Positions 1 to 64,000 of a stretch of 64,000 nucleotides of DNA are shown piece after piece. The position numbers and the translations under genes are program-made. The stretch is taken from contig NC_021833.1 of NCBI RefSeq assembly GCF_000439455.1, positions 310,001 to 374,000 of the forward strand, in the 5' to 3' direction. Position 1 is the stretch's first letter. Every line of letters begins with the position of its first letter. The stretch is from Spiroplasma diminutum CUAS-1. Its GTDB lineage: Bacteria > Bacillota_I > Bacilli_A > Mycoplasmatales > Mycoplasmataceae. The notes beneath the pieces are model-generated. The model was given only the letters and a program-made list of their open reading frames with translations. It ran no database searches and was not told the origin of the DNA.

Positions 1-7
1 GAAAATT

Positions 8-502
8 ATGCTTAATAATCTAAAAAAAATAGGAAAAATTGTTGCAACTCATGGTTTAAAAGGTGAATTAAAATTCAAACTAGAAGATAATTTAGTTCTC
101 ATAGAAGATATTCAAAATGAACAGTTATTTTTAGAAAATACTTCAAAAAATCTGGATGTTTTTGAAATAAAAAGGTCGTACTTTTTAAATAAAAAACATA
201 TAATTGGATTTGAAGAAATTAATACTATTGATCAAGCTCAAAAATTAGTTAATAACATAGTTTATGTTAGAAAAGATTGTAAGTTTATAGAAGAAGAATT
301 CAGTTATGTAGGATTTGAGTGTTTTTATAAAGATAATTTTTATGGAAAAGTTATTGAAGAAATGTTCAATGGAGCACATGATTTGATAAAGGTTGAAAAT
401 AATGATAAGGAAATTTGAATTCCTTGCGTTGATTTCTACGTTGAAAAAATAGAAGAAGAAAACAAAAAGTTGTATTTAAAAGAAGTTGAGGTTTTAAACT
501 AA
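8..502 (+). CDS. rimM: Ribosome maturation factor RimM
   Basis: This encodes a 164-aa 16S rRNA processing/30S maturation factor that binds S19 and helps assemble the 30S head. The N-terminus ([15 protein letters not shown]) matches the RimM barrel signature, and the C-terminal half carries the PRC-barrel-like segment. One in-frame TGA (416-418) is Trp in the conserved IPWVDFYV stretch, which a standard-code reading would take as the end. The stop codon overlaps the trmD ATG (TAATG), so translation is probably coupled. The rimM-trmD-rplS order is the classic ribosomal operon order; rpsP would be expected just upstream, outside the window. Confidence 0.95.
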
Positions 503-1233
503 TGAAATTTTCAATTATTACTTTATTTCCAAATCTAATTAATTCATATATCTCTGAATCTATAATTAAAAGAGCAATTGAAAAAAATAGTATAGAAGTT
601 GAAGTTATTGACCTTAGAAATCATACAACGCTTAAACATAATCAAGTTGATGACTATCAATTTGGTGGTGGAAAAGGAATGGTTCTTATGGTAGAGCCAG
701 TTGTAAATGCAATTGAAAGTTGCAAAACTCAAAACAGTTTAGTAGTTTTAACAAGTCCACAAGGTAAAACTTGAAATCAAAATTCAGCTAGAATTTATGC
801 TTCAAATTATGATCACATAATATTAATATGTGGTCATTATGAGGGTTTTGATGAAAGAATATTAGATTATATAGATTTAGAAATATCTATAGGAGATTAT
901 GTTCTTACTGGAGGAGAAATAGCAAGTATTGTAATTCTTGATTCAATAACTAGATTATTGGATGGAGTAATTGCAAAAGATTCTCATCTTAATGATAGTT
1001 TTGAAAATAATCTATTAGATCATCCAGTTTTTACTAAACCAATTGAATTTAGAGGAAAAATAGTTCCTGAAGTTTTAACAAGTGGTCATCATGCAAATAT
1101 TGAAAAATATCGTCAAGAAGGTAGATTAAGAAACACTTTTAATAAAAGACCTGATCTTTTAGAAAAAAGTGAATTATCAAAATCAGATTTAGAATTTATC
1201 AATAAATTAAAAAAAGTGAAAGGAGATAATTAA
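502..1233 (+). CDS. trmD: tRNA (guanine-N1)-methyltransferase TrmD
   Basis: This 243-aa SPOUT methyltransferase makes m1G37 in tRNAs and so prevents +1 frameshifting. Seen in the sequence: the N-terminal [10 protein letters not shown] start, the [12 protein letters not shown] loop, the [11 protein letters not shown] motif, and the trefoil-knot SAM segment with [12 protein letters not shown]. The C-terminal substrate-binding helices contain the conserved LTSGHH and RPDLL segments. A TGA at 772-774 is read as Trp. The ATG overlaps the rimM stop, and only two bases separate its stop from the rplS start. Length is typical of the family. Confidence 0.97.
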
Positions 1234-1235
1234 TT

Positions 1236-1637
1236 ATGAATATGTTAACAAAAAATACAAAAGCTTTAATTGATGAACAATTAAACAATAATCTTCCAAA
1301 TTTTACATCAGGAGATACTATTAAAGTAAATGTAAAAATTAAAGAGGGAGAAAAATACCGTATTCAAGCATTTGAAGGTGTAGTTATTAAAACACAAGGT
1401 AGTGGAATTTCATACTCAGTTTGTGTAAGAAAAAACTCAAATGGTGTTTTTGTTGAAAGAACTTTCCCAGTTCACTCACCAATTATTGAAACAATTGAAA
1501 TAATTAAACGTGGACGTGTAAGAAGAGCAAGAATTTATTACATTAGAAACTTAACAGGTAAAGCTGCACGTATTAAAGAAGTTATTAATAACAAAGCTAA
1601 AGACGCATCAGCAGTTAAAAAAGCAGTTAAAAAATAA
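1236..1637 (+). CDS. rplS: 50S ribosomal protein L19
   Basis: L19 (133 aa) sits at the 30S-50S interface. The conserved core is visible: F..GDT.KVNVKI.EGEK.R.Q.FEG, then ERTFPVHSP and the [12 protein letters not shown] segment. The C-terminus is an Ala/Lys-rich tail. The start at 1236 has an AAAGGAGA Shine-Dalgarno (SD) about 9 nt upstream; a second ATG two codons later is possible. It is the last gene of the rimM-trmD-rplS unit and is followed at once by a strong terminator. It uses CGT arginine codons, as highly expressed genes here do. Confidence 0.97.
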
Positions 1638-1647
1638 TAAATTATTT

Positions 1648-1678
1648 AAAATCTCTCAAAATGAGAGATTTTATTTTT
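1648..1678 (+). terminator. Rho-independent terminator after rplS
   Basis: A perfect 10-bp stem (1648-1657 with 1663-1672), a 5-nt AAAAT loop and a T-rich tail end the rimM-trmD-rplS unit. Confidence 0.9.
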
Positions 1679-1745
1679 CTATTTAGATTACTATTATTTT
1701 TAGTTATAAAAAAGTAAAATATAGTTTGGTTAAGGAGAATATTAT

Positions 1746-2489
1746 ATGAAAAATTATTATGAAGAAATAATGGACAAAATTAATGAATCAATAAATAATA
1801 ATAATTTTGATGAAGCATTTAAAATAGTTTTGGAAGAACTTAATGCTCCATATATTCCAAATGACTTTGAAAAACAATTAGAGAAAATTCAATCTCAATT
1901 AGCTGAAAAATTAAATTTTAATGAAAAAAATTCAGCAAACTGAAATATTGATAAAGTTCTTGAAATAATGAGTAAAAAATTAGATCAAGATGTGCATTTA
2001 GTTGCTTTTGATGCTTTAAGAGGTTTAAATGCAAGACTTATAATTAATGAAATAAAACAATATTTAAAAGATGATGAAATTAAACCAGAATACAAAACAT
2101 TTCTTTTTATGGTTTTAATTGAACAAGCTATCGATGAAGAAATAATAATAAAGAAAATTAATAAAGAAATTCTATTGAATCCTTCAAAATATAATCTTAA
2201 TGAAGCACAAGAAATACTAAAAGAAATTGAACTTAAAATAGAGAAAGCTATTTACGATTCTAATCCTAGTTTATTTACAATTTGTCAAAATATTGCAAAT
2301 ACATATTTCTATTATACTTTCCCAATTTTTGAATTTGAAAAATATACTTTAAATGATTTGAGTGTAGCAATAATTTTAAAAGCACAAGACTCTTTGGGTC
2401 TTGAATTAAATATAGAACAAGAATTAAAAATAGATTTTAATAAAGAAAATACAATGATACTATTAAATGAGTTAAATAATATTGTTTAG
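1746..2489 (+). CDS. DUF3196-like helical protein of Mollicutes
   Basis: A 247-aa acidic, almost all-helical cytoplasmic protein with no signal peptide or membrane segment. Repeated helix pairs (NNNFDEAFKIVLEELNAPYIP, then the LDQDVHLVAFDALRGLNARL region) resemble the Mollicutes family DUF3196, which I recall as TPR-like; this assignment is from memory of the pattern. One TGA (1941-1943) is Trp and splits the gene under the standard code. The ATG has a good SD (AAGGAGAA). Its stop lies only 16 nt before the zinc-ribbon gene, so the two are probably co-transcribed. Function unknown. Confidence 0.6.
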
Positions 2490-2505
2490 AAATGAGGAAC
2501 TAATT

Positions 2506-2865
2506 ATGATAAAAACAACTTTTATAGAAGAGGATTTTGTAAAATATGAAGATCCTAAAAATATAATGATGGAATTATTTGGAGTAACTTGTTCAGTTTG
2601 TGGAATAGAAGAAATTGATTTCATTGATCAAAAGGCTCCAAAAACATTGGGTCAAGTAGCTCAAGAAATTTTGGATGAGAATCCTGAAATTGACGATGAA
2701 GAATTAAATGAAATGATAGAACCACAAATAGAAGCATGACAGGAATTAGATGATTATAATGCATCAATTGGAATGCCAACATTCTTATGTTATAACTGTC
2801 ATGATCAATTAATTGAAGGTGAAATTTCAATATCAATGAACTGTGAAGATACTGAAAATAATTAA
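2506..2865 (+). CDS. Small acidic zinc-ribbon protein
   Basis: A 119-aa acidic protein with two CxxC knuckles: CSVC near residue 26 and CYNC near residue 97. These can form one zinc ribbon. Between them lies a very acidic helical insert (DENPEIDDEELNEM). The start at 2506 is preferred over an earlier in-frame TTG because a GAGGAA SD precedes it. It lies 16 nt after the DUF3196-like gene and 18 nt before obgE, so it probably belongs to the same transcript. One TGA is read as Trp. I do not recognise a named family; a ribosome-associated or transcription role is only a guess. Confidence 0.75.
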
Positions 2866-2883
2866 TAAAGGAGAAATAAGTTC

Positions 2884-4176
2884 ATGAAATTTGTAGATTT
2901 AGCATATTTTAATATTAAATCAGGAAAAGGTGGAGATGGTGCTGTCTCTTTTCGTCATGAACTTTATGTTGCAAATGGCGGACCAAATGGTGGAGATGGT
3001 GGAAAAGGTGGAGATGTAATCTTCATTGCTGATGAAGGTAAATCATCATTATTGGATTTAAAATTGCAAAAATTTTATAGTGCAGAAGATGGATATAAAG
3101 GTGATATTAAAAATATGCACGGTAAAAATGGTAAAGACATTTATATTAAAGTTCCTGTTGGAACAGTAATTTATGATGCAGATACAAATGATTTACTTTA
3201 TGACTTTATAAATGATGGTCAAGAAAAAATTATTGCATTTGGTGGAAAAGGTGGAAGAGGAAATGCAAGATTTGCAAACTCAAGAAATAAAGCGCCAACT
3301 ATTTTTGAAGCTGGAGATCCAGGGAAAGAAATAAATATTAAAGCTGAATTAAAAGTATTAGCAGATGTTGGTTTTGTTGGTTTACCAAATGCTGGGAAAT
3401 CTACATTATTAAGAGCAATTTCAAATTCCAAACCACAAATAGCAGATTATCCTTTTACTACTTTAAATCCACAATTGGGTGTTAGTAGAGATAAAAGTGG
3501 AAGAACTTTCACAGTTGCAGATTTACCAGGATTAATTGAGGGAGCTAGTTTAGGAAAAGGTTTAGGTCATGAATTTTTAAGACATATTGAAAGATGTAAA
3601 ATTATTTGTCATGTTATTGATATGTCAGGAAATTATGCAACAGAAGATGTAATTCAAAATTACGAATTAATTAGAAAAGAATTGGTTGAATATAATTATC
3701 ATTTAGAGAAAAGAGTAGAAATTATAGTTGCAAATAAGATGGATATAGATGAAGCTCAAATAAATGTTTTATACTTTAAAGAGAAGTATAAAGATAAAAA
3801 AATTATTGAAGTTTCGGGTTTAAGCAAACTTAATATTGATCAATTACTTTTAGAAATAGGTTCTACATTAGAAGAAGTAAAAGATATACCTTTATGAGAA
3901 ATTAAAGATGAAAATCCTCAAGATTATAAAGTATATAATTTTGAAACAGACTTAAAAGATATTCAAGTAAAAAACCTTGGAAATAAAAGATGAAGAATTG
4001 AAGGAGAAGATGTTTACAAAGTTTATCAAAAGACACCAATTTCTACTTATGATAACTTATTATTGTTTAATGAAAAACTTAAACATTTAGGTGTATATGA
4101 TATTTTAAGAGAAAAGGGTGCTCAACACGGAGACATTGTAAAAGTATTTGATATAGAATTGGAGTGAATGGATTAA
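2884..4176 (+). CDS. obgE: GTPase Obg (CgtA)
   Basis: A 430-aa ribosome-assembly GTPase that acts on the 50S subunit. Domains in order: the glycine-rich Obg fold (1-~160, with repeated GGxGG segments such as GGDGGKGGDV), the G domain with P-loop GLPNAGKS at 166-173, switch DLPGLIEGA and the NKMD specificity motif, and a C-terminal OCT domain reached by reading TGA at 3895 as Trp. The OCT domain keeps the typical EGAQHGDIV-like end. The SD is AAAGGAGAA. Its stop is one base before the nadE ATG, so coupling is likely. Confidence 0.97.
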
Positions 4177-4177
4177 T

Positions 4178-4906
4178 ATGAAATTAAATCAATATTTAGA
4201 CTATTTAGTTGAATGACTGAAAGAAGAAGTTAAAAAAGCAAATCAAAAAGGAGTAATTATAGGAATTAGTGGTGGAATTGATTCAGCTGTTGTTGCTGCG
4301 ATTGCAAAAAGAGCTTTTCCTGAAGATTACTTAACAGTTTGAATGCCTTGTAAATCAAGTGAATTGGATGAAAAATGTAAATTGGAATTAATTGAAAAAT
4401 TAGAATTAAAAAATGTATCAGTTGATTTAACAAATACATTTGAAACTATTTCAACTGCTTTGAATGAATCTGGAATTGAACAGTCAAAATTAGCACTTGC
4501 AAATACTAAAGCAAGATTAAGAATGTCAACACTATATTCAATGGCTCAAACACATAATTATCTAGTTTTAGGAACTGATAACGCCGATGAATGACATATT
4601 GGTTATTTTACAAAATTTGGTGATGGAGGAGTAGATTTACTTCCAATAGTTCATTTATTAAAAAGAGAAGTTAGAGAAGCTGCAAAATTATTAGGAGTTC
4701 CAGACTCTATAATTAATAGAGCACCAACAGCAAGTTTATGAGAGGACCAAACAGATGAGTCAGAAATTGGCTTTAGTTATGATTTAATTGATGACTATAT
4801 TAGTGGAAAAGAAGTAAACGATGAAGTAAAAAAAAGAGTAGACCATTTACATAAAATTTCTGAACATAAAAGAACAGGGGCACCTATGCCAAAAAATATA
4901 AGATAA
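4178..4906 (+). CDS. nadE: NH3-dependent NAD+ synthetase
   Basis: A 242-aa ATP pyrophosphatase that amidates nicotinate adenine dinucleotide with ammonia, the last step of NAD+ synthesis. The PP-loop SGGIDS is at residues 31-36. The conserved [19 protein letters not shown] region and the APTASLWEDQTDE segment are intact once TGA codons are read as Trp. There is no glutaminase domain, so it depends on free ammonia. It starts one base after obgE stops. Together with pncA at 8.5 kb it suggests that nicotinamide or nicotinate is salvaged rather than made. Confidence 0.96.
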
Positions 4907-4937
4907 AGTTTAAAATTATTTAATTTAAACTTTTTTT
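4905..4937 (+). terminator. Terminator after nadE
   Basis: A 10-bp stem (4905-4914 with 4924-4933) with a 9-nt loop and a T7 run ends the transcript that includes obgE-nadE. Confidence 0.85.
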
Positions 4938-4988
4938 TATTAATAAGCATTTTTGTTAGATAATTAGAGAAATAAGGAGAATATAAAT

Positions 4989-5480
4989 ATGACAGAAATA
5001 CAAGCAAGTAAAATTAGTGAATTCATGGATAATTTACCTGAAGATATTGCTGATAAAATGTTTGAAGAGTTAATAGCTGGAATGAGCCTATACTTTGCAA
5101 TAGTTTTATTTGGAGAAGAAATTGAAAAAAATTATGAACCATTAAAATTGGATGGTAAATCAATTGAAGAAATTGCAAGAGTTGTTAAAGAAACTGAAAT
5201 AGGAGAAGAAGAAGTTTATTCTGCTTTAATGGGTTCATTACAAGAAGAATCTGATGCTGAATTATTTGCTGAAGATTGTGTACAATCAATTGCTTTTAGT
5301 CCTGAATATCCTCAAGAAGTTTTAGCAAAATTAGGAGAATTAGAGATTGATCTTAATGATTTCTCTATGAATTTAATTGTTACTTTAAAAGATGAATTTA
5401 TTGATTTCTTTGTAAATGATCTTGATATTATTGAATGAAAAAATGACATTATTGATGCATTAGTAGCAAGTTGAGATTAA
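4989..5480 (+). CDS. Acidic hypothetical protein
   Basis: A 163-aa, strongly acidic, predicted helical soluble protein with no signal peptide, membrane segment or recognised motif. Two TGA codons near the C-terminus are Trp (IEWKND and ASWD), and the protein ends on VASWD. It has its own SD (AAGGAGAA) and is framed by terminators on both sides, so it is probably a single-gene unit. I do not recognise the family. Confidence 0.8.
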
Positions 5481-5489
5481 TAAAAAATT

Positions 5490-5521
5490 AAAAACTAGAT
5501 TAAAAAAATCTAGTTTTTTTT
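5490..5521 (+). terminator. Terminator
   Basis: A 10-bp stem (5490-5499 with 5509-5518), 9-nt loop and T-rich tail follow the acidic hypothetical gene. Confidence 0.88.
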
Positions 5522-5593
5522 GTAATTATGTTATTATAAGTATGATTGTAGATAGGGTAATTTACAGTTGGGCTAAAAATAAAGGTAATTATT

Positions 5594-5866
5594 ATGAAAA
5601 CATTGATATTTAGTAAAACAGTTTTTAAAGTATTAAACTTTCGTCTTCCATTAGAAGTTGTACTAATTATTTTTGCTATAATTGCAATTATCTCTTTAAG
5701 TATTTATTTTTCTATACTTTTTAGAAGGAATAGAAAGTTCTTTTTTGAAAAAGAACAAGTTTCTGCAAATGAATTTAAGAGACTTGAAAAATTTGAAGAA
5801 GAAAGAAATAATTTTGAGCTAGAAATAGCTAAAATTAGAAAAATACAAAGAGATAAGAGAAAATAA
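5594..5866 (+). CDS. Small single-pass membrane protein with coiled-coil tail
   Basis: A 90-aa protein with a short N-terminus, one membrane span at about residues 22-42 (LEVVLIIFAIIAIISLSIYF) and a basic stop-transfer segment (RRNRK). A charged helical tail follows (EEERNNFELEIAKIRKIQRDKRK) that probably faces the cytoplasm as a coiled coil. The SD is weak (AAAGG). It lies directly upstream of the Q/N-rich membrane protein and may be co-transcribed with it. Family not recognised. Confidence 0.75.
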   Translation: MKTLIFSKTVFKVLNFRLPLEVVLIIFAIIAIISLSIYFSILFRRNRKFFFEKEQVSANEFKRLEKFEEERNNFELEIAKIRKIQRDKRK

Positions 5867-5868
5867 TA

Positions 5869-5902
5869 CCTTTTTATGCTCGTAAAAAAGGGGGCTTTTT
5901 TT
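5869..5902 (+). promoter_or_regulatory. Competing hairpins over the SD of the Q/N-rich gene
   Basis: CCTTTTT (5869-5875) can pair with AAAAAGG (5885-5891). Alternatively AAAAAAG (5884-5890) pairs with CTTTTTT (5895-5901) around a GGGG loop. Both structures occlude the only SD-like sequence (AAAGGGGG) of the next gene, and the second also looks like a terminator for the upstream gene. Regulatory use is inferred. Confidence 0.45.
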
Positions 5903-7402
5903 ATGAGTGGATTATTTAATCCTTTTAAAAAAGAAAATTTAACAGAAAATCAAAACCAACAAAATGTTGGAGATTTTGCGTTAAATCAAAATCCGCAACA
6001 AATGATAAATTACCAAAATGAAACAGCAATGTATCAAAAGAATTTAATAGAATCTAAAAATGAAGGTTATATAAGACCAAGAAATAGAAATTTTGAAAAT
6101 AGTTATTATGAACAAGCTCAAAATATACCCCAATATACTAGAAGTGAAAATAATAGAGATATGAATTTATATCCACAAAATAATCAAATTAATTATCAAC
6201 AACAATTTGTAAATCAAATACCACCGCAAGTACAACAACAAAGAATGATACAACAACAACCAGCAAACTTTAATAATTATCCTCAACAATATGAGAATTT
6301 GAAACAAGAATATCTTGATTTTGATAATAGTTCAAGAATTGATTATGGAAATTATAGAGATGAAAATCAATATAATAGAATGGTTTATCCTCCAAATAAT
6401 AATGTCCAAGGCATAAGACAAAATGAAATTCATAATAATAAGCCATTATATGAAAATTATCAAATGCCAAATAACAATATGCAATATGGTTATAATGATT
6501 TTTCAAATAACAATCAGTTTTATAGTCAAAATAATCAATATGGTTATAATCCAGAAATTGATTATGCACCTGTTAGTTCAAATAATTATAATGCATATGA
6601 TCAAAATTCATACCAACAAAGAATGAAAAATGCAAATATAGTACCTAAAGAAATTGGAAAAGAAATTAGAAGTGAAAAATTAAGAATATTTATTGTATTT
6701 TTAATTGGAACTGTTGGAATAATATCTGCTTCATTTATGTTAGCAATATATTATAAATCTGGAGCTGATGGAACTTTTTTGGGAATGACACGTGATAAAG
6801 TTATGTACCCATTCTTTTCAATAATATTATTAATTGTTTCAACTGGTTTCTTTTTAACAAGTTTAACTGATTTTGGATTTTTATATTCAAATGTCAAAAA
6901 ATATGAAAGAGATCTTTTATTTGGAAAAGAACTTGTTCCATACTTTATAACTAGAAATTATAGAAGTTTAATCTCAAGAAGTATTTATTTAAATTGAATT
7001 GCATTTTGTGTATATATATTTGGAGCAATATCATTGGCAATAATGTATGGTATGGATTCTAAAAAAGGAACAGATGTTTACTTTTTCTTTTGAAAAATAG
7101 GACAATTAAAATCTTTAGAATCAGAAATAAAAACTAATGTAGTAGTTTTATTTGTAACTTTAATAGTTCATGTATTGAATATTGTTACAACAAGAACAAG
7201 AAAGAATAATATCATAGGTTATTATGGCTATGAAATAATTCCCCAACATGAAATTAAAGAAATTAAGAAAAAAGCAAATAAGGTATGTATGATAATTTTC
7301 TTTACAACAATGGCTATTATTTTATTTTTAATAGTTATACCATGATTGATAATTAGAAAAAAAAGAGGTCTTCCACTTAAACCATGAGGGACAGTAAATT
7401 AA
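5903..7402 (+). CDS. Membrane protein with long Q/N/Y-rich low-complexity N-terminus
   Basis: A 499-aa protein. Residues 1 to about 250 are low complexity and dominated by Asn, Gln, Tyr and Pro, followed by five hydrophobic spans: about 260-283, 302-325, 366-388, 413-431 and 460-481. The last two are reached only by reading TGA as Trp. The start at 5903 (MSGLFNPF) is chosen because AAAGGGGG lies about 8 nt upstream; the earlier ATG at 5876 has no SD. The 3' end overlaps hemW by 19 nt. The low-complexity part is probably a cytoplasmic disordered, prion-like segment. Function unknown. Confidence 0.8.
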
Positions 7403-8496
7403 TAGATAGAAAAATTAATAGCTTATATGTTCACATTCCATTTTGTGAACATATTTGCTTTTATTGTGATTTTGTAAAAGTAAAAAAACCTCAAGATCCA
7501 AAAGTCATTGAAAAATATTTAGACAAAATTGAAATTGAATTAGAAGCTTATGGCAATAAACTTGAATTTATAGAAAGTATATATATTGGGGGGGGAACTC
7601 CAAGTTGTTTAAATGAGCAACAAACTATAAGAATGTGTGAAATTCTTTCAAAGTATACAAATAAAGAAAATTTTGAATACTCAATAGAATTAAATCCCGA
7701 ATCAGTTACTCGTGAAAAATTAGAAATATATAAAAAATTTAATATTAATAGAATAAGTATGGGTGTTCAAACTTTTGACAATGAGCTTTTAAAAAAGATT
7801 GGAAGAATTCATGATAATTCTATTGCTATAAATGCATATAAATTAATTAGGCAAGTAGGTTTTACAAATGTAAGTATTGATTTGATGTATAATTTGTACG
7901 ATCAATCGAGAGAAAATATTTACACTGATTTAAGATATATTGATGAATTAAAACCAGATCATATTTCTTGATACTCATTAATTATGAAAGAAAAGTCAGT
8001 TTGAGGAAGAAAAAATATGAAAGTTCCTGAAAATGATGAATTATATGATGAAATAGTAAACAACGGTTTAAAACAATTAGGTTATATTAGATATGAAATA
8101 TCTAATTATGCACTTGGAGAAAAAAATAAATCCTTTCATAACATTAGTTATTGAAATAATTCAATTTTTGCTGGAGTAGGTATTGGTGCAACAGGTTTTG
8201 AACAAATTGAAGGAAAATATTTTCTTACAAAAAATGAAGGAAATATTCTAAATTATCAAAAAGAATTTGAAGAATTATCTCAGGAAGACTATTATTTCCA
8301 AATAGTAATGATGGGATTAAGACTTGTTGAAGGAATTGATATATCATTGGATATTAATAAAGAAATTTATAATTTCTATCAGAAAAAAATAAATGAAAAA
8401 ATTTCACAGAATTTATTGGAAATTGTTAATAACAGACTTAGATGTACAGAAAGGGGATTTAATATCTTAAATGAGATATTAATAGATTTTTTATAA
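7384..8496 (+). CDS. hemW: HemW-type radical SAM protein
   Basis: A 370-aa radical SAM protein of the HemN/HemW family. The cluster motif is C21-x3-C25-x2-C28 (PFCEHICFYCDF). The glycine-rich YIGGGTPS SAM motif, the ELNPE segment and the RISMGVQTF segment follow. Two TGA at 7969 and 8002 are Trp. HemW proteins in other bacteria bind haem and act as haem chaperones; they are not coproporphyrinogen oxidases. The ATG overlaps the upstream gene's end, with AAAGAGG about 14 nt upstream. No haem-synthesis gene is seen nearby, so its role here is open. Confidence 0.88.
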
Positions 8497-8497
8497 T

Positions 8498-8979
8498 ATG
8501 AAAAAAGCTTTAATAGTAGTAGATTATCAATTTGATTTTGCAGATCCAAATGGAAAATTATATGTTCCCCATGGTGAATTAATTAAGGACCAAATTGATA
8601 ACAAAATAAAGGAATATAAAAGTGAAAATAATTTAGTTGTTTTTTCAGGTGATTTTCACCCCAAAAACCATGTATCATTTTCAAAATGAGGAGAGCATTG
8701 TGTTGTAAATACAACAGGAGCAGAATTTTATGTTGATTCTTCTCAAGTAGATCTATTTATAAAAAAGGGAACAGAACTTGATTATGATAGTTATTCTGCT
8801 TTCTATATTGCACAAGATTTAAAAATAGAGTCTAAATTGGATTCTTGATTAAAACAAAATGAAATTAACCAATTAGAGATATGTGGATTAGCTTTGGATG
8901 TTTGTGTGCAAGCAACATATGATGACGCAATTGAAAAAGGTTATACAGCTTTTATAAATTATGATTTATCAAAAGGATT

Positions 8980-8989
<10 letters not shown>
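8498..8989 (+). CDS. pncA: Nicotinamidase / isochorismatase-family hydrolase
   Basis: A 163-aa cysteine hydrolase that deaminates nicotinamide to nicotinate. The catalytic residues fit the family: D9 in VVDYQFDF, Lys at 89/90 (IKKG) and C136 in LALDVC. Metal ligands D52, H54 and H58 lie in GDFHPKNH. It starts two bases after the hemW stop. The TAG stop sits in the loop of the following terminator. The protein is slightly shorter at its C-terminus than many PncAs but contains all catalytic parts. With nadE it fits an NAD+ salvage route. Confidence 0.88.
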
Positions 8990-9026
<37 letters not shown>

Positions 9027-9051
9027 TCGATAAATATATTGGAGGAAAATT

Positions 9052-9804
9052 ATGCTGAAACAAATAATTAATACTGAACAAAGTAATTTAGCATTTACAA
9101 AAATGCTAAATAGGAATATTCACACTGATTATAAGGATATAATTTATAACTTTATAAATCAGCCACAAATAAAAGTTGAACAGAAATATGATATTTTATT
9201 TTCACAAGCTATACAAAAAAATTGCTTTAAAAAAGTAGTAAAAGAAATGGAAAAAGATTTTCCCAAGTTTTATATTTTGTGAAAACTTACTGAAAAAATA
9301 TCATATTGAACAAATATCTTTTTCTCAAGTAAGTTTGAGTCAGGAAATGGATTAAAAACTTTACAAAATATTTTGATTCTTAAACAATTATTTTTAACAC
9401 AATTAAGATACAATTCAAATATTTGATTAAAACTTAATGCTACACAAAGTGAAAAAATTAAAGTTAAAAAAGATAAACAAAATATTAATTATAAATTATT
9501 GCTTTTAATTGCAGATTTTAAGGATTTAAAAGAGTCTCTTAATTTAATAAATGAAGAGCAAAAAACAATTTTAGAATTAACATTAAGATCAAATAATATT
9601 GAAGATTATATTGAATTAAATAATAGATTAGAAATTAACATATTTAAATATTTACCTATTAATATATTACTTTTACAATCTCAAATGATTAAGAATAGCA
9701 CAAAATTAAATTTAAAAGAAAAGGCAAAGTTGAGCTATTCAGCTTTTATGCAACTTTTATGTATTTTTGTCGAAGAAAATCTTTCAAAAAAGAATCTAAA
9801 TTAA
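9052..9804 (+). CDS. Helical hypothetical protein
   Basis: A 250-aa basic protein, predicted mostly helical, without signal peptide. Several TGA codons are Trp (for example FYILWKLTEKISYW), so it looks like separate small ORFs under the standard code. The SD is a good GGAGGA. It has its own terminator and sits between pncA and the CIRCE-controlled clpB. The hydrophobic stretches (NYKLLLLIADF, FMQLLCIFVEE) look like buried helices rather than clear membrane spans. Family not recognised. Confidence 0.75.
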
Positions 9805-9830
9805 AACACTTTATAAAAGTGTTTTTTATT
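9803..9830 (+). terminator. Terminator before clpB region
   Basis: An 8-bp stem AAAACACT/AGTGTTTT (9803-9810 with 9819-9826) with a T-rich tail. Confidence 0.88.
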
Positions 9831-9846
9831 TAAATTTTTTAAAAAA

Positions 9847-9873
9847 TTAGCACTTAACCATTGACAATGCTAA
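9847..9873. promoter_or_regulatory. CIRCE-like HrcA operator 1 (clpB)
   Basis: TTAGCACTT-N9-CAATGCTAA: one good and one degenerate half-site of the CIRCE consensus TTAGCACTC-N9-GAGTGCTAA. It contains the -35 of the clpB promoter. Confidence 0.75.
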
Positions 9874-9888
9874 AACAAAATGTAATAT
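9861..9888 (+). promoter_or_regulatory. clpB promoter
   Basis: A consensus -35 TTGACA (9861-9866), 16-nt spacer and a -10 TAATAT (9883-9888). The -35 lies inside CIRCE 1 and the -10 just upstream of CIRCE 2, so HrcA bound at either would block RNA polymerase. Confidence 0.75.
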
Positions 9889-9896
9889 ATTAATGA

Positions 9897-9923
9897 TTAG
9901 CAATTAAGAAGCAAGAGTGCTAA
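9897..9923. promoter_or_regulatory. CIRCE-like HrcA operator 2 (clpB)
   Basis: TTAGCAATT-N9-GAGTGCTAA, with a perfect right half-site. It covers the probable transcription start and ends just before the clpB SD (AAAGGAGG). Confidence 0.85.
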
Positions 9924-9940
9924 TTAAAGGAGGAATTTTT

Positions 9941-12088
9941 ATGGATTTTACACAAAAACCAGATCCTTTAAATGATCCAGAAATCCTAAATAAATATACA
10001 AGGGATTTAACTAAGGATGCAAAAGAAGGAAAAATAGACCCCATCATTGGTAGAGATGATGAAATTATGCGAGTAATTAGAATTTTAAGTAGAAAAACTA
10101 AAAATAATCCAGTTCTTATTGGAGAACCTGGAGTAGGGAAAACAGCAATTGCTGAAGGTTTAGCACAAAGAATAAATAAAGGTGATGTACCTAGTGTTCT
10201 AAAAGATAAAAAAATCCTTGAATTAGATATGGGTAGTGTAATGGCAGGAGCTAGTTTCTTAGGTGATTATGAAGCTAGAATTAAGGGTATTGTAAATGCT
10301 ATACAAAAAGAAAATGGGCAAATTATATTATTTATTGATGAATTACATTTAATAGTAGGAGCAGGAAAAACAGGTAATGGTGGAGGAATGGACGTTTCTA
10401 ATCTATTAAAACCTGCACTTGCTAGAGGTGGAATTAAAGTAATTGGAGCTACAACTCTTAAAGAATATAGAGAATATATTGAAAAAGATGCTGCATTAGA
10501 AAGAAGATTTCAAAAAGTAGTAGTAAGTGAACCTACAATTGAAGAAACAATATCAATTTTAAGAGGTTTAAAGGAACGTTTTGAATCTTATCATGGAGTT
10601 AGAATTCATGATAATGCTTTAGTTGCAGCTGCACAATTAAGTGATAGATATATATCTGATAGATTTTTACCAGATAAAGCAATTGACTTAGTTGATGAAG
10701 CAAGTGCAACAATTAAAACTGAATTAGCTTCTGTTCCAACAGAACTTTATCAAATTGATAGAAAAGTAATGCAACTCGAAATAGAAAAAGCTGCTTTATC
10801 AAAAGAACAAGATGAAAAATCAAAAGACAGATTACAACAAGCTGAAAAAGAATTAAATAATTTGAAAGCAAAACAAACAGAATTTAATACAAAATGAGAT
10901 TCAGAAAAAAGAGCTTTAGAAAAAATTAATCAATTCAGATCAACTATTGATAATTTAAAGATTGAATTAGAACAATCTCAAACCCAAGCAAATTATCAAA
11001 GAGCTGGGGAAATACAATATTCATTATTACCAGCATTAGAAAAGCAATTATCAACAGCACTTGATAACAATAAAGAAAAGTTAATTTCTGAAGAAGTTAC
11101 AGAAAATGAAATAGCTTCAATTGTTTCAAGATGAACTGGAATTGAAATGGAAAACTTAATTGAAAGTGAAAAGCAAAAATTACTTATGTTAGGTACATCT
11201 TTAAAAAAAATGGTAAAAGGTCAAAATCAAGCAATTGAACTTGTTTCAAATGCCATTATTAGGAGTAGAAGTGGTATTAAAGATCCAAATAAACCTATAG
11301 GTAGTTTCTTATTTTTAGGGCCAACAGGTGTAGGTAAAACAGAAGTTGCTAAATCACTTGCAAAAAATTTATTTGGAAGTGAAAAGAAAATGTTACGTTT
11401 TGATATGTCAGAATACATGGAAAAACATTCGGTTTCTAAATTATTAGGTTCTCCTCCAGGTTATGTTGGTTATGAAGAAGGTGGAAAATTAACTGAAGCA
11501 GTTAGAAGAGCACCATATTCAATTTTATTATTTGATGAAGTTGAAAAAGCTCATCCGGATGTATTCAATATTTTCTTACAAATATTAGATGATGGTAGAG
11601 TAACAGATTCACTTGGAAAAACAATTGACTTTAAAAATACAATTATAATAATGACTTCAAATATAGGTTCTGAATATTTAATTTCAACACCACCTGAATT
11701 AGTTGATGAAGATGTATTAAATGAAAACTTAAAAAAATTCTTTAGACCAGAATTTTTAAATAGAATTGATAATATTATTAATTTTAATGCATTATCAAAA
11801 GAAGTTATTAAAGAAGTAATTGTCAAAACATTAGATGAATTAAAACAAAGAATTCTTTTGGCAAATGAATATATTATTAATTTTACAGATTCTTCAATTA
11901 AGAAAATTCTTGAAGAAGGTTATGATCAACAATATGGTGCAAGACCAATTAAAAGATATATTGAAAGAAATATTGAAACTTTAATTGCAAAAGCAATAGT
12001 TTCTGGAGAAATTGAATCAAAAAGAAACTATGTAGTTGATGTAAATGACAATAAATTTGTTATATCAACTTCAAATAAATTAAATTAG
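9941..12088 (+). CDS. clpB: ClpB disaggregase, short form lacking the N domain
   Basis: A 715-aa AAA+ Hsp100 that resolubilises aggregates with DnaK/DnaJ/GrpE. It begins directly in the first AAA module, with Walker A GEPGVGKT at 61-68 and Walker B FIDELH. The ClpB-type coiled-coil middle domain spans about residues 275-400. The second AAA module has GPTGVGKT at 460-467, followed by [12 protein letters not shown]. The usual ~145-aa Clp N domain is absent, as in other Mollicutes short ClpBs. The ATG at 9941 follows AAAGGAGG; an in-frame upstream GTG at 9917 lies inside the operator and is unlikely. Two Trp codons are TGA. Confidence 0.97.
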
Positions 12089-12111
12089 CACTTGATTATT
12101 AAGAGTGCTAT
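12085..12111. promoter_or_regulatory. CIRCE operator before hrcA
   Basis: TTAGCACTT-N9-GAGTGCTAT. It overlaps the clpB stop codon (the TAG is part of the left half-site) and would give HrcA autoregulation of hrcA-grpE-dnaK. Confidence 0.88.
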
Positions 12112-12120
12112 TGATAAACT
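12092..12120 (+). promoter_or_regulatory. Probable hrcA promoter
   Basis: TTGATT, 17-nt spacer, TAAACT. The right CIRCE half lies in the spacer. The -10 is only 4/6 consensus, so readthrough from clpB may also contribute. Confidence 0.5.
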
Positions 12121-12150
12121 AGATATGTATTGTTATGGAGGTGTTTTTCA

Positions 12151-13170
12151 TTGTTAACTAATCGTCAAAATTTAATATTAAAATCAATTATTGAAGAATA
12201 TATTAAAATTGCATCACCTGTTGGTTCAAAAAGAATTCAAGAGGTATTAACAATGGAAGTGTCTTCTGCAACAATTAGAAATGAATCAGCACTTTTAGAA
12301 GAACAAGGATTCTTAGAAAAAGCTCACACTTCATCAGGAAGGGTTCCATCAACAAAAGGTTATAGATACTATGTTGATAATTTAATGGAATCAAATGACA
12401 TTGATGATATTAAAGATCAAATTAATGAAATCTTTAAGAAAAGAGGAGCAACTATTGATGAAATTTTAGAACAAACTTCATTAATATTGAGTGAAATGAC
12501 AAAATTAGCAACAGTTGTTGCTACTTCTGATACAAATGGTGAAGTATTACTTTCTAAAGTAGAACTTGTACCAATTTCAAATAAATCAGCAATAGTAATA
12601 TTTGTCCTTTCAAATGGAACTATTCAAAATAAAACAATAAATTTAGAGTCAGTATCTTTGGAAGAATTAAGATTAGCAATTGATTTATTTAATGAAAGAT
12701 TGATTAATTCAAAGTTATCAGAAATTGAAACCAAATCTCAAGCAATAATCCCTGTTTTGAAACAACAAGTAAAAAAATATGAGTTTGTTCTACAAACTTT
12801 AGTGGAAGCTTTGATTCATACAGATTCAAATAAATCACGAACAAGTGGTGTTAAATATCTATTGGAAAATCCAGAATTTAATGATCCAAATAAAATAAAA
12901 GACATCATTCAATTTATTGAAAACGCTTCTCCATTTGCTTGATTTAATTATCAAAGTAAAACAAATAAAGCAACTGTAGCTATTGGATTAGAAACAGGAA
13001 ATGAAAATGATGATATTGCAGTTATTGGTACTAACTTCCCCACAAAAGGTGGGGGGAAAGGTGCATTAGCACTAGTTGGTCCTAAGAGAATTGAATATGA
13101 TAAAGTATCAAAACTTTTAGAATGAATCAGCAATAAAATTGAAGAGAAATTTTTATTAGAAGGAGAATAA
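12151..13170 (+). CDS. hrcA: Heat-inducible transcription repressor HrcA
   Basis: A 339-aa repressor of class I heat-shock genes that binds CIRCE, with GroE assisting its folding in other bacteria. The start is a TTG (MLTNRQNLIL, the usual HrcA opening) with TGGAGGTG 7 nt upstream; an in-frame TTG at 12130 lacks an SD. The N-terminal winged helix contains VSSATIRNESALLEEQG and the GRVPSTKGYRYYVD wing. The GAF-like dimer domain and the C-terminal segment follow after a TGA Trp. Its targets here are the CIRCE sites before clpB, hrcA and lon. It is two bases from grpE. Confidence 0.96.
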
Positions 13171-13172
13171 TA

Positions 13173-15609
<2,437 letters not shown>

Positions 15610-15610
15610 T

Positions 15611-15645
15611 TTTAAAAAACAACTATGTAATAGTTGTTTTTTAAA
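15611..15645 (+). terminator. Terminator/attenuator between dnaK and dnaJ
   Basis: A 15-bp stem (15611-15625 with 15631-15645), a 5-nt loop and T6 inside the right arm. No separate CIRCE follows it, so dnaJ is probably fed by partial readthrough or an unrecognised promoter. Confidence 0.8.
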
Positions 15646-15665
15646 GAATAGAAGCGAGGTGTAGA

Positions 15666-16793
15666 ATGGCTAAACGCGATTATTATGAAATACTTGGTAT
15701 TCCTAAGTCTTCATCAGAAGAAGAAATAAAAAAAGCATATCGTAAATTGGCTAAAAAATATCACCCAGATATTTGTAAAGAACCAGATGCAGAAGATAAA
15801 TTTAAAGAAGCAACTGAAGCGGCAGAAGTATTATTAGATCAAAATAAACGTAAAACTTATGATCAATTTGGTCATGAAGGATTAAGCGGAATGGGTTCAG
15901 GCTTTAGTGGGGGCTTTGGTGGAGGTTTCGGTGACTTTTTCTCAAATATGGGAGGAGCAGGAGATTTCTTTTCTGATATATTTTCTAACTTCTTTGGTGG
16001 AAGAGGTGGTTCTTCTTCAAGAACTAGATCATCAAGAGGTAAAGATATTGTTATAAGTGTTAGTTTAACACTTAGAGAATTATTATTTGGTATAGATAAA
16101 GACGTATCATTAGATTTAATTTCAAAATGTGATGATTGTGATGGAATTGGTGCAAAATCAAAATCAGATATTGTAGAATGTGAAGTATGTAATGGTCATG
16201 GGGTTGTTACTGTTTTACAAGATATGGGTATTGCAAAATTTCAAACTCAACAACCTTGTCCAAAATGTAAAGGTCATGGTAAAGAAAACAAAAATCCATG
16301 TAAAGCTTGTAGAGGTGATGGAGCTGTTCTTAAAAAAGAAACAGTTACAATGCCTATACCAAAAGGTTTAGTACCAGATCAACAAATTGTTTTAAGAAAT
16401 GCTGGTAATTATTCTGTAGATGGTGGAGAACGTGGACATCTTTATGCAGATGTTCACTTAAAGGCTTCAAAAAATGTAAAAATTGTAAATGAACACGATA
16501 TTAAATTTAAATTTGATGTAAGTTATCTTGATGCAATTCTTTCAAATGAAATTTCAATTAAAACTTTAGATGGAGACATTAATATCAAAATACCAAAAGG
16601 TATAAAAAATGGAGAAATAATTACTGTAAAAAATCATGGACTTTATAAGGGAGTAAAATCTTCACATAGAGGTAATTTATTATTAGAAGTAAATATTGTA
16701 GTTCCAAAAGATATTGATAAAACTGAAAAAGAGAAATTAGAAATTATAGCAAAATCAACAGACTTTAAAGTTAAAAATAATTTAGAAGAATAA
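15666..16793 (+). CDS. dnaJ: Chaperone DnaJ (Hsp40)
   Basis: A 375-aa type I J-protein that stimulates DnaK ATP hydrolysis. Seen in order: the J domain with the HPD triad (YHPDICK), a Gly/Phe-rich linker (~75-120), and four CxxCxGxG-type zinc repeats ([32 protein letters not shown]). The C-terminal substrate-binding barrels follow. All eight zinc cysteines are present. The ATG follows GCGAGGTG. There are no Trp codons, so the whole gene is open even under the standard code. Confidence 0.98.
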
Positions 16794-16814
16794 CCCAAAA
16801 AGGGTTATTTTTTT
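16789..16814 (+). terminator. Terminator after dnaJ
   Basis: An 8-bp stem AATAACCC/GGGTTATT (16789-16796 with 16802-16809), AAAAA loop and T-rich tail. Confidence 0.9.
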
Positions 16815-16850
16815 AACAAAACTATTTAATTTGAATTAATCTTATTATTG

Positions 16851-16856
16851 TATAAT
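16851..16856 (+). promoter_or_regulatory. -10 element for the 16.9-kb gene
   Basis: A perfect TATAAT 18 nt before the start codon, with AGGTGGAGGA overlapping the early leader. No convincing -35 at standard spacing. Confidence 0.55.
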
Positions 16857-16874
16857 CAATAGGTGGAGGATATT

Positions 16875-18275
16875 ATGTCTGATAGCATTAGAATTTTAAA
16901 AATAAATAAAATTTTAGATAATGATTTAGAAGATACAACTCAGGATTATTCAACTGAGGGTTTTTGATTTGAAGATAATTTAGAAGAATCAATTTCTATG
17001 GATTTTGATAAAACTATAGCTTTAAAAAATAAAAGTGTTTCAAAAATTAATTTAGTTCAAAATGCTAACTCTCATTTTTTTGAACCAAAAAAAGCAAATA
17101 ATTTAGATTTTCAAAAAAGTGATATTGAAAATAATTCATTTGAATCAATAAATATTATAGACAAAGTAATAAAACCTGCAGATTCTCGTATAAGAAAAGA
17201 AATTATTGATATGAGAAGAATGAGTTTTGAAAATGAACAAAGAGATAAGGAATATTTATTAAGTAAACTTAATGTTGATTTAAAACCTCATAATAATTTT
17301 AAAAATTATAATTTAGCTAAAAATGAAACAGTTGTTCCAGATTCGGATTTTATTGCTGAAAAAATTAACCAATTGAATGAACCGATCAATCAACAATTAC
17401 AAGAAATTGAAAAAGGAGTTCATAAAATAGAAAAAGTTATAGAAGATCTACAAGAAGTTATTAAAAAACCTATATTAGAGAGTAAACCAGAAGAAATTAT
17501 TAAAAGTGGTATTGATGAGAAAATAACTGAGGAAATAACTGAAAAGAAAAAACCCGAATTTAAAAGAACAAATTTTTTACTTAAAGATGAATCTATATTC
17601 CAAGAAGAAAAAAATGAAAATGATAAAAAAGAATTAGTTGAAAAAGAATTAGTTGAAAAAGAATTAGTTGAAAAAGTTGAAGACGAAAATACTCATGAGT
17701 TTATACTAGTTTCTGATAAATTAAAAACTAAAAATGATAAATTGAATGAAGAAGATAAAAATGAAAATAAATTAGCTTTAGTTTCATTAGAAAAAATAGA
17801 AAAAGAAGTTGAAAAAAACATTATGGTAAAATTTGATGATATAAATCATAAACAAAATAATAAAGATTCTTTAATTCCAAATAAATCTAAAAAGAGAACA
17901 CTTTTTGATGAAATGGATACCAAGGAATTAAATTCATTTTTTGAAGATGATAAAAATAGTTATTCACTTCCAGTGATTAATAATACAGATTATACTGTTG
18001 CAAACACTGTAGATGATTTAGATAAGGCAATTAACAACTTGGAATTTGGAAGTAAAAAAATTAGAGAAAAAGAAAAATTCTTTGACCAAGAAGGTGGAAC
18101 TACTCAACTTGTTGAAGGATTACAAGAAACTTTAAAAACAAACAAAAGAAATTCTATAGAACCTATAAATTTTGATTCATTTGAAAATTGATTTAATAAT
18201 TCAAAAGATGTAAAAAAATTAACTAAATTAGCTAAAAAAGAAAATAAAAGAATGAATAAAACAATTAAAAAATAA
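16875..18275 (+). CDS. Charged, repeat-containing hypothetical protein
   Basis: A 466-aa, highly charged, Lys/Glu/Asn-rich protein with no signal peptide or membrane segment and probably long disordered and coiled-coil parts. The segment near residues 165-200 (INQLNEPINQQLQEIEKGV) is helical. It contains three exact ELVEK repeats at about residue 253. The start at 16875 (GGTGGAGGA SD) adds 41 residues before the first standard-code methionine, across one TGA Trp. It lies 11 nt before mnmA. Family not recognised; its composition resembles the cluster at 25-29 kb. Confidence 0.75.
17631..17675 (+). repeat. 15-nt tandem repeat x3 in coding sequence
   Basis: The unit GAATTAGTTGAAAAA occurs three times head-to-tail without mismatch, encoding ELVEK x3. 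Unit length is a multiple of 3, so copy changes keep the frame. Confidence 0.95.
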
Positions 18276-18283
18276 GGCGATAA

Positions 18284-19414
<1,131 letters not shown>

Positions 19415-19462
19415 TAAAAATAAGTTAAAATAAAAAGGAATTTAGAAAAAGAGGAATGTTGT

Positions 19463-20092
19463 ATGTTTTTAAGTAGTTCAGCAAGTACGATAGTTATTGG
19501 AGTTGTAGTTTTAGTAGTTTTAGTATTTGTTATTGTTTCATCAATTACAAGTAAAAAAGCACAAAAAGTAGAACAACAAAAGAGAAAAAAAGTAGTTAGA
19601 GAAGAAATAAAAAGTTATCTTGCAAAAACACAAAATATAAAAAATATTAAAGTTGAATATGAAAAAGTATATGCAAGAAAAGGTGCAGAATATAAATATA
19701 GAGACGTTTTTGATGTTGTAGTTCAAATGTATGAACCAAAAACAAATAAATTAATTTCTGTTAATGCTTATGAAGTTGAAGGGATAACTACTAAATCAGG
19801 AAAAAATAATTATGTTACTGCTTGACAAGTAAATGGTGAAATTGATCTTGAAAATACAAAAAGAAGAATTGCTATTGCTGAAAAAAAAGTAAAACTTACA
19901 AAACAAGAAAAGGTTGTTCTTAAAAAAGAGGAAAAATCAAAAGCAGTGGAACATAAAATCCAAGTTAAAGAAGAAATAAAAAACTTAAAAGCAGAGAAAA
20001 AAAATCAAAGCAAAAATGATGATGTTTCAGCGCAAATGGATAAAGCAATTAAAGCAACAACAGTTAAATTTGTACCAAGAAGAAATAAATAA
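19463..20092 (+). CDS. Membrane-anchored hypothetical protein
   Basis: A 209-aa protein with an N-terminal hydrophobic anchor (about residues 8-28, Val/Leu-rich), then a basic stop-transfer segment (KKAQKVEQQKRKK). A globular part of about 100 aa follows, and then a Lys-rich coiled coil (about 125-185). A TGA Trp at residue 121 joins two standard-code ORFs. The anchor lacks a lipobox cysteine, so it is probably N-in with a cytoplasmic body. Family not recognised. Confidence 0.75.
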
Positions 20093-20117
20093 CATATTTT
20101 AAGTATGTTATTTTTAT
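20087..20117 (+). terminator. Terminator before DUF2779 gene
   Basis: A 10-bp stem (20087-20096 with 20104-20113) with a 7-nt loop and T-rich tail; it overlaps the upstream stop codon. Confidence 0.82.
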
Positions 20118-20137
20118 TTAGTAAAGGGAGAATAAAT

Positions 20138-22213
20138 ATGACAGATAAAATTATAGTAACAAAAGAAGATTTTAAAAGATATATGGCAGAATGTCCAAAA
20201 GTTGCTTGAATTTTTCATAGTTTAGAAAATTTTAAACATACAATAAATTTGAAAAAGAATAATGAATTAGAATTTCATTATAAATCTCCTATTGAAAAAG
20301 ATGATGATTGAAATACATCAGAAGGTTTTAATGCTTTAGATTTATATTCAGATTTATTAGAAAAACCAAATGAAGAATTAAATGAAGCAGAAAAATTACA
20401 AAAGGAAATGCTAATAAGTCAATTGAGTGATTTAAACGGTTTTGAAATTTCAGGATTACCTGCAGAAACAATAGTTGATGGTAATGCTGTTGGTCAAGCT
20501 GGAAGAGAATATTTTATTGCAGAGTTATATAGAGAAAATCAAAAGAATAAAACAGAATATCAATATAGAGATTTTCAAGAAAATAGCTATTCTGAAGTAA
20601 TAGAACAAACAAAACAATTATTAGAAACTGATGAAGTTAAATATTTATTTGAACCTTCATTTGAATATATGAATGCAATGTTGAAAATTAGATGTGATGT
20701 TTTAATTAATCATGGAAATAAACATGTAACTATTGTTGAATTTAAAGCTTCAACTTCATCAAAACTAGTTCATTTTTTTGATGTCTTATATCAAAAAAAG
20801 GTTTTAGAAAAATGTGGTTATATAGTTGATGATGTAAAAATTGGTCTAATTAACAAATGTTATGTTAGAGGAATTGGTGTTGATGAAAATAGACCATTAT
20901 TTAGTATTGAACCATTTGAAATTGATTTTGAATCCGAAGTTAAACCTATTTTAGAAGATATGATTAAACCAAATTCATATGAATCTGATTTAAATTATAA
21001 AGAGTTAATAAGAATTACAAATAAATTGGAAAATACAAAAAAAGATGTAGGTATTAATGAACTAATTTTGGCGATGGAAGATTATGGATTTGATTTTGAT
21101 GAGCAAATTCTAAATATAGCAAATTATTTAGCAAATGAAAGAAATTTATTTAATACGGAATGTAAAAAAATTAAATTTAATTATGCAAAGAAAACATATG
21201 AATTTAAAGAAGCTGTATGTCATCATGTAGTTGAATATTATGATAAAAATAAATTTAATTTATATGAATTGACAAGATTTAAAGCAAAAGCAGCAATAAT
21301 TCATTCAAGATCGAAAGAAAGTATTTATATTGAAAATATAGAAGATTTAAATCATGATAAGTTTCAAGATAAAGGAAAATCCTTATTTGGAAAAGATGAA
21401 ATAAGAGTTATAAAAACTGTTCAAAATTATTTAAAAAATGGAAAAGTTACACATAATGAAATTATTAAAAGTGATTCTCATGATACACTTATGGATTTAC
21501 TAAAAGATTATTATAAATATCCTGTTTACATGTATGACTTTGAAACTGTAAAATGAGCTGTACCTAAATATGATAATTCTTGGTCTTATGAACAAATTCC
21601 ATTTCAATATTCAATTCATATCATTGATAATCCAGATTATGACTTTAATGATCCAATAAATACAATGAAACACTCAAATTTTATTGCAAGTAATCAAGAA
21701 GACCCAAGACCAGAATTTTTAATTAACTTTATAAAAGATTGTTTTAAATATGGTCCAGGAGTATATGTGGCTTATAATAAATCGTTTGAAAGAAGTGTAA
21801 TCAAAAATTTAATCTATTCATATCCACAATTCTCTAGACCTTTGGAATATATTTATAACAATACAATTGACTTAATGGAATTCTTTAAAAAGAAAGAAGA
21901 CAATTGAATAATTTATCATCCAGATTTTAGAGGATCTTATTCAATTAAAAAAACTCAACCAGCTCTAGATAGTTCTTTAAGCTATAAAGATTTAAAAATT
22001 AATAAGGGTGATAAAGCAAGTCAAACTTTTAGACAATTTTTAGATGATGTAATAAGTCAACAAGAATATGAAATAATTTTAAAAGAAGATATGCTGAAGT
22101 ATTGTGACAGAGACACATTAGCTATGATAGTTGTCTTACAAAGAATTGTAGATATTGTAAGAGAATACAATCCGAATTTTGAAATGGATTTAAAAGAAAA
22201 TAAAGAGGAATAA
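20138..22213 (+). CDS. DUF2779 protein: RecB/Cas4-like plus DEDD-type nuclease
   Basis: A 691-aa protein matching the layout of DUF2779 proteins. The N-terminal half shows the RecB/Cas4 pattern: an opening TKEDFKRYMAECPK (C19), GQAGREYF at 119-126, E172, D187 and E201-x-K203. The C-terminal half shows a DEDDy 3'-5' exonuclease pattern: D467-x-E469 (YDFET), N547..E551 (Asp replaced by Glu, as I recall for this family), and Y655-x3-D659. Three cysteines for a C-terminal Fe-S cluster are not evident. The start at 20138 has AAAGGGAG. It ends 5 nt before fmt. Activity is predicted, not shown. Confidence 0.8.
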
Positions 22214-22218
22214 AGAAA

Positions 22219-23184
22219 ATGTATAAAGTAATATTTTGTGGAACACCTCAAATATCTGTAGAAATTCTTAAAGGATTAGAAAATATTGGTGTGGAAATAG
22301 TTGGTATAGTTACTCAACCAGATAAACAAGTTGGAAGAAAAAAAGAAATTATTTTCTCTCCTGTAAAAGAATATGCATTATTGAAAGGTTATTCTTTATT
22401 TCAACCATATAAAATTGGTGAAATAAAAGAAGAATTGGAAAAATTAAATGCTAATTTTATGGTAACTTGTGCATATGGTCAATTTATAACTCAACCAATT
22501 TTAGATTTATTTGAAAATTGTATAAATGTTCATGCTAGTTTATTACCAAAATATCGTGGGGGTAGTCCAATACAATTTGCAATAATGAATGGAGAGTCAA
22601 AAACTGGAATTTCATTGATGAAAATGATAAAAAAAATGGATGCTGGGGAAGTATATTGCCAAGAAGAAATTGAAATTAGTGAAAATGATAATGCCCAAAC
22701 ACTTTTTGAAAAAATGGCTCTATTAGGTAAAAAAATGATTGAAGAAAATATTTTAGATATATTTAATGGAAAAGTAAAAGGAATCATACAAAATGAGAAT
22801 GAAGTTACTTTTGCTTATAATTTAAAAAATGAACAAGAAAATATTAATTGAAATAAATCAGCATATGAAATAAATAATTTTATTAGAGCTTTAAGTCCTC
22901 AACCAATTGCTTTTACATATATTAATAATGAAAGAATCAAAATAAAATCAGCTAGAATAATAAAAGATAACGAGAATTTTATTTCAACAGATATGATTTT
23001 TAAAAATGGAGAGATAGTTTCTACAGATAAGGAAGGAATTATTGTAAATACTTCAAATGGATATCTAAAGATATTGGAATTACAAAGAGAAGGTAAAAAA
23101 ATGGTTAATGCTTCTAGTTTTAATGATCCAAATTCATCAATAAAATCAGGAGTAATATTTAGTAATGAAAAAATAACTGAATAG
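22219..23184 (+). CDS. fmt: Methionyl-tRNA formyltransferase
   Basis: A 321-aa enzyme that formylates initiator Met-tRNA using 10-formyl-THF. The catalytic triad fits: N103 and H105 (INVHASLLPKYRGGSP) and D141 (KKMDAGEV). The C-terminal OB-like tRNA-binding domain is joined through a TGA Trp. The SD is AGAGGAA, within the end of the DUF2779 gene, so the two are co-transcribed. It implies formylated initiation in this organism. Confidence 0.97.
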
Positions 23185-23185
23185 T

Positions 23186-23212
23186 GATTTTTTATTTGTA
23201 ATAAAATCTTTT
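23186..23212 (+). terminator. Imperfect terminator after fmt
   Basis: GATTTTTTATT pairs with AATAAAATC (two-base bulge) just after the stop, followed by TTTT. Confidence 0.5.
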
Positions 23213-23241
23213 AAAAAGTACTAAAATAGCATTTTTTTATA

Positions 23242-23247
23242 TATAAT
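23242..23247 (+). promoter_or_regulatory. -10 element for efp
   Basis: A perfect TATAAT 31 nt upstream of the efp ATG in a T-rich context; no clear -35. Confidence 0.55.
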
Positions 23248-23278
23248 TTATTTAGAAATATTAAAGGGAGATTAATTT

Positions 23279-23836
23279 ATGTCAGTAAACGATTTAAGAG
23301 CTGGAAGTACATTCTTATATGATGGAAATATTTTTGTTGTTTTAGAAAATTCATTTTCTAAAACAGGAAGACAACAAGGAAAAGTAACAGTTAAAGTTAA
23401 AAACTTAAGAACTGGTGCTAGAGTTGAAATAACATTTACAGGTGGAGAAAAAGTTGATAAAGCTTTAATCGAAAAGAAAGATATGCAATTTCTTTATAAT
23501 GATGGAGTAAATTGTGTATTAATGAATACAGAAACTTATGAACAAGTAGAAATTGCTTCATCTAAACTTGAATGAGAATTAAAATTCATAACAGATGGTA
23601 TTATGGTAAAAATGACCGAATATGATGGAGAAATTTTGGGTATTACAATTCCTGAAAAAATTGAATTAACAATCGTTGAAGCAGAACCTGCTGTTAAAGG
23701 TGACACAACTAGTGGTGCTCAAAAGAAAGCAAAAGTTGAAACAGGATTAGAAATTACAGTTCCTTTATTTATTAAAGAGGGCGAAAAAGTTTTAATTAAT
23801 ACTACTGATGGTAAATATGCTGGAAGAGCAAACTAA
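23279..23836 (+). CDS. efp: Translation elongation factor P
   Basis: A 185-aa, tRNA-shaped factor that relieves stalling at polyproline. It starts MSVNDLRAGSTFLYDG with the KOW-like domain, followed by the VKVKNLRTGARVEITF and LEWELKFITDG segments (TGA Trp). The C-terminal OB fold ends YAGRAN. The tip loop reads SKTGRQQGK, so by alignment the residue at the usual modified Lys is Arg (R31). The SD is AAAGGGAG. It is followed 28 nt later by an Asp23-like gene. Confidence 0.96.
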
Positions 23837-23864
23837 TTAGTAAATAGAATAGAGGTATTTATTT

Positions 23865-24155
23865 ATGTACATTTCTATAGAACGTAACTCTAGAGGAAAT
23901 TTAGATATTGATGAAAAAATTTTAAGTAAAATAATAGAATTTGATTTTTCTTCAAATGCAACAGGATTTAGAAAAGTTAAAGCTAGTGTAAGTATTCATC
24001 AAGAAACTAATTTATTTATTGTTATAAGAATTTATATAATTGAAAAGGGTTTATTTTTAATGGATGGTCTTAAAGTAACATCTATTATAAATGATTCAAT
24101 TTATAAAACATTAAGAATTAGACCTAAAAATATTGCATTTGCATTTATAAAATAA
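23865..24155 (+). CDS. Asp23/Gls24-like small protein
   Basis: A 96-aa protein whose pattern fits Asp23 (DUF322): an N-terminal GNLDIDEKILSKII segment, a conserved glycine (ATGF), a beta strand (KASVSIHQETNLFIVIRIYI), a helix with the VTSIINDSIYKTL spacing and a closing VxVxxI-type strand. The similarity is by pattern only. In Bacillus the Asp23 protein gene yqhY lies near efp, which supports the call. It could also be an unrelated alpha/beta protein. Confidence 0.5.
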   Translation: MYISIERNSRGNLDIDEKILSKIIEFDFSSNATGFRKVKASVSIHQETNLFIVIRIYIIEKGLFLMDGLKVTSIINDSIYKTLRIRPKNIAFAFIK

Positions 24156-24322
24156 ATTAAAAGAAAATCTTAAATAAACTTAATAAAAATTGTATTATGA
24201 TTTGAATTATAAAGTTTATTTTGATTTTTTTTTTTTTTTTTATTGAATAAATAGTCTTTTGATCTTTAATTTTTATGGATATTAATAAAAAAGGAATATT
24301 ATTAATGTAAGGAGATGAAAAA
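24156..24322. other. Non-coding gap with T17 tract upstream of msrA
   Basis: No gene is seen. It contains a 17-base T run (24225-24241) preceded by a long-loop inverted repeat (AATAAACTT...AAGTTTATT) that could be the terminator of the upstream gene. A possible -35 TTGATC (24259-24264) and a weak TATTAA (24280-24285) lie before msrA. Confidence 0.6.
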
Positions 24323-24814
24323 ATGAAATCAATTTATTTAGCAGGTGGTTGCTTTTGAGGAGTTCAAGCATATTTCGATTTAATTGAAGGTATAGTAAAT
24401 ACAAGAGTTGGCTATTGTCAAGGTGATATTGAAAATCCAACTTATGAACAAGTTTGTAGTGGTAAAACTAATCATGCAGAAGCAATATTATTAGAATATG
24501 ATGAAAATCAAATCACCTTAGAAAAAGTATTAGAAAAGTACTTTAAAATTATTAATCCTTATTCATTAAATAAACAAGGAAATGATATTGGAACTCAATA
24601 TAGAGTTGGTATTTATTGAGAAAATAAAGATGATTCTTTAATAATTCAAGAATTTTTAAATGAAAAACAAAGCAAAAGTGATCAAAAAATTGTTGTAGAA
24701 AATCAACAGGTTAGAAATTTCTTTGATGCAGAAGAATATCATCAAAGTTATCTTGAAAAAAATCCATTAGGATATTGTCATATTGACTTATCATTAGCAT
24801 ATCAAGAAGATTAA
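24323..24814 (+). CDS. msrA: Peptide methionine sulfoxide reductase MsrA
   Basis: A 163-aa enzyme that repairs Met-S-sulfoxide. The active-site motif GCFWG has catalytic C10, with the Trp encoded by TGA, so no standard-code ORF starts correctly. The conserved [20 protein letters not shown] and [11 protein letters not shown] segments and the late [13 protein letters not shown] are intact. Likely resolving cysteines are C34, C47 or the late C in GYCHIDL. The SD is AAGGAGATG. It is a single-gene unit with its own terminator. Confidence 0.96.
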
Positions 24815-24850
24815 AAAACAAAGCCTTAAAAATGCTTTGTTTTTTATTTT
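24813..24850 (+). terminator. Terminator after msrA
   Basis: A 12-bp stem (24813-24824 with 24834-24845), a 9-nt loop and T-rich tail. Confidence 0.92.
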
Positions 24851-24856
24851 TAAAGA

Positions 24857-24907
24857 GTTAGTTTACTTTAACTAACCAAATTTTAAAACCATTTTTTATG
24901 ATATAAT
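24857..24907 (+). promoter_or_regulatory. Inverted repeat and -10 upstream of the coiled-coil cluster
   Basis: GTTAGTT-N6-AACTAAC (24857-24876) is a perfect 7-bp inverted repeat lying before a TATAAT (24902-24907). It could be an operator for the promoter that drives the short leader ORF. Confidence 0.45.
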
Positions 24908-24950
24908 TTAGTTAATAAAATTCTTTGATTATTGTTGAGGAGGCAACATT

Positions 24951-24965
24951 ATGCTTCAAAAATAG
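24951..24965 (+). CDS. Four-codon leader ORF (MLQK) with strong SD
   Basis: ATG CTT CAA AAA TAG is preceded at 7-nt spacing by GAGGAGG (24937-24943), one of the best SDs in the window. It lies between a -10 at 24902 and a second -10 at 24978. It may be a leader peptide or the remnant of a lost gene. Translation is inferred from the SD only. Confidence 0.45.
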   Translation: MLQK

Positions 24966-24977
24966 GTTAAAATAGTG

Positions 24978-24983
24978 TATAAT
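24978..24983 (+). promoter_or_regulatory. Second -10 before the 25-kb gene
   Basis: A perfect TATAAT, 17 nt downstream of TTCAAA (24955-24960, 4/6 to the -35 consensus), directly before the SD and ATG of the next gene. Confidence 0.55.
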
Positions 24984-25012
24984 ATTTTTGTATTTAAATG
25001 GAGGAATTAGGT

Positions 25013-26923
25013 ATGGCAGCTGCTAAAACAACACAAAAGAAATCAACTTCAACAAGTTCAAAATTAATGAATAGTAAACCTGGAACAATTGAATATGTAA
25101 ATCAAAAATTTGGTCCTAAATCATTAGCTTTAATAAACAAATATAATTTACAAACAGATGATAGTTATAAAAAATTAATTTCATCTTATGAAAGAATTGA
25201 TTCATTACCAAAAAGCGATCCAAGAAAACCAAACTTAATTGATTTATGAGAAGGTGAATTTAATAGAATATTTAAACACTTTTGAGAAAACTATGCAAAT
25301 GGTAATAAAAGAAAAGATAATGGTATTTCAGGTTGAAAAGAAAGACTGGATGTTAAACCAGTTGCTATGTCTCCAGATCAAAAGAGAAAAGATTTAATGT
25401 CAAAATTATCTCCTGGTGTTATTTCTTCTACAAGAAATACTAAAGAAGAAATTCTTTTAAGAGCTGGTTATACAACAGAAATTAAAACTGAACAATTTAA
25501 CTTTACAGCTGTTCCAAGAACAGGTCAAAATATTTATGAAATTGAAAATTTATTAAGTGCAGCAGAAGAAAAAGGTATTGGAGAACCAGAAAGCATTTTA
25601 AAAAATGGTTTTGGTGTTGCTCAAAAAACAGAAGTACCTCAAGAAAGCATTACAAAAGCAAATCTTTCATTTGATGAAGAGACTGAATTAATGACTTCAC
25701 AAGCTTTACGTGATCCTAATTTATTAGACTTTATTAATGAAGGTAATAAAAATTCAAATAATAATGTTATAGCAGATGAAGTTGTAACAGAAGAAGTTAA
25801 AATGGAACAAAATAAACCAGAAGAGATTAAATCAGAAGAAGTTATATCAGAAGAAATTAATTCTCAAAATAATGAAACTCTTGGATATGTAGCAAGAGAA
25901 AATATGTCAAGAGAAGAGTTTAATAGATTAAATAATATTCAAATAGATGAAGATCAATCTTCTCAAGAAGAAGATAATTTTGCAGCTCTTGAATTAGGAA
26001 CTGATTTCTTCCAACAACATTTAGCAGAAGAAACAATTGGTAATTCAAACGTTGTTATAAATGAACGTCATGCACAAAGAGAATATAACCAAAAAGATGA
26101 GGCTATTGTTCCAGAAAAAAGAAATATAATATCAAAAGAAGGTTTTGAAATTGCTTTAAATCCTGAGAAAACTGATTTATCAGGAAAAATTGTTTATGAA
26201 ACAAACACTTTAAAAACAAAACCATATCATGAAGAAAAACCAGTTGGATATTATCCAATGAACTATGATGCTGCAAAAAGACCAGTTATGCATGACTTAA
26301 TGGTTGCACATCAAAGAGAAGAAAAAGCTCTTGATGAAATGACTCAAAAAATAGAATTCTTAAGAGAATTAAGAAATGAGCGTCGTCATAGAATTAATAT
26401 GATGAAAATTGAACGAGCAAATAGTTATATTATTTCTCGTGCAAGAAGATTAGCAGAAGCTCGTGAACTAAAAAGACTTAAAAAACGTGAAGAATTTAAT
26501 CTAAAAGCAATTGAAAAAGCTGAAAGATTAAGAAGAATGCAAGAACGTCAAAAATTAATTGAATTAATGAAAGAACGTCAATTAAAAAGAACTGAAGAAA
26601 AACGTGTTGCTACAGTTTTAAGATTAGAACGTGAAAGACGTTTTGAAAGAGATGCTAAGTATAGAACTGAAATTGCTACAATTGATGCTCAAATTAGACA
26701 TGAACAAGAACTTATTAAACGAACAGAATTAAAAATGAAAGCATACTTTACAAAAGTACATGATGATCAATTATTTGATAAATCATTAAAAACTGCAAAA
26801 TCAATTGCTCCAAATTATGAAGCAATTGAACAAAAAGCAGAAATGTTACAACAACTAGAAGAACAAAAACGTAAAGATAGAGTTGATAAAATTAGTAGAA
26901 AGTTCGTTAAAAATATTAAATAA
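25013..26923 (+). CDS. Large coiled-coil protein, first gene of a structural-type cluster
   Basis: A 636-aa soluble protein. The start at 25013 (MAAAKTTQKK) has GGAGG 8 nt upstream; an in-frame ATG at 24998 lies before the SD. Residues 1 to about 430 are mixed, with an acidic low-complexity patch (EEIKSEEVISEE). From about residue 430 to 590 there is an uninterrupted, very charged Arg/Glu/Lys helix that must be a long coiled coil. CGT arginine codons, used here by highly expressed genes, are frequent in that part. Several Trp are TGA. Family not recognised; a cytoskeletal or scaffold role is inferred from composition. Confidence 0.75.
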
Positions 26924-26929
26924 TTAAAT

Positions 26930-26964
26930 ATGGGCAAGAATTAATTTAAACTTGCTCATTTTTT
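26930..26964 (+). terminator. Terminator inside the coiled-coil cluster
   Basis: ATGGGCAAG pairs with CTTGCTCAT (one G-U pair) across a 12-nt loop and is followed by T6. The next gene has its own SD, so expression may step down here. Confidence 0.82.
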
Positions 26965-26993
26965 GTACAAAATCGAAAAGAGAGGTGTATTTT

Positions 26994-28001
26994 ATGATAA
27001 AGAATAAGAAAAATGTTAAAAAAGCTATTAATATAAAATTTTTAGAAGAGGCTAAATTAGGTATTAATACAATTAATTCACTTTCAGGAAATATTGGATC
27101 TTCTTCTTTAAAAACAATGAGTGATACACCAGAATTACATGCAGCAGTACAAAAAATGCAAAATAGAAATAGTAATAAGAATGATACTAATAAAATAGAT
27201 AACAGAAACAAGCATATTGAAAAAATTAGAAATAAATCAGAAGTCATTAATGAAAAATTTTCAATTTTAGAACAAAGAAAAAAGGGCTATATAAATAAAA
27301 AGAAACTTGATTATGAACTAGAATTAGAAAAGAAAAGAATAGCTTCAAAAAAAGGAACTAATAAAACTATTTTCCAATTTGAAGATTTCGAAAAACTTAA
27401 TAAGCAAGCTGCAAATTTATTTTCAGAAGATTTAGTAAAGAAATTAAAAGTGAAAAATTCCAAAGAAAATATAAAAGATACAAATCAAAATTATACTGAA
27501 TTAAAATCACTTTTTGATACCTCTAACTCAAATAAAATATCTTTCAAAACAAATTCAGTTACAAATAATAAAAGAATTTCAAATATTCTTGAAGAAATTC
27601 CAGTTTTAAAAGAAGAAAATTATTTTGCAAAGGATTTATATGAAAGTGAAAATAAAAGAGTATTTACCTCTCCATTAGATTCGTATAAAGTTAAAGAAGA
27701 AGAAGAATCAGAAAAAGGAGAAACTAATGAATTTAATATAGAATCAAATCAAGAAAAATTGGATTTGAAAACAATTGATCAAAAGGCAAAAAAATTTCTT
27801 CAGGATGCAGAAAAAATAAGAAAAGAAATTGAAAAGAATAATGAAAAACTATCAAATACAGATGATATATCTAGTATTTATAGTAGAATTTTAAATAGTA
27901 GTAAAAATGCAAAATTAAGTAGAACAAAGAAACAAAACTCTCAAATATCAAACTCAGTGGATATAAGTAAGATGCCTTCAATAGCATTTGAAAAAAAATA
28001 G
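26994..28001 (+). CDS. Charged helical hypothetical protein
   Basis: A 335-aa Lys/Asn/Glu-rich protein without membrane segments or any Trp codon. The start at 26994 follows AGAGAGGTG; an upstream in-frame TTG at 26952 lies in the terminator and is unlikely. Helical coiled-coil parts lie near residues 85-110 (LDYELELEKKRIASKK) and 245-290 (DQKAKKFLQDAEKIRKEIEKN). Its stop is 16 nt before the next ATG. It probably acts with its neighbours; family not recognised. Confidence 0.72.
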   Translation: MIKNKKNVKKAINIKFLEEAKLGINTINSLSGNIGSSSLKTMSDTPELHAAVQKMQNRNSNKNDTNKIDNRNKHIEKIRNKSEVINEKFSILEQRKKGYINKKKLDYELELEKKRIASKKGTNKTIFQFEDFEKLNKQAANLFSEDLVKKLKVKNSKENIKDTNQNYTELKSLFDTSNSNKISFKTNSVTNNKRISNILEEIPVLKEENYFAKDLYESENKRVFTSPLDSYKVKEEEESEKGETNEFNIESNQEKLDLKTIDQKAKKFLQDAEKIRKEIEKNNEKLSNTDDISSIYSRILNSSKNAKLSRTKKQNSQISNSVDISKMPSIAFEKK

Positions 28002-28017
28002 AGATGAGGAAAAAAAT

Positions 28018-29274
28018 ATGGCTAAAAAAAATAATGAAATATCAGAAATTAATTTTGACTTGCTTTCAGCAAAAGTAAAATTAAGAGTTAAAAATTTAAT
28101 GGAAAAGAGATTAAACAGTAAAACAATTATTTTATTTGCTCAAGAATATGAACAATATGATATTGATTTTCGTGATCAATTAATAGAATATATTAATTAC
28201 TTAGTACAATTAGAAAAAGAAACTTTATCAAATGAGGTTAACAATCATCGTGAAGGATCTAATACAAATTTTTGAAACTTTAAACAAGAGGATTTTTTAA
28301 GAAGACAAGAAGATATTAAAAAATTTCAATTATATTTAAAAAGACCTGCTCAAATTAAAGAAAATAGCAATAATAATTATTCAATAATGCAAGAAACTGT
28401 TAAAATGCCATCTCCAATAGATAATACTGTTAAAGTTAAAGAACCTAAAAAAGCTGTTGTAAATAAAGAAGAAAAAAAACCTAAAGAAAATAAAGTATCA
28501 TCAATAGATAAAATGCTTTTAGAAGCAAAACAAAGAGAAGAAAAGGCAGCAAGAGACGCTAAAAGGGCAGAAGCACTAAGAATTCAAAAAGAGAAGAAAA
28601 AAGAGCTTGAAAAAAAGGAATTAGAAAAGAAAAAAGAACTTGAAAAAAAAGAATTAGAAAAGAAAAAAGAAGTTCAGAAAAAAGAGACTCAAAAGAAAGT
28701 TATTTCTAAATCATTGTCTGTCAAAAAAGAAAATGTAGTAAAAATAAAAGAAAATGAAGATAAAAAAAATTATGAAAAAGAACAAGCAGAAAAAGAAAAA
28801 CTTTGAAAAGAGCTTTATGGTAAAACAAGACAAGAAACAATAGATGAAAGAAAATCAATTAGTTTGATCAAAGAAGAAACTGTTGAACACGATAAAAAGC
28901 CAAGTTTTGATAGAACAAATGAGGTTCAAAAATCATTTACTATTTTAGGTAAAGTCTTTTTAATAGAGGAAATAAATGATCCAAAAAATAAATATTTTAG
29001 TTTTTGATATAACTTAAAAAAACGTGTTGGAACTTCAAATATTTCAATATGATTAAATATTCATCCAAAAAAACAAAAGTCAATATTAAGAAAAAGAATG
29101 AGATTAGAAGCTAATAAAGGTGTATGAAATAAACTTAAATCATTATTTACTACAAATCAAATTCAAGCACTTGCAATTGAACAAAAAGAAAATAAAGATA
29201 AAAAATTAAAAAAGAATACTAAATCAAAAGAACTTAAAAAAGTTAAAAAAGAATCAAAAGATAAACAATCATAA
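28018..29274 (+). CDS. Hypothetical protein with hendecad KELEKK repeats
   Basis: A 418-aa soluble protein in three parts. A helical N-terminal region (~1-120, with VKLRVKNLMEKRLNSKTI) comes first, then a Lys/Glu helix about 150-265 carrying 11-residue repeats. A more globular C-terminal region follows (about 300-380, with FTILGKVFLIEEINDPKNKYF and several TGA Trp). The tail is Lys-rich. ATG 28018 follows GATGAGGA. The single charged helix is likely a rigid spacer. Stop-to-start distance to the next gene is 23 nt. Family not recognised. Confidence 0.72.
28600..28698 (+). repeat. 33-nt in-frame repeat, two near-identical units plus one diverged
   Basis: Units 28600-28632 and 28633-28665 both encode KELEKKELEKK and differ only at synonymous positions. 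28666-28698 encodes KEVQKKETQKK. This gives an 11-residue (hendecad) periodicity typical of long helices. Confidence 0.88.
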
Positions 29275-29297
29275 TTAAAGAAAGCGTGAATTAAAAT

Positions 29298-30254
29298 ATG
29301 AAATACATAATTATCATTTCAGGATCACTTTTATTATTAGCAATTGTATTGACAATATTGCTTTATAGTATTTTAAAAGTGAAAAATCAAAAAAAACCTT
29401 TAAAAAAGGTTACAAACGAACCATTTTTCATAAATGAAGAACATAATAAAGAGAAATGATGAGTTTCAAAAGATGGTAATTTTGAAAAAAAATGAATGGA
29501 AGTTCAAGATTATGATTTTAGTATAAAATACTTTAATTATGAAGAAAATTTTTCAAAGGGCTTTTTAAATTCAAAATTTATAAGAACAAAAATTTTTCTA
29601 TCAGATATTATGGATATTAAATCAGCTAAAAAGACTATTGAAAAATTAGAATTTTATTCAAATTGCCTTGAAAATATTTGATGAAATAAATATAAAATTT
29701 TATTAACTACTTCTTTTAATGAAATTCCTAAGATTACCCAAGCACCTGAATATTTTTTCTATAAGTATTACTTTAAATTTATTTCAAAATTAAGAAATAT
29801 AATGATAAGTTATTTAACAGAATATATAATTCCAAATGTTATTATTACTGAATTAAAACAAGATAAATATAAAAAGTTCAATATAAATATAGCAAATGAT
29901 CCAAAAAGTAATATATTATTTGCATTTGAACAAGTTGCACAAGAAGCAGATGATTATTCTGAAATAATTCATGAAGAATTTAATAAAGAATTAAAACAAA
30001 AAGGTCCAGAATGAAAAATAGATTATTCAACAAATAAAGATCCTTTATCTTTATTTTTACCAGAAGAAATTATTAAAAAGAATATGATGAGAAATAAAAT
30101 TCTTAATCTATCTAAAAAATATAACATTCCCTTTAAAGGTAATATTCAAGAAACAGTTGATAAACTTGAAAAACACTTAAATAGTGTTGAGCAAGATAAA
30201 ATTAATTCAATAAAACAACTTGTAATAACATTTAAAGAACAAAATAATGCCTAA
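29298..30254 (+). CDS. N-terminally anchored membrane protein
   Basis: A 318-aa protein with a single N-terminal span (about residues 3-26, ending LLYSILKVKNQKKP) and no lipobox. The basic flank after the span suggests the body is cytoplasmic. The body is helical and Trp/Tyr/Phe-rich (KWWVSKDG, IWWNKYK, all Trp by TGA). It is the last gene before a strong terminator and probably co-transcribed with the two genes upstream. It could tether the soluble coiled-coil proteins to the membrane, which is inference from order only. Confidence 0.72.
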
Positions 30255-30255
30255 T

Positions 30256-30281
30256 AGAGCTATTTTATAGCTCTTTTTTAT
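30256..30281 (+). terminator. Terminator ending the coiled-coil operon
   Basis: AGAGCTAT pairs with ATAGCTCT across a 3-nt loop, followed by T6. Confidence 0.92.
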
Positions 30282-30363
30282 TTTTAATATTAATTTAATT
30301 TTCTTATTGATTACTATTAGAAAGATAAAAATATATAATAATAAATATATGGAGGATTTTTTT

Positions 30364-31686
30364 GTGTTATATACTGCAAGTGATGCTATTAATCTAGTTT
30401 ATAAAATAATCGGAAAAACATTATCCTTGCTAAGTGATAATTTTTTAAATGATAATGAAAAGCAAAAACAAATAGCTTTAAATTTTAAAGAATTTTATAG
30501 ATATTCAATAAAAAAGAAAATTTATACTGAAAATGAAGTTAATGTATGTTTTGAGAATTTTAATTGAAATTTTATCTCAGATTCTGATTTAAATGAACTA
30601 AAAGAACAATTTTTAAAAAATTGCTTAATAACTACAAATGAAAATTTATTTTTAGAGCATACTTATGTTGTTGAAGAATTAAATAAAATATATGATATAG
30701 CATTGGAAAATACTTTTGTAATTGATAAAGAATTAATCGATTGAGAAAAAACAATTAAAATTATTGAATATAGATTTTTAGCTTGAATTCATGCAAAAAA
30801 TCTAAAACAAGATAAAGATCTAAAAGAAAAATTAGTTTATATTATGACTAATTTGAATAATAATGAAGAAAATTCTTATTATTCAAAATATAATATATTA
30901 ATTGAAAGTCTTAAAGAATTTAAAAAGTTTATTTATGATTATGATAATGGGACAATTGCTCCAACACCTGAAAATACTAAACATTATCAAAGAGCTAAAA
31001 TAAGTATAAATGGATTAGAATTTATGAAGGAAAATAAACTAGAGTCATATGTGAATTATGATGAAATTATGTCTCAACTTCAAAAACTTCCAGATAATTC
31101 AGAATTATGGGATTTTGAATTTTGCTTAGAATTAAATATTAGAATATTTTTTGCAAACATTTTAAGCAACATAATTACTTCTCAAACTACAAGTGTTTGA
31201 GGAGCTAAAGCAGAAATGATCAGAAGTAATGGTGGGTGAAATATTAAAAGAGACAAAGAAATATTTAGAAATATTTATATTGCTTTAACTCAATCAAAAG
31301 AAAAAATTGGAAATTTAATTTCAATGTCTTCAAAAAGATTAAATAGAAACCGAATTTATTTATTAAAAATTTTACTTAATAAGTATAAAAATAAAATTGG
31401 AGATGAACTATATAATCAAATCATTTTAGATTCATATTTTGATCAAATTGATAAGCTTATAAAATATCATGAAGCTGGAATATCTGATTCGCTATTATCT
31501 CATCCAAATGAAATTTTGGATGGATTTAATATTAAATTAGCAGATGCACTATTGGATTTTGAAAATATGACAAGAATTTGTGATGCACTAATTGAATTGG
31601 ATTCTACATTAATAAGTGAATCAAAAGGTGATTTATTAAAAACAATTGAGTTTATAAAAAAAATAAGTGATATTGAACATTTCTAA
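30364..31686 (+). CDS. Helical hypothetical protein, GTG start
   Basis: A 440-aa soluble, all-helical protein. The GTG at 30364 is chosen because GGAGGA lies 7 nt upstream; the in-frame ATG at 30349 precedes that SD and has no SD of its own. A TATAAT is at 30334-30339. Five Trp are TGA and one is TGG (in SELWDFEF). There are no signal peptide, membrane segment or known catalytic motifs. It forms its own unit between two terminators. Family not recognised. Confidence 0.75.
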
Positions 31687-31710
31687 ATCGTTTTTATAAC
31701 GATTTTTTCA
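31685..31710 (+). terminator. Terminator
   Basis: An 8-bp stem AAATCGTT/AACGATTT (31685-31692 with 31698-31705), 5-nt loop and short T run, overlapping the upstream stop. Confidence 0.8.
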
Positions 31711-31724
31711 TTGGAGGATAAAAT

Positions 31725-32357
31725 ATGAATTGTTGTGAATGTCAAAAGGTAAAAAATAACTGTACGTGTGCAGTAGTAGAATGTAGATGTAAAAATGATT
31801 TTGACTGCTGATGCTGCTTATTTAATCATTGAGAAAAAATAGATAATGAATTAAACATTAGTGTAAATTATTTTAAATATTTCGAAGATATTAATAAAAT
31901 GAAATCAATTCCAAAATTATTTAAAAAGGGTATTAGAGACCTTATAGAAGATCTAAAAATAACTGAAACCAATTTGAATAAATTAAATAAAACAAATTAT
32001 ATTGAATATATTGATTTAAATTATGAATCTAAAAAAATTATTAGTATTATGGAAGAAGATATGATATCAAAATTAATTTATTTTATAAATAAATTAGAAT
32101 TTTATATTGAATCGTCGATTATATTAATAGAGATTAATATAAATCCTGATTATAAAATATCATACTTAGAACTACATAAAGTTTGTCAAAATATTGAAGA
32201 TTTGATACCTTCACTTGTTAAGGCATTTGGTTCTATTGAAAAAACATTAGATAATTCAGTAGAATATGAAACATTAAAAGAAAAAATGTATATTTTTGAT
32301 ACAAATTTAATTAATTTAAGAAGCATGTTAGACATTAAAATACTTAACAATAGATAA
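31725..32357 (+). CDS. Protein with ten-cysteine N-terminal module (metal-binding-like)
   Basis: A 210-aa protein with ten Cys within residues 3-31: C3, C4, C6, C13, C15, C20, C22, C28, C30, C31, arranged as CCxC, CxC, CxC, CxCC. The rest (about 40-210) is Cys-poor, helical and acidic. The start at 31725 has TTGGAGGAT upstream. Trp29 and Trp36 are TGA, which hides this N-terminus from standard-code annotation. The cysteine spacing recalls metallothioneins or a small multi-zinc module, but I recognise no family. There is no signal peptide, so it is probably cytoplasmic. Confidence 0.78.
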
Positions 32358-32371
32358 ATATTTGTTATAAT
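32344..32371 (+). promoter_or_regulatory. tig promoter
   Basis: TTAACA (32344-32349), 16-nt spacer and a TGT-TATAAT extended -10 (32366-32371). It lies inside the 3' end of the Cys-rich gene. Confidence 0.7.
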
Positions 32372-32405
32372 TAAAAATGTTATGTATAAAAGAGGAGAAA
32401 TTTAT

Positions 32406-33695
32406 ATGAAATTTAGTGCAAAAAAACTTGCCGAAAAAGGTCAAGGATCATGAATAGTTACAATAGATGGTAAAGAATGAGAAGAAGCTGTTAAAAAAGG
32501 TAAAAATAAAACTGCAGCAACAATTGAAATACCTGGTTTTAGAAAAGGTAAAGCACCAAAAGAAAAAATTGAACAATATTTAACACCAGTTAAATATCTA
32601 AACGCAGCTGTTCAATCAGTTATGGAAAAAGCATGAGAATTTGCAAGAGAACAAAAATCTGATATTGAGCCATTTACTTCACCAGTTCCAACACCAGTAA
32701 AAATAAGTGAAAAAGAATGTGAATTACACTTTATTTTTGACTTAAAACCTGAAATTAAAATTGGAACTTACAAAGGATTAAAAGATAAAGATTTAGTAAA
32801 AGAAGAAATAAAAGTTACTAAAGAGGAATTAGATAAAGCTGTAGATCAATACAGAGAAAGATTTGTAATGGAAAAAAATAAAGATGAAAGTGGTAAAATC
32901 GCAAAAGGTGATTCAGTTACTTTTGACTTTGAAGGGTTTGTTGATGGAGTTGCATTTAAAGGTGGAAAAGGTCTTGATTTCAAATTGGTTATTGGAAGTG
33001 GACAAATGATTCCTGGATTTGAAGATCAAATGATTGGAAAAACTTTAGGTGAATCTTCAATTAATGTAAAATTCCCAGAAGACTACACTGAAGAGTTAAA
33101 AGGAAAAGATGCAGAATTCAAACTAAATATTAAAGAAATAAAAGAAAGAATTTTACCAGCAAAAGATGATGAGTTAGTAAAAGATCTAAATTTACCAAAA
33201 ATAACTACTTTTAAAGAATTAGAAGATAGCTTAAAAAAACAAATTAAAGATCAAAAAAACTCACAAACAAAGAATATTTTTGTTAATAAAGTAATTGACT
33301 TAATTAGAGAAAAATCTCAAATTGAAATTCCTAAATCAGCAATCAATAAAGAAATTGAAACACTATATAGAGAATTTGAAGCAAAAGTTCAAAGTCAAAA
33401 AATTACAATGAAAGATTACAAAAAACAAACAGGTTTAAGTGATCAAGATATTAGAAATGAATTATTTGATGATGCAAAAAAACGTATTGAAAGTTACTTA
33501 ATTACTGATCAAGTAAGAAATACTGAGAAATTTGAAGTTTCAAAAGAAGAAATGGAAGCAAAATATGAAACATTAGCAAAAACTTTTGGAGTTGAAACTG
33601 ATTTCATCAAAAACTCTCTATTACCAGAACCACAAGTTAAAGAAGAAATAATTAGAGAAAAAATTGTTGATTTCTTATATGAAAATAATGGATAA
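32406..33695 (+). CDS. tig: Trigger factor
   Basis: A 429-aa ribosome-bound chaperone. The N-terminal ribosome-binding domain contains the signature GFRKGKAP (residues ~50-57). A PPIase (FKBP-like) domain follows, about 150-245, with GDSVTFDFEGFVDGVAFKGG and PGFEDQMIGK. The helical C-terminal chaperone arms end ENNG. TGA Trp codons lie in the first 155 residues, so the true N-terminus is 154 residues before the first standard-code ORF. The SD is AGAGGAG. Confidence 0.97.
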
Positions 33696-33722
33696 AATAC
33701 AATAAAATTGTATTTTTTTTAT
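33695..33722 (+). terminator. Terminator after tig
   Basis: A 10-bp stem AAAATACAAT/ATTGTATTTT with an AAA loop and an extended T run. Confidence 0.9.
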
Positions 33723-33726
33723 TTAT

Positions 33727-33753
33727 TTAGCACTTAACACTTGCAAGTGCTAA
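33727..33753. promoter_or_regulatory. CIRCE operator before lon
   Basis: TTAGCACTT-N9-AAGTGCTAA: two perfectly complementary 9-nt arms, each one base from the CIRCE consensus. It overlaps the lon -35, so lon should belong to the HrcA regulon. Confidence 0.88.
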
Positions 33754-33768
33754 ATAATGTGATATCAT
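33741..33768 (+). promoter_or_regulatory. lon promoter
   Basis: TTGCAA (33741-33746), 16-nt spacer, and TGA-TATCAT extended -10 (33763-33768); the -35 is inside CIRCE. Confidence 0.65.
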
Positions 33769-33793
33769 AATTTTGTACCTAAGGAGGAATATT

Positions 33794-36169
33794 ATGAATA
33801 AAAAATTACCTATGTTAATTACTCGTGGAAGTTATATATATCCAACTTTTGATCAAGTATTAGAAATTGGAAGAGATAAAACTACACTTGCAGTTAAAGA
33901 AGCAGTAGAAAAATATGAAGGAAAAATTTTAATGGTTTCACAAAAGAAACCTTTAGAAGATAATCCAAAAATCGAAGATTTATATACATTTGGTGTTTTA
34001 GCTGAAGTAAAAATTAAAAAAGAATGAAAAGATGGTACATTAACTGTAAATATAAAATCAATATCTCGTGCGGAACTAAAAGATATTGAATTAAACGAAT
34101 TTTATATTGCAAATTATGAAGTAAAAGATAGCCTAAGAAGCTCAGAAAAAGAAGCATTAGATAAAATTACAAAATATATTAAAGCAATGATAAGTTCACA
34201 AGATGAATTCCCATCAGAAGTAGAAGAAATTATAAAATCTGCTCCAAGTGATGTAGATTCAAACTTTATTGTAGATAGTGCAGCAAACTTAATGCCTTTC
34301 ATGCCTATCGATAAAAAACAAGCAATGTTAGAGGAATTAGATCCAGTAAAAAGAATTGAAATAATAAATGACTTTTTAGATGAAAAACGTCAATCAGCTG
34401 ACATTGAATCTTCTATTAGCAAAAAAATTAAATCAAGAGTAGACGAACAACAAAGAGAGTTTTATTTAAGAGAAAAATTAAAAGCTATTAAAGAAGAATT
34501 AGGCGATATGGATGGAGAAGGAGATGACTTGGCGAAATATAAAAAACGCCTTGAAACTGAACCATTCCCAGAAAATATTAAAAAAAGAATTTTATCAGAA
34601 ATTGATAAATGTGAAGGAATGCCAGCTGCATCATCTGAAGCTAACATTACAAGAACATATATTGATTGAATGATGCAAACACCATGATGACAACAAACTG
34701 AAGAAAAAACTGATTTAAAATTTGCAAAAGAAATTTTAGATAAACATCACTATGGTTTAGAAAAAGTTAAAGAAAGAATTATTGAGTATTTAGCTGTTAA
34801 ACAAAATACTAACAAAGTAAAAGGACAAATTATTACATTAGTAGGTCCTCCTGGAGTTGGAAAAACTAGTTTAGCAAAATCAATTGCTGAATCAATGGGA
34901 AGAGAATTTGTAAAAATGGCTCTTGGTGGTGTAAAAGATGAATCAGAAATTAGAGGTCATAGAAAAACATATATTGGTGCAATGCCAGGTAGAGTAATTC
35001 AAGGAATGAAAAAAGCTGGAGTTAAAAACCCTGTTTTCTTACTTGATGAAATTGATAAAATGGCAAGTGACTATAGAGGAGATCCAGCATCTGCAATGTT
35101 AGAGGTTCTAGATCCCGAACAAAACTCAAAATTTTCAGATCACTATTTAGAAGAAGAATATGATTTAAGTGATGTTGTATTTATTGCAACAGCAAACTAT
35201 CCAGAAAATATTCCTGAAGCTTTATATGATAGAATGGAAATTATTGAATTATCAAGTTATACTGAAATTGAAAAAATGAAAATAGCAGAAGAATACTTAA
35301 TACCAAAAGTATTAGATGATCATGCAGTTTCAAAAGAACAAGTAATATTTACTAAAGAAGCAATCAACGAAATTATCAAACACTACACAAGAGAAGCTGG
35401 TGTAAGACAATTAGAAAGATGAATTGCATCAATTGTTAGAAAATTTGTTGTAAGAATGTTAAACAAAGAAATGGAAACTTTAACAGTAACTTCAAATGTT
35501 GTTAATGAATTCTTAAAAAAACGTATCTTTGAACATACTGAAAAAGAAAATGAAGCACAAGTTGGTGTTGTTACAGGACTTGCATATACTCAATTTGGTG
35601 GAGATATTTTACCAATTGAGGTAAATCATTTCCCAGGTAAAGGTGGTTTAGTATTAACTGGTAAACTTGGAGATGTTATGAAAGAATCAGCAACAATTGC
35701 ATATGACTTTGTTAAATCAAATTATAAAACATTTGGAATACCAAAAGAAGTGTTTAATGAAAATGATATTCATATCCACGTTCCTGAAGGAGCAGTTCCC
35801 AAAGATGGACCTAGTGCTGGTGTAACGATTACTACAGCAATAGTTTCAGCTTTAACAAATAAACCTGTTCCAAAAGAAATTGGTATGACAGGTGAAATTA
35901 CTTTAAGGGGATTAGTATTTCCAATTGGTGGATTAAGAGAAAAATCAATTTCTGCTCATAGAAGTGGATTGAAAAAAATCTTAATACCATTTAAAAATCA
36001 AAAAGATATTGAAGATATTCCTGAAGAAGTTAGAAAAGAATTAGAAGTAGTTCCAGTTCAACAATATTCAGAAGTTTATGAAAATGTATTTGGTATAAAA
36101 CTAAATGATTTAATAAGAGAACTTCCAATATCAAACTCAACTAATGAAGAAAATAAAAAAACTCATTAA
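33794..36169 (+). CDS. lon: ATP-dependent protease Lon
   Basis: A 791-aa AAA+ serine protease. The N-terminal substrate domain starts [16 protein letters not shown]. The coiled-coil segment includes [17 protein letters not shown]. Walker A GPPGVGKT is at 351-358 and Walker [10 protein letters not shown] follows. The protease domain has catalytic S674 (KDGPSAG) and K717 ([11 protein letters not shown]). ATG 33794 follows AAGGAGG; the in-frame TTG at 33773 is before the SD. TGA Trp codons include the pair in MQTPWWQQ. It is heat-shock controlled through CIRCE. Confidence 0.98.
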
Positions 36170-36170
36170 T

Positions 36171-36212
36171 AATAAAAAACAACTTTAAATAAGTTGTTTT
36201 TTATTTTTTTAT
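36171..36212 (+). terminator. Terminator after lon
   Basis: A 15-bp stem (36171-36185 with 36191-36205), a 5-nt loop and T7 tail. Confidence 0.92.
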
Positions 36213-36256
36213 GATAATATATATCAACAAATAGAGTTAAAAAAGGGGAGAGAAGA

Positions 36257-38134
36257 ATGGATCAATCATTTAGTGCTACAAACAATCCACTTGGAGATGT
36301 TAATGTAGTAAGTAATAAAGAAATACCTAAAAAATATAGTCCAGATGACAAGATATATAATTTAGTACAAAAAAAACATAAACTAAAATTCTCTTGAATT
36401 GTTTTGATTTATGGTTGAAAATATAGATTACTATTTTTAAGTGTTGTTTGTGTAGTTACATTTAGTGCCTTTTTAGTAAGTTTAAATACATTATTTTTAA
36501 AAAATGTATTAGAAGCTGCAAGTCCAAAAAATGAAAGTGGTACAGTATGAAATTTAACTTGACAGTGATGAATGGCAATTACTGCAGCTGATTTAGTATT
36601 ATTATACTTTTGTACATTTATTAGAAACTCATGTTCAATAATGTTAGCTGTAAATATTGAAGTTGAATTAAGAAATTTAACAATTAGAAGATTATTAGAA
36701 CAAGATATAAGCTATTATTCAGATAAAAAAATTGGAAAATTAATGACTAAATTAGTTGGTGATACTAACGTAATTGGAAATGAAATTTCTGGAATGATAG
36801 CATGAGTAATACAAGCTCCACTCGTAATAATAATGGGAACTGTAATGTTGTTTATAATTCATGCACAATTAGCACTAGTTGCTAGTTTATCTGTTTATGC
36901 TTTAACAGCAATAGTAATTTTATTTTCTTTAAGATATCAAAAAAAAGTGAAAATTGTAAGAGAAGTTATATCAGATATCAATGGTGATGTTGTTGACAGA
37001 ATTGGAGCTATTAAATTAGTAAAAGCAACTGGAACAAGAAAATATGAAGAATCAAGATTAGAAGAACTGCATAAACCTTATATAAAAGCTTTTAAACCAA
37101 TTTCTAGAATTGATGGAACATTATTAGCAATCCTTATTGCGTCAGATGTAATTATTAATTTAATTATGATTACAATTGCAATTGAATTCTACAGTGATAA
37201 TAATCCAGAAATGCTAACTTCTATATTACCTGCATTTATTTCTGCAATGGTTGGTTTAACAAGACCATTATGACAAATTGCAGCTATTATTCCAGGGTTA
37301 TCAAGAGCATCTGCTTCATCTACTCAAATTTATGAAGTAATTGAAAAAGAACCAATATTAAATGATAATGATAAAAATGGAATTTTATTTGATGAAAATA
37401 TTGCAAAAATTGAATTTAGACAAGTTAAATTTAATTATCCTGAAAAACCCGAAGTAAATATTGTTCCTAATTTAGATATTATTTTAGAAAAGGGAAAATC
37501 ATATGCTTTTGTTGGTGAAACAGGAAGTGGTAAATCAACTATTTCTAAATTATTATTAAGATTTTATGATCCAACAGAAGGTTGTGTTTTAATAAATGAT
37601 AAAAATGTAAAAGACTTTAATTTAAAAAGTTATTTAAGTCATGTTGGTTATGTTGAACAAGAACCTTCAATAATATTTGGAGATGTTTATGATAATGTTA
37701 GATATGGTTTCTTTCAAGCAACAGAAGAAGAAGTTCATGAAGCTTGTAGAAAAGCACAAATTGATCAAATTATTAACAGTTGACCTTATGGATATCAAAC
37801 AGTTTTAGGAGAACGAGGATTATTACTAAGTGGTGGTCAAAAACAAAGACTTGTAATTGCAAGAATTTTATTAAGAAACCCTGAGTTATTAATTTTAGAT
37901 GAAGCTACAAGTGCTTTAGATAATATAGTTGAAAAAGAAATTCAATCTCAATTAAATCAACTTATGCAAGATAAAACATCAGTTATTATTGCGCATAGAT
38001 TAAGCACTATTAAAGATGTTGATAAAATATTTGTTTTAGCTCCAGGTAAGGGAATTGTTCAAGAAGGAACATATCAGGAGTTAATTAAAGTACCAGGTAA
38101 ATTTAAAGATTTACATGATGCTGGAAATGCTTAA
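36257..38134 (+). CDS. ABC exporter, fused TMD-NBD half-transporter
   Basis: A 625-aa type IV ABC exporter. A hydrophilic N-terminus (~45 aa) precedes about six membrane spans (~50-345). The ATPase has Walker A GETGSGKS at 420-427, signature LSGGQ at 524-528, the Walker B segment LLILDEATSALD and the H-loop in IIAHRLST. It probably homodimerises. The substrate (lipid, peptide or drug) cannot be told. Trp are encoded by TGA, including WQWW near the first extracellular loop. The SD is AAAGGGGAG. It is a single-gene unit between terminators. Confidence 0.93.
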
Positions 38135-38135
38135 T

Positions 38136-38162
38136 AAACTAACCAAAAGGTTAGTTTTTTTA
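38136..38162 (+). terminator. Terminator after the ABC exporter
   Basis: A 9-bp stem AAACTAACC/GGTTAGTTT with a 4-nt loop and T7. Confidence 0.92.
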
Positions 38163-38190
38163 TGCTATTATTCAATTAGGAGTTAAAAAT

Positions 38191-39441
38191 ATGAACAAAC
38201 CTTTAAGTTTCTTATTAAGACCAACTACTTTAAAAAATATTATTGGTCAATCGCATTTAATAAATAATAAATATGGATTAATTACTAAAATGGTAGAGAA
38301 TAAGTTTTTAGCTAATTTAATTTTTTATGGTCCTCCAGGAGTTGGAAAAACATCAATGGCAATATCAATTGCAAATGATCTTGGGGCGAAATATGAATTT
38401 TTTAATGCATCAAATGATAAAAAGGATAAATTACAAAAACTTATTGAATCATCAAATCATGAAGAACAGTTAATATTAATAATTGATGAAATTCATAGAA
38501 TGAATAGAAATATTCAAGATTATTTACTAGAATATATTGAATCCAAAAAGGTAATTGTATTTTTAACAACAACTGAAAATCCTTATTTTGTAATAAATCC
38601 AGCTATTAGAAGTAGATGTACTATTTTAAAATTACAAGAAATTTCACTTGATGAAATGAAAGAGGGCTTAAATAGAGTTTTAAAGAATAATGATATTAAT
38701 CTAAATATAGAAGATAATGCATTTGAAAATTTATGTGAACTTTCAAATGGAGACCTGAGAGTTGCACTGAATTCAGTTGAATTATTAATCCAACTTTATT
38801 CGAAAGAGAAAATTAATAATGAAATTATAAGAGCAATTTTTGATCAAGCAGTTACTAAAGGAACTGGAGAAGGCGATGAATATCATGATCTTAAATCTGC
38901 ATTTCAAAAATCAATTAGGGGAAGTGATGTTGATGCAGCACTTCATTATTGAGCAAGATTGATGCAAATTGGAGATTATGAAGTTTTAATGCGAAGAATG
39001 ACTATTATGGCCTATGAAGATATTGGACTTGCAAATCCTGCAATTCCAGTTAGAGTCTTTCAAGCTTGTCAAACATTTAGACAAATTGGTATGCCTGAAG
39101 GAAGAATTATTTTAGGACTTGCTGTTATTGAAATGGCTTTAAGTGAGAAATCAAATTCTTCATATATGGCATTAGAAAAAGCACTTGAAGATGTACAAAA
39201 TGGACTTGCTCCTTCAATTCCTCCATATTTAAGAGATAATCACTATAAAAGTGCTCATAAATTAGGTCATGGAATTGGTTATAAATATGCTCATGATTAT
39301 GAAAATGATTGAGTTGATCAACAATATTTACCAGATGATATAAAAGATATAACTTATTTTCAATTTAAACCACACAGTAGTTATGAGAAAAAGTTAATGG
39401 AAATCTATATAAAGTTTACAAAGAAAAATAAGTTAAAATAA
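38191..39441 (+). CDS. rarA: Replication-associated recombination protein A (RarA/MgsA)
   Basis: A 416-aa AAA+ ATPase of the RarA/WRNIP1/Mgs1 clade that acts at stalled forks. The opening PLSFLLRPTTLKNIIGQSHL matches the family. Walker A GPPGVGKT is at 47-54, Walker B LIIDEIHR, and sensor 1 TTTENP. The C-terminal tetramer domain contains RRMTIMAYEDIGLANP, GMPEGRIIL and GLGIGYKYAHDYEND-like text. The TGA Trp fits conserved positions. The SD is TTAGGAG. Confidence 0.94.
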
Positions 39442-39470
39442 TATAAGTAATTAAAAGGGGGTATTTAAAT

Positions 39471-40250
39471 ATGAAAACAAATATGCAAATTAAAGAAGAA
39501 CTTGCAAGTCAAGGCTATATTTGAATGCCAGCTTATAAAAACATCTTACAGAGAGTGTGACAGCACACTGAAACTTATTTTGATGATGATGAAACAGTAC
39601 TTTCAGCTCTTTGAGCAAGTTTTAAAAGATATGAAGATAAAATGGTTGGAATTGTTTTCATTACAGATAAAAGAACTTTTACATTAGAAATTTTAGACAA
39701 TGATTTGAGTACTCAAATAAGATATCTTCCGTTCGATTCATATTCACTTCAAAAAATTCAATTACAATTCTCAAAAAATAGTGGAGGATTACATTATGTT
39801 TCACTTCAAAACGATAGTTTTGGAAATGGAGTTACATTTGGAACTCCAAATAAAGATGTTGCACAACATTTTGTAGATACTCTAAGTGGAAGAACTAATG
39901 GAAAAATTGAAATTCTTCCAGATTCTGATAATCCATTATTAGCAGAAAATGAAAGAGAACAAGTAATTGACGAAAATTTAGAAAAAGCAAAAGAAGTAGT
40001 TCCTCATAAATTTGAAAAAAAACATGAAGAAATCAAACCTATGAAAGAATTTGACCAATGAAGAAAAGCTCCTCCTGAAGCTAAAGATAAAGTTGTTGAA
40101 ATTAAAGTAGTTCCTCCAAAAAAAGTTAAGCAAAAAAAAGACAAAAAGGGAACATATGCTGAAAAATGAAAATCAAAAACATGATTACTTTGATTTTTAT
40201 TACCAGTAATAGGTTTAGGAACAATACTTATGATAATATTTATTGCTTAA
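39471..40250 (+). CDS. Tail-anchored protein with PH-like domain
   Basis: A 259-aa protein. Residues ~1-50 are helical, and ~55-145 form a beta-rich domain (MVGIVFITDKRTFTLEIL, then strands to HFVDTL) reminiscent of bacterial PH/YokE domains. A charged, Pro/Lys-rich linker follows, then one C-terminal membrane span (about 237-258, WLLWFLLPVIGLGTILMIIF). The first 57 residues and the tail are reached only with TGA as Trp. The SD is AAAGGGGG. The PH-like call rests on pattern only. Probably the cytoplasmic domain is tethered to the membrane. Confidence 0.7.
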
Positions 40251-40257
40251 TAACAAA

Positions 40258-40281
40258 AAAATTCGCTTTATAGCGAATTTT
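40258..40281. terminator. Bidirectional terminator
   Basis: A 10-bp stem (40258-40267 with 40272-40281) with a TTAT loop, A-rich on the left and T-rich on the right. It serves both the PH-like gene (+) and the convergent lipoprotein gene (-), whose stop codon it overlaps. Confidence 0.88.
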
Positions 40282-42817
40282 ATTTTCTTTTAATTGAATA
40301 AATTTGTCATTCAGTTGCATTAGCTTCTAGAAGCAATTTAATTTCATAGTTAAATTGCTTTTTGCTTTTTGGATCAATGAAAGTAGTTGTATAAGTTATA
40401 CCTGCTTCTTTATATCCATCATCAATTCCATAATAACTGTTTACCTTAGTTTTAAAGTTATTTGATTGAATTAAAGGTTTGTAAATTGTTGTAGATAAGT
40501 CATTTTTAACTTTATTTACATCACTAAATCCGTTCATTATTTGGTCAAGTAAGCTATTAACTGAAGTATCATCAACAATACTTTCAAGTCCTAATAACAA
40601 TGAATTATCTCTAAATGCTAAGTTATTTTGCTTTCCATTTTCATCAAAATCAGTTCCTAAAGCATACATAGCTGCTTTAGCACCTTTAACATTTGAATTT
40701 TTAATTTCAGTATCAGAATCTTTAATACCAAGATATAAACCTGGTTTACTTGCAGTAATCATTAATGTTTGAATTGCAGTATATTTGTTTTCTGTTTTTT
40801 CTGTTAAATTTCCTACTAAATAATCTTTATCACCTGAAGAATATATTGAATATTTTTCATCAATTAATGATGAAGCTATATTTTTAAGTCCTGATGAAAT
40901 TCCTTTTGAAGATTCTTCAAGTTCTTTTACTCTTTTTGTGTTAAGTGTTGAAGAATTAATAGCATTGTATATAAAGTTTAAAACTTCCGATATTGTTTTG
41001 CCATTATATACTGATCCACTTAATATTGTTTCAAGAGAGATATTTTCAGTTCCTTTAGTAATTTCTTTTAAAAATCCTGAATCCTTACTTCAAAGAGCTG
41101 TTCAAGAGTTCTTCATTATATTAATAGATTCATCAGAAAATCTAAGATCTATTTTTAGACCAAAAGGGCTTAAATAATTAAATAGAGCATTTAATCCATT
41201 AATTGAGCGTCCTTCTACGACCATATCAATTGATCCTCTCAGTAGATTTCCTATTTGATCAGGTCCTATATCGCCAACAATAGGAATTTTGATTGTAATA
41301 TTTTGTCATTGGCCTAAACCACTACCTAAAGCGTAAATTATTGGAGATAAACCTTCTCTGAATTTATAATCTCCAGAAATATCGATAAATATTTTTCCTA
41401 ATTTTGTAGTTCAAACAACTGCAGGAATTCCAAAAGGATTATTAAAATCAATACTTGTTGAACTTGCTGTTTGAAATAATAAACCAATTAATTTAGCGAG
41501 TTGTAAACCATCAGTATTATTTTTAGTATCAAAAGCAATTGATAAATTTTTTATTAATCTTTTTGTTTTAAATTTTGAATTTGCAAAATCCTTTTCGCCT
41601 AATTCCTTTAAAAATTTAAGATTAGGTTTTTCTTTTTTACCAACTTCACCCTTATATGAGTATAAGTCATTATGTTTTGTTGGTTGATCTAATGAAAAAT
41701 CAATACTTGTAATTCTTTGCAATATTCCTGAAATTACAAATAAAATATCAGGAATTAATGAAGCAATATTTGATGTATTTAAATCATCCATATTTTCAAA
41801 GAATTTAGCCATTACATTTCCCATACTTTTTTCAAAATCATAATCAATATCTGTATATAGTAAAGATTTATCTTTAATTATACTTTCTGTTTCTCCTGCT
41901 AAAGATGCAAAAATGTTATTTATTCTTTTTACAGTTGCATTCATTATCATTTTATTAGTCAAATTTTCAATATTGTCCATTGTTAAAATTGAGTTTATTA
42001 ATGTATCAATAAAATAAGTTAATACTCCATCTTTTCATATGAATGAATAATCAACATTTAGTAGAGTTTTTAAAATTCCTTCAATAATTGTTGTTAGATC
42101 ACTTTGTTTAAAAGCATTTAAAAAATTAGCATTAAGTAAATTTGATATTGCATTATAAGTTATTTTTGAATTAGCTAATATTTTAATTAATATAGCAATA
42201 GTATCAGAAAAATTATTTAAAATATCAGATACTGATTTCATTGATTCTGCACTAACTGATTCAATTGAATTTTCATTTAATGGTAATTGAGGAAGAAGTC
42301 CTTGCAATAAACCTGAGATACTTGGATGAATTCCACCATTTGATTTAATAGCACTTATAATTAAAGTTATAATTCCTGATATGTTATCAATAGAAGTATT
42401 TGGTGAAATTACTTTATTTGATAAAAATAAGGTATTTGAATAACTTGGATTTGTTCTATTATTTAGTTCATTTATAGAACTTCTAGTATAACTTGAAGCA
42501 TTTTTTCCAAAATAATTATCTCCCAATAGACCAATAGTTGTTTGATTATCAGTTTTAAAACTTGGTAATAAATCATTTGCTTTTGATGAATCAATTAAAT
42601 TATTAAAGTATTCTGCATCATATGCATATCCTTTATTTAAATCTTGAGTTGCATTTTGAATCATTGCTCCCCTTAATAAAGCAGATGAAACCTGAGTTAA
42701 ATTTGAAATTTTATTTTTTATAGATGTTTTAACATTATTTACTGTACTACAACTGGCAACACTTGCAGTTGAAGCAGTTATAGCAACTACTCCTAAAAGA
42801 GAAATTAACTTTTTCAT
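40280..42817 (-). CDS. Large surface lipoprotein, MOLPALP-like, copy 1
   Basis: An 845-aa lipoprotein. The signal peptide MKKLISLLGVVAITASTASVAS is followed by lipobox C23, so it is predicted to be acylated and exposed on the cell surface. The mature part is helical and Ser/Asn-rich with blocks shared with copy 2: NDLLPSFKTDNQTT, SNGGIHPSISGLLQG, YALGSGLG, IGPDQIGN, GAKAAMYALGTD, and a basic C-terminus (IKRK). TGA Trp codons join several standard-code fragments; I read the central gap codon by codon and found no stop. The features suit the MOLPALP lipoprotein family of Mollicutes as I recall it. The leader has AAGGAG and TCGGG. Confidence 0.85.
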
Positions 42818-42846
42818 TTTCCCGACTACTCCTTTTATTATTCTTT

Positions 42847-42852
42847 ATTATA
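42847..42852 (-). promoter_or_regulatory. -10 for lipoprotein copy 1
   Basis: ATTATA on the plus strand, read as TATAAT on the minus strand, 30 nt before the start codon; part of the palindrome ATTATATAAT. Confidence 0.5.
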
Positions 42853-42911
42853 TAATGAAAAATAAAATTTTTTTAGGAAATGAAAACATTTTATAAAAAA
42901 ATTTTAAATAA

Positions 42912-42935
42912 AAATGCTAGTTTTTACTAGCATTT
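42912..42935 (-). terminator. Terminator after lipoprotein copy 2
   Basis: A 9-bp stem AAATGCTAG/CTAGCATTT with a 6-nt loop; on the minus strand a T-rich tail follows. The stop codon lies at the stem base. Confidence 0.85.
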
Positions 42936-45384
42936 AAATCCTTTTAATTGTATTTATTTGTCATGAAGTTTCATTTACTTTTAATAATAAATTAACTTCA
43001 TATTCAAAAATTTTATTTTGGAAGGGGTCTTTATAAATTATTTGATATTTTATTGATTGATCTAAATTATTATTATCAATATTTTCATAATTAATTTTTT
43101 TAGTTGTAAAGTTATTATCTTTGATTAACTTCTTGTAAATGGTATTTGAAATATTATCGTTTATTTTTCTTATATCAGAAAATCCATTAAGTAAGTCATC
43201 TAATATATTATTTGTTATTGGGTCATCTACAATACTTTCTAATGCTTCTAAAAAAGAATCAGACCTAAAAGAACTATTAATTTGATTTCCATCAGAATCA
43301 TAATCAGTTCCTAAAGCATACATAGCTGCTTTAGCACCTTTAATATTCTCATTAATTGCAGAGTCATTTATTTTTAAATATAATCCACCTTTTTTTGATG
43401 CAATTATCATCGTTTGAAGAGCGGTATATTTACCATTGTTACTATGCTCTTCAAATTTATTAAATTTATTTCCTTTTTTAAATCATAGTTCATAGTTTTC
43501 ATTTATTAAAGCTTTTGAAAGTATATCTAAACCATTTGCTAATTTTTCAGCTTTTCTTTCAGTGATATTACTTTTTGTATTCCTTTTATTAGATTCATTT
43601 GATTCAATGTTTTTATAAACTAAATCAAATATATCAGATATAGTCATACCAGTTACTATTTCATTTGTAAAAAGTGAATATAAACTTATTTGTTTTCCTG
43701 TAATATCTTTTAATAGTGTTGAATCTTCATCTCATAAAGCACTAAATAAATGTTTTAAATGTTGAGTAGATGAAGCACTTACTTTAAAGTTAATTTCAAC
43801 TCCAAATCCTTTTAAAATATCTAGTACTTTATTTAATCCACTAAAATCAGAGTTAAAACCAAGTCCATCACCTAATACTCAACGTAAAGCATTTCCTACT
43901 TGATCAGGACCAATTCCTGCAAAACTTCATCCTTGTCAAACAGCAAGACCATTTCCCAATCCATATAGTACTGATGAGTAGTTGTTTTTTTTATTTTGTA
44001 AAAGGGGTATAGAACTTAATTTTGAAATAAGTGAAAATGAAGTTATATTTTCTTCAATATTTGTAACTTTTTCTCCAGAATTAAATAAAAGATAAAACAT
44101 TTTTTGCAGTTGTTTACCTTTAAAATCCTCTTTAGCGTTAGTAATAGTTGATAAATTTTTTAATATTCTTTTAGTACTATAAGGATTTTGTTTAAGAGTT
44201 AATTTAGCATTTTCTTCTAAAAATTGATTATTGTTTTTATTATTATCAAATAAATATTCATCATTTTCTGGTGTAAATATTGAAAAATCAACTGATGATA
44301 TATGTTTTAATAGGGATGAAATTACAAATAAAAGATCAACTATATTTTCAGGTTCTTTTATAAATAGATTTAATAATGAATTGATATTAAAATCATTTAA
44401 ATTTGGATTAAGTTTTTTAAAAAATTCTCCAATTATTGAACCTAAAGTTTTATCAAAATTCTTATCTAAAGAATATATTTTATTTTTATCAACTATTTTA
44501 TTACTTTGTTCACTCATTCTTGCAAAAATATTGCTTATTTTATTTAGTGATGCATTTAATATCATTTCTCCAGTTAATTGCTCAGACTGCATATCTTGAG
44601 ACAATATAGAATTTATTAAATTATCAAAAATATCTGCAAAACCTGATAAATCGATTTCTTCTAAAAATTGATTCACTCATTTAAAAATATTTGTGTTATT
44701 TTTTTCTTTTACAGAATTTTCAAAATCTGAATTAAAAAAGTTCTTTAAAACAGCATAAAAAGCATTTGATTCTTGTAATGCTGCTAAAGTATGAGATAAG
44801 GGTTTACTTATTTTCTCAATCATTTGAGCGATAGACATTAAATTTTGTGAACTCAATGATTCTATTAAATCATCACTTAAATTTAAACTAGGCAATATTC
44901 CTTGTAATAAACCTGAAATGCTTGGATGAATCCCACCATTCGATTTAATAGCACTAGCTGCAACTACAAAAGTTGAAGAAAATTCATCTGTAGAACTTGT
45001 GGGTTTTTTTACATTTTCTGTTAAAAAATTTTCATTTTTTTCATTAATTTTACTTCTACTCAAATCTTGATTATTAAAATATGAGTCATTTAGTTGTTTT
45101 AAAGTAGTTTGATTATCTGTTTTAAAGCTTGGCAATAAATCATTTGCCTTTGAATTGCTTATAAGAGTATTTAAAAAATTACTATCATAAGCAAATTGAT
45201 TTTTTAAATTTTGACTAGCATTTTGTATTACTGTTCCTCTCATTAGAGTTGAAGATATTTTAACTAGATTATCTACTTTATTTTTAACTGATTGCTTTGT
45301 AGAATTAACCATACTACATGAAGCAACAGATAAAGTAGAAGTACCTATACTAATAGCTCCTAACAATATAATTAGTTTTTTCAT
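42934..45384 (-). CDS. Large surface lipoprotein, MOLPALP-like, copy 2
   Basis: An 816-aa lipoprotein with signal peptide MKKLIILLGAISIGTSTLSVAS and lipobox C23. It shares order and wording of blocks with copy 1 along its whole length (VIQNASQNL, NDLLPSFKTDNQTT, SNGGIHPSISGLLQG, GIGPDQVGN, GAKAAMYALGTDY) and the same basic end (INTIKRI). The frame was checked across 43411-43935 and is open with TGA as Trp. It is transcribed divergently from the first FtsX-like permease. It is clearly a paralogue from tandem duplication; ligand or role unknown. Confidence 0.87.
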
Positions 45385-45516
45385 TTTATCCCCCGATATT
45401 CATAATTATATTTTTTATTTATGATAAAATATTTTGGTATTTTAAAATAATTTTAGAAAAGTATAAAATATTCTAATATTTAATTCATTTTATTTAAAAG
45501 TCGGGGGATATTAAAA
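45385..45516. promoter_or_regulatory. Divergent regulatory region, lipoprotein 2 / permease 1
   Basis: 132 bp between divergent starts. Each side carries a G-rich leader: ATCGGGGGATAAA before the lipoprotein (minus, around 45385-45397) and GTCGGGGGATATT before the permease (plus, 45500-45512). Minus-strand TATAAT is at 45405-45410 and plus-strand TATAAA at 45462-45467. The layout predicts joint control. Confidence 0.6.
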
Positions 45517-48500
45517 ATGAAAAAATCTTTAATTTTATATTTAAAACAAGGTATTAAAGGTGTGATGAAATTTAAAGTGCAATTTTTAGTAATTGTCATT
45601 TTAAGTTTTTTAGCTACTTTTATATTAAGTATTTCTCTATCAACATCACAAAGAATAAATAATGATTATAAAAATGCAATGTCAAAAATGCAAAAGTTTG
45701 ATTACATCGGACAAAAAACTGTAGGTTCAAAAATATCAGAAGAATCAGGAACAAAATTACTTTCAACAATGGATTTAATAAATAACCAATTTTTATATGT
45801 AAAAAAAACAGGTGAAGAATCTTCGACTCTTTGAAATAGGGCAATTGATATAAATCATAATTTGAGTTATTTTGAAAATATTAATGGATATGAAGAAACA
45901 TTTTTAACAAAAACTTTTCAAACAAAAGAGTTTCAAGAAAATTTTATTAATTTGCTTAACAAAGATTTTTTTTGAAACTCAATTTTTGATTATAAATATG
46001 ATCAAGAATTAAATCAACAACTTTGAAATCCAACACTATTAAATTATTCTTTGGACATAACAAGTTACAACTATTTAAATAATTTCAATGAAAAACAAGC
46101 AGAAATGAAAAAATTTTATATAGATAGTATTGAATTATTGAAAAAAAACTTTGTAAATGATTTATTCCAAGAAAATACACCACAATATTTGAAAAATACT
46201 TTATTTTATGAACTAAAGAGTAAAAATATAATTACCCAAGAAGATTTTAATAATGAGGCTCTTTTAGATGATGAAGATAGAAATATTTATAACAGATATT
46301 TATATTTTTCAATTGAACCATTCATAAGACAAATAATAAATGCATCAATTGAATATCCAAAATATTGAATAAATAAAGCAATTAACGAATCTAAACAAAA
46401 AAATTTAGAAGATGTTATACGTACATTCAATGAAAATAAAGAAAAAATAGGCTTTGAATGAATGCAAGAATCTAATGCTGACTTTGGCTTAGTTATTTTT
46501 AAATGAATATTTGGATTTAATCCTTCAATTGAGCAAGAAAGTATAGATGAAAACATAAATAACCCATTTATTGTTACTATTGACAATAAACCATGAAAAA
46601 ATAATATTGATTTAGGAAAAGATAATGATTTAAACGAATACTTAGATACAAAAAATTCAGTATTTGAAAAAGGTATGCGAGGTAGTTTAAATCAACTTGT
46701 AGTAAGAAGTGAAAATAATAAAATCTTGGGAATAGATAAAACATTTGATACAAATTTTTTAAAACATAATTTTGATGGTACAACTTTGGAAGAAAGAATT
46801 GCGAACGGAAAAGGATTTTGACATACAGAAGACTATAAAGAAAGTTATAGATGTAATAAAATCAATGACATAATAGCATTTTTTGTTAGAAGTGAAATAA
46901 TAGCCCAAGCAACGGGATTCGAATATAATATAAGAGGAGAAATTGAATTTACAGATCTTGCTACAGAAATAAGTTATAGAATAGTAGATATTCAAAATAA
47001 TTGAAAAAAGAGAATTACTATTTATGAAGGTAACATGCCGAGAACTAAAAACGAAATTTTAATTAATTCGCAATTTGCAAGAGCCAATAAATATAAGGTT
47101 GGACAAAATATTAAAGTTGGAGAAGGAAATTTTATAATTTCAGGAATAGGTGTAGATCCTTTAACATATTATCCTATGGGAAATACACGAAATCCTTTAC
47201 CAAATAATAAAAAGAATGTAATTATTTACATAAATGATGATAATTTAGAAAAGATATTTCCAGAAGGTTCTAAATTTGATCAGACAAGTACAAAATCTCT
47301 TTATAGTATTTATACAAACTTTGAAAATCCAATAAATGAAATTAATCAAAATTTTAAAAAACTTCAGGCACTTTCATTAAATAATGTAGTTGAAGTTTAT
47401 AATTCATACAAATACTTAAATAACATTGATTCTGAATTAAAAAGTACAAACTATATAAATAGTTATTCTTCATTTAATTCATCAAATTTAAAATTAAATT
47501 GAACGATAGCGCCAACTATTTTAAATTCTTTTAGAGCATTTGCATATATATTTACATTATTAATATTTATTATTACAATTATAGCTACAGTAGTTGCTGT
47601 TAAAAAGACAGTGGAATTAAATGCTGGAGAAATTGGTATTTTAAAAGCAATAGGTGTAAAAAACTGACAAATATCCTCATCCTATTTTTCTTATGGTATT
47701 GTTACAGGATTATTTATAGTGCCAATCGCATGACTTGCTGGGGCATTCATTCAGGAATTTATATCTATAATATTTTTAAATTTTGTGAGTGGAAAATTTA
47801 ATACTATTGTAATTAATCCTTTTGGACTCTTGTTGTCAGTACTTATTTTTGGGGTGTTACTATGTTTAATTTCTTTCTTTACTGCATATTTTCTAGTTAA
47901 AAAGCCAGTTTTAGAAGTTATTAATAAAGTTACAAGAGTTAAAAGAATTCAATGAATAGATACATTTAAAAATAGAATTTTTAAATCAAGAGGTTTTTCA
48001 ACTAGATTTAGTATTGAATTAGCAGTATCGGGATTCAGTAAAACTATATTGTCATCAATTACTATATTTTTTGCAGCATTTTTTATATCATTTGGTTTAA
48101 CAATTCCAGGTTTAGTTCAAAATGTTGTTCAAAGCTATTATAAGAATATTAATTATCAAAATTCTATGCAAAATACAGAATTGGTAGGTAATGCGCCATT
48201 GGCAAAAACATCATTGAGTGTAACTAAGGAAATAGAAGAATATGAATCAAATTTATTTGATAGTAATAATATATTTGGAAATGATATTTTAAAAATATCA
48301 AAAGATATTACAAATTTTGCACCTTCAGTGGATTCATCAGTAATTCCACAACTTTTATTATCAGCTAATCAAATTGAAAGCAATGATAATAAAATAGATG
48401 CTAAATGAGTTTATGATTACATTACTAATATTAATGAAAATGAAATATCAAATGCAGAAAATTCTCTAATATCAATAATAGGTAGTTTAATGGGAAATAA

Positions 48501-50667
48501 TCTAAAACAATTAGTTGGTAAGGGATTGTCTCTTTCTGATATTCAAAAAATCCTTGAATGAGTAATACATTCAAATAATTTTAAAACATTTGAAGAAAGA
48601 AAGAAAAAAGTAGATGATCTATCAAGTTTATTAACTAAGGGTTTACCTGAAATTCTTACAAAATTTATTCAAGGTTCAACTACAACTGAAGGAAACTGAA
48701 AAGAACAAATTATAAGTATAATTTTAAGTCAAACTCCATCGTATATTAAACAATATGTTACAAAATCCGAAAATAGACTTAATAATTTTTCATTTGGATG
48801 ACAAATAAATAAATATAATCCAAAAACAGATAGCTTGTATACTGATTTATCAGTTGGCACAAAAAATAATAAATCTTTAAATATTATAGGATTACAATCT
48901 AATCAAAATGCATTTAAAATAAATAAATGAGAAACTGAAGATGTATTTTTAACTGATTATCAAGCAAGTGTAATGGAAAAAATAATAAATGGTGAAGAAA
49001 TTGATGATATGAGTCAAGATAATTCATGATTGAGTAAATTCTATGATGAAAAAAATCAGAAAGTTATAATTCCAGTAATTGCAAGTGATCAAACAGACTT
49101 TACACTTGATAATAATTGAAATAATCTAACAAATCCTACTTTAGAAAAAACAAGACTTATTTTAAGACAAGAATCAATTGATATTCCAAATTTAGCTTGA
49201 ATGTATGATGATGGAGATTGAATTAATTTTAATGGAAATAAAAGTACTAATAATGGATATATAAGTATGAATGATTTATCTGCAAGTAAATTTACTTATG
49301 CACCTATTTTTGAAGAGACTGGATTTAATTTGATAGAAAATAAAAATAATGAATTGAAAGATAATGCATATGGATTTTATAAATTGAATTCTTCAATTGA
49401 AAATGATGAAGAAAAAATAAATTTAGAAATAAGACCTTATTATTCTTATGATAATGTAACTTTATTTATTCCAAAAACCTATATTAATGAGTTTTCTAAA
49501 TTTAAACTTAATGGTAATTTAGAAAAATGATGATTAGAAGATGCAGAATATGTTCCTGAAGAAACTAAAAAAGCATGAGGTAAGATAAACCCTTCATTAG
49601 AATCAAGTCCATATTTTGCAATAAAACCATATTCACTTTATTTTGATAATTCAAACAGTTATGAAAGAGAAGAAGAAAATCTTTCAGGGACACCAATAAA
49701 TAATATAACAACACCTTATGAAAATTTTTTAGGTAAAACTCTTATTGATGATAATGGCCCAATAACTTTTGGAAAAGTTAAAGTGAATTGAAGCAAAAAT
49801 ATAGAGTTTAAAAAAGTAAGTTCAATAGGTGTCTATGGAAAACCTTTAATTATTATTGATCAAAACTTTGCAAATATTTTAAGTAAGTATGATATTTCAA
49901 AATACATTCCATTTAATTTAAAATATGAAGATGAAAATTCACCTTCAAAGACATATACTCAAAATGGTGTTACAGTTAAAACATTTGATTATATAAATCC
50001 ATTAGATTATAAAACTAAATATGAATATGGTAACGAATTAATATACGGATCTGATGAGCAAGAAAAAAGTATTAGACCTAGTTTGTGATATACAGGAATT
50101 TATTCAAATTCTCAGGAACCATATTTTATTACTACACAAGGTTCTTTTTCAAGAGATGTAAAACTTGGTCAAGATATATTAAATGGCTCAAATTATGGAA
50201 GTACGAGCTTGGAATTAAATTCTACAAATTTATTAGGACAACAAAAAACTTTAGTTTTCCAATTATCTGCAATGATTTTAAGTTTAGCAACAGCTGCAAT
50301 AACTTTAATGACAATAATTATAATTTTAACTATTACATTAATAAATGATTTGTATGTAAACCAATATAAAAAATTTATGATAGTTATGAAATCATTAGGA
50401 TATTCAAATTGAAAAATAATAAAATACACATTTGGAACTATGTCAATAGTATCAATTATGTTCTATATTTTAGGAGTAGTTATAAACTTCATTGTTCTTG
50501 GGCTTATTTTCAGTGCAATTAGCAAAAGATTAGGTTCGATTCCTTTTGGACTAACTTGATGAACACCTATTTTAGCAATTATTCTAGTTTTTGGTTCATT
50601 TATAATTTCTATTGCAATTACAACAAGAAAAATTAGAAAAGAGCCAGCTTATTCATTAATGGTTTAA
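45517..50667 (+). CDS. Giant FtsX-like ABC permease, copy 1
   Basis: A 1,716-aa membrane protein with duplicated FtsX-type architecture. An N-terminal span (~17-38) precedes a very large extracellular domain (~40-660). A three-span block follows (~668-795) with AVKKTVELNAGEIGILKAIGV. A single span (~838-866) leads to a second large extracellular domain (~870-1565), and a last three-span block (~1575-1707) contains QYKKFMIVMKSLGYSNW. The NAGEIGILKA and VMKSLGYS segments are the FtsX hallmark contacts to an ATPase. Many TGA Trp codons split it under the standard code. No ATPase is adjacent. The SD is GGGGGA. Confidence 0.88.
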
Positions 50668-50692
50668 AAAAGATAATTTTTATCTTTTTTTC
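50666..50692 (+). terminator. Terminator after permease 1
   Basis: A 10-bp stem AAAAAAGATA/TATCTTTTTT with a 5-nt loop, T-rich tail; begins inside the stop codon. Confidence 0.88.
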
Positions 50693-50739
50693 TTTTTCGT
50701 CAGGCCACTATTAATAATATGAATATTGCTTAGAAATTA

Positions 50740-50748
50740 TGGTATAAT
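50740..50748 (+). promoter_or_regulatory. Extended -10 promoter
   Basis: TGG-TATAAT upstream of the 175-aa gene between the two permeases; no -35 needed for a TGn extended -10. Confidence 0.65.
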
Positions 50749-50777
50749 TTAAAAAATTACTAAAGGAGTTTTACTTT

Positions 50778-51305
50778 ATGAGCGAAAAAGTATATCAGTT
50801 AAATTCAGATCAAATTGGAGTAGTAAATTTTGCAGAACCTTGATTTTTGGCACATTTCGAAATTGAAGGAGAAATTGAACCTGTTCAAATTTTTTTCCCG
50901 TCATTAGCAGAAGGAATTAAAAAGTTTGCTGCTTTCTTTGAAGAGCATGTCATAAATCATTGATTAGCACAAGGCGCTGAAGGTGAGAAAAAAATTCAAG
51001 ATTTAAGAGAATATTTATTAACTACTTGATTTAATCCTGGAGTTGAAACTATGAGAGAAGCAATGTTTCAAACTTATGGTTATCCAGAATTTAAAGAAAA
51101 AACAGGAAAAGAGTTAATTGAAAATGGTTATGATTTTTTAGGAGTTACTATTGGTCATATTTGTTTAAGATTTAATAAAAACCATTTTTATTTCAACGGA
51201 CTACATGTTTCAGGAAGAACAGTTGATAAAATGCTAGCCGTTAATTTTTGATCAAAAGTAAAACAAGAAGCAATGAATGATATTGGAACAACAGTATTCA
51301 AATAG
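50778..51305 (+). CDS. Soluble hypothetical protein between the two permeases
   Basis: A 175-aa protein without signal peptide or membrane span. Conserved-looking segments are FAEPWFLAHFEIEGEIEP, FNPGVETMREAMFQTYGYPEF and NFWSKVKQEAMNDIG; Trp are TGA. It has an AAGGAG SD, its own promoter and its own terminator, so it is not an obligate part of the permease transcript. Family not recognised. Its position suggests the second permease copy was inserted or duplicated around it. Confidence 0.75.
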
Positions 51306-51311
51306 AAATTT

Positions 51312-51355
51312 AAAAAACATTTTTATACAAAAAAATGTTTTTTTTTTTTTTTTTT
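51312..51355 (+). terminator. Terminator with T18 tract
   Basis: AAAAAACATTTTT pairs with AAAAATGTTTTTT across a 6-nt loop and runs into 18 T (51338-51355). Confidence 0.88.
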
Positions 51356-51417
51356 ATTATTTTATAATGATGTATTTTCAACATATTATTTATGTATTAT
51401 TGGTCGGAGAATAAAAA

Positions 51418-54400
51418 ATGAAAAAGTCTTTATTTTTATATTTAAAACAAGGTATAAAAGGAGTAATGAAATTTAAAATACAATTTATTGTAATTGTATT
51501 TTTAAGTTTTTTAGCGACTTTTATTTTGAGCATATCTTTTTCAACTACACAAAGAATAGAAAATAATTTTGAAACAGCAATATCAAAAATGAAAAAGTTT
51601 GATTATGTTAATCAAAAAGTTGTAGGAACTAATTTAGCTGAAGACTCTGGTACAAATATTTTAGCTCCTTTGGATTTAATTAATAGTCAATTTTTATATG
51701 TTAAAAATTCTCAAAATAGTACATCATATAGTCAAAATAGAACAATTGATCTTAATATTAATATTTCTTCATTTGAAGATGAAAATGAATATAATGAAAA
51801 TTTTATAACAAAAACTTTTAGTGATACAAAAATTCAAAAAAAATTTTTAGATTTGTTAACAAATCCAAAATTTTTAAAACCAATATTTAGTTATGATTAT
51901 TCAACAATTACTGAAAAAGTTAATTGAAATCCATTTTATGAAATCAATCATTCTAATTCTTCAACTTCATATACTTATTTAAATAATGTAAGTATCAAAG
52001 AAGAAATTAAAGATTTTTATATAGCTACAATTGAAACTTTAAAAGAAAATTTTATAGAAGATATTTTTGCAGAAGTGACACCAACATATCTCAATAAATC
52101 TTTATTTTTAGAGCTTAAAAATAAAGAAATAATTTCAGAACAAGATTTCAAAAATACTTCACTTGAAAACGATCAAGATAATAATTTATATAGTCGTTAT
52201 TTATATTTTTCTCTTGAGTCAATTATTAGACAACTTATTAACTCAGTTGTTGAATATCCTGTTTATTGAATAAATAAAGCAATTGAAAAATCAATTGCTA
52301 TTTCAGAATCAAGAGAAAGAGAAGATGTAATTAAAACATTTAATGAATATTTTAGTACTTCGGCTGGTTTTAATTTTTTATTATTAGAGGATTCAAATAT
52401 TAAAAGTACAAGTGAAGAAAATAAAATTTTTGCAATAACTGTTTTCAAATGAATTTTTGGATTTAGTCCAACTATTGATGAATATAATATAGCGCAAGAA
52501 TTGGATAATAATTTTATTGTAAAAGAAAATAATAGACCATGAAAAAATAGCATAGATTTAGGAAATACAAATATTGATACTTCAAGATATCTAAATTCAA
52601 AAAGTTCTGTTTTTGAAAATGGTATGAGAGGTAGTTTAAATCAACTTATAGTAAGACCAAGTGCAAATACATATAGTATTGATAAAACTTTTAATACAAA
52701 CTATTTAAAACATTATGATAATTTAAGTATTGAACAATTAATAGGGGAAGAAAAAAGTTTTGGTGATTTAAATAATTATGCAAATAAATATAATTATTCA
52801 AATATAAATACAAAAATAGCTTATTTTATGAGAAATGAAATGATAGCTTCTTTAACAGATTTTGACTATATGACTAGAGCTGAAATGGAATTTACAGATT
52901 TAACAACAGAAATTAGTTATAGAGTTATTGATATTGAAGGATTATGAAAAGATAAAATAACTTTATATGAAGGTAATATGCCAAAATTAGAAAATGAAAT
53001 TTTAATAAATCCTCAATTTGCAAAAACAAATAAATATAAAATAGGTCAAAATATAAAACTTGGTGAAAATAATTTTGTAATATCAGGTTTTGCAACAGAT
53101 CCATTATCTTATTACCCAATGGGAAATACTCAAAACCCATTACCAAATAATAAAAAAAATGCCATTGTTTATGCAAATAGTTCTAATTTTAGAAAAATAA
53201 TTGAAGATAAATTAGAAAAAACTGTTACAAAGTCTATATATAATTTTTTTACCTATAATGGAAATAATAATTTAGAATGAAATAATATTCAAAAATTTAA
53301 AGCTTATTCATTTAATAATATAGTAGAAGTATATAATTCTTATAATTTTATAATGGGTAATGATAGCGAACTAAATACTGAAAAATTTATTAATAATTTT
53401 ACAAATTATAATTCTTCAAATTTTAAATTAAATTGAACAATTGCTCCTTCGATTATCTTTGGTTTTAGAGCATTTTCATATATATTTTTGGCATTGATAT
53501 TTTTAATTACTATTACTGCAACAATAATAGCTGTTAAGAAAACTGTTCATTTAAATTCTGGGGAGATAGGAATTTTAAAATCAATGGGAGTAAGAAATTG
53601 AGAAATATCAATTTCTTACTTATCTTATGGAATAGTTGTTGGATTATTTATAGTTCCATTAGCATGAATTTTAGGATCTTTTATTCAGGAATTTAGTTCA
53701 AATATTTTTTTACAGTTTACCAGCGGAAGATTCAATTTAGTAGTTTTCAGTCCACTTGCATTCTTAATTTCATTTTTTATTTTTGGTTTTATTTTGTGTC
53801 TAATTTCATTTCTAACTGCATTGTTTTTAGTTAAAAAACCTGCACTTGAAATAATTAATAAAACTAATAAAGTAAAACGTATTAAGATAATTGATAGTTT
53901 AAATAGTACATTATTTAAAAATAAAAGTTTCTCAACACGTTTTAGCATGGAACTTGCAATTTCAGGATTTAGTAAGACTTTACTATCTTCTACAACAATA
54001 TTTTTTGCAGCATTCTTTATTTCTTTTGGATTGACCATACCAGGTTTAGTTCAAAATGTAGTTGGAAGTTATTATAAAAATATAAAATACCAAAATTCCT
54101 TTACAGCAAGAGAATTAATTGGTAATGCGCCATTGGCAAAAACATCATTAAGTGCTTCTAAAGAAGTAGATGAATATGACAATAATTTAATGAACAGTAA
54201 CGGAATTTTTGGAGATGGAATAACAAAAATTGGGAAAAACGTAACAGATTTTGCTTCTTCTGTTGATTCTTCTGCGTTTCCCCAAATTTTACTTTCAGAA
54301 AATGAAAATAAAGATATGACTGCAAAATGAACATATGATGAAATGGCTTCGCATAAAAATAATTTAAATATCGATGAAAATAATCAAAATTCTTTAATTG

Positions 54401-56601
54401 CAATTATTGCAAGCATTTTAGGAAATAATATTAAGCAACTTGTAGGTAAAAGTATAACAATTGCTGACGTTCAAAAATTATTAGAATGAGTAATTCATTC
54501 AGATAATAAAGAATTTGAAAATGATTTTAATGCTAGATTAAATAAAGTAAATGAATTATCAAATTTATTAACAGATGGTTTACCACAACTTTTAACAAAA
54601 TTTATTAGTGGAAGTTCTATAAGTGAAGGGAACTGAAAAGAACAAATTATTGATATTATAATTTCTCAAACGCCTTCATATATAAAACAATATGTTATTA
54701 AATCAGAAAATAGATTGAATAACTTTATGTTTGGGTGGCAAGTTAATAAATATATTCCTGGAGAAGATACTTTGTACACAAGTTTGGATATAAAAACAAA
54801 GAATAATCAAGATCTATCAATGACAGGTTTATTAAGTCATCAAAATGCTTACTCTATAAAAGAAGAAGATAAAAATAAAGTTTTTATTAATGATTATCAA
54901 GCTCAGTTAATTGAAAGAGTAATTAATGATGAAAAGTTTGACGAAATTCCTAATGAGATTAAAGATTATTATGATGGAGATAACATTGTTATACCAGTTA
55001 TTGCAAACGACCAAACTAATTTTTTAATTCAAAATGATTGAAATAATTTAACAGATCCATTTTTAGAAAAAACTCGTTTAATTTTAAAACAAGATTCAGT
55101 TAACATTCCAAATTTAGCATGAATGTATGATGATGGGGATTGAATTAAATATAATAAAAAAGAAAATTTTGATAATGGATATTTAAAAATGGATGGACTA
55201 TCTCCGTCAAAATTTACTTATGCTCCAATTTTTAATGAAACAGGATTTAACTTGATAAAAAATACATCAGAAAATTTAAGCCTAGTAGATAATTCATATG
55301 GTTTTTATAATCTTACATCTGATCTAAATTCAAAAGATGAAGAAGTTAATTTAGAGATAAGACCTTATTATTCATTTGATAATATTACTTTATTTATTCC
55401 TGAGGATTTTAAAGAGAATTTCGAAAAACTTAAATTTAAGGGAAATAAAAACACAAAAGATTGATGATATGAAGACGCTTCATTTATTCCAGAGGTTACA
55501 AGAAAAGCTTGAGGAAAATTAAATCCTAAATATGCAGATTTAAGTCAAAGGTATTTTGCAATAAAACCTTATTCATTGAATTATGATAATTCAGGTAATT
55601 ATACTAGAGAAAAAAGCAATTTATCAGGTCAACCTGTTGAAAATATTTCACAAGATTATGAAAACTACTTTGGAAGAAGTCTTAGAGATGAAGATGGTCC
55701 AATAACATTTGCAAAAACAAATATTAAATGAAATAAGAAAATTAAGTTTAAACAAGTTGGTTCAATTAATGTTTATGGAACTTCATTAATGATTATTGAT
55801 CAAAATTTTGCAAATATATTGAATGGATATGGTATTTCAAAATATATTCCTTTTAATTTAAAGTATGAAACTAGTTCAAAACCAACAGGAAGCTATTCTG
55901 AAGGTGGGATTAAGATAAATACATTTAAATATATTGAGCCTTTAGAATATTATGATAAAGATCAAAATGAATTGATTTATGGAGATACAGAATTTGAAAA
56001 AAGTATTAGACCAAGTAACTGATACAATGGAATGCTTTCTAATTCAAAAGAACCTTACTTTATTACATCACAAGCATCATTCTCAAGAGATATTAAAACT
56101 GGACAAGATATTCTTAATGGTTCTAATTATGGTTCTTCTGTTTTAGAATTAAATTCAACACATTTATTAGGCCAACAGAAAACTTTAATTTTTCAACTAT
56201 CAGCTATAATTTTAAGTTCTGCAAGTATAGCTATATCTTTAATGATTTTAATAATTATTTTAACTGTTACTTTAATTAATGATTTATATGTAAATCAGTA
56301 TAAAAAATTTATGATAGTTATGAAATCTTTAGGATATTCAAATTGAAATATCACAAGGTATACATTTGGAACAGTAACAATATTATCTTTAATATTCTAT
56401 ATTTTAGGAGTTATAACTAATTTTATAGTTATTGGTTTAATTTTTAATTTAGTAAGTAAAAAACTTGGTTCAATTCCATTTGGTTTAACTTGATGATCAC
56501 CAATTCTTGCTATTATTTTAGTATTTGGTTCATTTATAATTTCAATTATGATAACAACAAGAAAAATTAGAAAAGAATCTCCTTCAACATTAATGAATTA
56601 A
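51418..56601 (+). CDS. Giant FtsX-like ABC permease, copy 2
   Basis: A 1,727-aa paralogue of the permease at 45.5-50.7 kb with the same order. It opens MKKSLFLYLKQGIKGVMKFK with one span, then ectodomain 1, three spans with AVKKTVHLNSGEIGILKSMGV, and one span with AAFFISFGLTIPGLVQNVV. Ectodomain 2 and three spans follow. Shared ectodomain blocks include NPLPNNKKNA, GNAPLAKTSLS, PNLAWMYDDGDW and KFTYAPIF. Trp are nearly all TGA, with one TGG (FGWQVNK). The SD GGAGA is in a TCGGAGA leader. No ATPase is adjacent; it probably pairs with an ATPase elsewhere or with copy 1. Confidence 0.88.
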
Positions 56602-56626
56602 AAAAACTCACTATTGTGAGTTTTTA
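56602..56626. terminator. Terminator between convergent genes
   Basis: A 10-bp stem AAAAACTCAC/GTGAGTTTTT with a TATT loop. It ends permease 2 on the plus strand and can serve the convergent minus-strand gene. Confidence 0.9.
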
Positions 56627-57046
56627 TTTAAGAATTTTTAAAAGATCATTTTGTTTTATATTAAGATATTTATTCATATTATTTGCCAATACATAAATTG
56701 AATTTACCTTATCATAGTATTTTGTCATTTTATTTGGACTGAAATTTGAATATGTTTCAATTACTTGATTTTTTACATCACAAAAAACTAGATCTACTTT
56801 TTCTTTAAAACCAAATGAATTAAAACCCTTTGAATAAATTAATCTGAAACCATTTTCAGTTGAAAATTTATCTTTAAATATCAATGAGTTAAATTTATTA
56901 GAAGTATTTCTAACTGTTCTAATATTTATATCTAAAATATCTTGATTATGAATTAATTTTGAAGAGTGGTTATCCTTAAAAATATCTTTTTTCTTTGAAT
57001 TTTTAAAAACTCTTGAAAAACCAATTAAATTTTTTATTGTTCCCAT
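56624..57046 (-). CDS. DUF192-like protein
   Basis: A 140-aa protein. Its second half follows the DUF192 plan: a LIFKDKFSTENGFRLIYSKG start, GFKEKVDLVFCD in place of the usual FWMKNT..LDivFld, then VIETYSNFSP, SIYVLANNMNKYLNIKQND and LLKI at the Gd.v position. It lacks an N-terminal signal peptide, unlike many DUF192 proteins. The ATG (MGTIKN) is chosen over an in-frame GTG three codons earlier, since AGGTGA lies 5 nt upstream. It is the only minus-strand gene between permease 2 and the nusA block. Confidence 0.55.
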   Translation of the reverse strand: MGTIKNLIGFSRVFKNSKKKDIFKDNHSSKLIHNQDILDINIRTVRNTSNKFNSLIFKDKFSTENGFRLIYSKGFNSFGFKEKVDLVFCDVKNQVIETYSNFSPNKMTKYYDKVNSIYVLANNMNKYLNIKQNDLLKILK

Positions 57047-57084
57047 TGAAATCACCTAGAAATATTATATCTAAAAAATAGTAG

Positions 57085-57090
57085 TATAAT
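57085..57090 (+). promoter_or_regulatory. -10 for the DJ-1/PfpI gene
   Basis: A perfect TATAAT 23 nt before the start codon. Confidence 0.6.
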
Positions 57091-57113
57091 ATAAAAAGAA
57101 AAGAGGAATAAAT

Positions 57114-57689
57114 ATGGCCAAAATAGCTATTTTTGTTGCTAACGGTTTTGAAGATACAGAAGTTGTTGCAACAGTTGATGTTCTAAGAAGAGCAGAAAAA
57201 CTATTTCCTGGTAGTTTTCCAGTAGTAGACATAGTTTCAATAAATGATTCTAAACAAGTAAAAGGTGCTTGAAATATTCAAATAACAGCTGATAAATTAA
57301 TTGGTGAAATTAATTTTTCAAATTATGATTGCTTAGTTTTACCTGGAGGTAAAGAAGGTGTAGATCACTTAAAATCAAATGAAATTTTAATGAATGCTGT
57401 TGAAAAACATGGAAAAGAAAATAAAATTATTGCAGCAATTTGTGCAGCTCCACAAATTCTTGGTAAATTAGGACTTGTTGATGGAATTGAAATTACTCAT
57501 TACCCAGGTTGTGATCAAAATTTAGAAAAGGCAATAAAGAAACCTCATATGTCAGCAATAGCAGATAAAAATATTATTACAGGTAGTTCAATTGGAGGAG
57601 CATTACAATTTGCTTTACAAATTGTAGATCATTTTACTTCAACAGAACAAATGTTAGAATTACACCAAACATTGGTATTTAATTATTAA
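57114..57689 (+). CDS. DJ-1/PfpI family protein
   Basis: A 191-aa flavodoxin-like protein of the DJ-1/ThiJ/PfpI superfamily. It opens IAIFVANGFEDTE with E16 at the usual acid position. The nucleophile elbow is AAICAAPQIL with C110, and YDCLVLPGGKEG precedes it. A late GGALQFALQIVDH helix completes the fold. A TGA Trp at residue 53 splits it under the standard code. The family includes glyoxalase III-like enzymes, deglycase candidates and chaperones, so the exact reaction is open. It is a single gene with an AGAGGAA SD. Confidence 0.9.
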
Positions 57690-57703
57690 TTTAAACTATA
57701 AGT

Positions 57704-57721
57704 TTTGAAATTAATTTCAAA
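57704..57721. promoter_or_regulatory. Perfect 18-bp palindrome upstream of nusA
   Basis: TTTGAAATTAATTTCAAA lies 16 nt upstream of a TATAAT. It lacks a T tail, so it resembles an operator more than a terminator. Confidence 0.6.
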
Positions 57722-57737
57722 TTTAGTAAAAATTGGT

Positions 57738-57743
57738 TATAAT
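57738..57743 (+). promoter_or_regulatory. -10 of the nusA operon
   Basis: A perfect TATAAT about 100 nt before nusA, giving a long leader. No good -35 at standard spacing. Confidence 0.6.
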
Positions 57744-57763
57744 TAAATTGTCATATTTAAGTT

Positions 57764-57787
57764 AAAAGAAGGCGAAAGTCTTCTTTT
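57764..57787 (+). promoter_or_regulatory. GAAA-tetraloop hairpin in the nusA leader
   Basis: AAAAGAAGGC pairs with GTCTTCTTTT (one G-U pair) around a GAAA tetraloop closed by C-G. It sits between the promoter and nusA, ends in four T, and could attenuate the operon. Confidence 0.6.
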
Positions 57788-57845
57788 CTATTTGTTAAAA
57801 CAAAATTGACAGATTTATTAAATTAATATAGGAGGAAAATAAGCC

Positions 57846-59192
57846 ATGATCGATGGTGCACAATTATTAGACGCGATTTATGAAATCGTACAAGATAAAA
57901 AAATTGATAAAGAAATTATTTTAGAAGGAATAAGAGAAGGTTTTCAAAAAGCATATGAAAAATTCTTTGATCCAGAAGCTATTGTTAGAGTTGATATTGA
58001 CCAAAATACAGGTCAAATTAAAGTATTTAAAGAATTGACAGTTGTTCAAAAAATTGAAGATGAATGATTAGAAATAGGATTAAATACTGCAAAAGAACAA
58101 TATGGAGAGGAAGTTTCAATTGGTGATAATGTTTATGAACCAGTTGAATTTACTTTGGACTTTTCAAAGTTAGCTGTAATGCAAGTTGGACAAATAATTA
58201 AACAAAAAATTCGTGAAGGTGAAAAAAACAAAATATACCAAGAATTCCTATCAAAAAATCATGAAATTGTTGGTGGATTTGTAAAAGATATTACAGAAAC
58301 TAGTTATTTAGTTGATGTTGATGGATCAATTATTCCAATTTGAAATAAAAAAATGATACCAGGTGAAAACTTTGATATAGATGATAGAATTTGTTTCTAT
58401 ATTGAAGAAGTTTCTAGAGATAACAAACATTCACAAATTCAAGCATCAAGAATTCATCCAGAATTTTTAACAAGATTAATGGAAACAGAAGTTCCTGAGA
58501 TATCAGAGGGTATTGTTGAAGTTAAATCAGTTTCAAGAGAACCTGGGCATAGAGCTAAAATAGCTGTTTTCTCACATGAAGAGGGTGTAGATCCAATTGG
58601 AAGTTGTGTTGGAGCAGCAGGAAGCAGAATTAAAAATATAACTAAGGAACTAAATGGTGAAAAAATTGATGTGGTTCTATGAAATGAAGATCCAAAAACA
58701 TTTGTAATGAATTCACTTGCACCAGTAAAAGTTATTAGTATTGATATTAATGAAGAAAATAATGAATGTTTCATAGTGGTTCCAAATGAACAATTATCAC
58801 TTGCAATTGGAAAAAGAGGAATGGCTGCAAGATTAGTTGCTAACCTTGTTAATATGAAAATAAACATTTTTTCATTAGAAAATGCAAAAGAAAAAGAAAT
58901 TGAAATTAAATGAAATGGAAACATTGATGAAAATGAATTAAATAATCCAGACTTTTTAAATAAAGTTAATAAAAGAAGAGAGAAAACTGCAAATAACTTT
59001 AATAAGGAAAACAACTTTGTAAAACAAGAAGAAAAAATTGAAGAAATTGTATTTGTTGAAGAAGATAAATCAATTGATGAAATTCAAGCTTCAATTGCAG
59101 CATTTGAGAGCTTAAGCGAAGATGAAAGTCAATTTGAATTTGAAGAAAGTATTGACAGTGATGATGATTATGATTCATACTATCAAGATTAA
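57846..59192 (+). CDS. nusA: Transcription termination/antitermination factor NusA
   Basis: A 448-aa RNA polymerase factor. Order: N-terminal RNAP-binding domain (~1-120, with the family's early EGIREGFQKAYEK), S1 domain (~130-200), and KH1/KH2 domains with DPIGSCVGAAGSRI and LSLAIGKRGMAARL. A variable acidic C-terminal tail (~370-448, EEDKSIDEIQ...DDDYDSYYQD) replaces the AR repeats of proteobacteria. Five Trp are TGA. The SD is AGGAGGA. It is the first gene of nusA-ylxR-ylxQ-infB-rbfA; rimP, usually first, is not here. Confidence 0.96.
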
Positions 59193-59198
59193 TTTTTA

Positions 59199-59468
59199 AT
59201 GTCAAAAGATATAAATCTTAGAAAAGATGCTGCATCTAATAAGATGTATCCAAAAATTGAACTAATAAGAATTGTTAGAAATAAAAATGGAGAAGTTTTT
59301 ATTGATAATACTAAAAAGGCAAATGGTAGAGGAGCTTATATTAGACCAACTATTGAAGCTGTGGAAAAAGTAAAAAAAACTAGGGTTTTAGAAAGAAATT
59401 TAAAAACTAATTTGGATAAGGAATTTTACGAAAAACTTTTAGAAGAGGTAAAATTAAATTGGGACTAA
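59199..59468 (+). CDS. ylxR: YlxR (RnpM-like) RNA-binding protein
   Basis: An 89-aa YlxR-family protein. The core ELIRIVRNKNGEVFIDNTKKANGRGAYIRP carries the GRGAY signature. The usual N-terminal Cys pair (RKCxxC) is replaced by RKDAAS, so no zinc site is expected. The ATG lies 6 nt after the nusA stop with almost no SD, suggesting coupling to nusA. Its last codons overlap the TTG start of ylxQ. Bacillus YlxR (RnpM) modulates RNase P; that role here is inference. Confidence 0.9.
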   Translation: MSKDINLRKDAASNKMYPKIELIRIVRNKNGEVFIDNTKKANGRGAYIRPTIEAVEKVKKTRVLERNLKTNLDKEFYEKLLEEVKLNWD

Positions 59469-59767
59469 ACTTAGAAAAACTTTTAGGCTCATTGGGAATG
59501 ATATCATCTGCTGGAAAATTAGTTTATGGTGAAAAACTTTTAGAACAAATTAGAAATAATAAAATAAAAATTGTATTAACAACTTCTGATATGGGTAAGG
59601 CGCAGTTAAAAAAAATAAATGATAAGTCAACATTTTATAATGTACGAATTATCAATAATCTATTTGACTCTGAAACTCTAAATAAAGCAATTGGAAGAAA
59701 AAACGTTAAAAGTATTGGAGTAAGCGATGAAAATTTTGTTAAGTTACTTTTAAAAAATATTGAATAA
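59459..59767 (+). CDS. ylxQ: L7Ae/L30e-like protein YlxQ
   Basis: A 102-aa protein. LEKLLGSLGMISSAGKLVYGEKLLEQIRNNKIKIVLTTSDM is the L7Ae-like K-turn-binding fold of the ribosomal YlxQ family. The TTG start overlaps the ylxR end by 10 nt and has AGAGGT about 10 nt upstream; an internal ATG at 59500 would remove the conserved first helix. It lies between ylxR and infB as in Firmicutes. Confidence 0.88.
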   Translation: MGLNLEKLLGSLGMISSAGKLVYGEKLLEQIRNNKIKIVLTTSDMGKAQLKKINDKSTFYNVRIINNLFDSETLNKAIGRKNVKSIGVSDENFVKLLLKNIE

Positions 59768-59783
59768 GAGAGGAGATGTAGTT

Positions 59784-61646
59784 ATGGCAAAAAATACAAA
59801 ATCAGAGAATAATAAAGCACAAGCCAAAAACAAATCCAAAGCACATAGTGCTAATTTAAAAAACCAATTAAAACAAACTACTGAAACTGGTTTAATTGAT
59901 GGGGTTTTTGTTTACACTGAACCATTGTCTATTGCAGATTTTGCAAGAAAATTAAATAAAGGTCCTGCAGAAATTGTAAAATGATTTTTTACAAATGGAT
60001 CAATGGTAACTCAAAATCAAATTCTTTCAGAAGAACAAATGGGAGAATTATGTATTGAGTTTGGTTATGATTTTAAAAAGGAAACTACTGTTACAAAAGA
60101 AAACATTTTTGAAACATTTAATGAGAAAGATGATCCAAAAGATTTAAGAGCAAAACCACCGATTGTTACTATTATGGGACATGTTGATCATGGTAAAACA
60201 ACTTTACTAGATTCAATTAGAAATGCAAATGTTACTGAAGGAGAATTTGGTGGTATCACTCAACATATTGGTGCTTATCAAACAACAATAAAAGATAATA
60301 AAATTACATTTATTGATACTCCAGGTCACGAAGCATTTACAGAAATGAGAGCAAGAGGAAGTGAAGTTACAGATATAGTAATTTTAGTTGTTGCAGCAGA
60401 TGATGGAGTTATGCCCCAAACTGAAGAGGCAATTGACCATGCAAAAGCAGCAGAAGTACCAATTATTGTATTTGTTAATAAAATTGATAAACCAGGTTCA
60501 GATCCAAGTAAAGTTAAAATGGAATTAATGAACTATGGAATTGTTGCAGAAGAATATGGTGGAGATGTACCATTTATTGAAGGTTCTGCAAAAAACAAAT
60601 TAGGTCTAGATACATTGTTAGAAACAATTTTATTAATTTCAGAATTAAAGGACTTAAAAGCAAATCCTAAAAAGTTTGCAAGAGGAACAGTAATTGAGGC
60701 AAAACTTGATAAAAATAGAGGTCCTGTTGCAACAATTTTAGTGGAACAAGGTACTTTAAGAATGAGAGATATAGTTATTGCTGGAGGAACTTTTGGAACA
60801 ATTAAAGACTTGGAAAATGAAAATAAAGCCAAGTTAAAAGAAGTTTTACCAGGTCAACCAGCTGTAATAATTGGATTAAATGATGTTCCAAAAGCAGGAG
60901 ATAAATTTATTGTTGTTACTGAAGAAAAAATGGCAAGAGATATTGCTAAAGCTCAGTTTGAAAAACAGCAAAATGAAGCAAGACAAAAAAATTCTGCATT
61001 TACTTTGGATTCAATTAAAACTAAAATTGAATCAGGTGAGCTAAAATCTATTAATATAATTTTAAAAGCAGATACACAAGGAACAGTAGAAGCTGTAAGA
61101 AATTCAATGTTAAAAATTAATATTGAAGGTGTAAAAATTAATGTAATTAGAGCAACTGTTGGAGCTATTTCAGCAAGTGATATTACACTTGGATTAGCAT
61201 CTGATGCTTTAATTTATGGATTTAATGTAAGACCAACTTCACAAGTAAGGCAAAAAGCTGAAGAAGATGGTGTAGAGATTAGATTGCACAATATTATTTA
61301 TAAATTAATAGAAGAAATTGCAGAAGCTGCAACAGGTATGTTAGATCCTGTATTTGAAGAAAAATCACTTGGCGAAGCACAAGTAAGACAATTATTTAAA
61401 CATTCACAAGTTGGAACAATTGCAGGATGTAGAATAATGAGTGGAGTTGTACCACGTGGATCAAGAGTTCATATTCTAAGAGATGGAATTGTTGTATATA
61501 CTGGTGAATTATCATCTTTAAAAAATAAAAAAGATGATATTAAAGAAGCAAAAGAAGGCCAAGAATGTGGAATAACTATTAAAAACTTTAATGATTTGAA
61601 AGAAAATGATATTATAGAAGCATATAAAGTAGAAGAGGTGAAATAG
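59784..61646 (+). CDS. infB: Translation initiation factor IF-2
   Basis: A 620-aa GTPase that brings fMet-tRNA to the 30S subunit. A short Lys-rich N-terminus (~45 aa) is followed by the IF2_N domain ([28 protein letters not shown] Trp). The G domain has GHVDHGKT at 132-139, DTPGHEAF and NKID. Domains II to IV follow, ending in the fMet-tRNA-binding C2 domain ([15 protein letters not shown]-like). ATG 59784 follows AGAGGAGATG; the upstream in-frame TTG is before that SD. It pairs with fmt in formyl-Met initiation. Confidence 0.98.
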
Positions 61647-61648
61647 TT

Positions 61649-61993
61649 ATGGCAAATGATATTAAAATTGAAAGAACTCAATCAACTATTTTGAGAGAAT
61701 TAAATTTAATTTTACAAAGAGAATTTCCAGATTGTGAGTATTTAAACTCAATTACAATTCATGAAGTAAGATTATCAAATGATATGGGTCATGCAAAAGT
61801 ATTTTATTCATTTATGGACATTACATCAGATAAAAATGATGTACAAGCAGAAATTGATGAAAACTTAAAAGAAATTAGAATGATTCTTGCAAGTAAAGTT
61901 GAAATGAGAAGTGTACCAGAACTAACATTTGAATTCGATAAAACTTTAGAAAATGCTAATAAAATTGAAGAAATATTAAAAGAAATTAAATAA
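61649..61993 (+). CDS. rbfA: Ribosome-binding factor A
   Basis: A 114-aa KH-like 30S maturation factor. It begins IKIERTQSTILRELNLILQREF, and contains ITIHEVRLSNDMGHAKVFYS and the C-terminal KVEMRSVPELTFEFDKTLENANKIEEIL. Two bases separate it from infB; an AGAGGTG SD lies in the infB end. It closes the nusA operon before a strong terminator. Confidence 0.96.
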   Translation: MANDIKIERTQSTILRELNLILQREFPDCEYLNSITIHEVRLSNDMGHAKVFYSFMDITSDKNDVQAEIDENLKEIRMILASKVEMRSVPELTFEFDKTLENANKIEEILKEIK

Positions 61994-61997
61994 ATAA

Positions 61998-62025
61998 AAA
62001 AACCTGCAAATATGCAGGTTTTTCT
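61998..62025. terminator. Bidirectional terminator after rbfA
   Basis: An 11-bp stem AAAAACCTGCA/TGCAGGTTTTT (61998-62008 with 62013-62023) with an AATA loop. It ends the nusA operon and, on the minus strand, the membrane-protein gene whose stop is adjacent. Confidence 0.92.
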
Positions 62026-62701
62026 ATTTATTTAGCAATTTTTCAGTAATTACTTGAATTCTATTAGTAGTGAGTGTGAATAAAACAATTGCAAATAGAT
62101 CAAATACCATAAAGCTTATTCATGAATGAAAGAATTGAAATAAACCATATATTTGTCCATATTCAATATATGATCATACAAAATTCAATGAAGCTGAACT
62201 TAATGGACCAAAAATAAATACTAGCATTCCTGAGAAAATTAGCGAGATACTTCTATTAAAAGAAGCGTCTTTACTATAAACTCGAAATAATTTATCGTAT
62301 ATTAATCAAAATAGGGCAACTCAAATTACTAATCCCATTGCAGTAGTTAGTCTAAATAATGGACTAAGTCCTCAAATTAGAAATTGAAGTACACCGTCAA
62401 ACAAACCTATTATCATACCCCAGTATATACCTACCACTTGAAAGCTTATAGCAATAACAAAATACTTTAGGACAAATCCTACGTTAATTCCAGTAACATA
62501 TATTGGAATTACAATATTTATCATACTAACAGCTGTGGACATACTTAGTAACAAACTGACAAGAGTTATTTTTAGAGTCTCACTCTTTAATCTTGCGCGT
62601 CCGTTTACCTTATTAAGTTTGCTGATTTCATAATCAAGATCTATATCATCTAAATTTTCAGATAACGTAACTTCTTGATTTTGTTCATCAGTCTTGTTCA
62701 T
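62024..62701 (-). CDS. Polytopic membrane protein, ECF S-component-like
   Basis: A 225-aa protein with a hydrophilic acidic N-terminus (~40 aa) and about five membrane spans. The first spans (ITLVSLLLSMSTAVSMINIVIPIYVTGINVGFVLKYFVIA) and GIYWGMIIGLFDGVLQFLIWGLSP recall ECF vitamin-uptake S components. Only the first 109 residues are open without TGA as Trp; I read the rest to TAG at 62024-62026. AAAGGAG lies upstream. No ECF A/A'/T genes are adjacent. The S-component call is by pattern only; the substrate is unknown. Confidence 0.6.
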
Positions 62702-62800
62702 CTCTTAAATTGTCTCCTTTAAATAAACGAAATTATAGAATTCAAATAATATTCACCTCAATAGATATTATATTATAATATATAAGGAATTGGGGTAATT
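62702..62800. promoter_or_regulatory. Divergent promoter region, membrane protein / rsmE
   Basis: 99 bp between divergent starts. A plus-strand TATAAT (62774-62779) lies 21 nt before rsmE. The minus-strand leader carries the AAAGGAG SD of the membrane-protein gene. The central ATATTATATTATAATATATA is nearly symmetrical and may hold -10 elements for both strands. Confidence 0.5.
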
Positions 62801-63517
62801 ATGCATAGTTTCTTTTTAGATAAAATGGTTTTTAATCATTTTGAAATTATTAATGAAGATTTTCATCATATAAAAAATGTTATTAAATTAAAAGAAAATG
62901 AAAAAATAATTTGTGTGTTTAATGATGAAAAATTTTTATGTTCTATTAAAGAAATTAATACTAATTCATGTAAAGCTGAAATAATCTCAAAGTTTATTGA
63001 TGAAAAAAAAGATTATAAAGTGAATTTAATATTGGGAATAATTAGAGAACAAAAATGAGATTTTGTTCTACAAAAGGCAACAGAGCTTGGTGCTGATTGT
63101 ATAATTCCTGTGGAATTTAAAAGAAATGTTGTAAAAATTGACATTAAGAAAGAAATCAATAAAATTTCAAGATGATATTCTATTTGTGAAAATGCAGCAA
63201 AACAATCAAAAAGAAATAATATTCCACGAATTAAACCTATAATTAGAAAGTTAGAAGATTTAAAAGAATATAATTCTGATTTAAATTTGATTTGTTGAGA
63301 AGATGATAATTCTAATTTCATTAAGAATGAAATAAAAAATTCTTTTGAAACAATCAATATTGTAATAGGTCCAGAAGGTGGAATAAGTGAACAAGAAGTT
63401 AATTTATTAAATAAAATGGGTTATAAAAGTGTAAATTTAGGTAATAACATAATGAGAGCAGAAACAGTTCCATTATATGTTTTAAGTTGTTTAAATTATG
63501 AAAAAAATAAGGGGTAA
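62801..63517 (+). CDS. rsmE: 16S rRNA m3U1498 methyltransferase RsmE
   Basis: A 238-aa SPOUT methyltransferase that modifies U1498 of 16S rRNA. An N-terminal PUA-like domain (1-~70, HHIKNVIKLKENEKI) is followed by LILGIIREQKWDFVLQKATELGAD, KRWY-type text around SRWYSICENAAKQSKRNNIPRI, and the knot IVIGPEGGISEQEV with LGNNIMRAETVPLYVLS. Trp are TGA. The SD is TTGGGG-like. Two bases separate its stop from the next ATG. Confidence 0.95.
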
Positions 63518-63519
63518 TT

Positions 63520-64000
63520 ATGGATAAAAATTTTAGTAAGTTAATTACAGCTGATTTAGAAATGATAAATAGTCAATTAAATTCAGTTGCAATAAATGAA
63601 AACTTAAAAAAATTTATTGATAAAAATGTTAATTTTCTAAAAAGAAAATTAAAAAATTTGGTTCAAATTAAATCTCAAGGTTCATATGCTACAGGAGAAC
63701 TTTATAATTTTGAAAAGGAATTAAATATAGATTTATTAGCAATTAAACATGTAAATAAAAGCATGTATAAAATTTATGAACAAGAATTTGAAACAAATGA
63801 TCATTTTGATGATTGTTGAATTTGTGAAATTAATCAAGATATTTATAAAATAGTTTCACAAATTTATAAAGTAGATCAAGATATTAAAATTGAATGAATT
63901 GAAAAGAAATATATGCTTCCTAACTCAAAGGAAAAAATAGTTTTTAAAGATTCAATTAAAATTAGTTTCTTTAAAGAAAATAAGTTAGGCTTTTCAATAA
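63520..64000 (+). CDS. Partial protein with nucleotidyltransferase-like motif (runs off window)
   Basis: The first 160 residues of a protein cut by the window end. The segment QIKSQGSYATGELYNFEK followed by ELNIDLLAI resembles the polymerase-beta-type nucleotidyltransferase signature GS.(x).GT...DhDhh, with the first acidic residue of the DxD pair replaced by Asn. The rest is helical, with Trp by TGA. It follows rsmE at 2 nt with GGGG as a possible SD. The motif match is weak and the gene incomplete. Confidence 0.5.

Follow-up and report, generated by a model that had tools for sequence, protein, structure and literature searches.

The gene at positions 31725-32357 (+) of the stretch of Spiroplasma diminutum CUAS-1 DNA analysed here (64,000 nucleotides, hereafter the window, from a source genome formed by a single contig of 945,296 bases) encodes a protein in which ten cysteines, packed into the first 31 residues, are fused to a predicted helical body. 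Judging from sequence comparisons, this protein represents a new and unnamed family, apparently confined to one genus-level lineage, Spiroplasma; its general kind, a Cys-rich metal-thiolate module if it does bind metal, is known, and its arrangement is new. The cysteines are kept throughout the family and most likely serve as metal ligands.

Reading frame and start of the gene

The elements of the gene are the following:

31713-31717 (+), Shine-Dalgarno sequence GGAGG, 7 nt 5' of the ATG
31725-32357 (+), complete gene, 210 aa when TGA is read as Trp (W29, W36), stop codon TAA, one of 18 orthologues among 20 genomes of the genus
31731-31817 (+), Cys module, residues 3-31 (CCxC, CxC, CxC, CxCC), with eight Cys columns invariant in 18/18 orthologues
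31818-32354 (+), helical body, residues 32-210, in the AlphaFold2 model; its helix 1 (29-43) begins inside CWCC

The original prediction, made without database searches, proposed that TGA be read as Trp, and translation with code 4 indeed yields 210 aa from 31725-32357 (+), TGA supplying the Trp at residues 29 and 36. It also anticipated that the standard code would begin the protein at residue 59, as occurs in table 11, where the ORF in the frame of the gene starts at 31899, precisely this residue. Mollicute annotation normally uses table 4, and thus only gene finding with the standard code risks losing the module.

The true start lies upstream of the cysteines. In all 18 orthologues an ATG immediately precedes the first CC or stands one residue further upstream, giving proteins of 203-214 aa when counted from the first ATG, and in 17 of them this codon has a Shine-Dalgarno match of at least four bases, which random upstream 17-mers show in 13% of cases. 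Orthologues starting at Met59 were looked for and none appeared: the 18 start upstream of the cysteines, and only two of them have Met in the column of Met59.

Composition and conservation of the cysteine module

The code-4 translation places the ten cysteines at residues 3, 4, 6, 13, 15, 20, 22, 28, 30 and 31, in the CCxC, CxC, CxC and CxCC clusters that had been described, an eleventh and last one being located in the helical body. The other 50 ORFs of the window contain 105 Cys in 20,110 aa (0.52%), and their richest 31-aa stretch holds four; against this background, the binomial probability of at least ten Cys in 31 residues is 6e-16. Taking into account that 18 of the 20 genus genomes carry the gene, and that in all of them it starts upstream of the cysteines, the module is not a product of chance.

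Conservation of these residues, on which the original prediction depended, was borne out in the 18 orthologues, whose first 45 residues contain 8-10 Cys. Alignment columns 3, 4, 14, 16, 23, 31, 33 and 34 are Cys in every sequence and column 6 in 17 of them, both TGT and TGC being used at each of these nine columns. Ten sequences have Cys20 (column 21) and seven have instead a Cys next to CxCC (column 30), no sequence having the two; because these exclude each other the count stays at ten, the total of module cysteines in 17/18 orthologues. The exception, L008, lacks the Cys at columns 6 and 21 together, which leaves an even number of eight.

Three groups keep an unchanging internal spacing (CCxC; CxC plus the next invariant Cys seven residues on; CxCC), and the loops that join them vary among the orthologues. 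Of 11 pairs compared, nine show a non-synonymous divergence of the module equal to or above that of the body (0.03-0.42 vs 0.03-0.29), several of the synonymous values being saturated; selection thus acts on the cysteines and not on the whole stretch. In a tree built on the neighbouring genes that we take to be tig and lon, the earliest branch (local support 0.81) is of the column-30 type, and the move to column 21 is therefore most simply explained as one event. The same tree suggests that the double loss in L008 was another single event. With one event each, these two changes do not allow a statistical statement on ligand number.

Distribution and absence of known relatives

Searches with the protein found matches in 18 of 60 family genomes, that is, in 18 of the 20 belonging to the genus (its own included) and in none of the 40 outside it. 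A profile likewise matched 18 of the 60, with one copy per genome; additional matches near a contig start in G005, G011 and G016 (E 1.6e-5 to 5e-4, body only) vanished with it. In a sample of the class the profile matched 9 of 296 genomes, eight of the genus plus G263 (E 2.3e-4, model positions 22-205), whose weak match was taken as chance. Within a phylum sample of 295 genomes, a profile of the module matched 19, of which 17 belong to the genus; the other two are G160 and G287, where the weak matches fall in frames of 26 and 21 aa and were equally attributed to chance. Relatives outside the genus were not found in the 40 other family genomes, and the class and phylum samples gave only these three weak matches. 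Neither did a relative appear in a collection of genome contigs, which may leave out the source genome and those near it, nor a match in plasmid and phage collections. A PHROG of unknown function (E 0.0018 over 37 body residues) was taken as chance.

The two genus genomes that miss the gene retain tig and lon and are sisters, which corresponds to one loss on the tree; the gene is thus dispensable.

The view that the protein resembles no known family has held, since nothing fitting was found in Pfam, NCBIfam or PDB. When the whole protein and the 18 members were compared with Pfam and NCBIfam, weak matches to unrelated families were obtained, each in a single member except Thoc2 (2/18), the best being the PqqD chaperone (0.00034, 1/18 members). 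The full profile against PDB gave coiled-coil designs and AcaB (E 0.0005-0.0014), which we attributed to helical low complexity. As for the module, its profile had no match among PDB sequences at E up to 10, and a Pfam scan of the 18 module sequences, also at E up to 10, returned one chance-level family and no metallothionein. The literature searches made on Spiroplasma and Mollicutes yielded no paper that, by its title or the opening of its abstract, deals with such a Cys-rich protein, nor a metal measurement on one.

Predicted structure of the helical body

The fusion of a Cys-rich N-terminus to a Cys-poor helical domain agrees with the AlphaFold2 model (18-sequence alignment; mean pLDDT 85.9, pTM 0.85), in which the body, with its one Cys, is confidently helical. 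From residue 29 onwards the predicted protein is all helical (29-43, 45-58, 64-88, 92-97, 102-137, 147-169 and 178-209), and residues 31-40 reach a mean pLDDT of 90. Residues 1-30 are modelled with low confidence (block means of 46, 62 and 59), the pLDDT being below 50 at residues 1-9 and 21-25.

With this model, Foldseek found nothing at or below E 0.001. In VIA-align the top match was 1o5h (Z 9.9, rmsd 3.9, 179 residues aligned, 8% identity), and the cyclohydrolase 7vg4 was aligned at Z 8.1, both with the formiminotetrahydrofolate cyclodeaminase/cyclohydrolase fold. However, a Z of 9.9 lies under the value that helical bundles can attain through their common arrangement (~13, according to the note of the tool), and PF04961 (FTCD_C) is absent from the eight genus genomes tested, controls having matched in 2/14. 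Taking both facts into account, kinship with the cyclodeaminase is not claimed.

Gene neighbourhood and expression

The gene is located among the following elements:

24998-31686 (+), upstream block of uncharacterised ORFs, syntenic with the gene (24998-26923, 26952-28001, 27988-29274, 29298-30254 and 30307-31686)
31685-31705 (+), hairpin AAATCGTT-TTTAT-AACGATTT followed by a T run, between the upstream stop codon and the gene
32344-32371 (+), promoter-like TTAACA-16-TATAAT with TG before the -10, overlapping the end of the gene, 11/12 consensus matches
32406-33695 (+), presumably tig (trigger factor), the next gene in 17/18 orthologous loci

In the 18 loci the gene closes the same block. All of these loci contain relatives of 24998-26923 and 27988-29274 and, in part, those of 26952-28001, 29298-30254 and 30307-31686. 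The proteins of the block have no Pfam or NCBIfam match over the cut-off, nor any metal-homeostasis family among them, and the body shows no homology with its neighbours 30307-31686 and 24998-26923. In one of the two genus genomes without the gene (G013, L064:6145-7218) the relative of 27988-29274 is fragmented, and the genes that in other genomes lie between it and tig are missing, as in a decaying block. In one of the 18 loci, and only there, a 273-aa ORF (L052:8686-9507), with a start that we take to resemble HAD hydrolases, separates the gene from tig.

The hairpin ends ~20 nt before the start codon, and a similar one is found in 7/18 orthologous leaders, as against 0-1 of 300 shuffles of each. 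It could be a terminator or attenuator, perhaps of this gene; with a hairpin and T run directly before it, the gene may be expressed by read-through. By its sequence, the promoter-like site at 32344-32371 probably serves tig and, being placed just before it, makes it probable that the gene belongs with the upstream block and not with tig-lon.

The first product of the block, encoded by 24998-26923, is a 641-aa protein, rich in Arg/Glu and, among the loci listed, free of Cys. Its model, of low overall confidence (pTM 0.22), has one long helix of ~160 residues (431-592), and the protein looks like a scaffold or cytoskeletal one. Of the 60 family genomes, 26 have a strong match to the family of this protein, three a partial or weak one and 31 none; 14 genomes of another genus, where the match is absent or weak, have 5-6 MreB-family matches each. 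Every genome of the genus (20) has 6-9 matches to this MreB family, a count that related ATPase families may inflate, and several MreB paralogues are described for Spiroplasma (PMC10074174); like the reading of TGA as Trp and the MOLPALP-like match given below, these matches are consistent with that genus.

Elsewhere in the window, two ORFs of 1716 and 1727 aa (45517-50667 and 51418-56601) with near-identical N-termini flank a 175-aa ORF, the first of them having no NCBIfam match. Two adjacent lipoproteins with similar N-termini are encoded at 40280-42817 and 42934-45384 (-), the latter matching MOLPALP at E 1.7e-13, below the cut-off. The GC skew, in 4-kb steps, is negative at 40001-44000 only.

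Proposed role of the module

The reading of the cysteines as metal ligands is based on ten of them being kept in CC and CxC pairs, with their count held while the rest of the stretch drifts, in a Cys-poor setting. Such pairs are a usual feature of metal-thiolate clusters. The protein is presumably cytosolic, no hydrophobic signal being seen by eye at its N-terminus.

The role that we tentatively prefer, at slightly under an even bet, is that of a metal-thiolate cluster which forms a structural knot where helix 1 begins, with a function in docking. The first 31 residues would wrap a small cluster, most likely of two to four Zn2+, possibly of Cu+; its ligands would come from three rigid Cys groups (CCxC; CxCx4[C]xC; [C]CxCC), with loops of differing length between them. 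Since the last group forms the start of helix 1, the cluster would fix the N-terminus to the helical body, and it would probably form a docking surface for a partner, perhaps one of the scaffold-like products of the same gene block. We infer metal binding itself, the identity of the metal, a structural rather than a storage role, and the binding of a partner alike. The structural knot is favoured because CWCC begins helix 1, and because the body has kept its place and order. Against it count the low model confidence at residues 1-30, the failure of any solved structure to match the module profile, and the dispensability of the gene. From the CxxC spacing in the first and last groups (3/6 and 28/31), a simple ZnCys4 site joining both ends may also be envisaged as part of the cluster.

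The module could instead be a metallothionein-like buffer or store that sequesters Zn or Cu, with the helical body as a carrier or interaction domain, the main alternative, possible but doubtful. Ten Cys in 31 residues, in CxC and CC pairs, are what would be expected of it, and the freely varying non-Cys residues together with the low pLDDT of the module fit a loose thionein as well as a knot. Bacterial metallothioneins do exist (PMC10612145). However, a conserved body of ~180 aa is attached here, the scan of the 18 module sequences returned no metallothionein family, and the search of the upstream block gave no metal-homeostasis one. The proposal of a metallothionein-like or multi-zinc module thus stands as regards Cys density and CxC/CC spacing, but not as a match to any metallothionein model. 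The likeness to bacterial metallothioneins of the SmtA/PmtA type consists of this density and a presumed multinuclear metal-thiolate cluster, whereas those proteins are small and stand alone. Moreover, residues 1-31 have no His, an amino acid common in bacterial metallothioneins (PMC10612145).

A structural multi-zinc cluster, as the preferred knot would be, finds a possible analogue in the CXC/pre-SET domains (MSL2, SUV39 family), also short CxC-rich modules carried by larger proteins. The CXC domain of MSL2 is a solved Zn3Cys9 cluster, likened by its authors to metallothioneins and pre-SET domains, with nine invariant Cys of conserved spacing in ~50 residues (PMC3447885). The window module differs from this pattern in having ten Cys in 31 residues, eight of them invariant. 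CXC and pre-SET domains, whose cluster has three Zn and three bridging Cys, belong besides to eukaryotic chromatin proteins, and the module has no Pfam or PDB profile match to them.

A redox or metal switch, in which oxidation of the cysteines frees zinc and alters the binding of the body to its partner, is unlikely. Hsp33 and RsrA are zinc-thiolate redox switches, adjacent Cys pairs can form disulfides, and the gene adjoins the protein quality-control genes that we assume to be tig and lon; nevertheless, the switches mentioned use about four Cys, and tig seems to have its own promoter, so that this adjacency may mean little. Very improbable is a module for an iron-sulphur or other non-zinc cofactor, which several Cys groups in a cytosolic-looking protein, with CxxC spacing in CCxC (3/6) and CxCC (28/31), could accommodate, but the window protein has no ferredoxin-type CxxCxxC run and the first CxxC is lost in L008.

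Returning to the structural knot, its fullest version is rather improbable as a whole: a multi-metal thiolate knot would have arisen within one Spiroplasma lineage, keeping ten ligands while one of them moved along the chain, and would anchor a lineage-specific scaffold complex encoded by the coiled-coil-like genes upstream.

Significance

In bacteria, most known metal-thiolate clusters are those of stand-alone metallothioneins and simple zinc fingers. If it binds metal, a conserved module of ten cysteines on an unclassified helical domain would be a natural test of how the number and position of ligands are constrained, in the setting of a small genome where the other proteins of the window contain ~0.5% Cys. 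In addition, the module would give a way into a gene block of these wall-less bacteria that has no annotation.

Follow-up and report, generated by a model that had tools for sequence, protein, structure and literature searches.

A giant lipoprotein and a giant FtsX-type permease paired at one locus of Spiroplasma diminutum and in related genomes

The window analyzed here is a stretch of 64,000 nucleotides from the forward strand of Spiroplasma diminutum CUAS-1 (contig NC_021833.1, positions 310,001–374,000), whose genome consists of one contig of 945,296 bases. Reading the open reading frames under genetic code 4, we found four intact genes at the locus (Table 1), in agreement with the preliminary description, which had placed two lipoproteins of ~830 aa on the minus strand and two FtsX-type permeases of ~1,720 aa on the plus strand. 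Both sets are indeed full-length paralogues (LP1 and LP2 are 41% identical end to end, the permeases 60%), and the inner genes share one divergent spacer. The tandem arrangement that had also been described holds for the lipoproteins but not directly for the permeases, as P0005 intervenes. This gene was considered as a third component and ruled out, since it occurs in 20/20 genomes of the genus, including five without the module. The hairpin between the two lipoprotein genes, which comes from a pattern scan only, fits separate lipoprotein transcripts. A third permease, 38% identical, is located at 855.5–860.5 kb of the genome with no lipoprotein adjoining it. At 824–836 kb (L011), two remoter giant FtsX proteins of 1,380 and 1,461 aa adjoin lipoproteins of 347 and 670 aa; this cluster lies beside truA-like and ecfT-like genes, and locus L197 is arranged similarly.

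Table 1. Genes and other features of the locus, in window coordinates (residue numbers for the topology)
Feature	Position	Strand	Description
LP1 (P0001)	40280..42817	-	predicted lipoprotein, 845 aa; intact ORF, lipobox Cys23, 41% identity with LP2
5' element before LP1	42818..42827	-	AGTCGGGAAA
Hairpin between LP2 and LP1	42912..42935		pattern scan only
LP2 (P0002)	42934..45384	-	predicted lipoprotein, 816 aa; weak MOLPALP match (49.9 bits, cut-off 65)
LP2/permease 1 divergent spacer	45385..45516		132 bp; aligned with relatives
5' element before LP2	45389..45396	-	TCGGGGGA
5' element before permease 1	45501..45508	+	TCGGGGGA
Permease 1 (P0003)	45517..50667	+	1716 aa, two FtsX domains
Permease 1 topology	TM1 23-41, ectodomain 1 ~42-676, TM2-4, TM5 843-861, ectodomain 2 ~862-1585, TM6-8		predicted from hydropathy
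P0005	50778..51305	+	soluble protein, 175 aa; neighbour gene outside the module
5' element before permease 2	51404..51411	+	TCGGAGAA
Permease 2 (P0004)	51418..56601	+	1727 aa, tandem copy of younger age, two FtsX domains

The Pfam domain FtsX (PF02687) is found twice in each window permease and in 18/18 aligned members of the family; the MacB-like core ectodomain (PF12704) was matched in 3/18 members, with a best E-value of 0.002. Hydropathy predicts eight transmembrane segments per permease, which form two halves of four helices each; the ectodomains, of ~630 and ~720 residues, follow TM1 and TM5, so that in either half the first and second helices enclose one. FtsX-type halves built in this way, with a large ectodomain inserted after the first of four helices, are known from LolCDE, and a LolD-type ATPase is likewise present in the genome. 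In a fold search with the C-terminal half of the permease, the top 43 PDB matches were all type VII ABC proteins, with LolE first and LolE and LolC as the best fold matches, although the best E-value is only 0.012 and the model is of low confidence (the mean pLDDT of the AlphaFold models is 44 for the lipoprotein and 48 for the permease, both poor). Unlike LolCDE, the module permease fuses both halves into one chain of ~1,720 aa with ectodomains several times larger, and the module comes without a co-encoded ATPase, without an outer membrane and with a dedicated lipoprotein partner. The permeases look like two LolC/LolE halves fused, with giant ectodomains. Common ancestry of lipoprotein and permease ectodomains was considered and dropped (profile comparison probability 0.2).

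In both LP1 and LP2 the lipobox cysteine is residue 23, the signal peptide ending in ...SVASC-S, and the signal-peptide domain NF045726 scores above its cut-off for LP1. Searching with the lipoprotein family MOLPALP (NCBIfam TIGR04547; curated cut-off 65 bits), we obtained a match below the cut-off for LP2 and none for LP1. Their relatives fare better: 23/27 aligned lipoproteins match MOLPALP, several of them end to end and above the cut-off, and members of group A3 exceed it (e.g. L119, with 73.5 bits end to end and 27% identity to LP1). The window lipoproteins are divergent MOLPALP relatives. In a tree including 23 hand-picked MOLPALP proteins that are not linked to a permease, the permease-linked proteins form a single clade (support 0.936, none misplaced), separate from the other sampled branches. 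Mass spectrometry has detected a MOLPALP lipoprotein in Mycoplasma mycoides capri (PMC12453214), so at least one member of the family is made as protein. Comparing the lipoprotein sequence with solved structures gave matches at chance level and no credible relatives, and the search for an enzymatic domain detected none. The AlphaFold model of the lipoprotein is helix-rich and reliable solely at both ends, its central helical part being unreliable; a fold search with it returned just weak NTF2-like matches to the C-terminal sheet, which we do not count as evidence. Elsewhere in the family we observed a recurring trio at nine loci (L200–L202, L204–L206 and L209–L211), made up of a two-TM protein of ~310 aa, a lipoprotein of ~370 aa and a MOLPALP lipoprotein of ~690 aa, as well as tandem arrays of large lipoproteins flanked by two conserved genes (L198, L199).

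To describe how the two families are distributed, we surveyed 198 genomes of the order, with a genus sample of 20 genomes, and read 40 neighbourhoods. Permease matches occur in 67/198 and LP1 matches in 25/198 genomes; a scan of named genomes gave six loci, all from Mesoplasma or Acholeplasma. A large lipoprotein-like protein adjoins 39 of the 44 permeases that reach 1500 aa, and of these adjacent partners 29 are divergent upstream, 8 co-directional upstream and 2 downstream. Four of the five unpaired permeases are the second of two whose mate has a partner, and the fifth is the orphan at 855.5–860.5 kb. Within the genus sample, 15 genomes carry both genes, five carry neither and none carries a single gene (the one weak permease match among the non-carriers, in G165, belongs to another FtsX protein of smaller size). 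Where the module is missing, in these five genomes, the genes that flank it (orthologues of the gene at 39471–40250 and of P0005) are directly adjacent, with nothing between them. Independent occurrence of the two families, which the preliminary description had taken as the outcome that would speak against one system, is thus not what the genomic co-occurrence shows for the permease-linked lipoprotein clade. Co-localization does not extend to the family as a whole: some MOLPALP branches occur apart from the giant permease, and many of their members do not adjoin one. The pairing is real, and both genes behave as a single inherited unit; no report of it was found in the open-access part of the literature, which the search covered. 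We also noted that the permease frame is split or interrupted by stops at three loci, L115 (G150), L117 (G121) and L120 (G106); in G150 and G106 LP1 is absent too and the 5' element described below is altered.

FastTree phylogenies were built for 44 permeases and 49 lipoproteins and compared over 38 adjacent pairs. Permease and lipoprotein distances correlate with 0.918 over these pairs (maximum after shuffling 0.214), and 29/35 splits are common to both trees (shuffle mean 0.17). This co-phylogeny is partly owed to the common history of the species. Pairing within genomes that carry two modules is a stronger test of co-inheritance than the match of whole trees: where the two modules diverged anciently, which is so in four genomes (G042, G094, G103 and G159), adjacent genes match each other best, and all top-ranked pairings keep neighbours together. 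The module copies are closer to each other in G177, G183 and G115, and swapping partners hardly alters the match there; in G115 the whole module has been duplicated. The lipoprotein pair is common to six species of the same genus, each of which has one permease at the locus, which indicates that the permease duplication is the younger one. A joint duplication of lipoproteins and permeases in the window was accordingly ruled out, as the trees give different ages.

All four window genes are preceded by a short element with the consensus RTCGGGRRA, the end of its TCGGG core usually lying 3–12 nt (1 nt in one case) from the start codon. TCGG was found close before the start in 21/21 module genes of seven species, a set chosen after the motif had been noticed, so that the weight rests on the controls: at the same place, only 2/283 other ORFs of the same regions carry TCGG. 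In six relatives the RTCGGGRRA element recurs at the locus, the rest of each genome being almost free of it, and the pattern TCGGGRR-N0-12-ATGAAR has its sole genome-wide matches at the locus in the genome of the window and in G124, G067 and G020. TTGG variants occur in more than one gene of two species. No copy of the element precedes the orphan permease, and beyond the genus a single case was found. That the element is an ordinary Shine–Dalgarno sequence is unlikely, as LP1 has AAAGGAG besides and 281/283 other ORFs have no TCGG there; a search of the region for a known RNA family gave none. One motif-bearing ATPase, at 463 kb, was rejected as a partner: it is DrrA-like, and motif matches outside the cluster occur at the level of control patterns. 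Taken together, the adjacency, the matching trees, the loss of both genes from a locus that is otherwise intact and the near-private common 5' element give good support to the earlier proposal that lipoprotein and permease belong to one surface system. The lipoproteins may also, as proposed there, pass substrate to the permease ectodomains or gate them.

A LolD/MacB-type ATPase gene alongside a type VII permease is usual, not universal. There is no ATPase gene at the locus, which we count against an ATP-driven reading. The sole clear LolD/MacB-type ATPase among the ABC ATPases of the genome that we inspected (17969–18625) stands alone and is matched in 195/198 genomes; by inference, it would power the permeases in trans.

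On these grounds we propose, with a probability of roughly 0.6, that the module is a two-part surface machine consisting of an ATP-driven type VII ABC permease and a dedicated extracellular lipoprotein partner. The giant permease would be the transmembrane subunit (of the LolC/LolE, MacB and FtsX kind), whose single chain would unite two four-helix halves with enlarged ectodomains. Inside the cell it would be bound by an ATPase from another locus, for which the lone LolD/MacB-type protein near 18 kb is the likeliest candidate, and ATP binding and release would move both ectodomains. Their target would be the membrane-anchored lipoprotein, which they would load, unload or reshape. The cargo would most plausibly be hydrophobic and belong to the outer leaflet, as a lipid, a sterol or a lipoprotein would; lipid or sterol is our best guess. 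Against this reading count the poor AlphaFold models, the modest E-value of the best fold match and the orphan permease, which has no lipoprotein adjoining it, so that a permease may also work alone.

Several more specific or competing readings can be weighed against the same data. It is a tentative possibility that the module acquires lipids or sterols, a mostly helical lipoprotein capturing host lipid and the permease inserting it into the membrane. Mollicutes rely on host lipids, and membrane-embedded cargo is frequent for type VII ABC proteins; both facts favour such a role, and the predicted helix-rich lipoprotein, a low-confidence model, would be consistent with it. A precedent is P116 of Mycoplasma pneumoniae, also a large helix-rich mollicute surface protein, whose large cavity is hydrophobic, with amphipathic helices as its lining, and which has been proposed to perform both extraction and uptake unaided (PMC10023570). 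The module would be a P116-like but energised system; lipid binding is one hypothesis for it, and no sequence relation between P116 and the window lipoproteins was detected. In addition, host lipid limits Spiroplasma growth, as cited in a passage of PMC5726471. Against lipid acquisition stand the chance-level matches of the lipoprotein to solved structures, the unreliability of the very helices in the centre of its model, and the five species of the same genus that live without the module. Mechanotransmission of the FtsEX–EnvC kind, in which the permease would toggle the lipoprotein (an enzyme, an adhesin or a signal) between active and inactive states with no transported cargo, is conceivable, though doubtful. 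The permease belongs to the same superfamily, an ATPase in trans would suffice, and in FtsEX–EnvC/PcsB and MacAB, too, an FtsX-type permease has an extracytoplasmic partner of its own; however, the partner in the module is a lipoprotein of ~830 aa with no enzymatic or MacA-like domain detected, and its wall-less host offers no peptidoglycan target, nor an outer membrane.

A LolCDE-like role, in which the permease would extract the lipoproteins encoded next to it as cargo for release or shedding, is improbable. The LolE and LolC fold matches and the fact that almost every partner is a lipoprotein would agree with an extractor, but a general extractor needs no co-evolving partner. Moreover, in three distant members (L133, L138 and L148) the lipobox cysteine of the partner is replaced by phenylalanine and its gene still immediately precedes that of the permease, in the same orientation; pairing that is kept after loss of this cysteine favours a partner over a lipoprotein cargo. 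A neighbourhood without function, i.e. ancient gene order and slow rearrangement beside lipoproteins that are variable surface antigens, is likewise improbable: the tig–lon–rarA context, also found in Mesoplasma and hence marking an ancient location, and the fast divergence of the lipoproteins (down to 16–20% identity among relatives) would fit it, but second copies at other loci stay paired and move as a unit, both genes are lost jointly with the neighbours retained, and the common 5' element is absent from the neighbours.

The two-part surface machine remains our preferred reading. Its most far-reaching form, taken as a whole, is rather unlikely: an energised machine, not described before, with which wall-less bacteria would handle lipids, made up of a fused LolC/E-like permease and a dedicated giant lipoprotein whose genes would be tied together by a private 5' control element that a regulator reads. 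No function for giant FtsX permeases or MOLPALP lipoproteins was found in the literature searched, and together they occupy a sizeable part of some of the smallest genomes. Their link in a module turns two ‘unknown’ families into one testable system, for which deletable pairs, natural losses and a common control element serve as handles. Should lipid be what it carries, the module would be relevant to the way in which minimal cells that depend on sterol supply their membranes.
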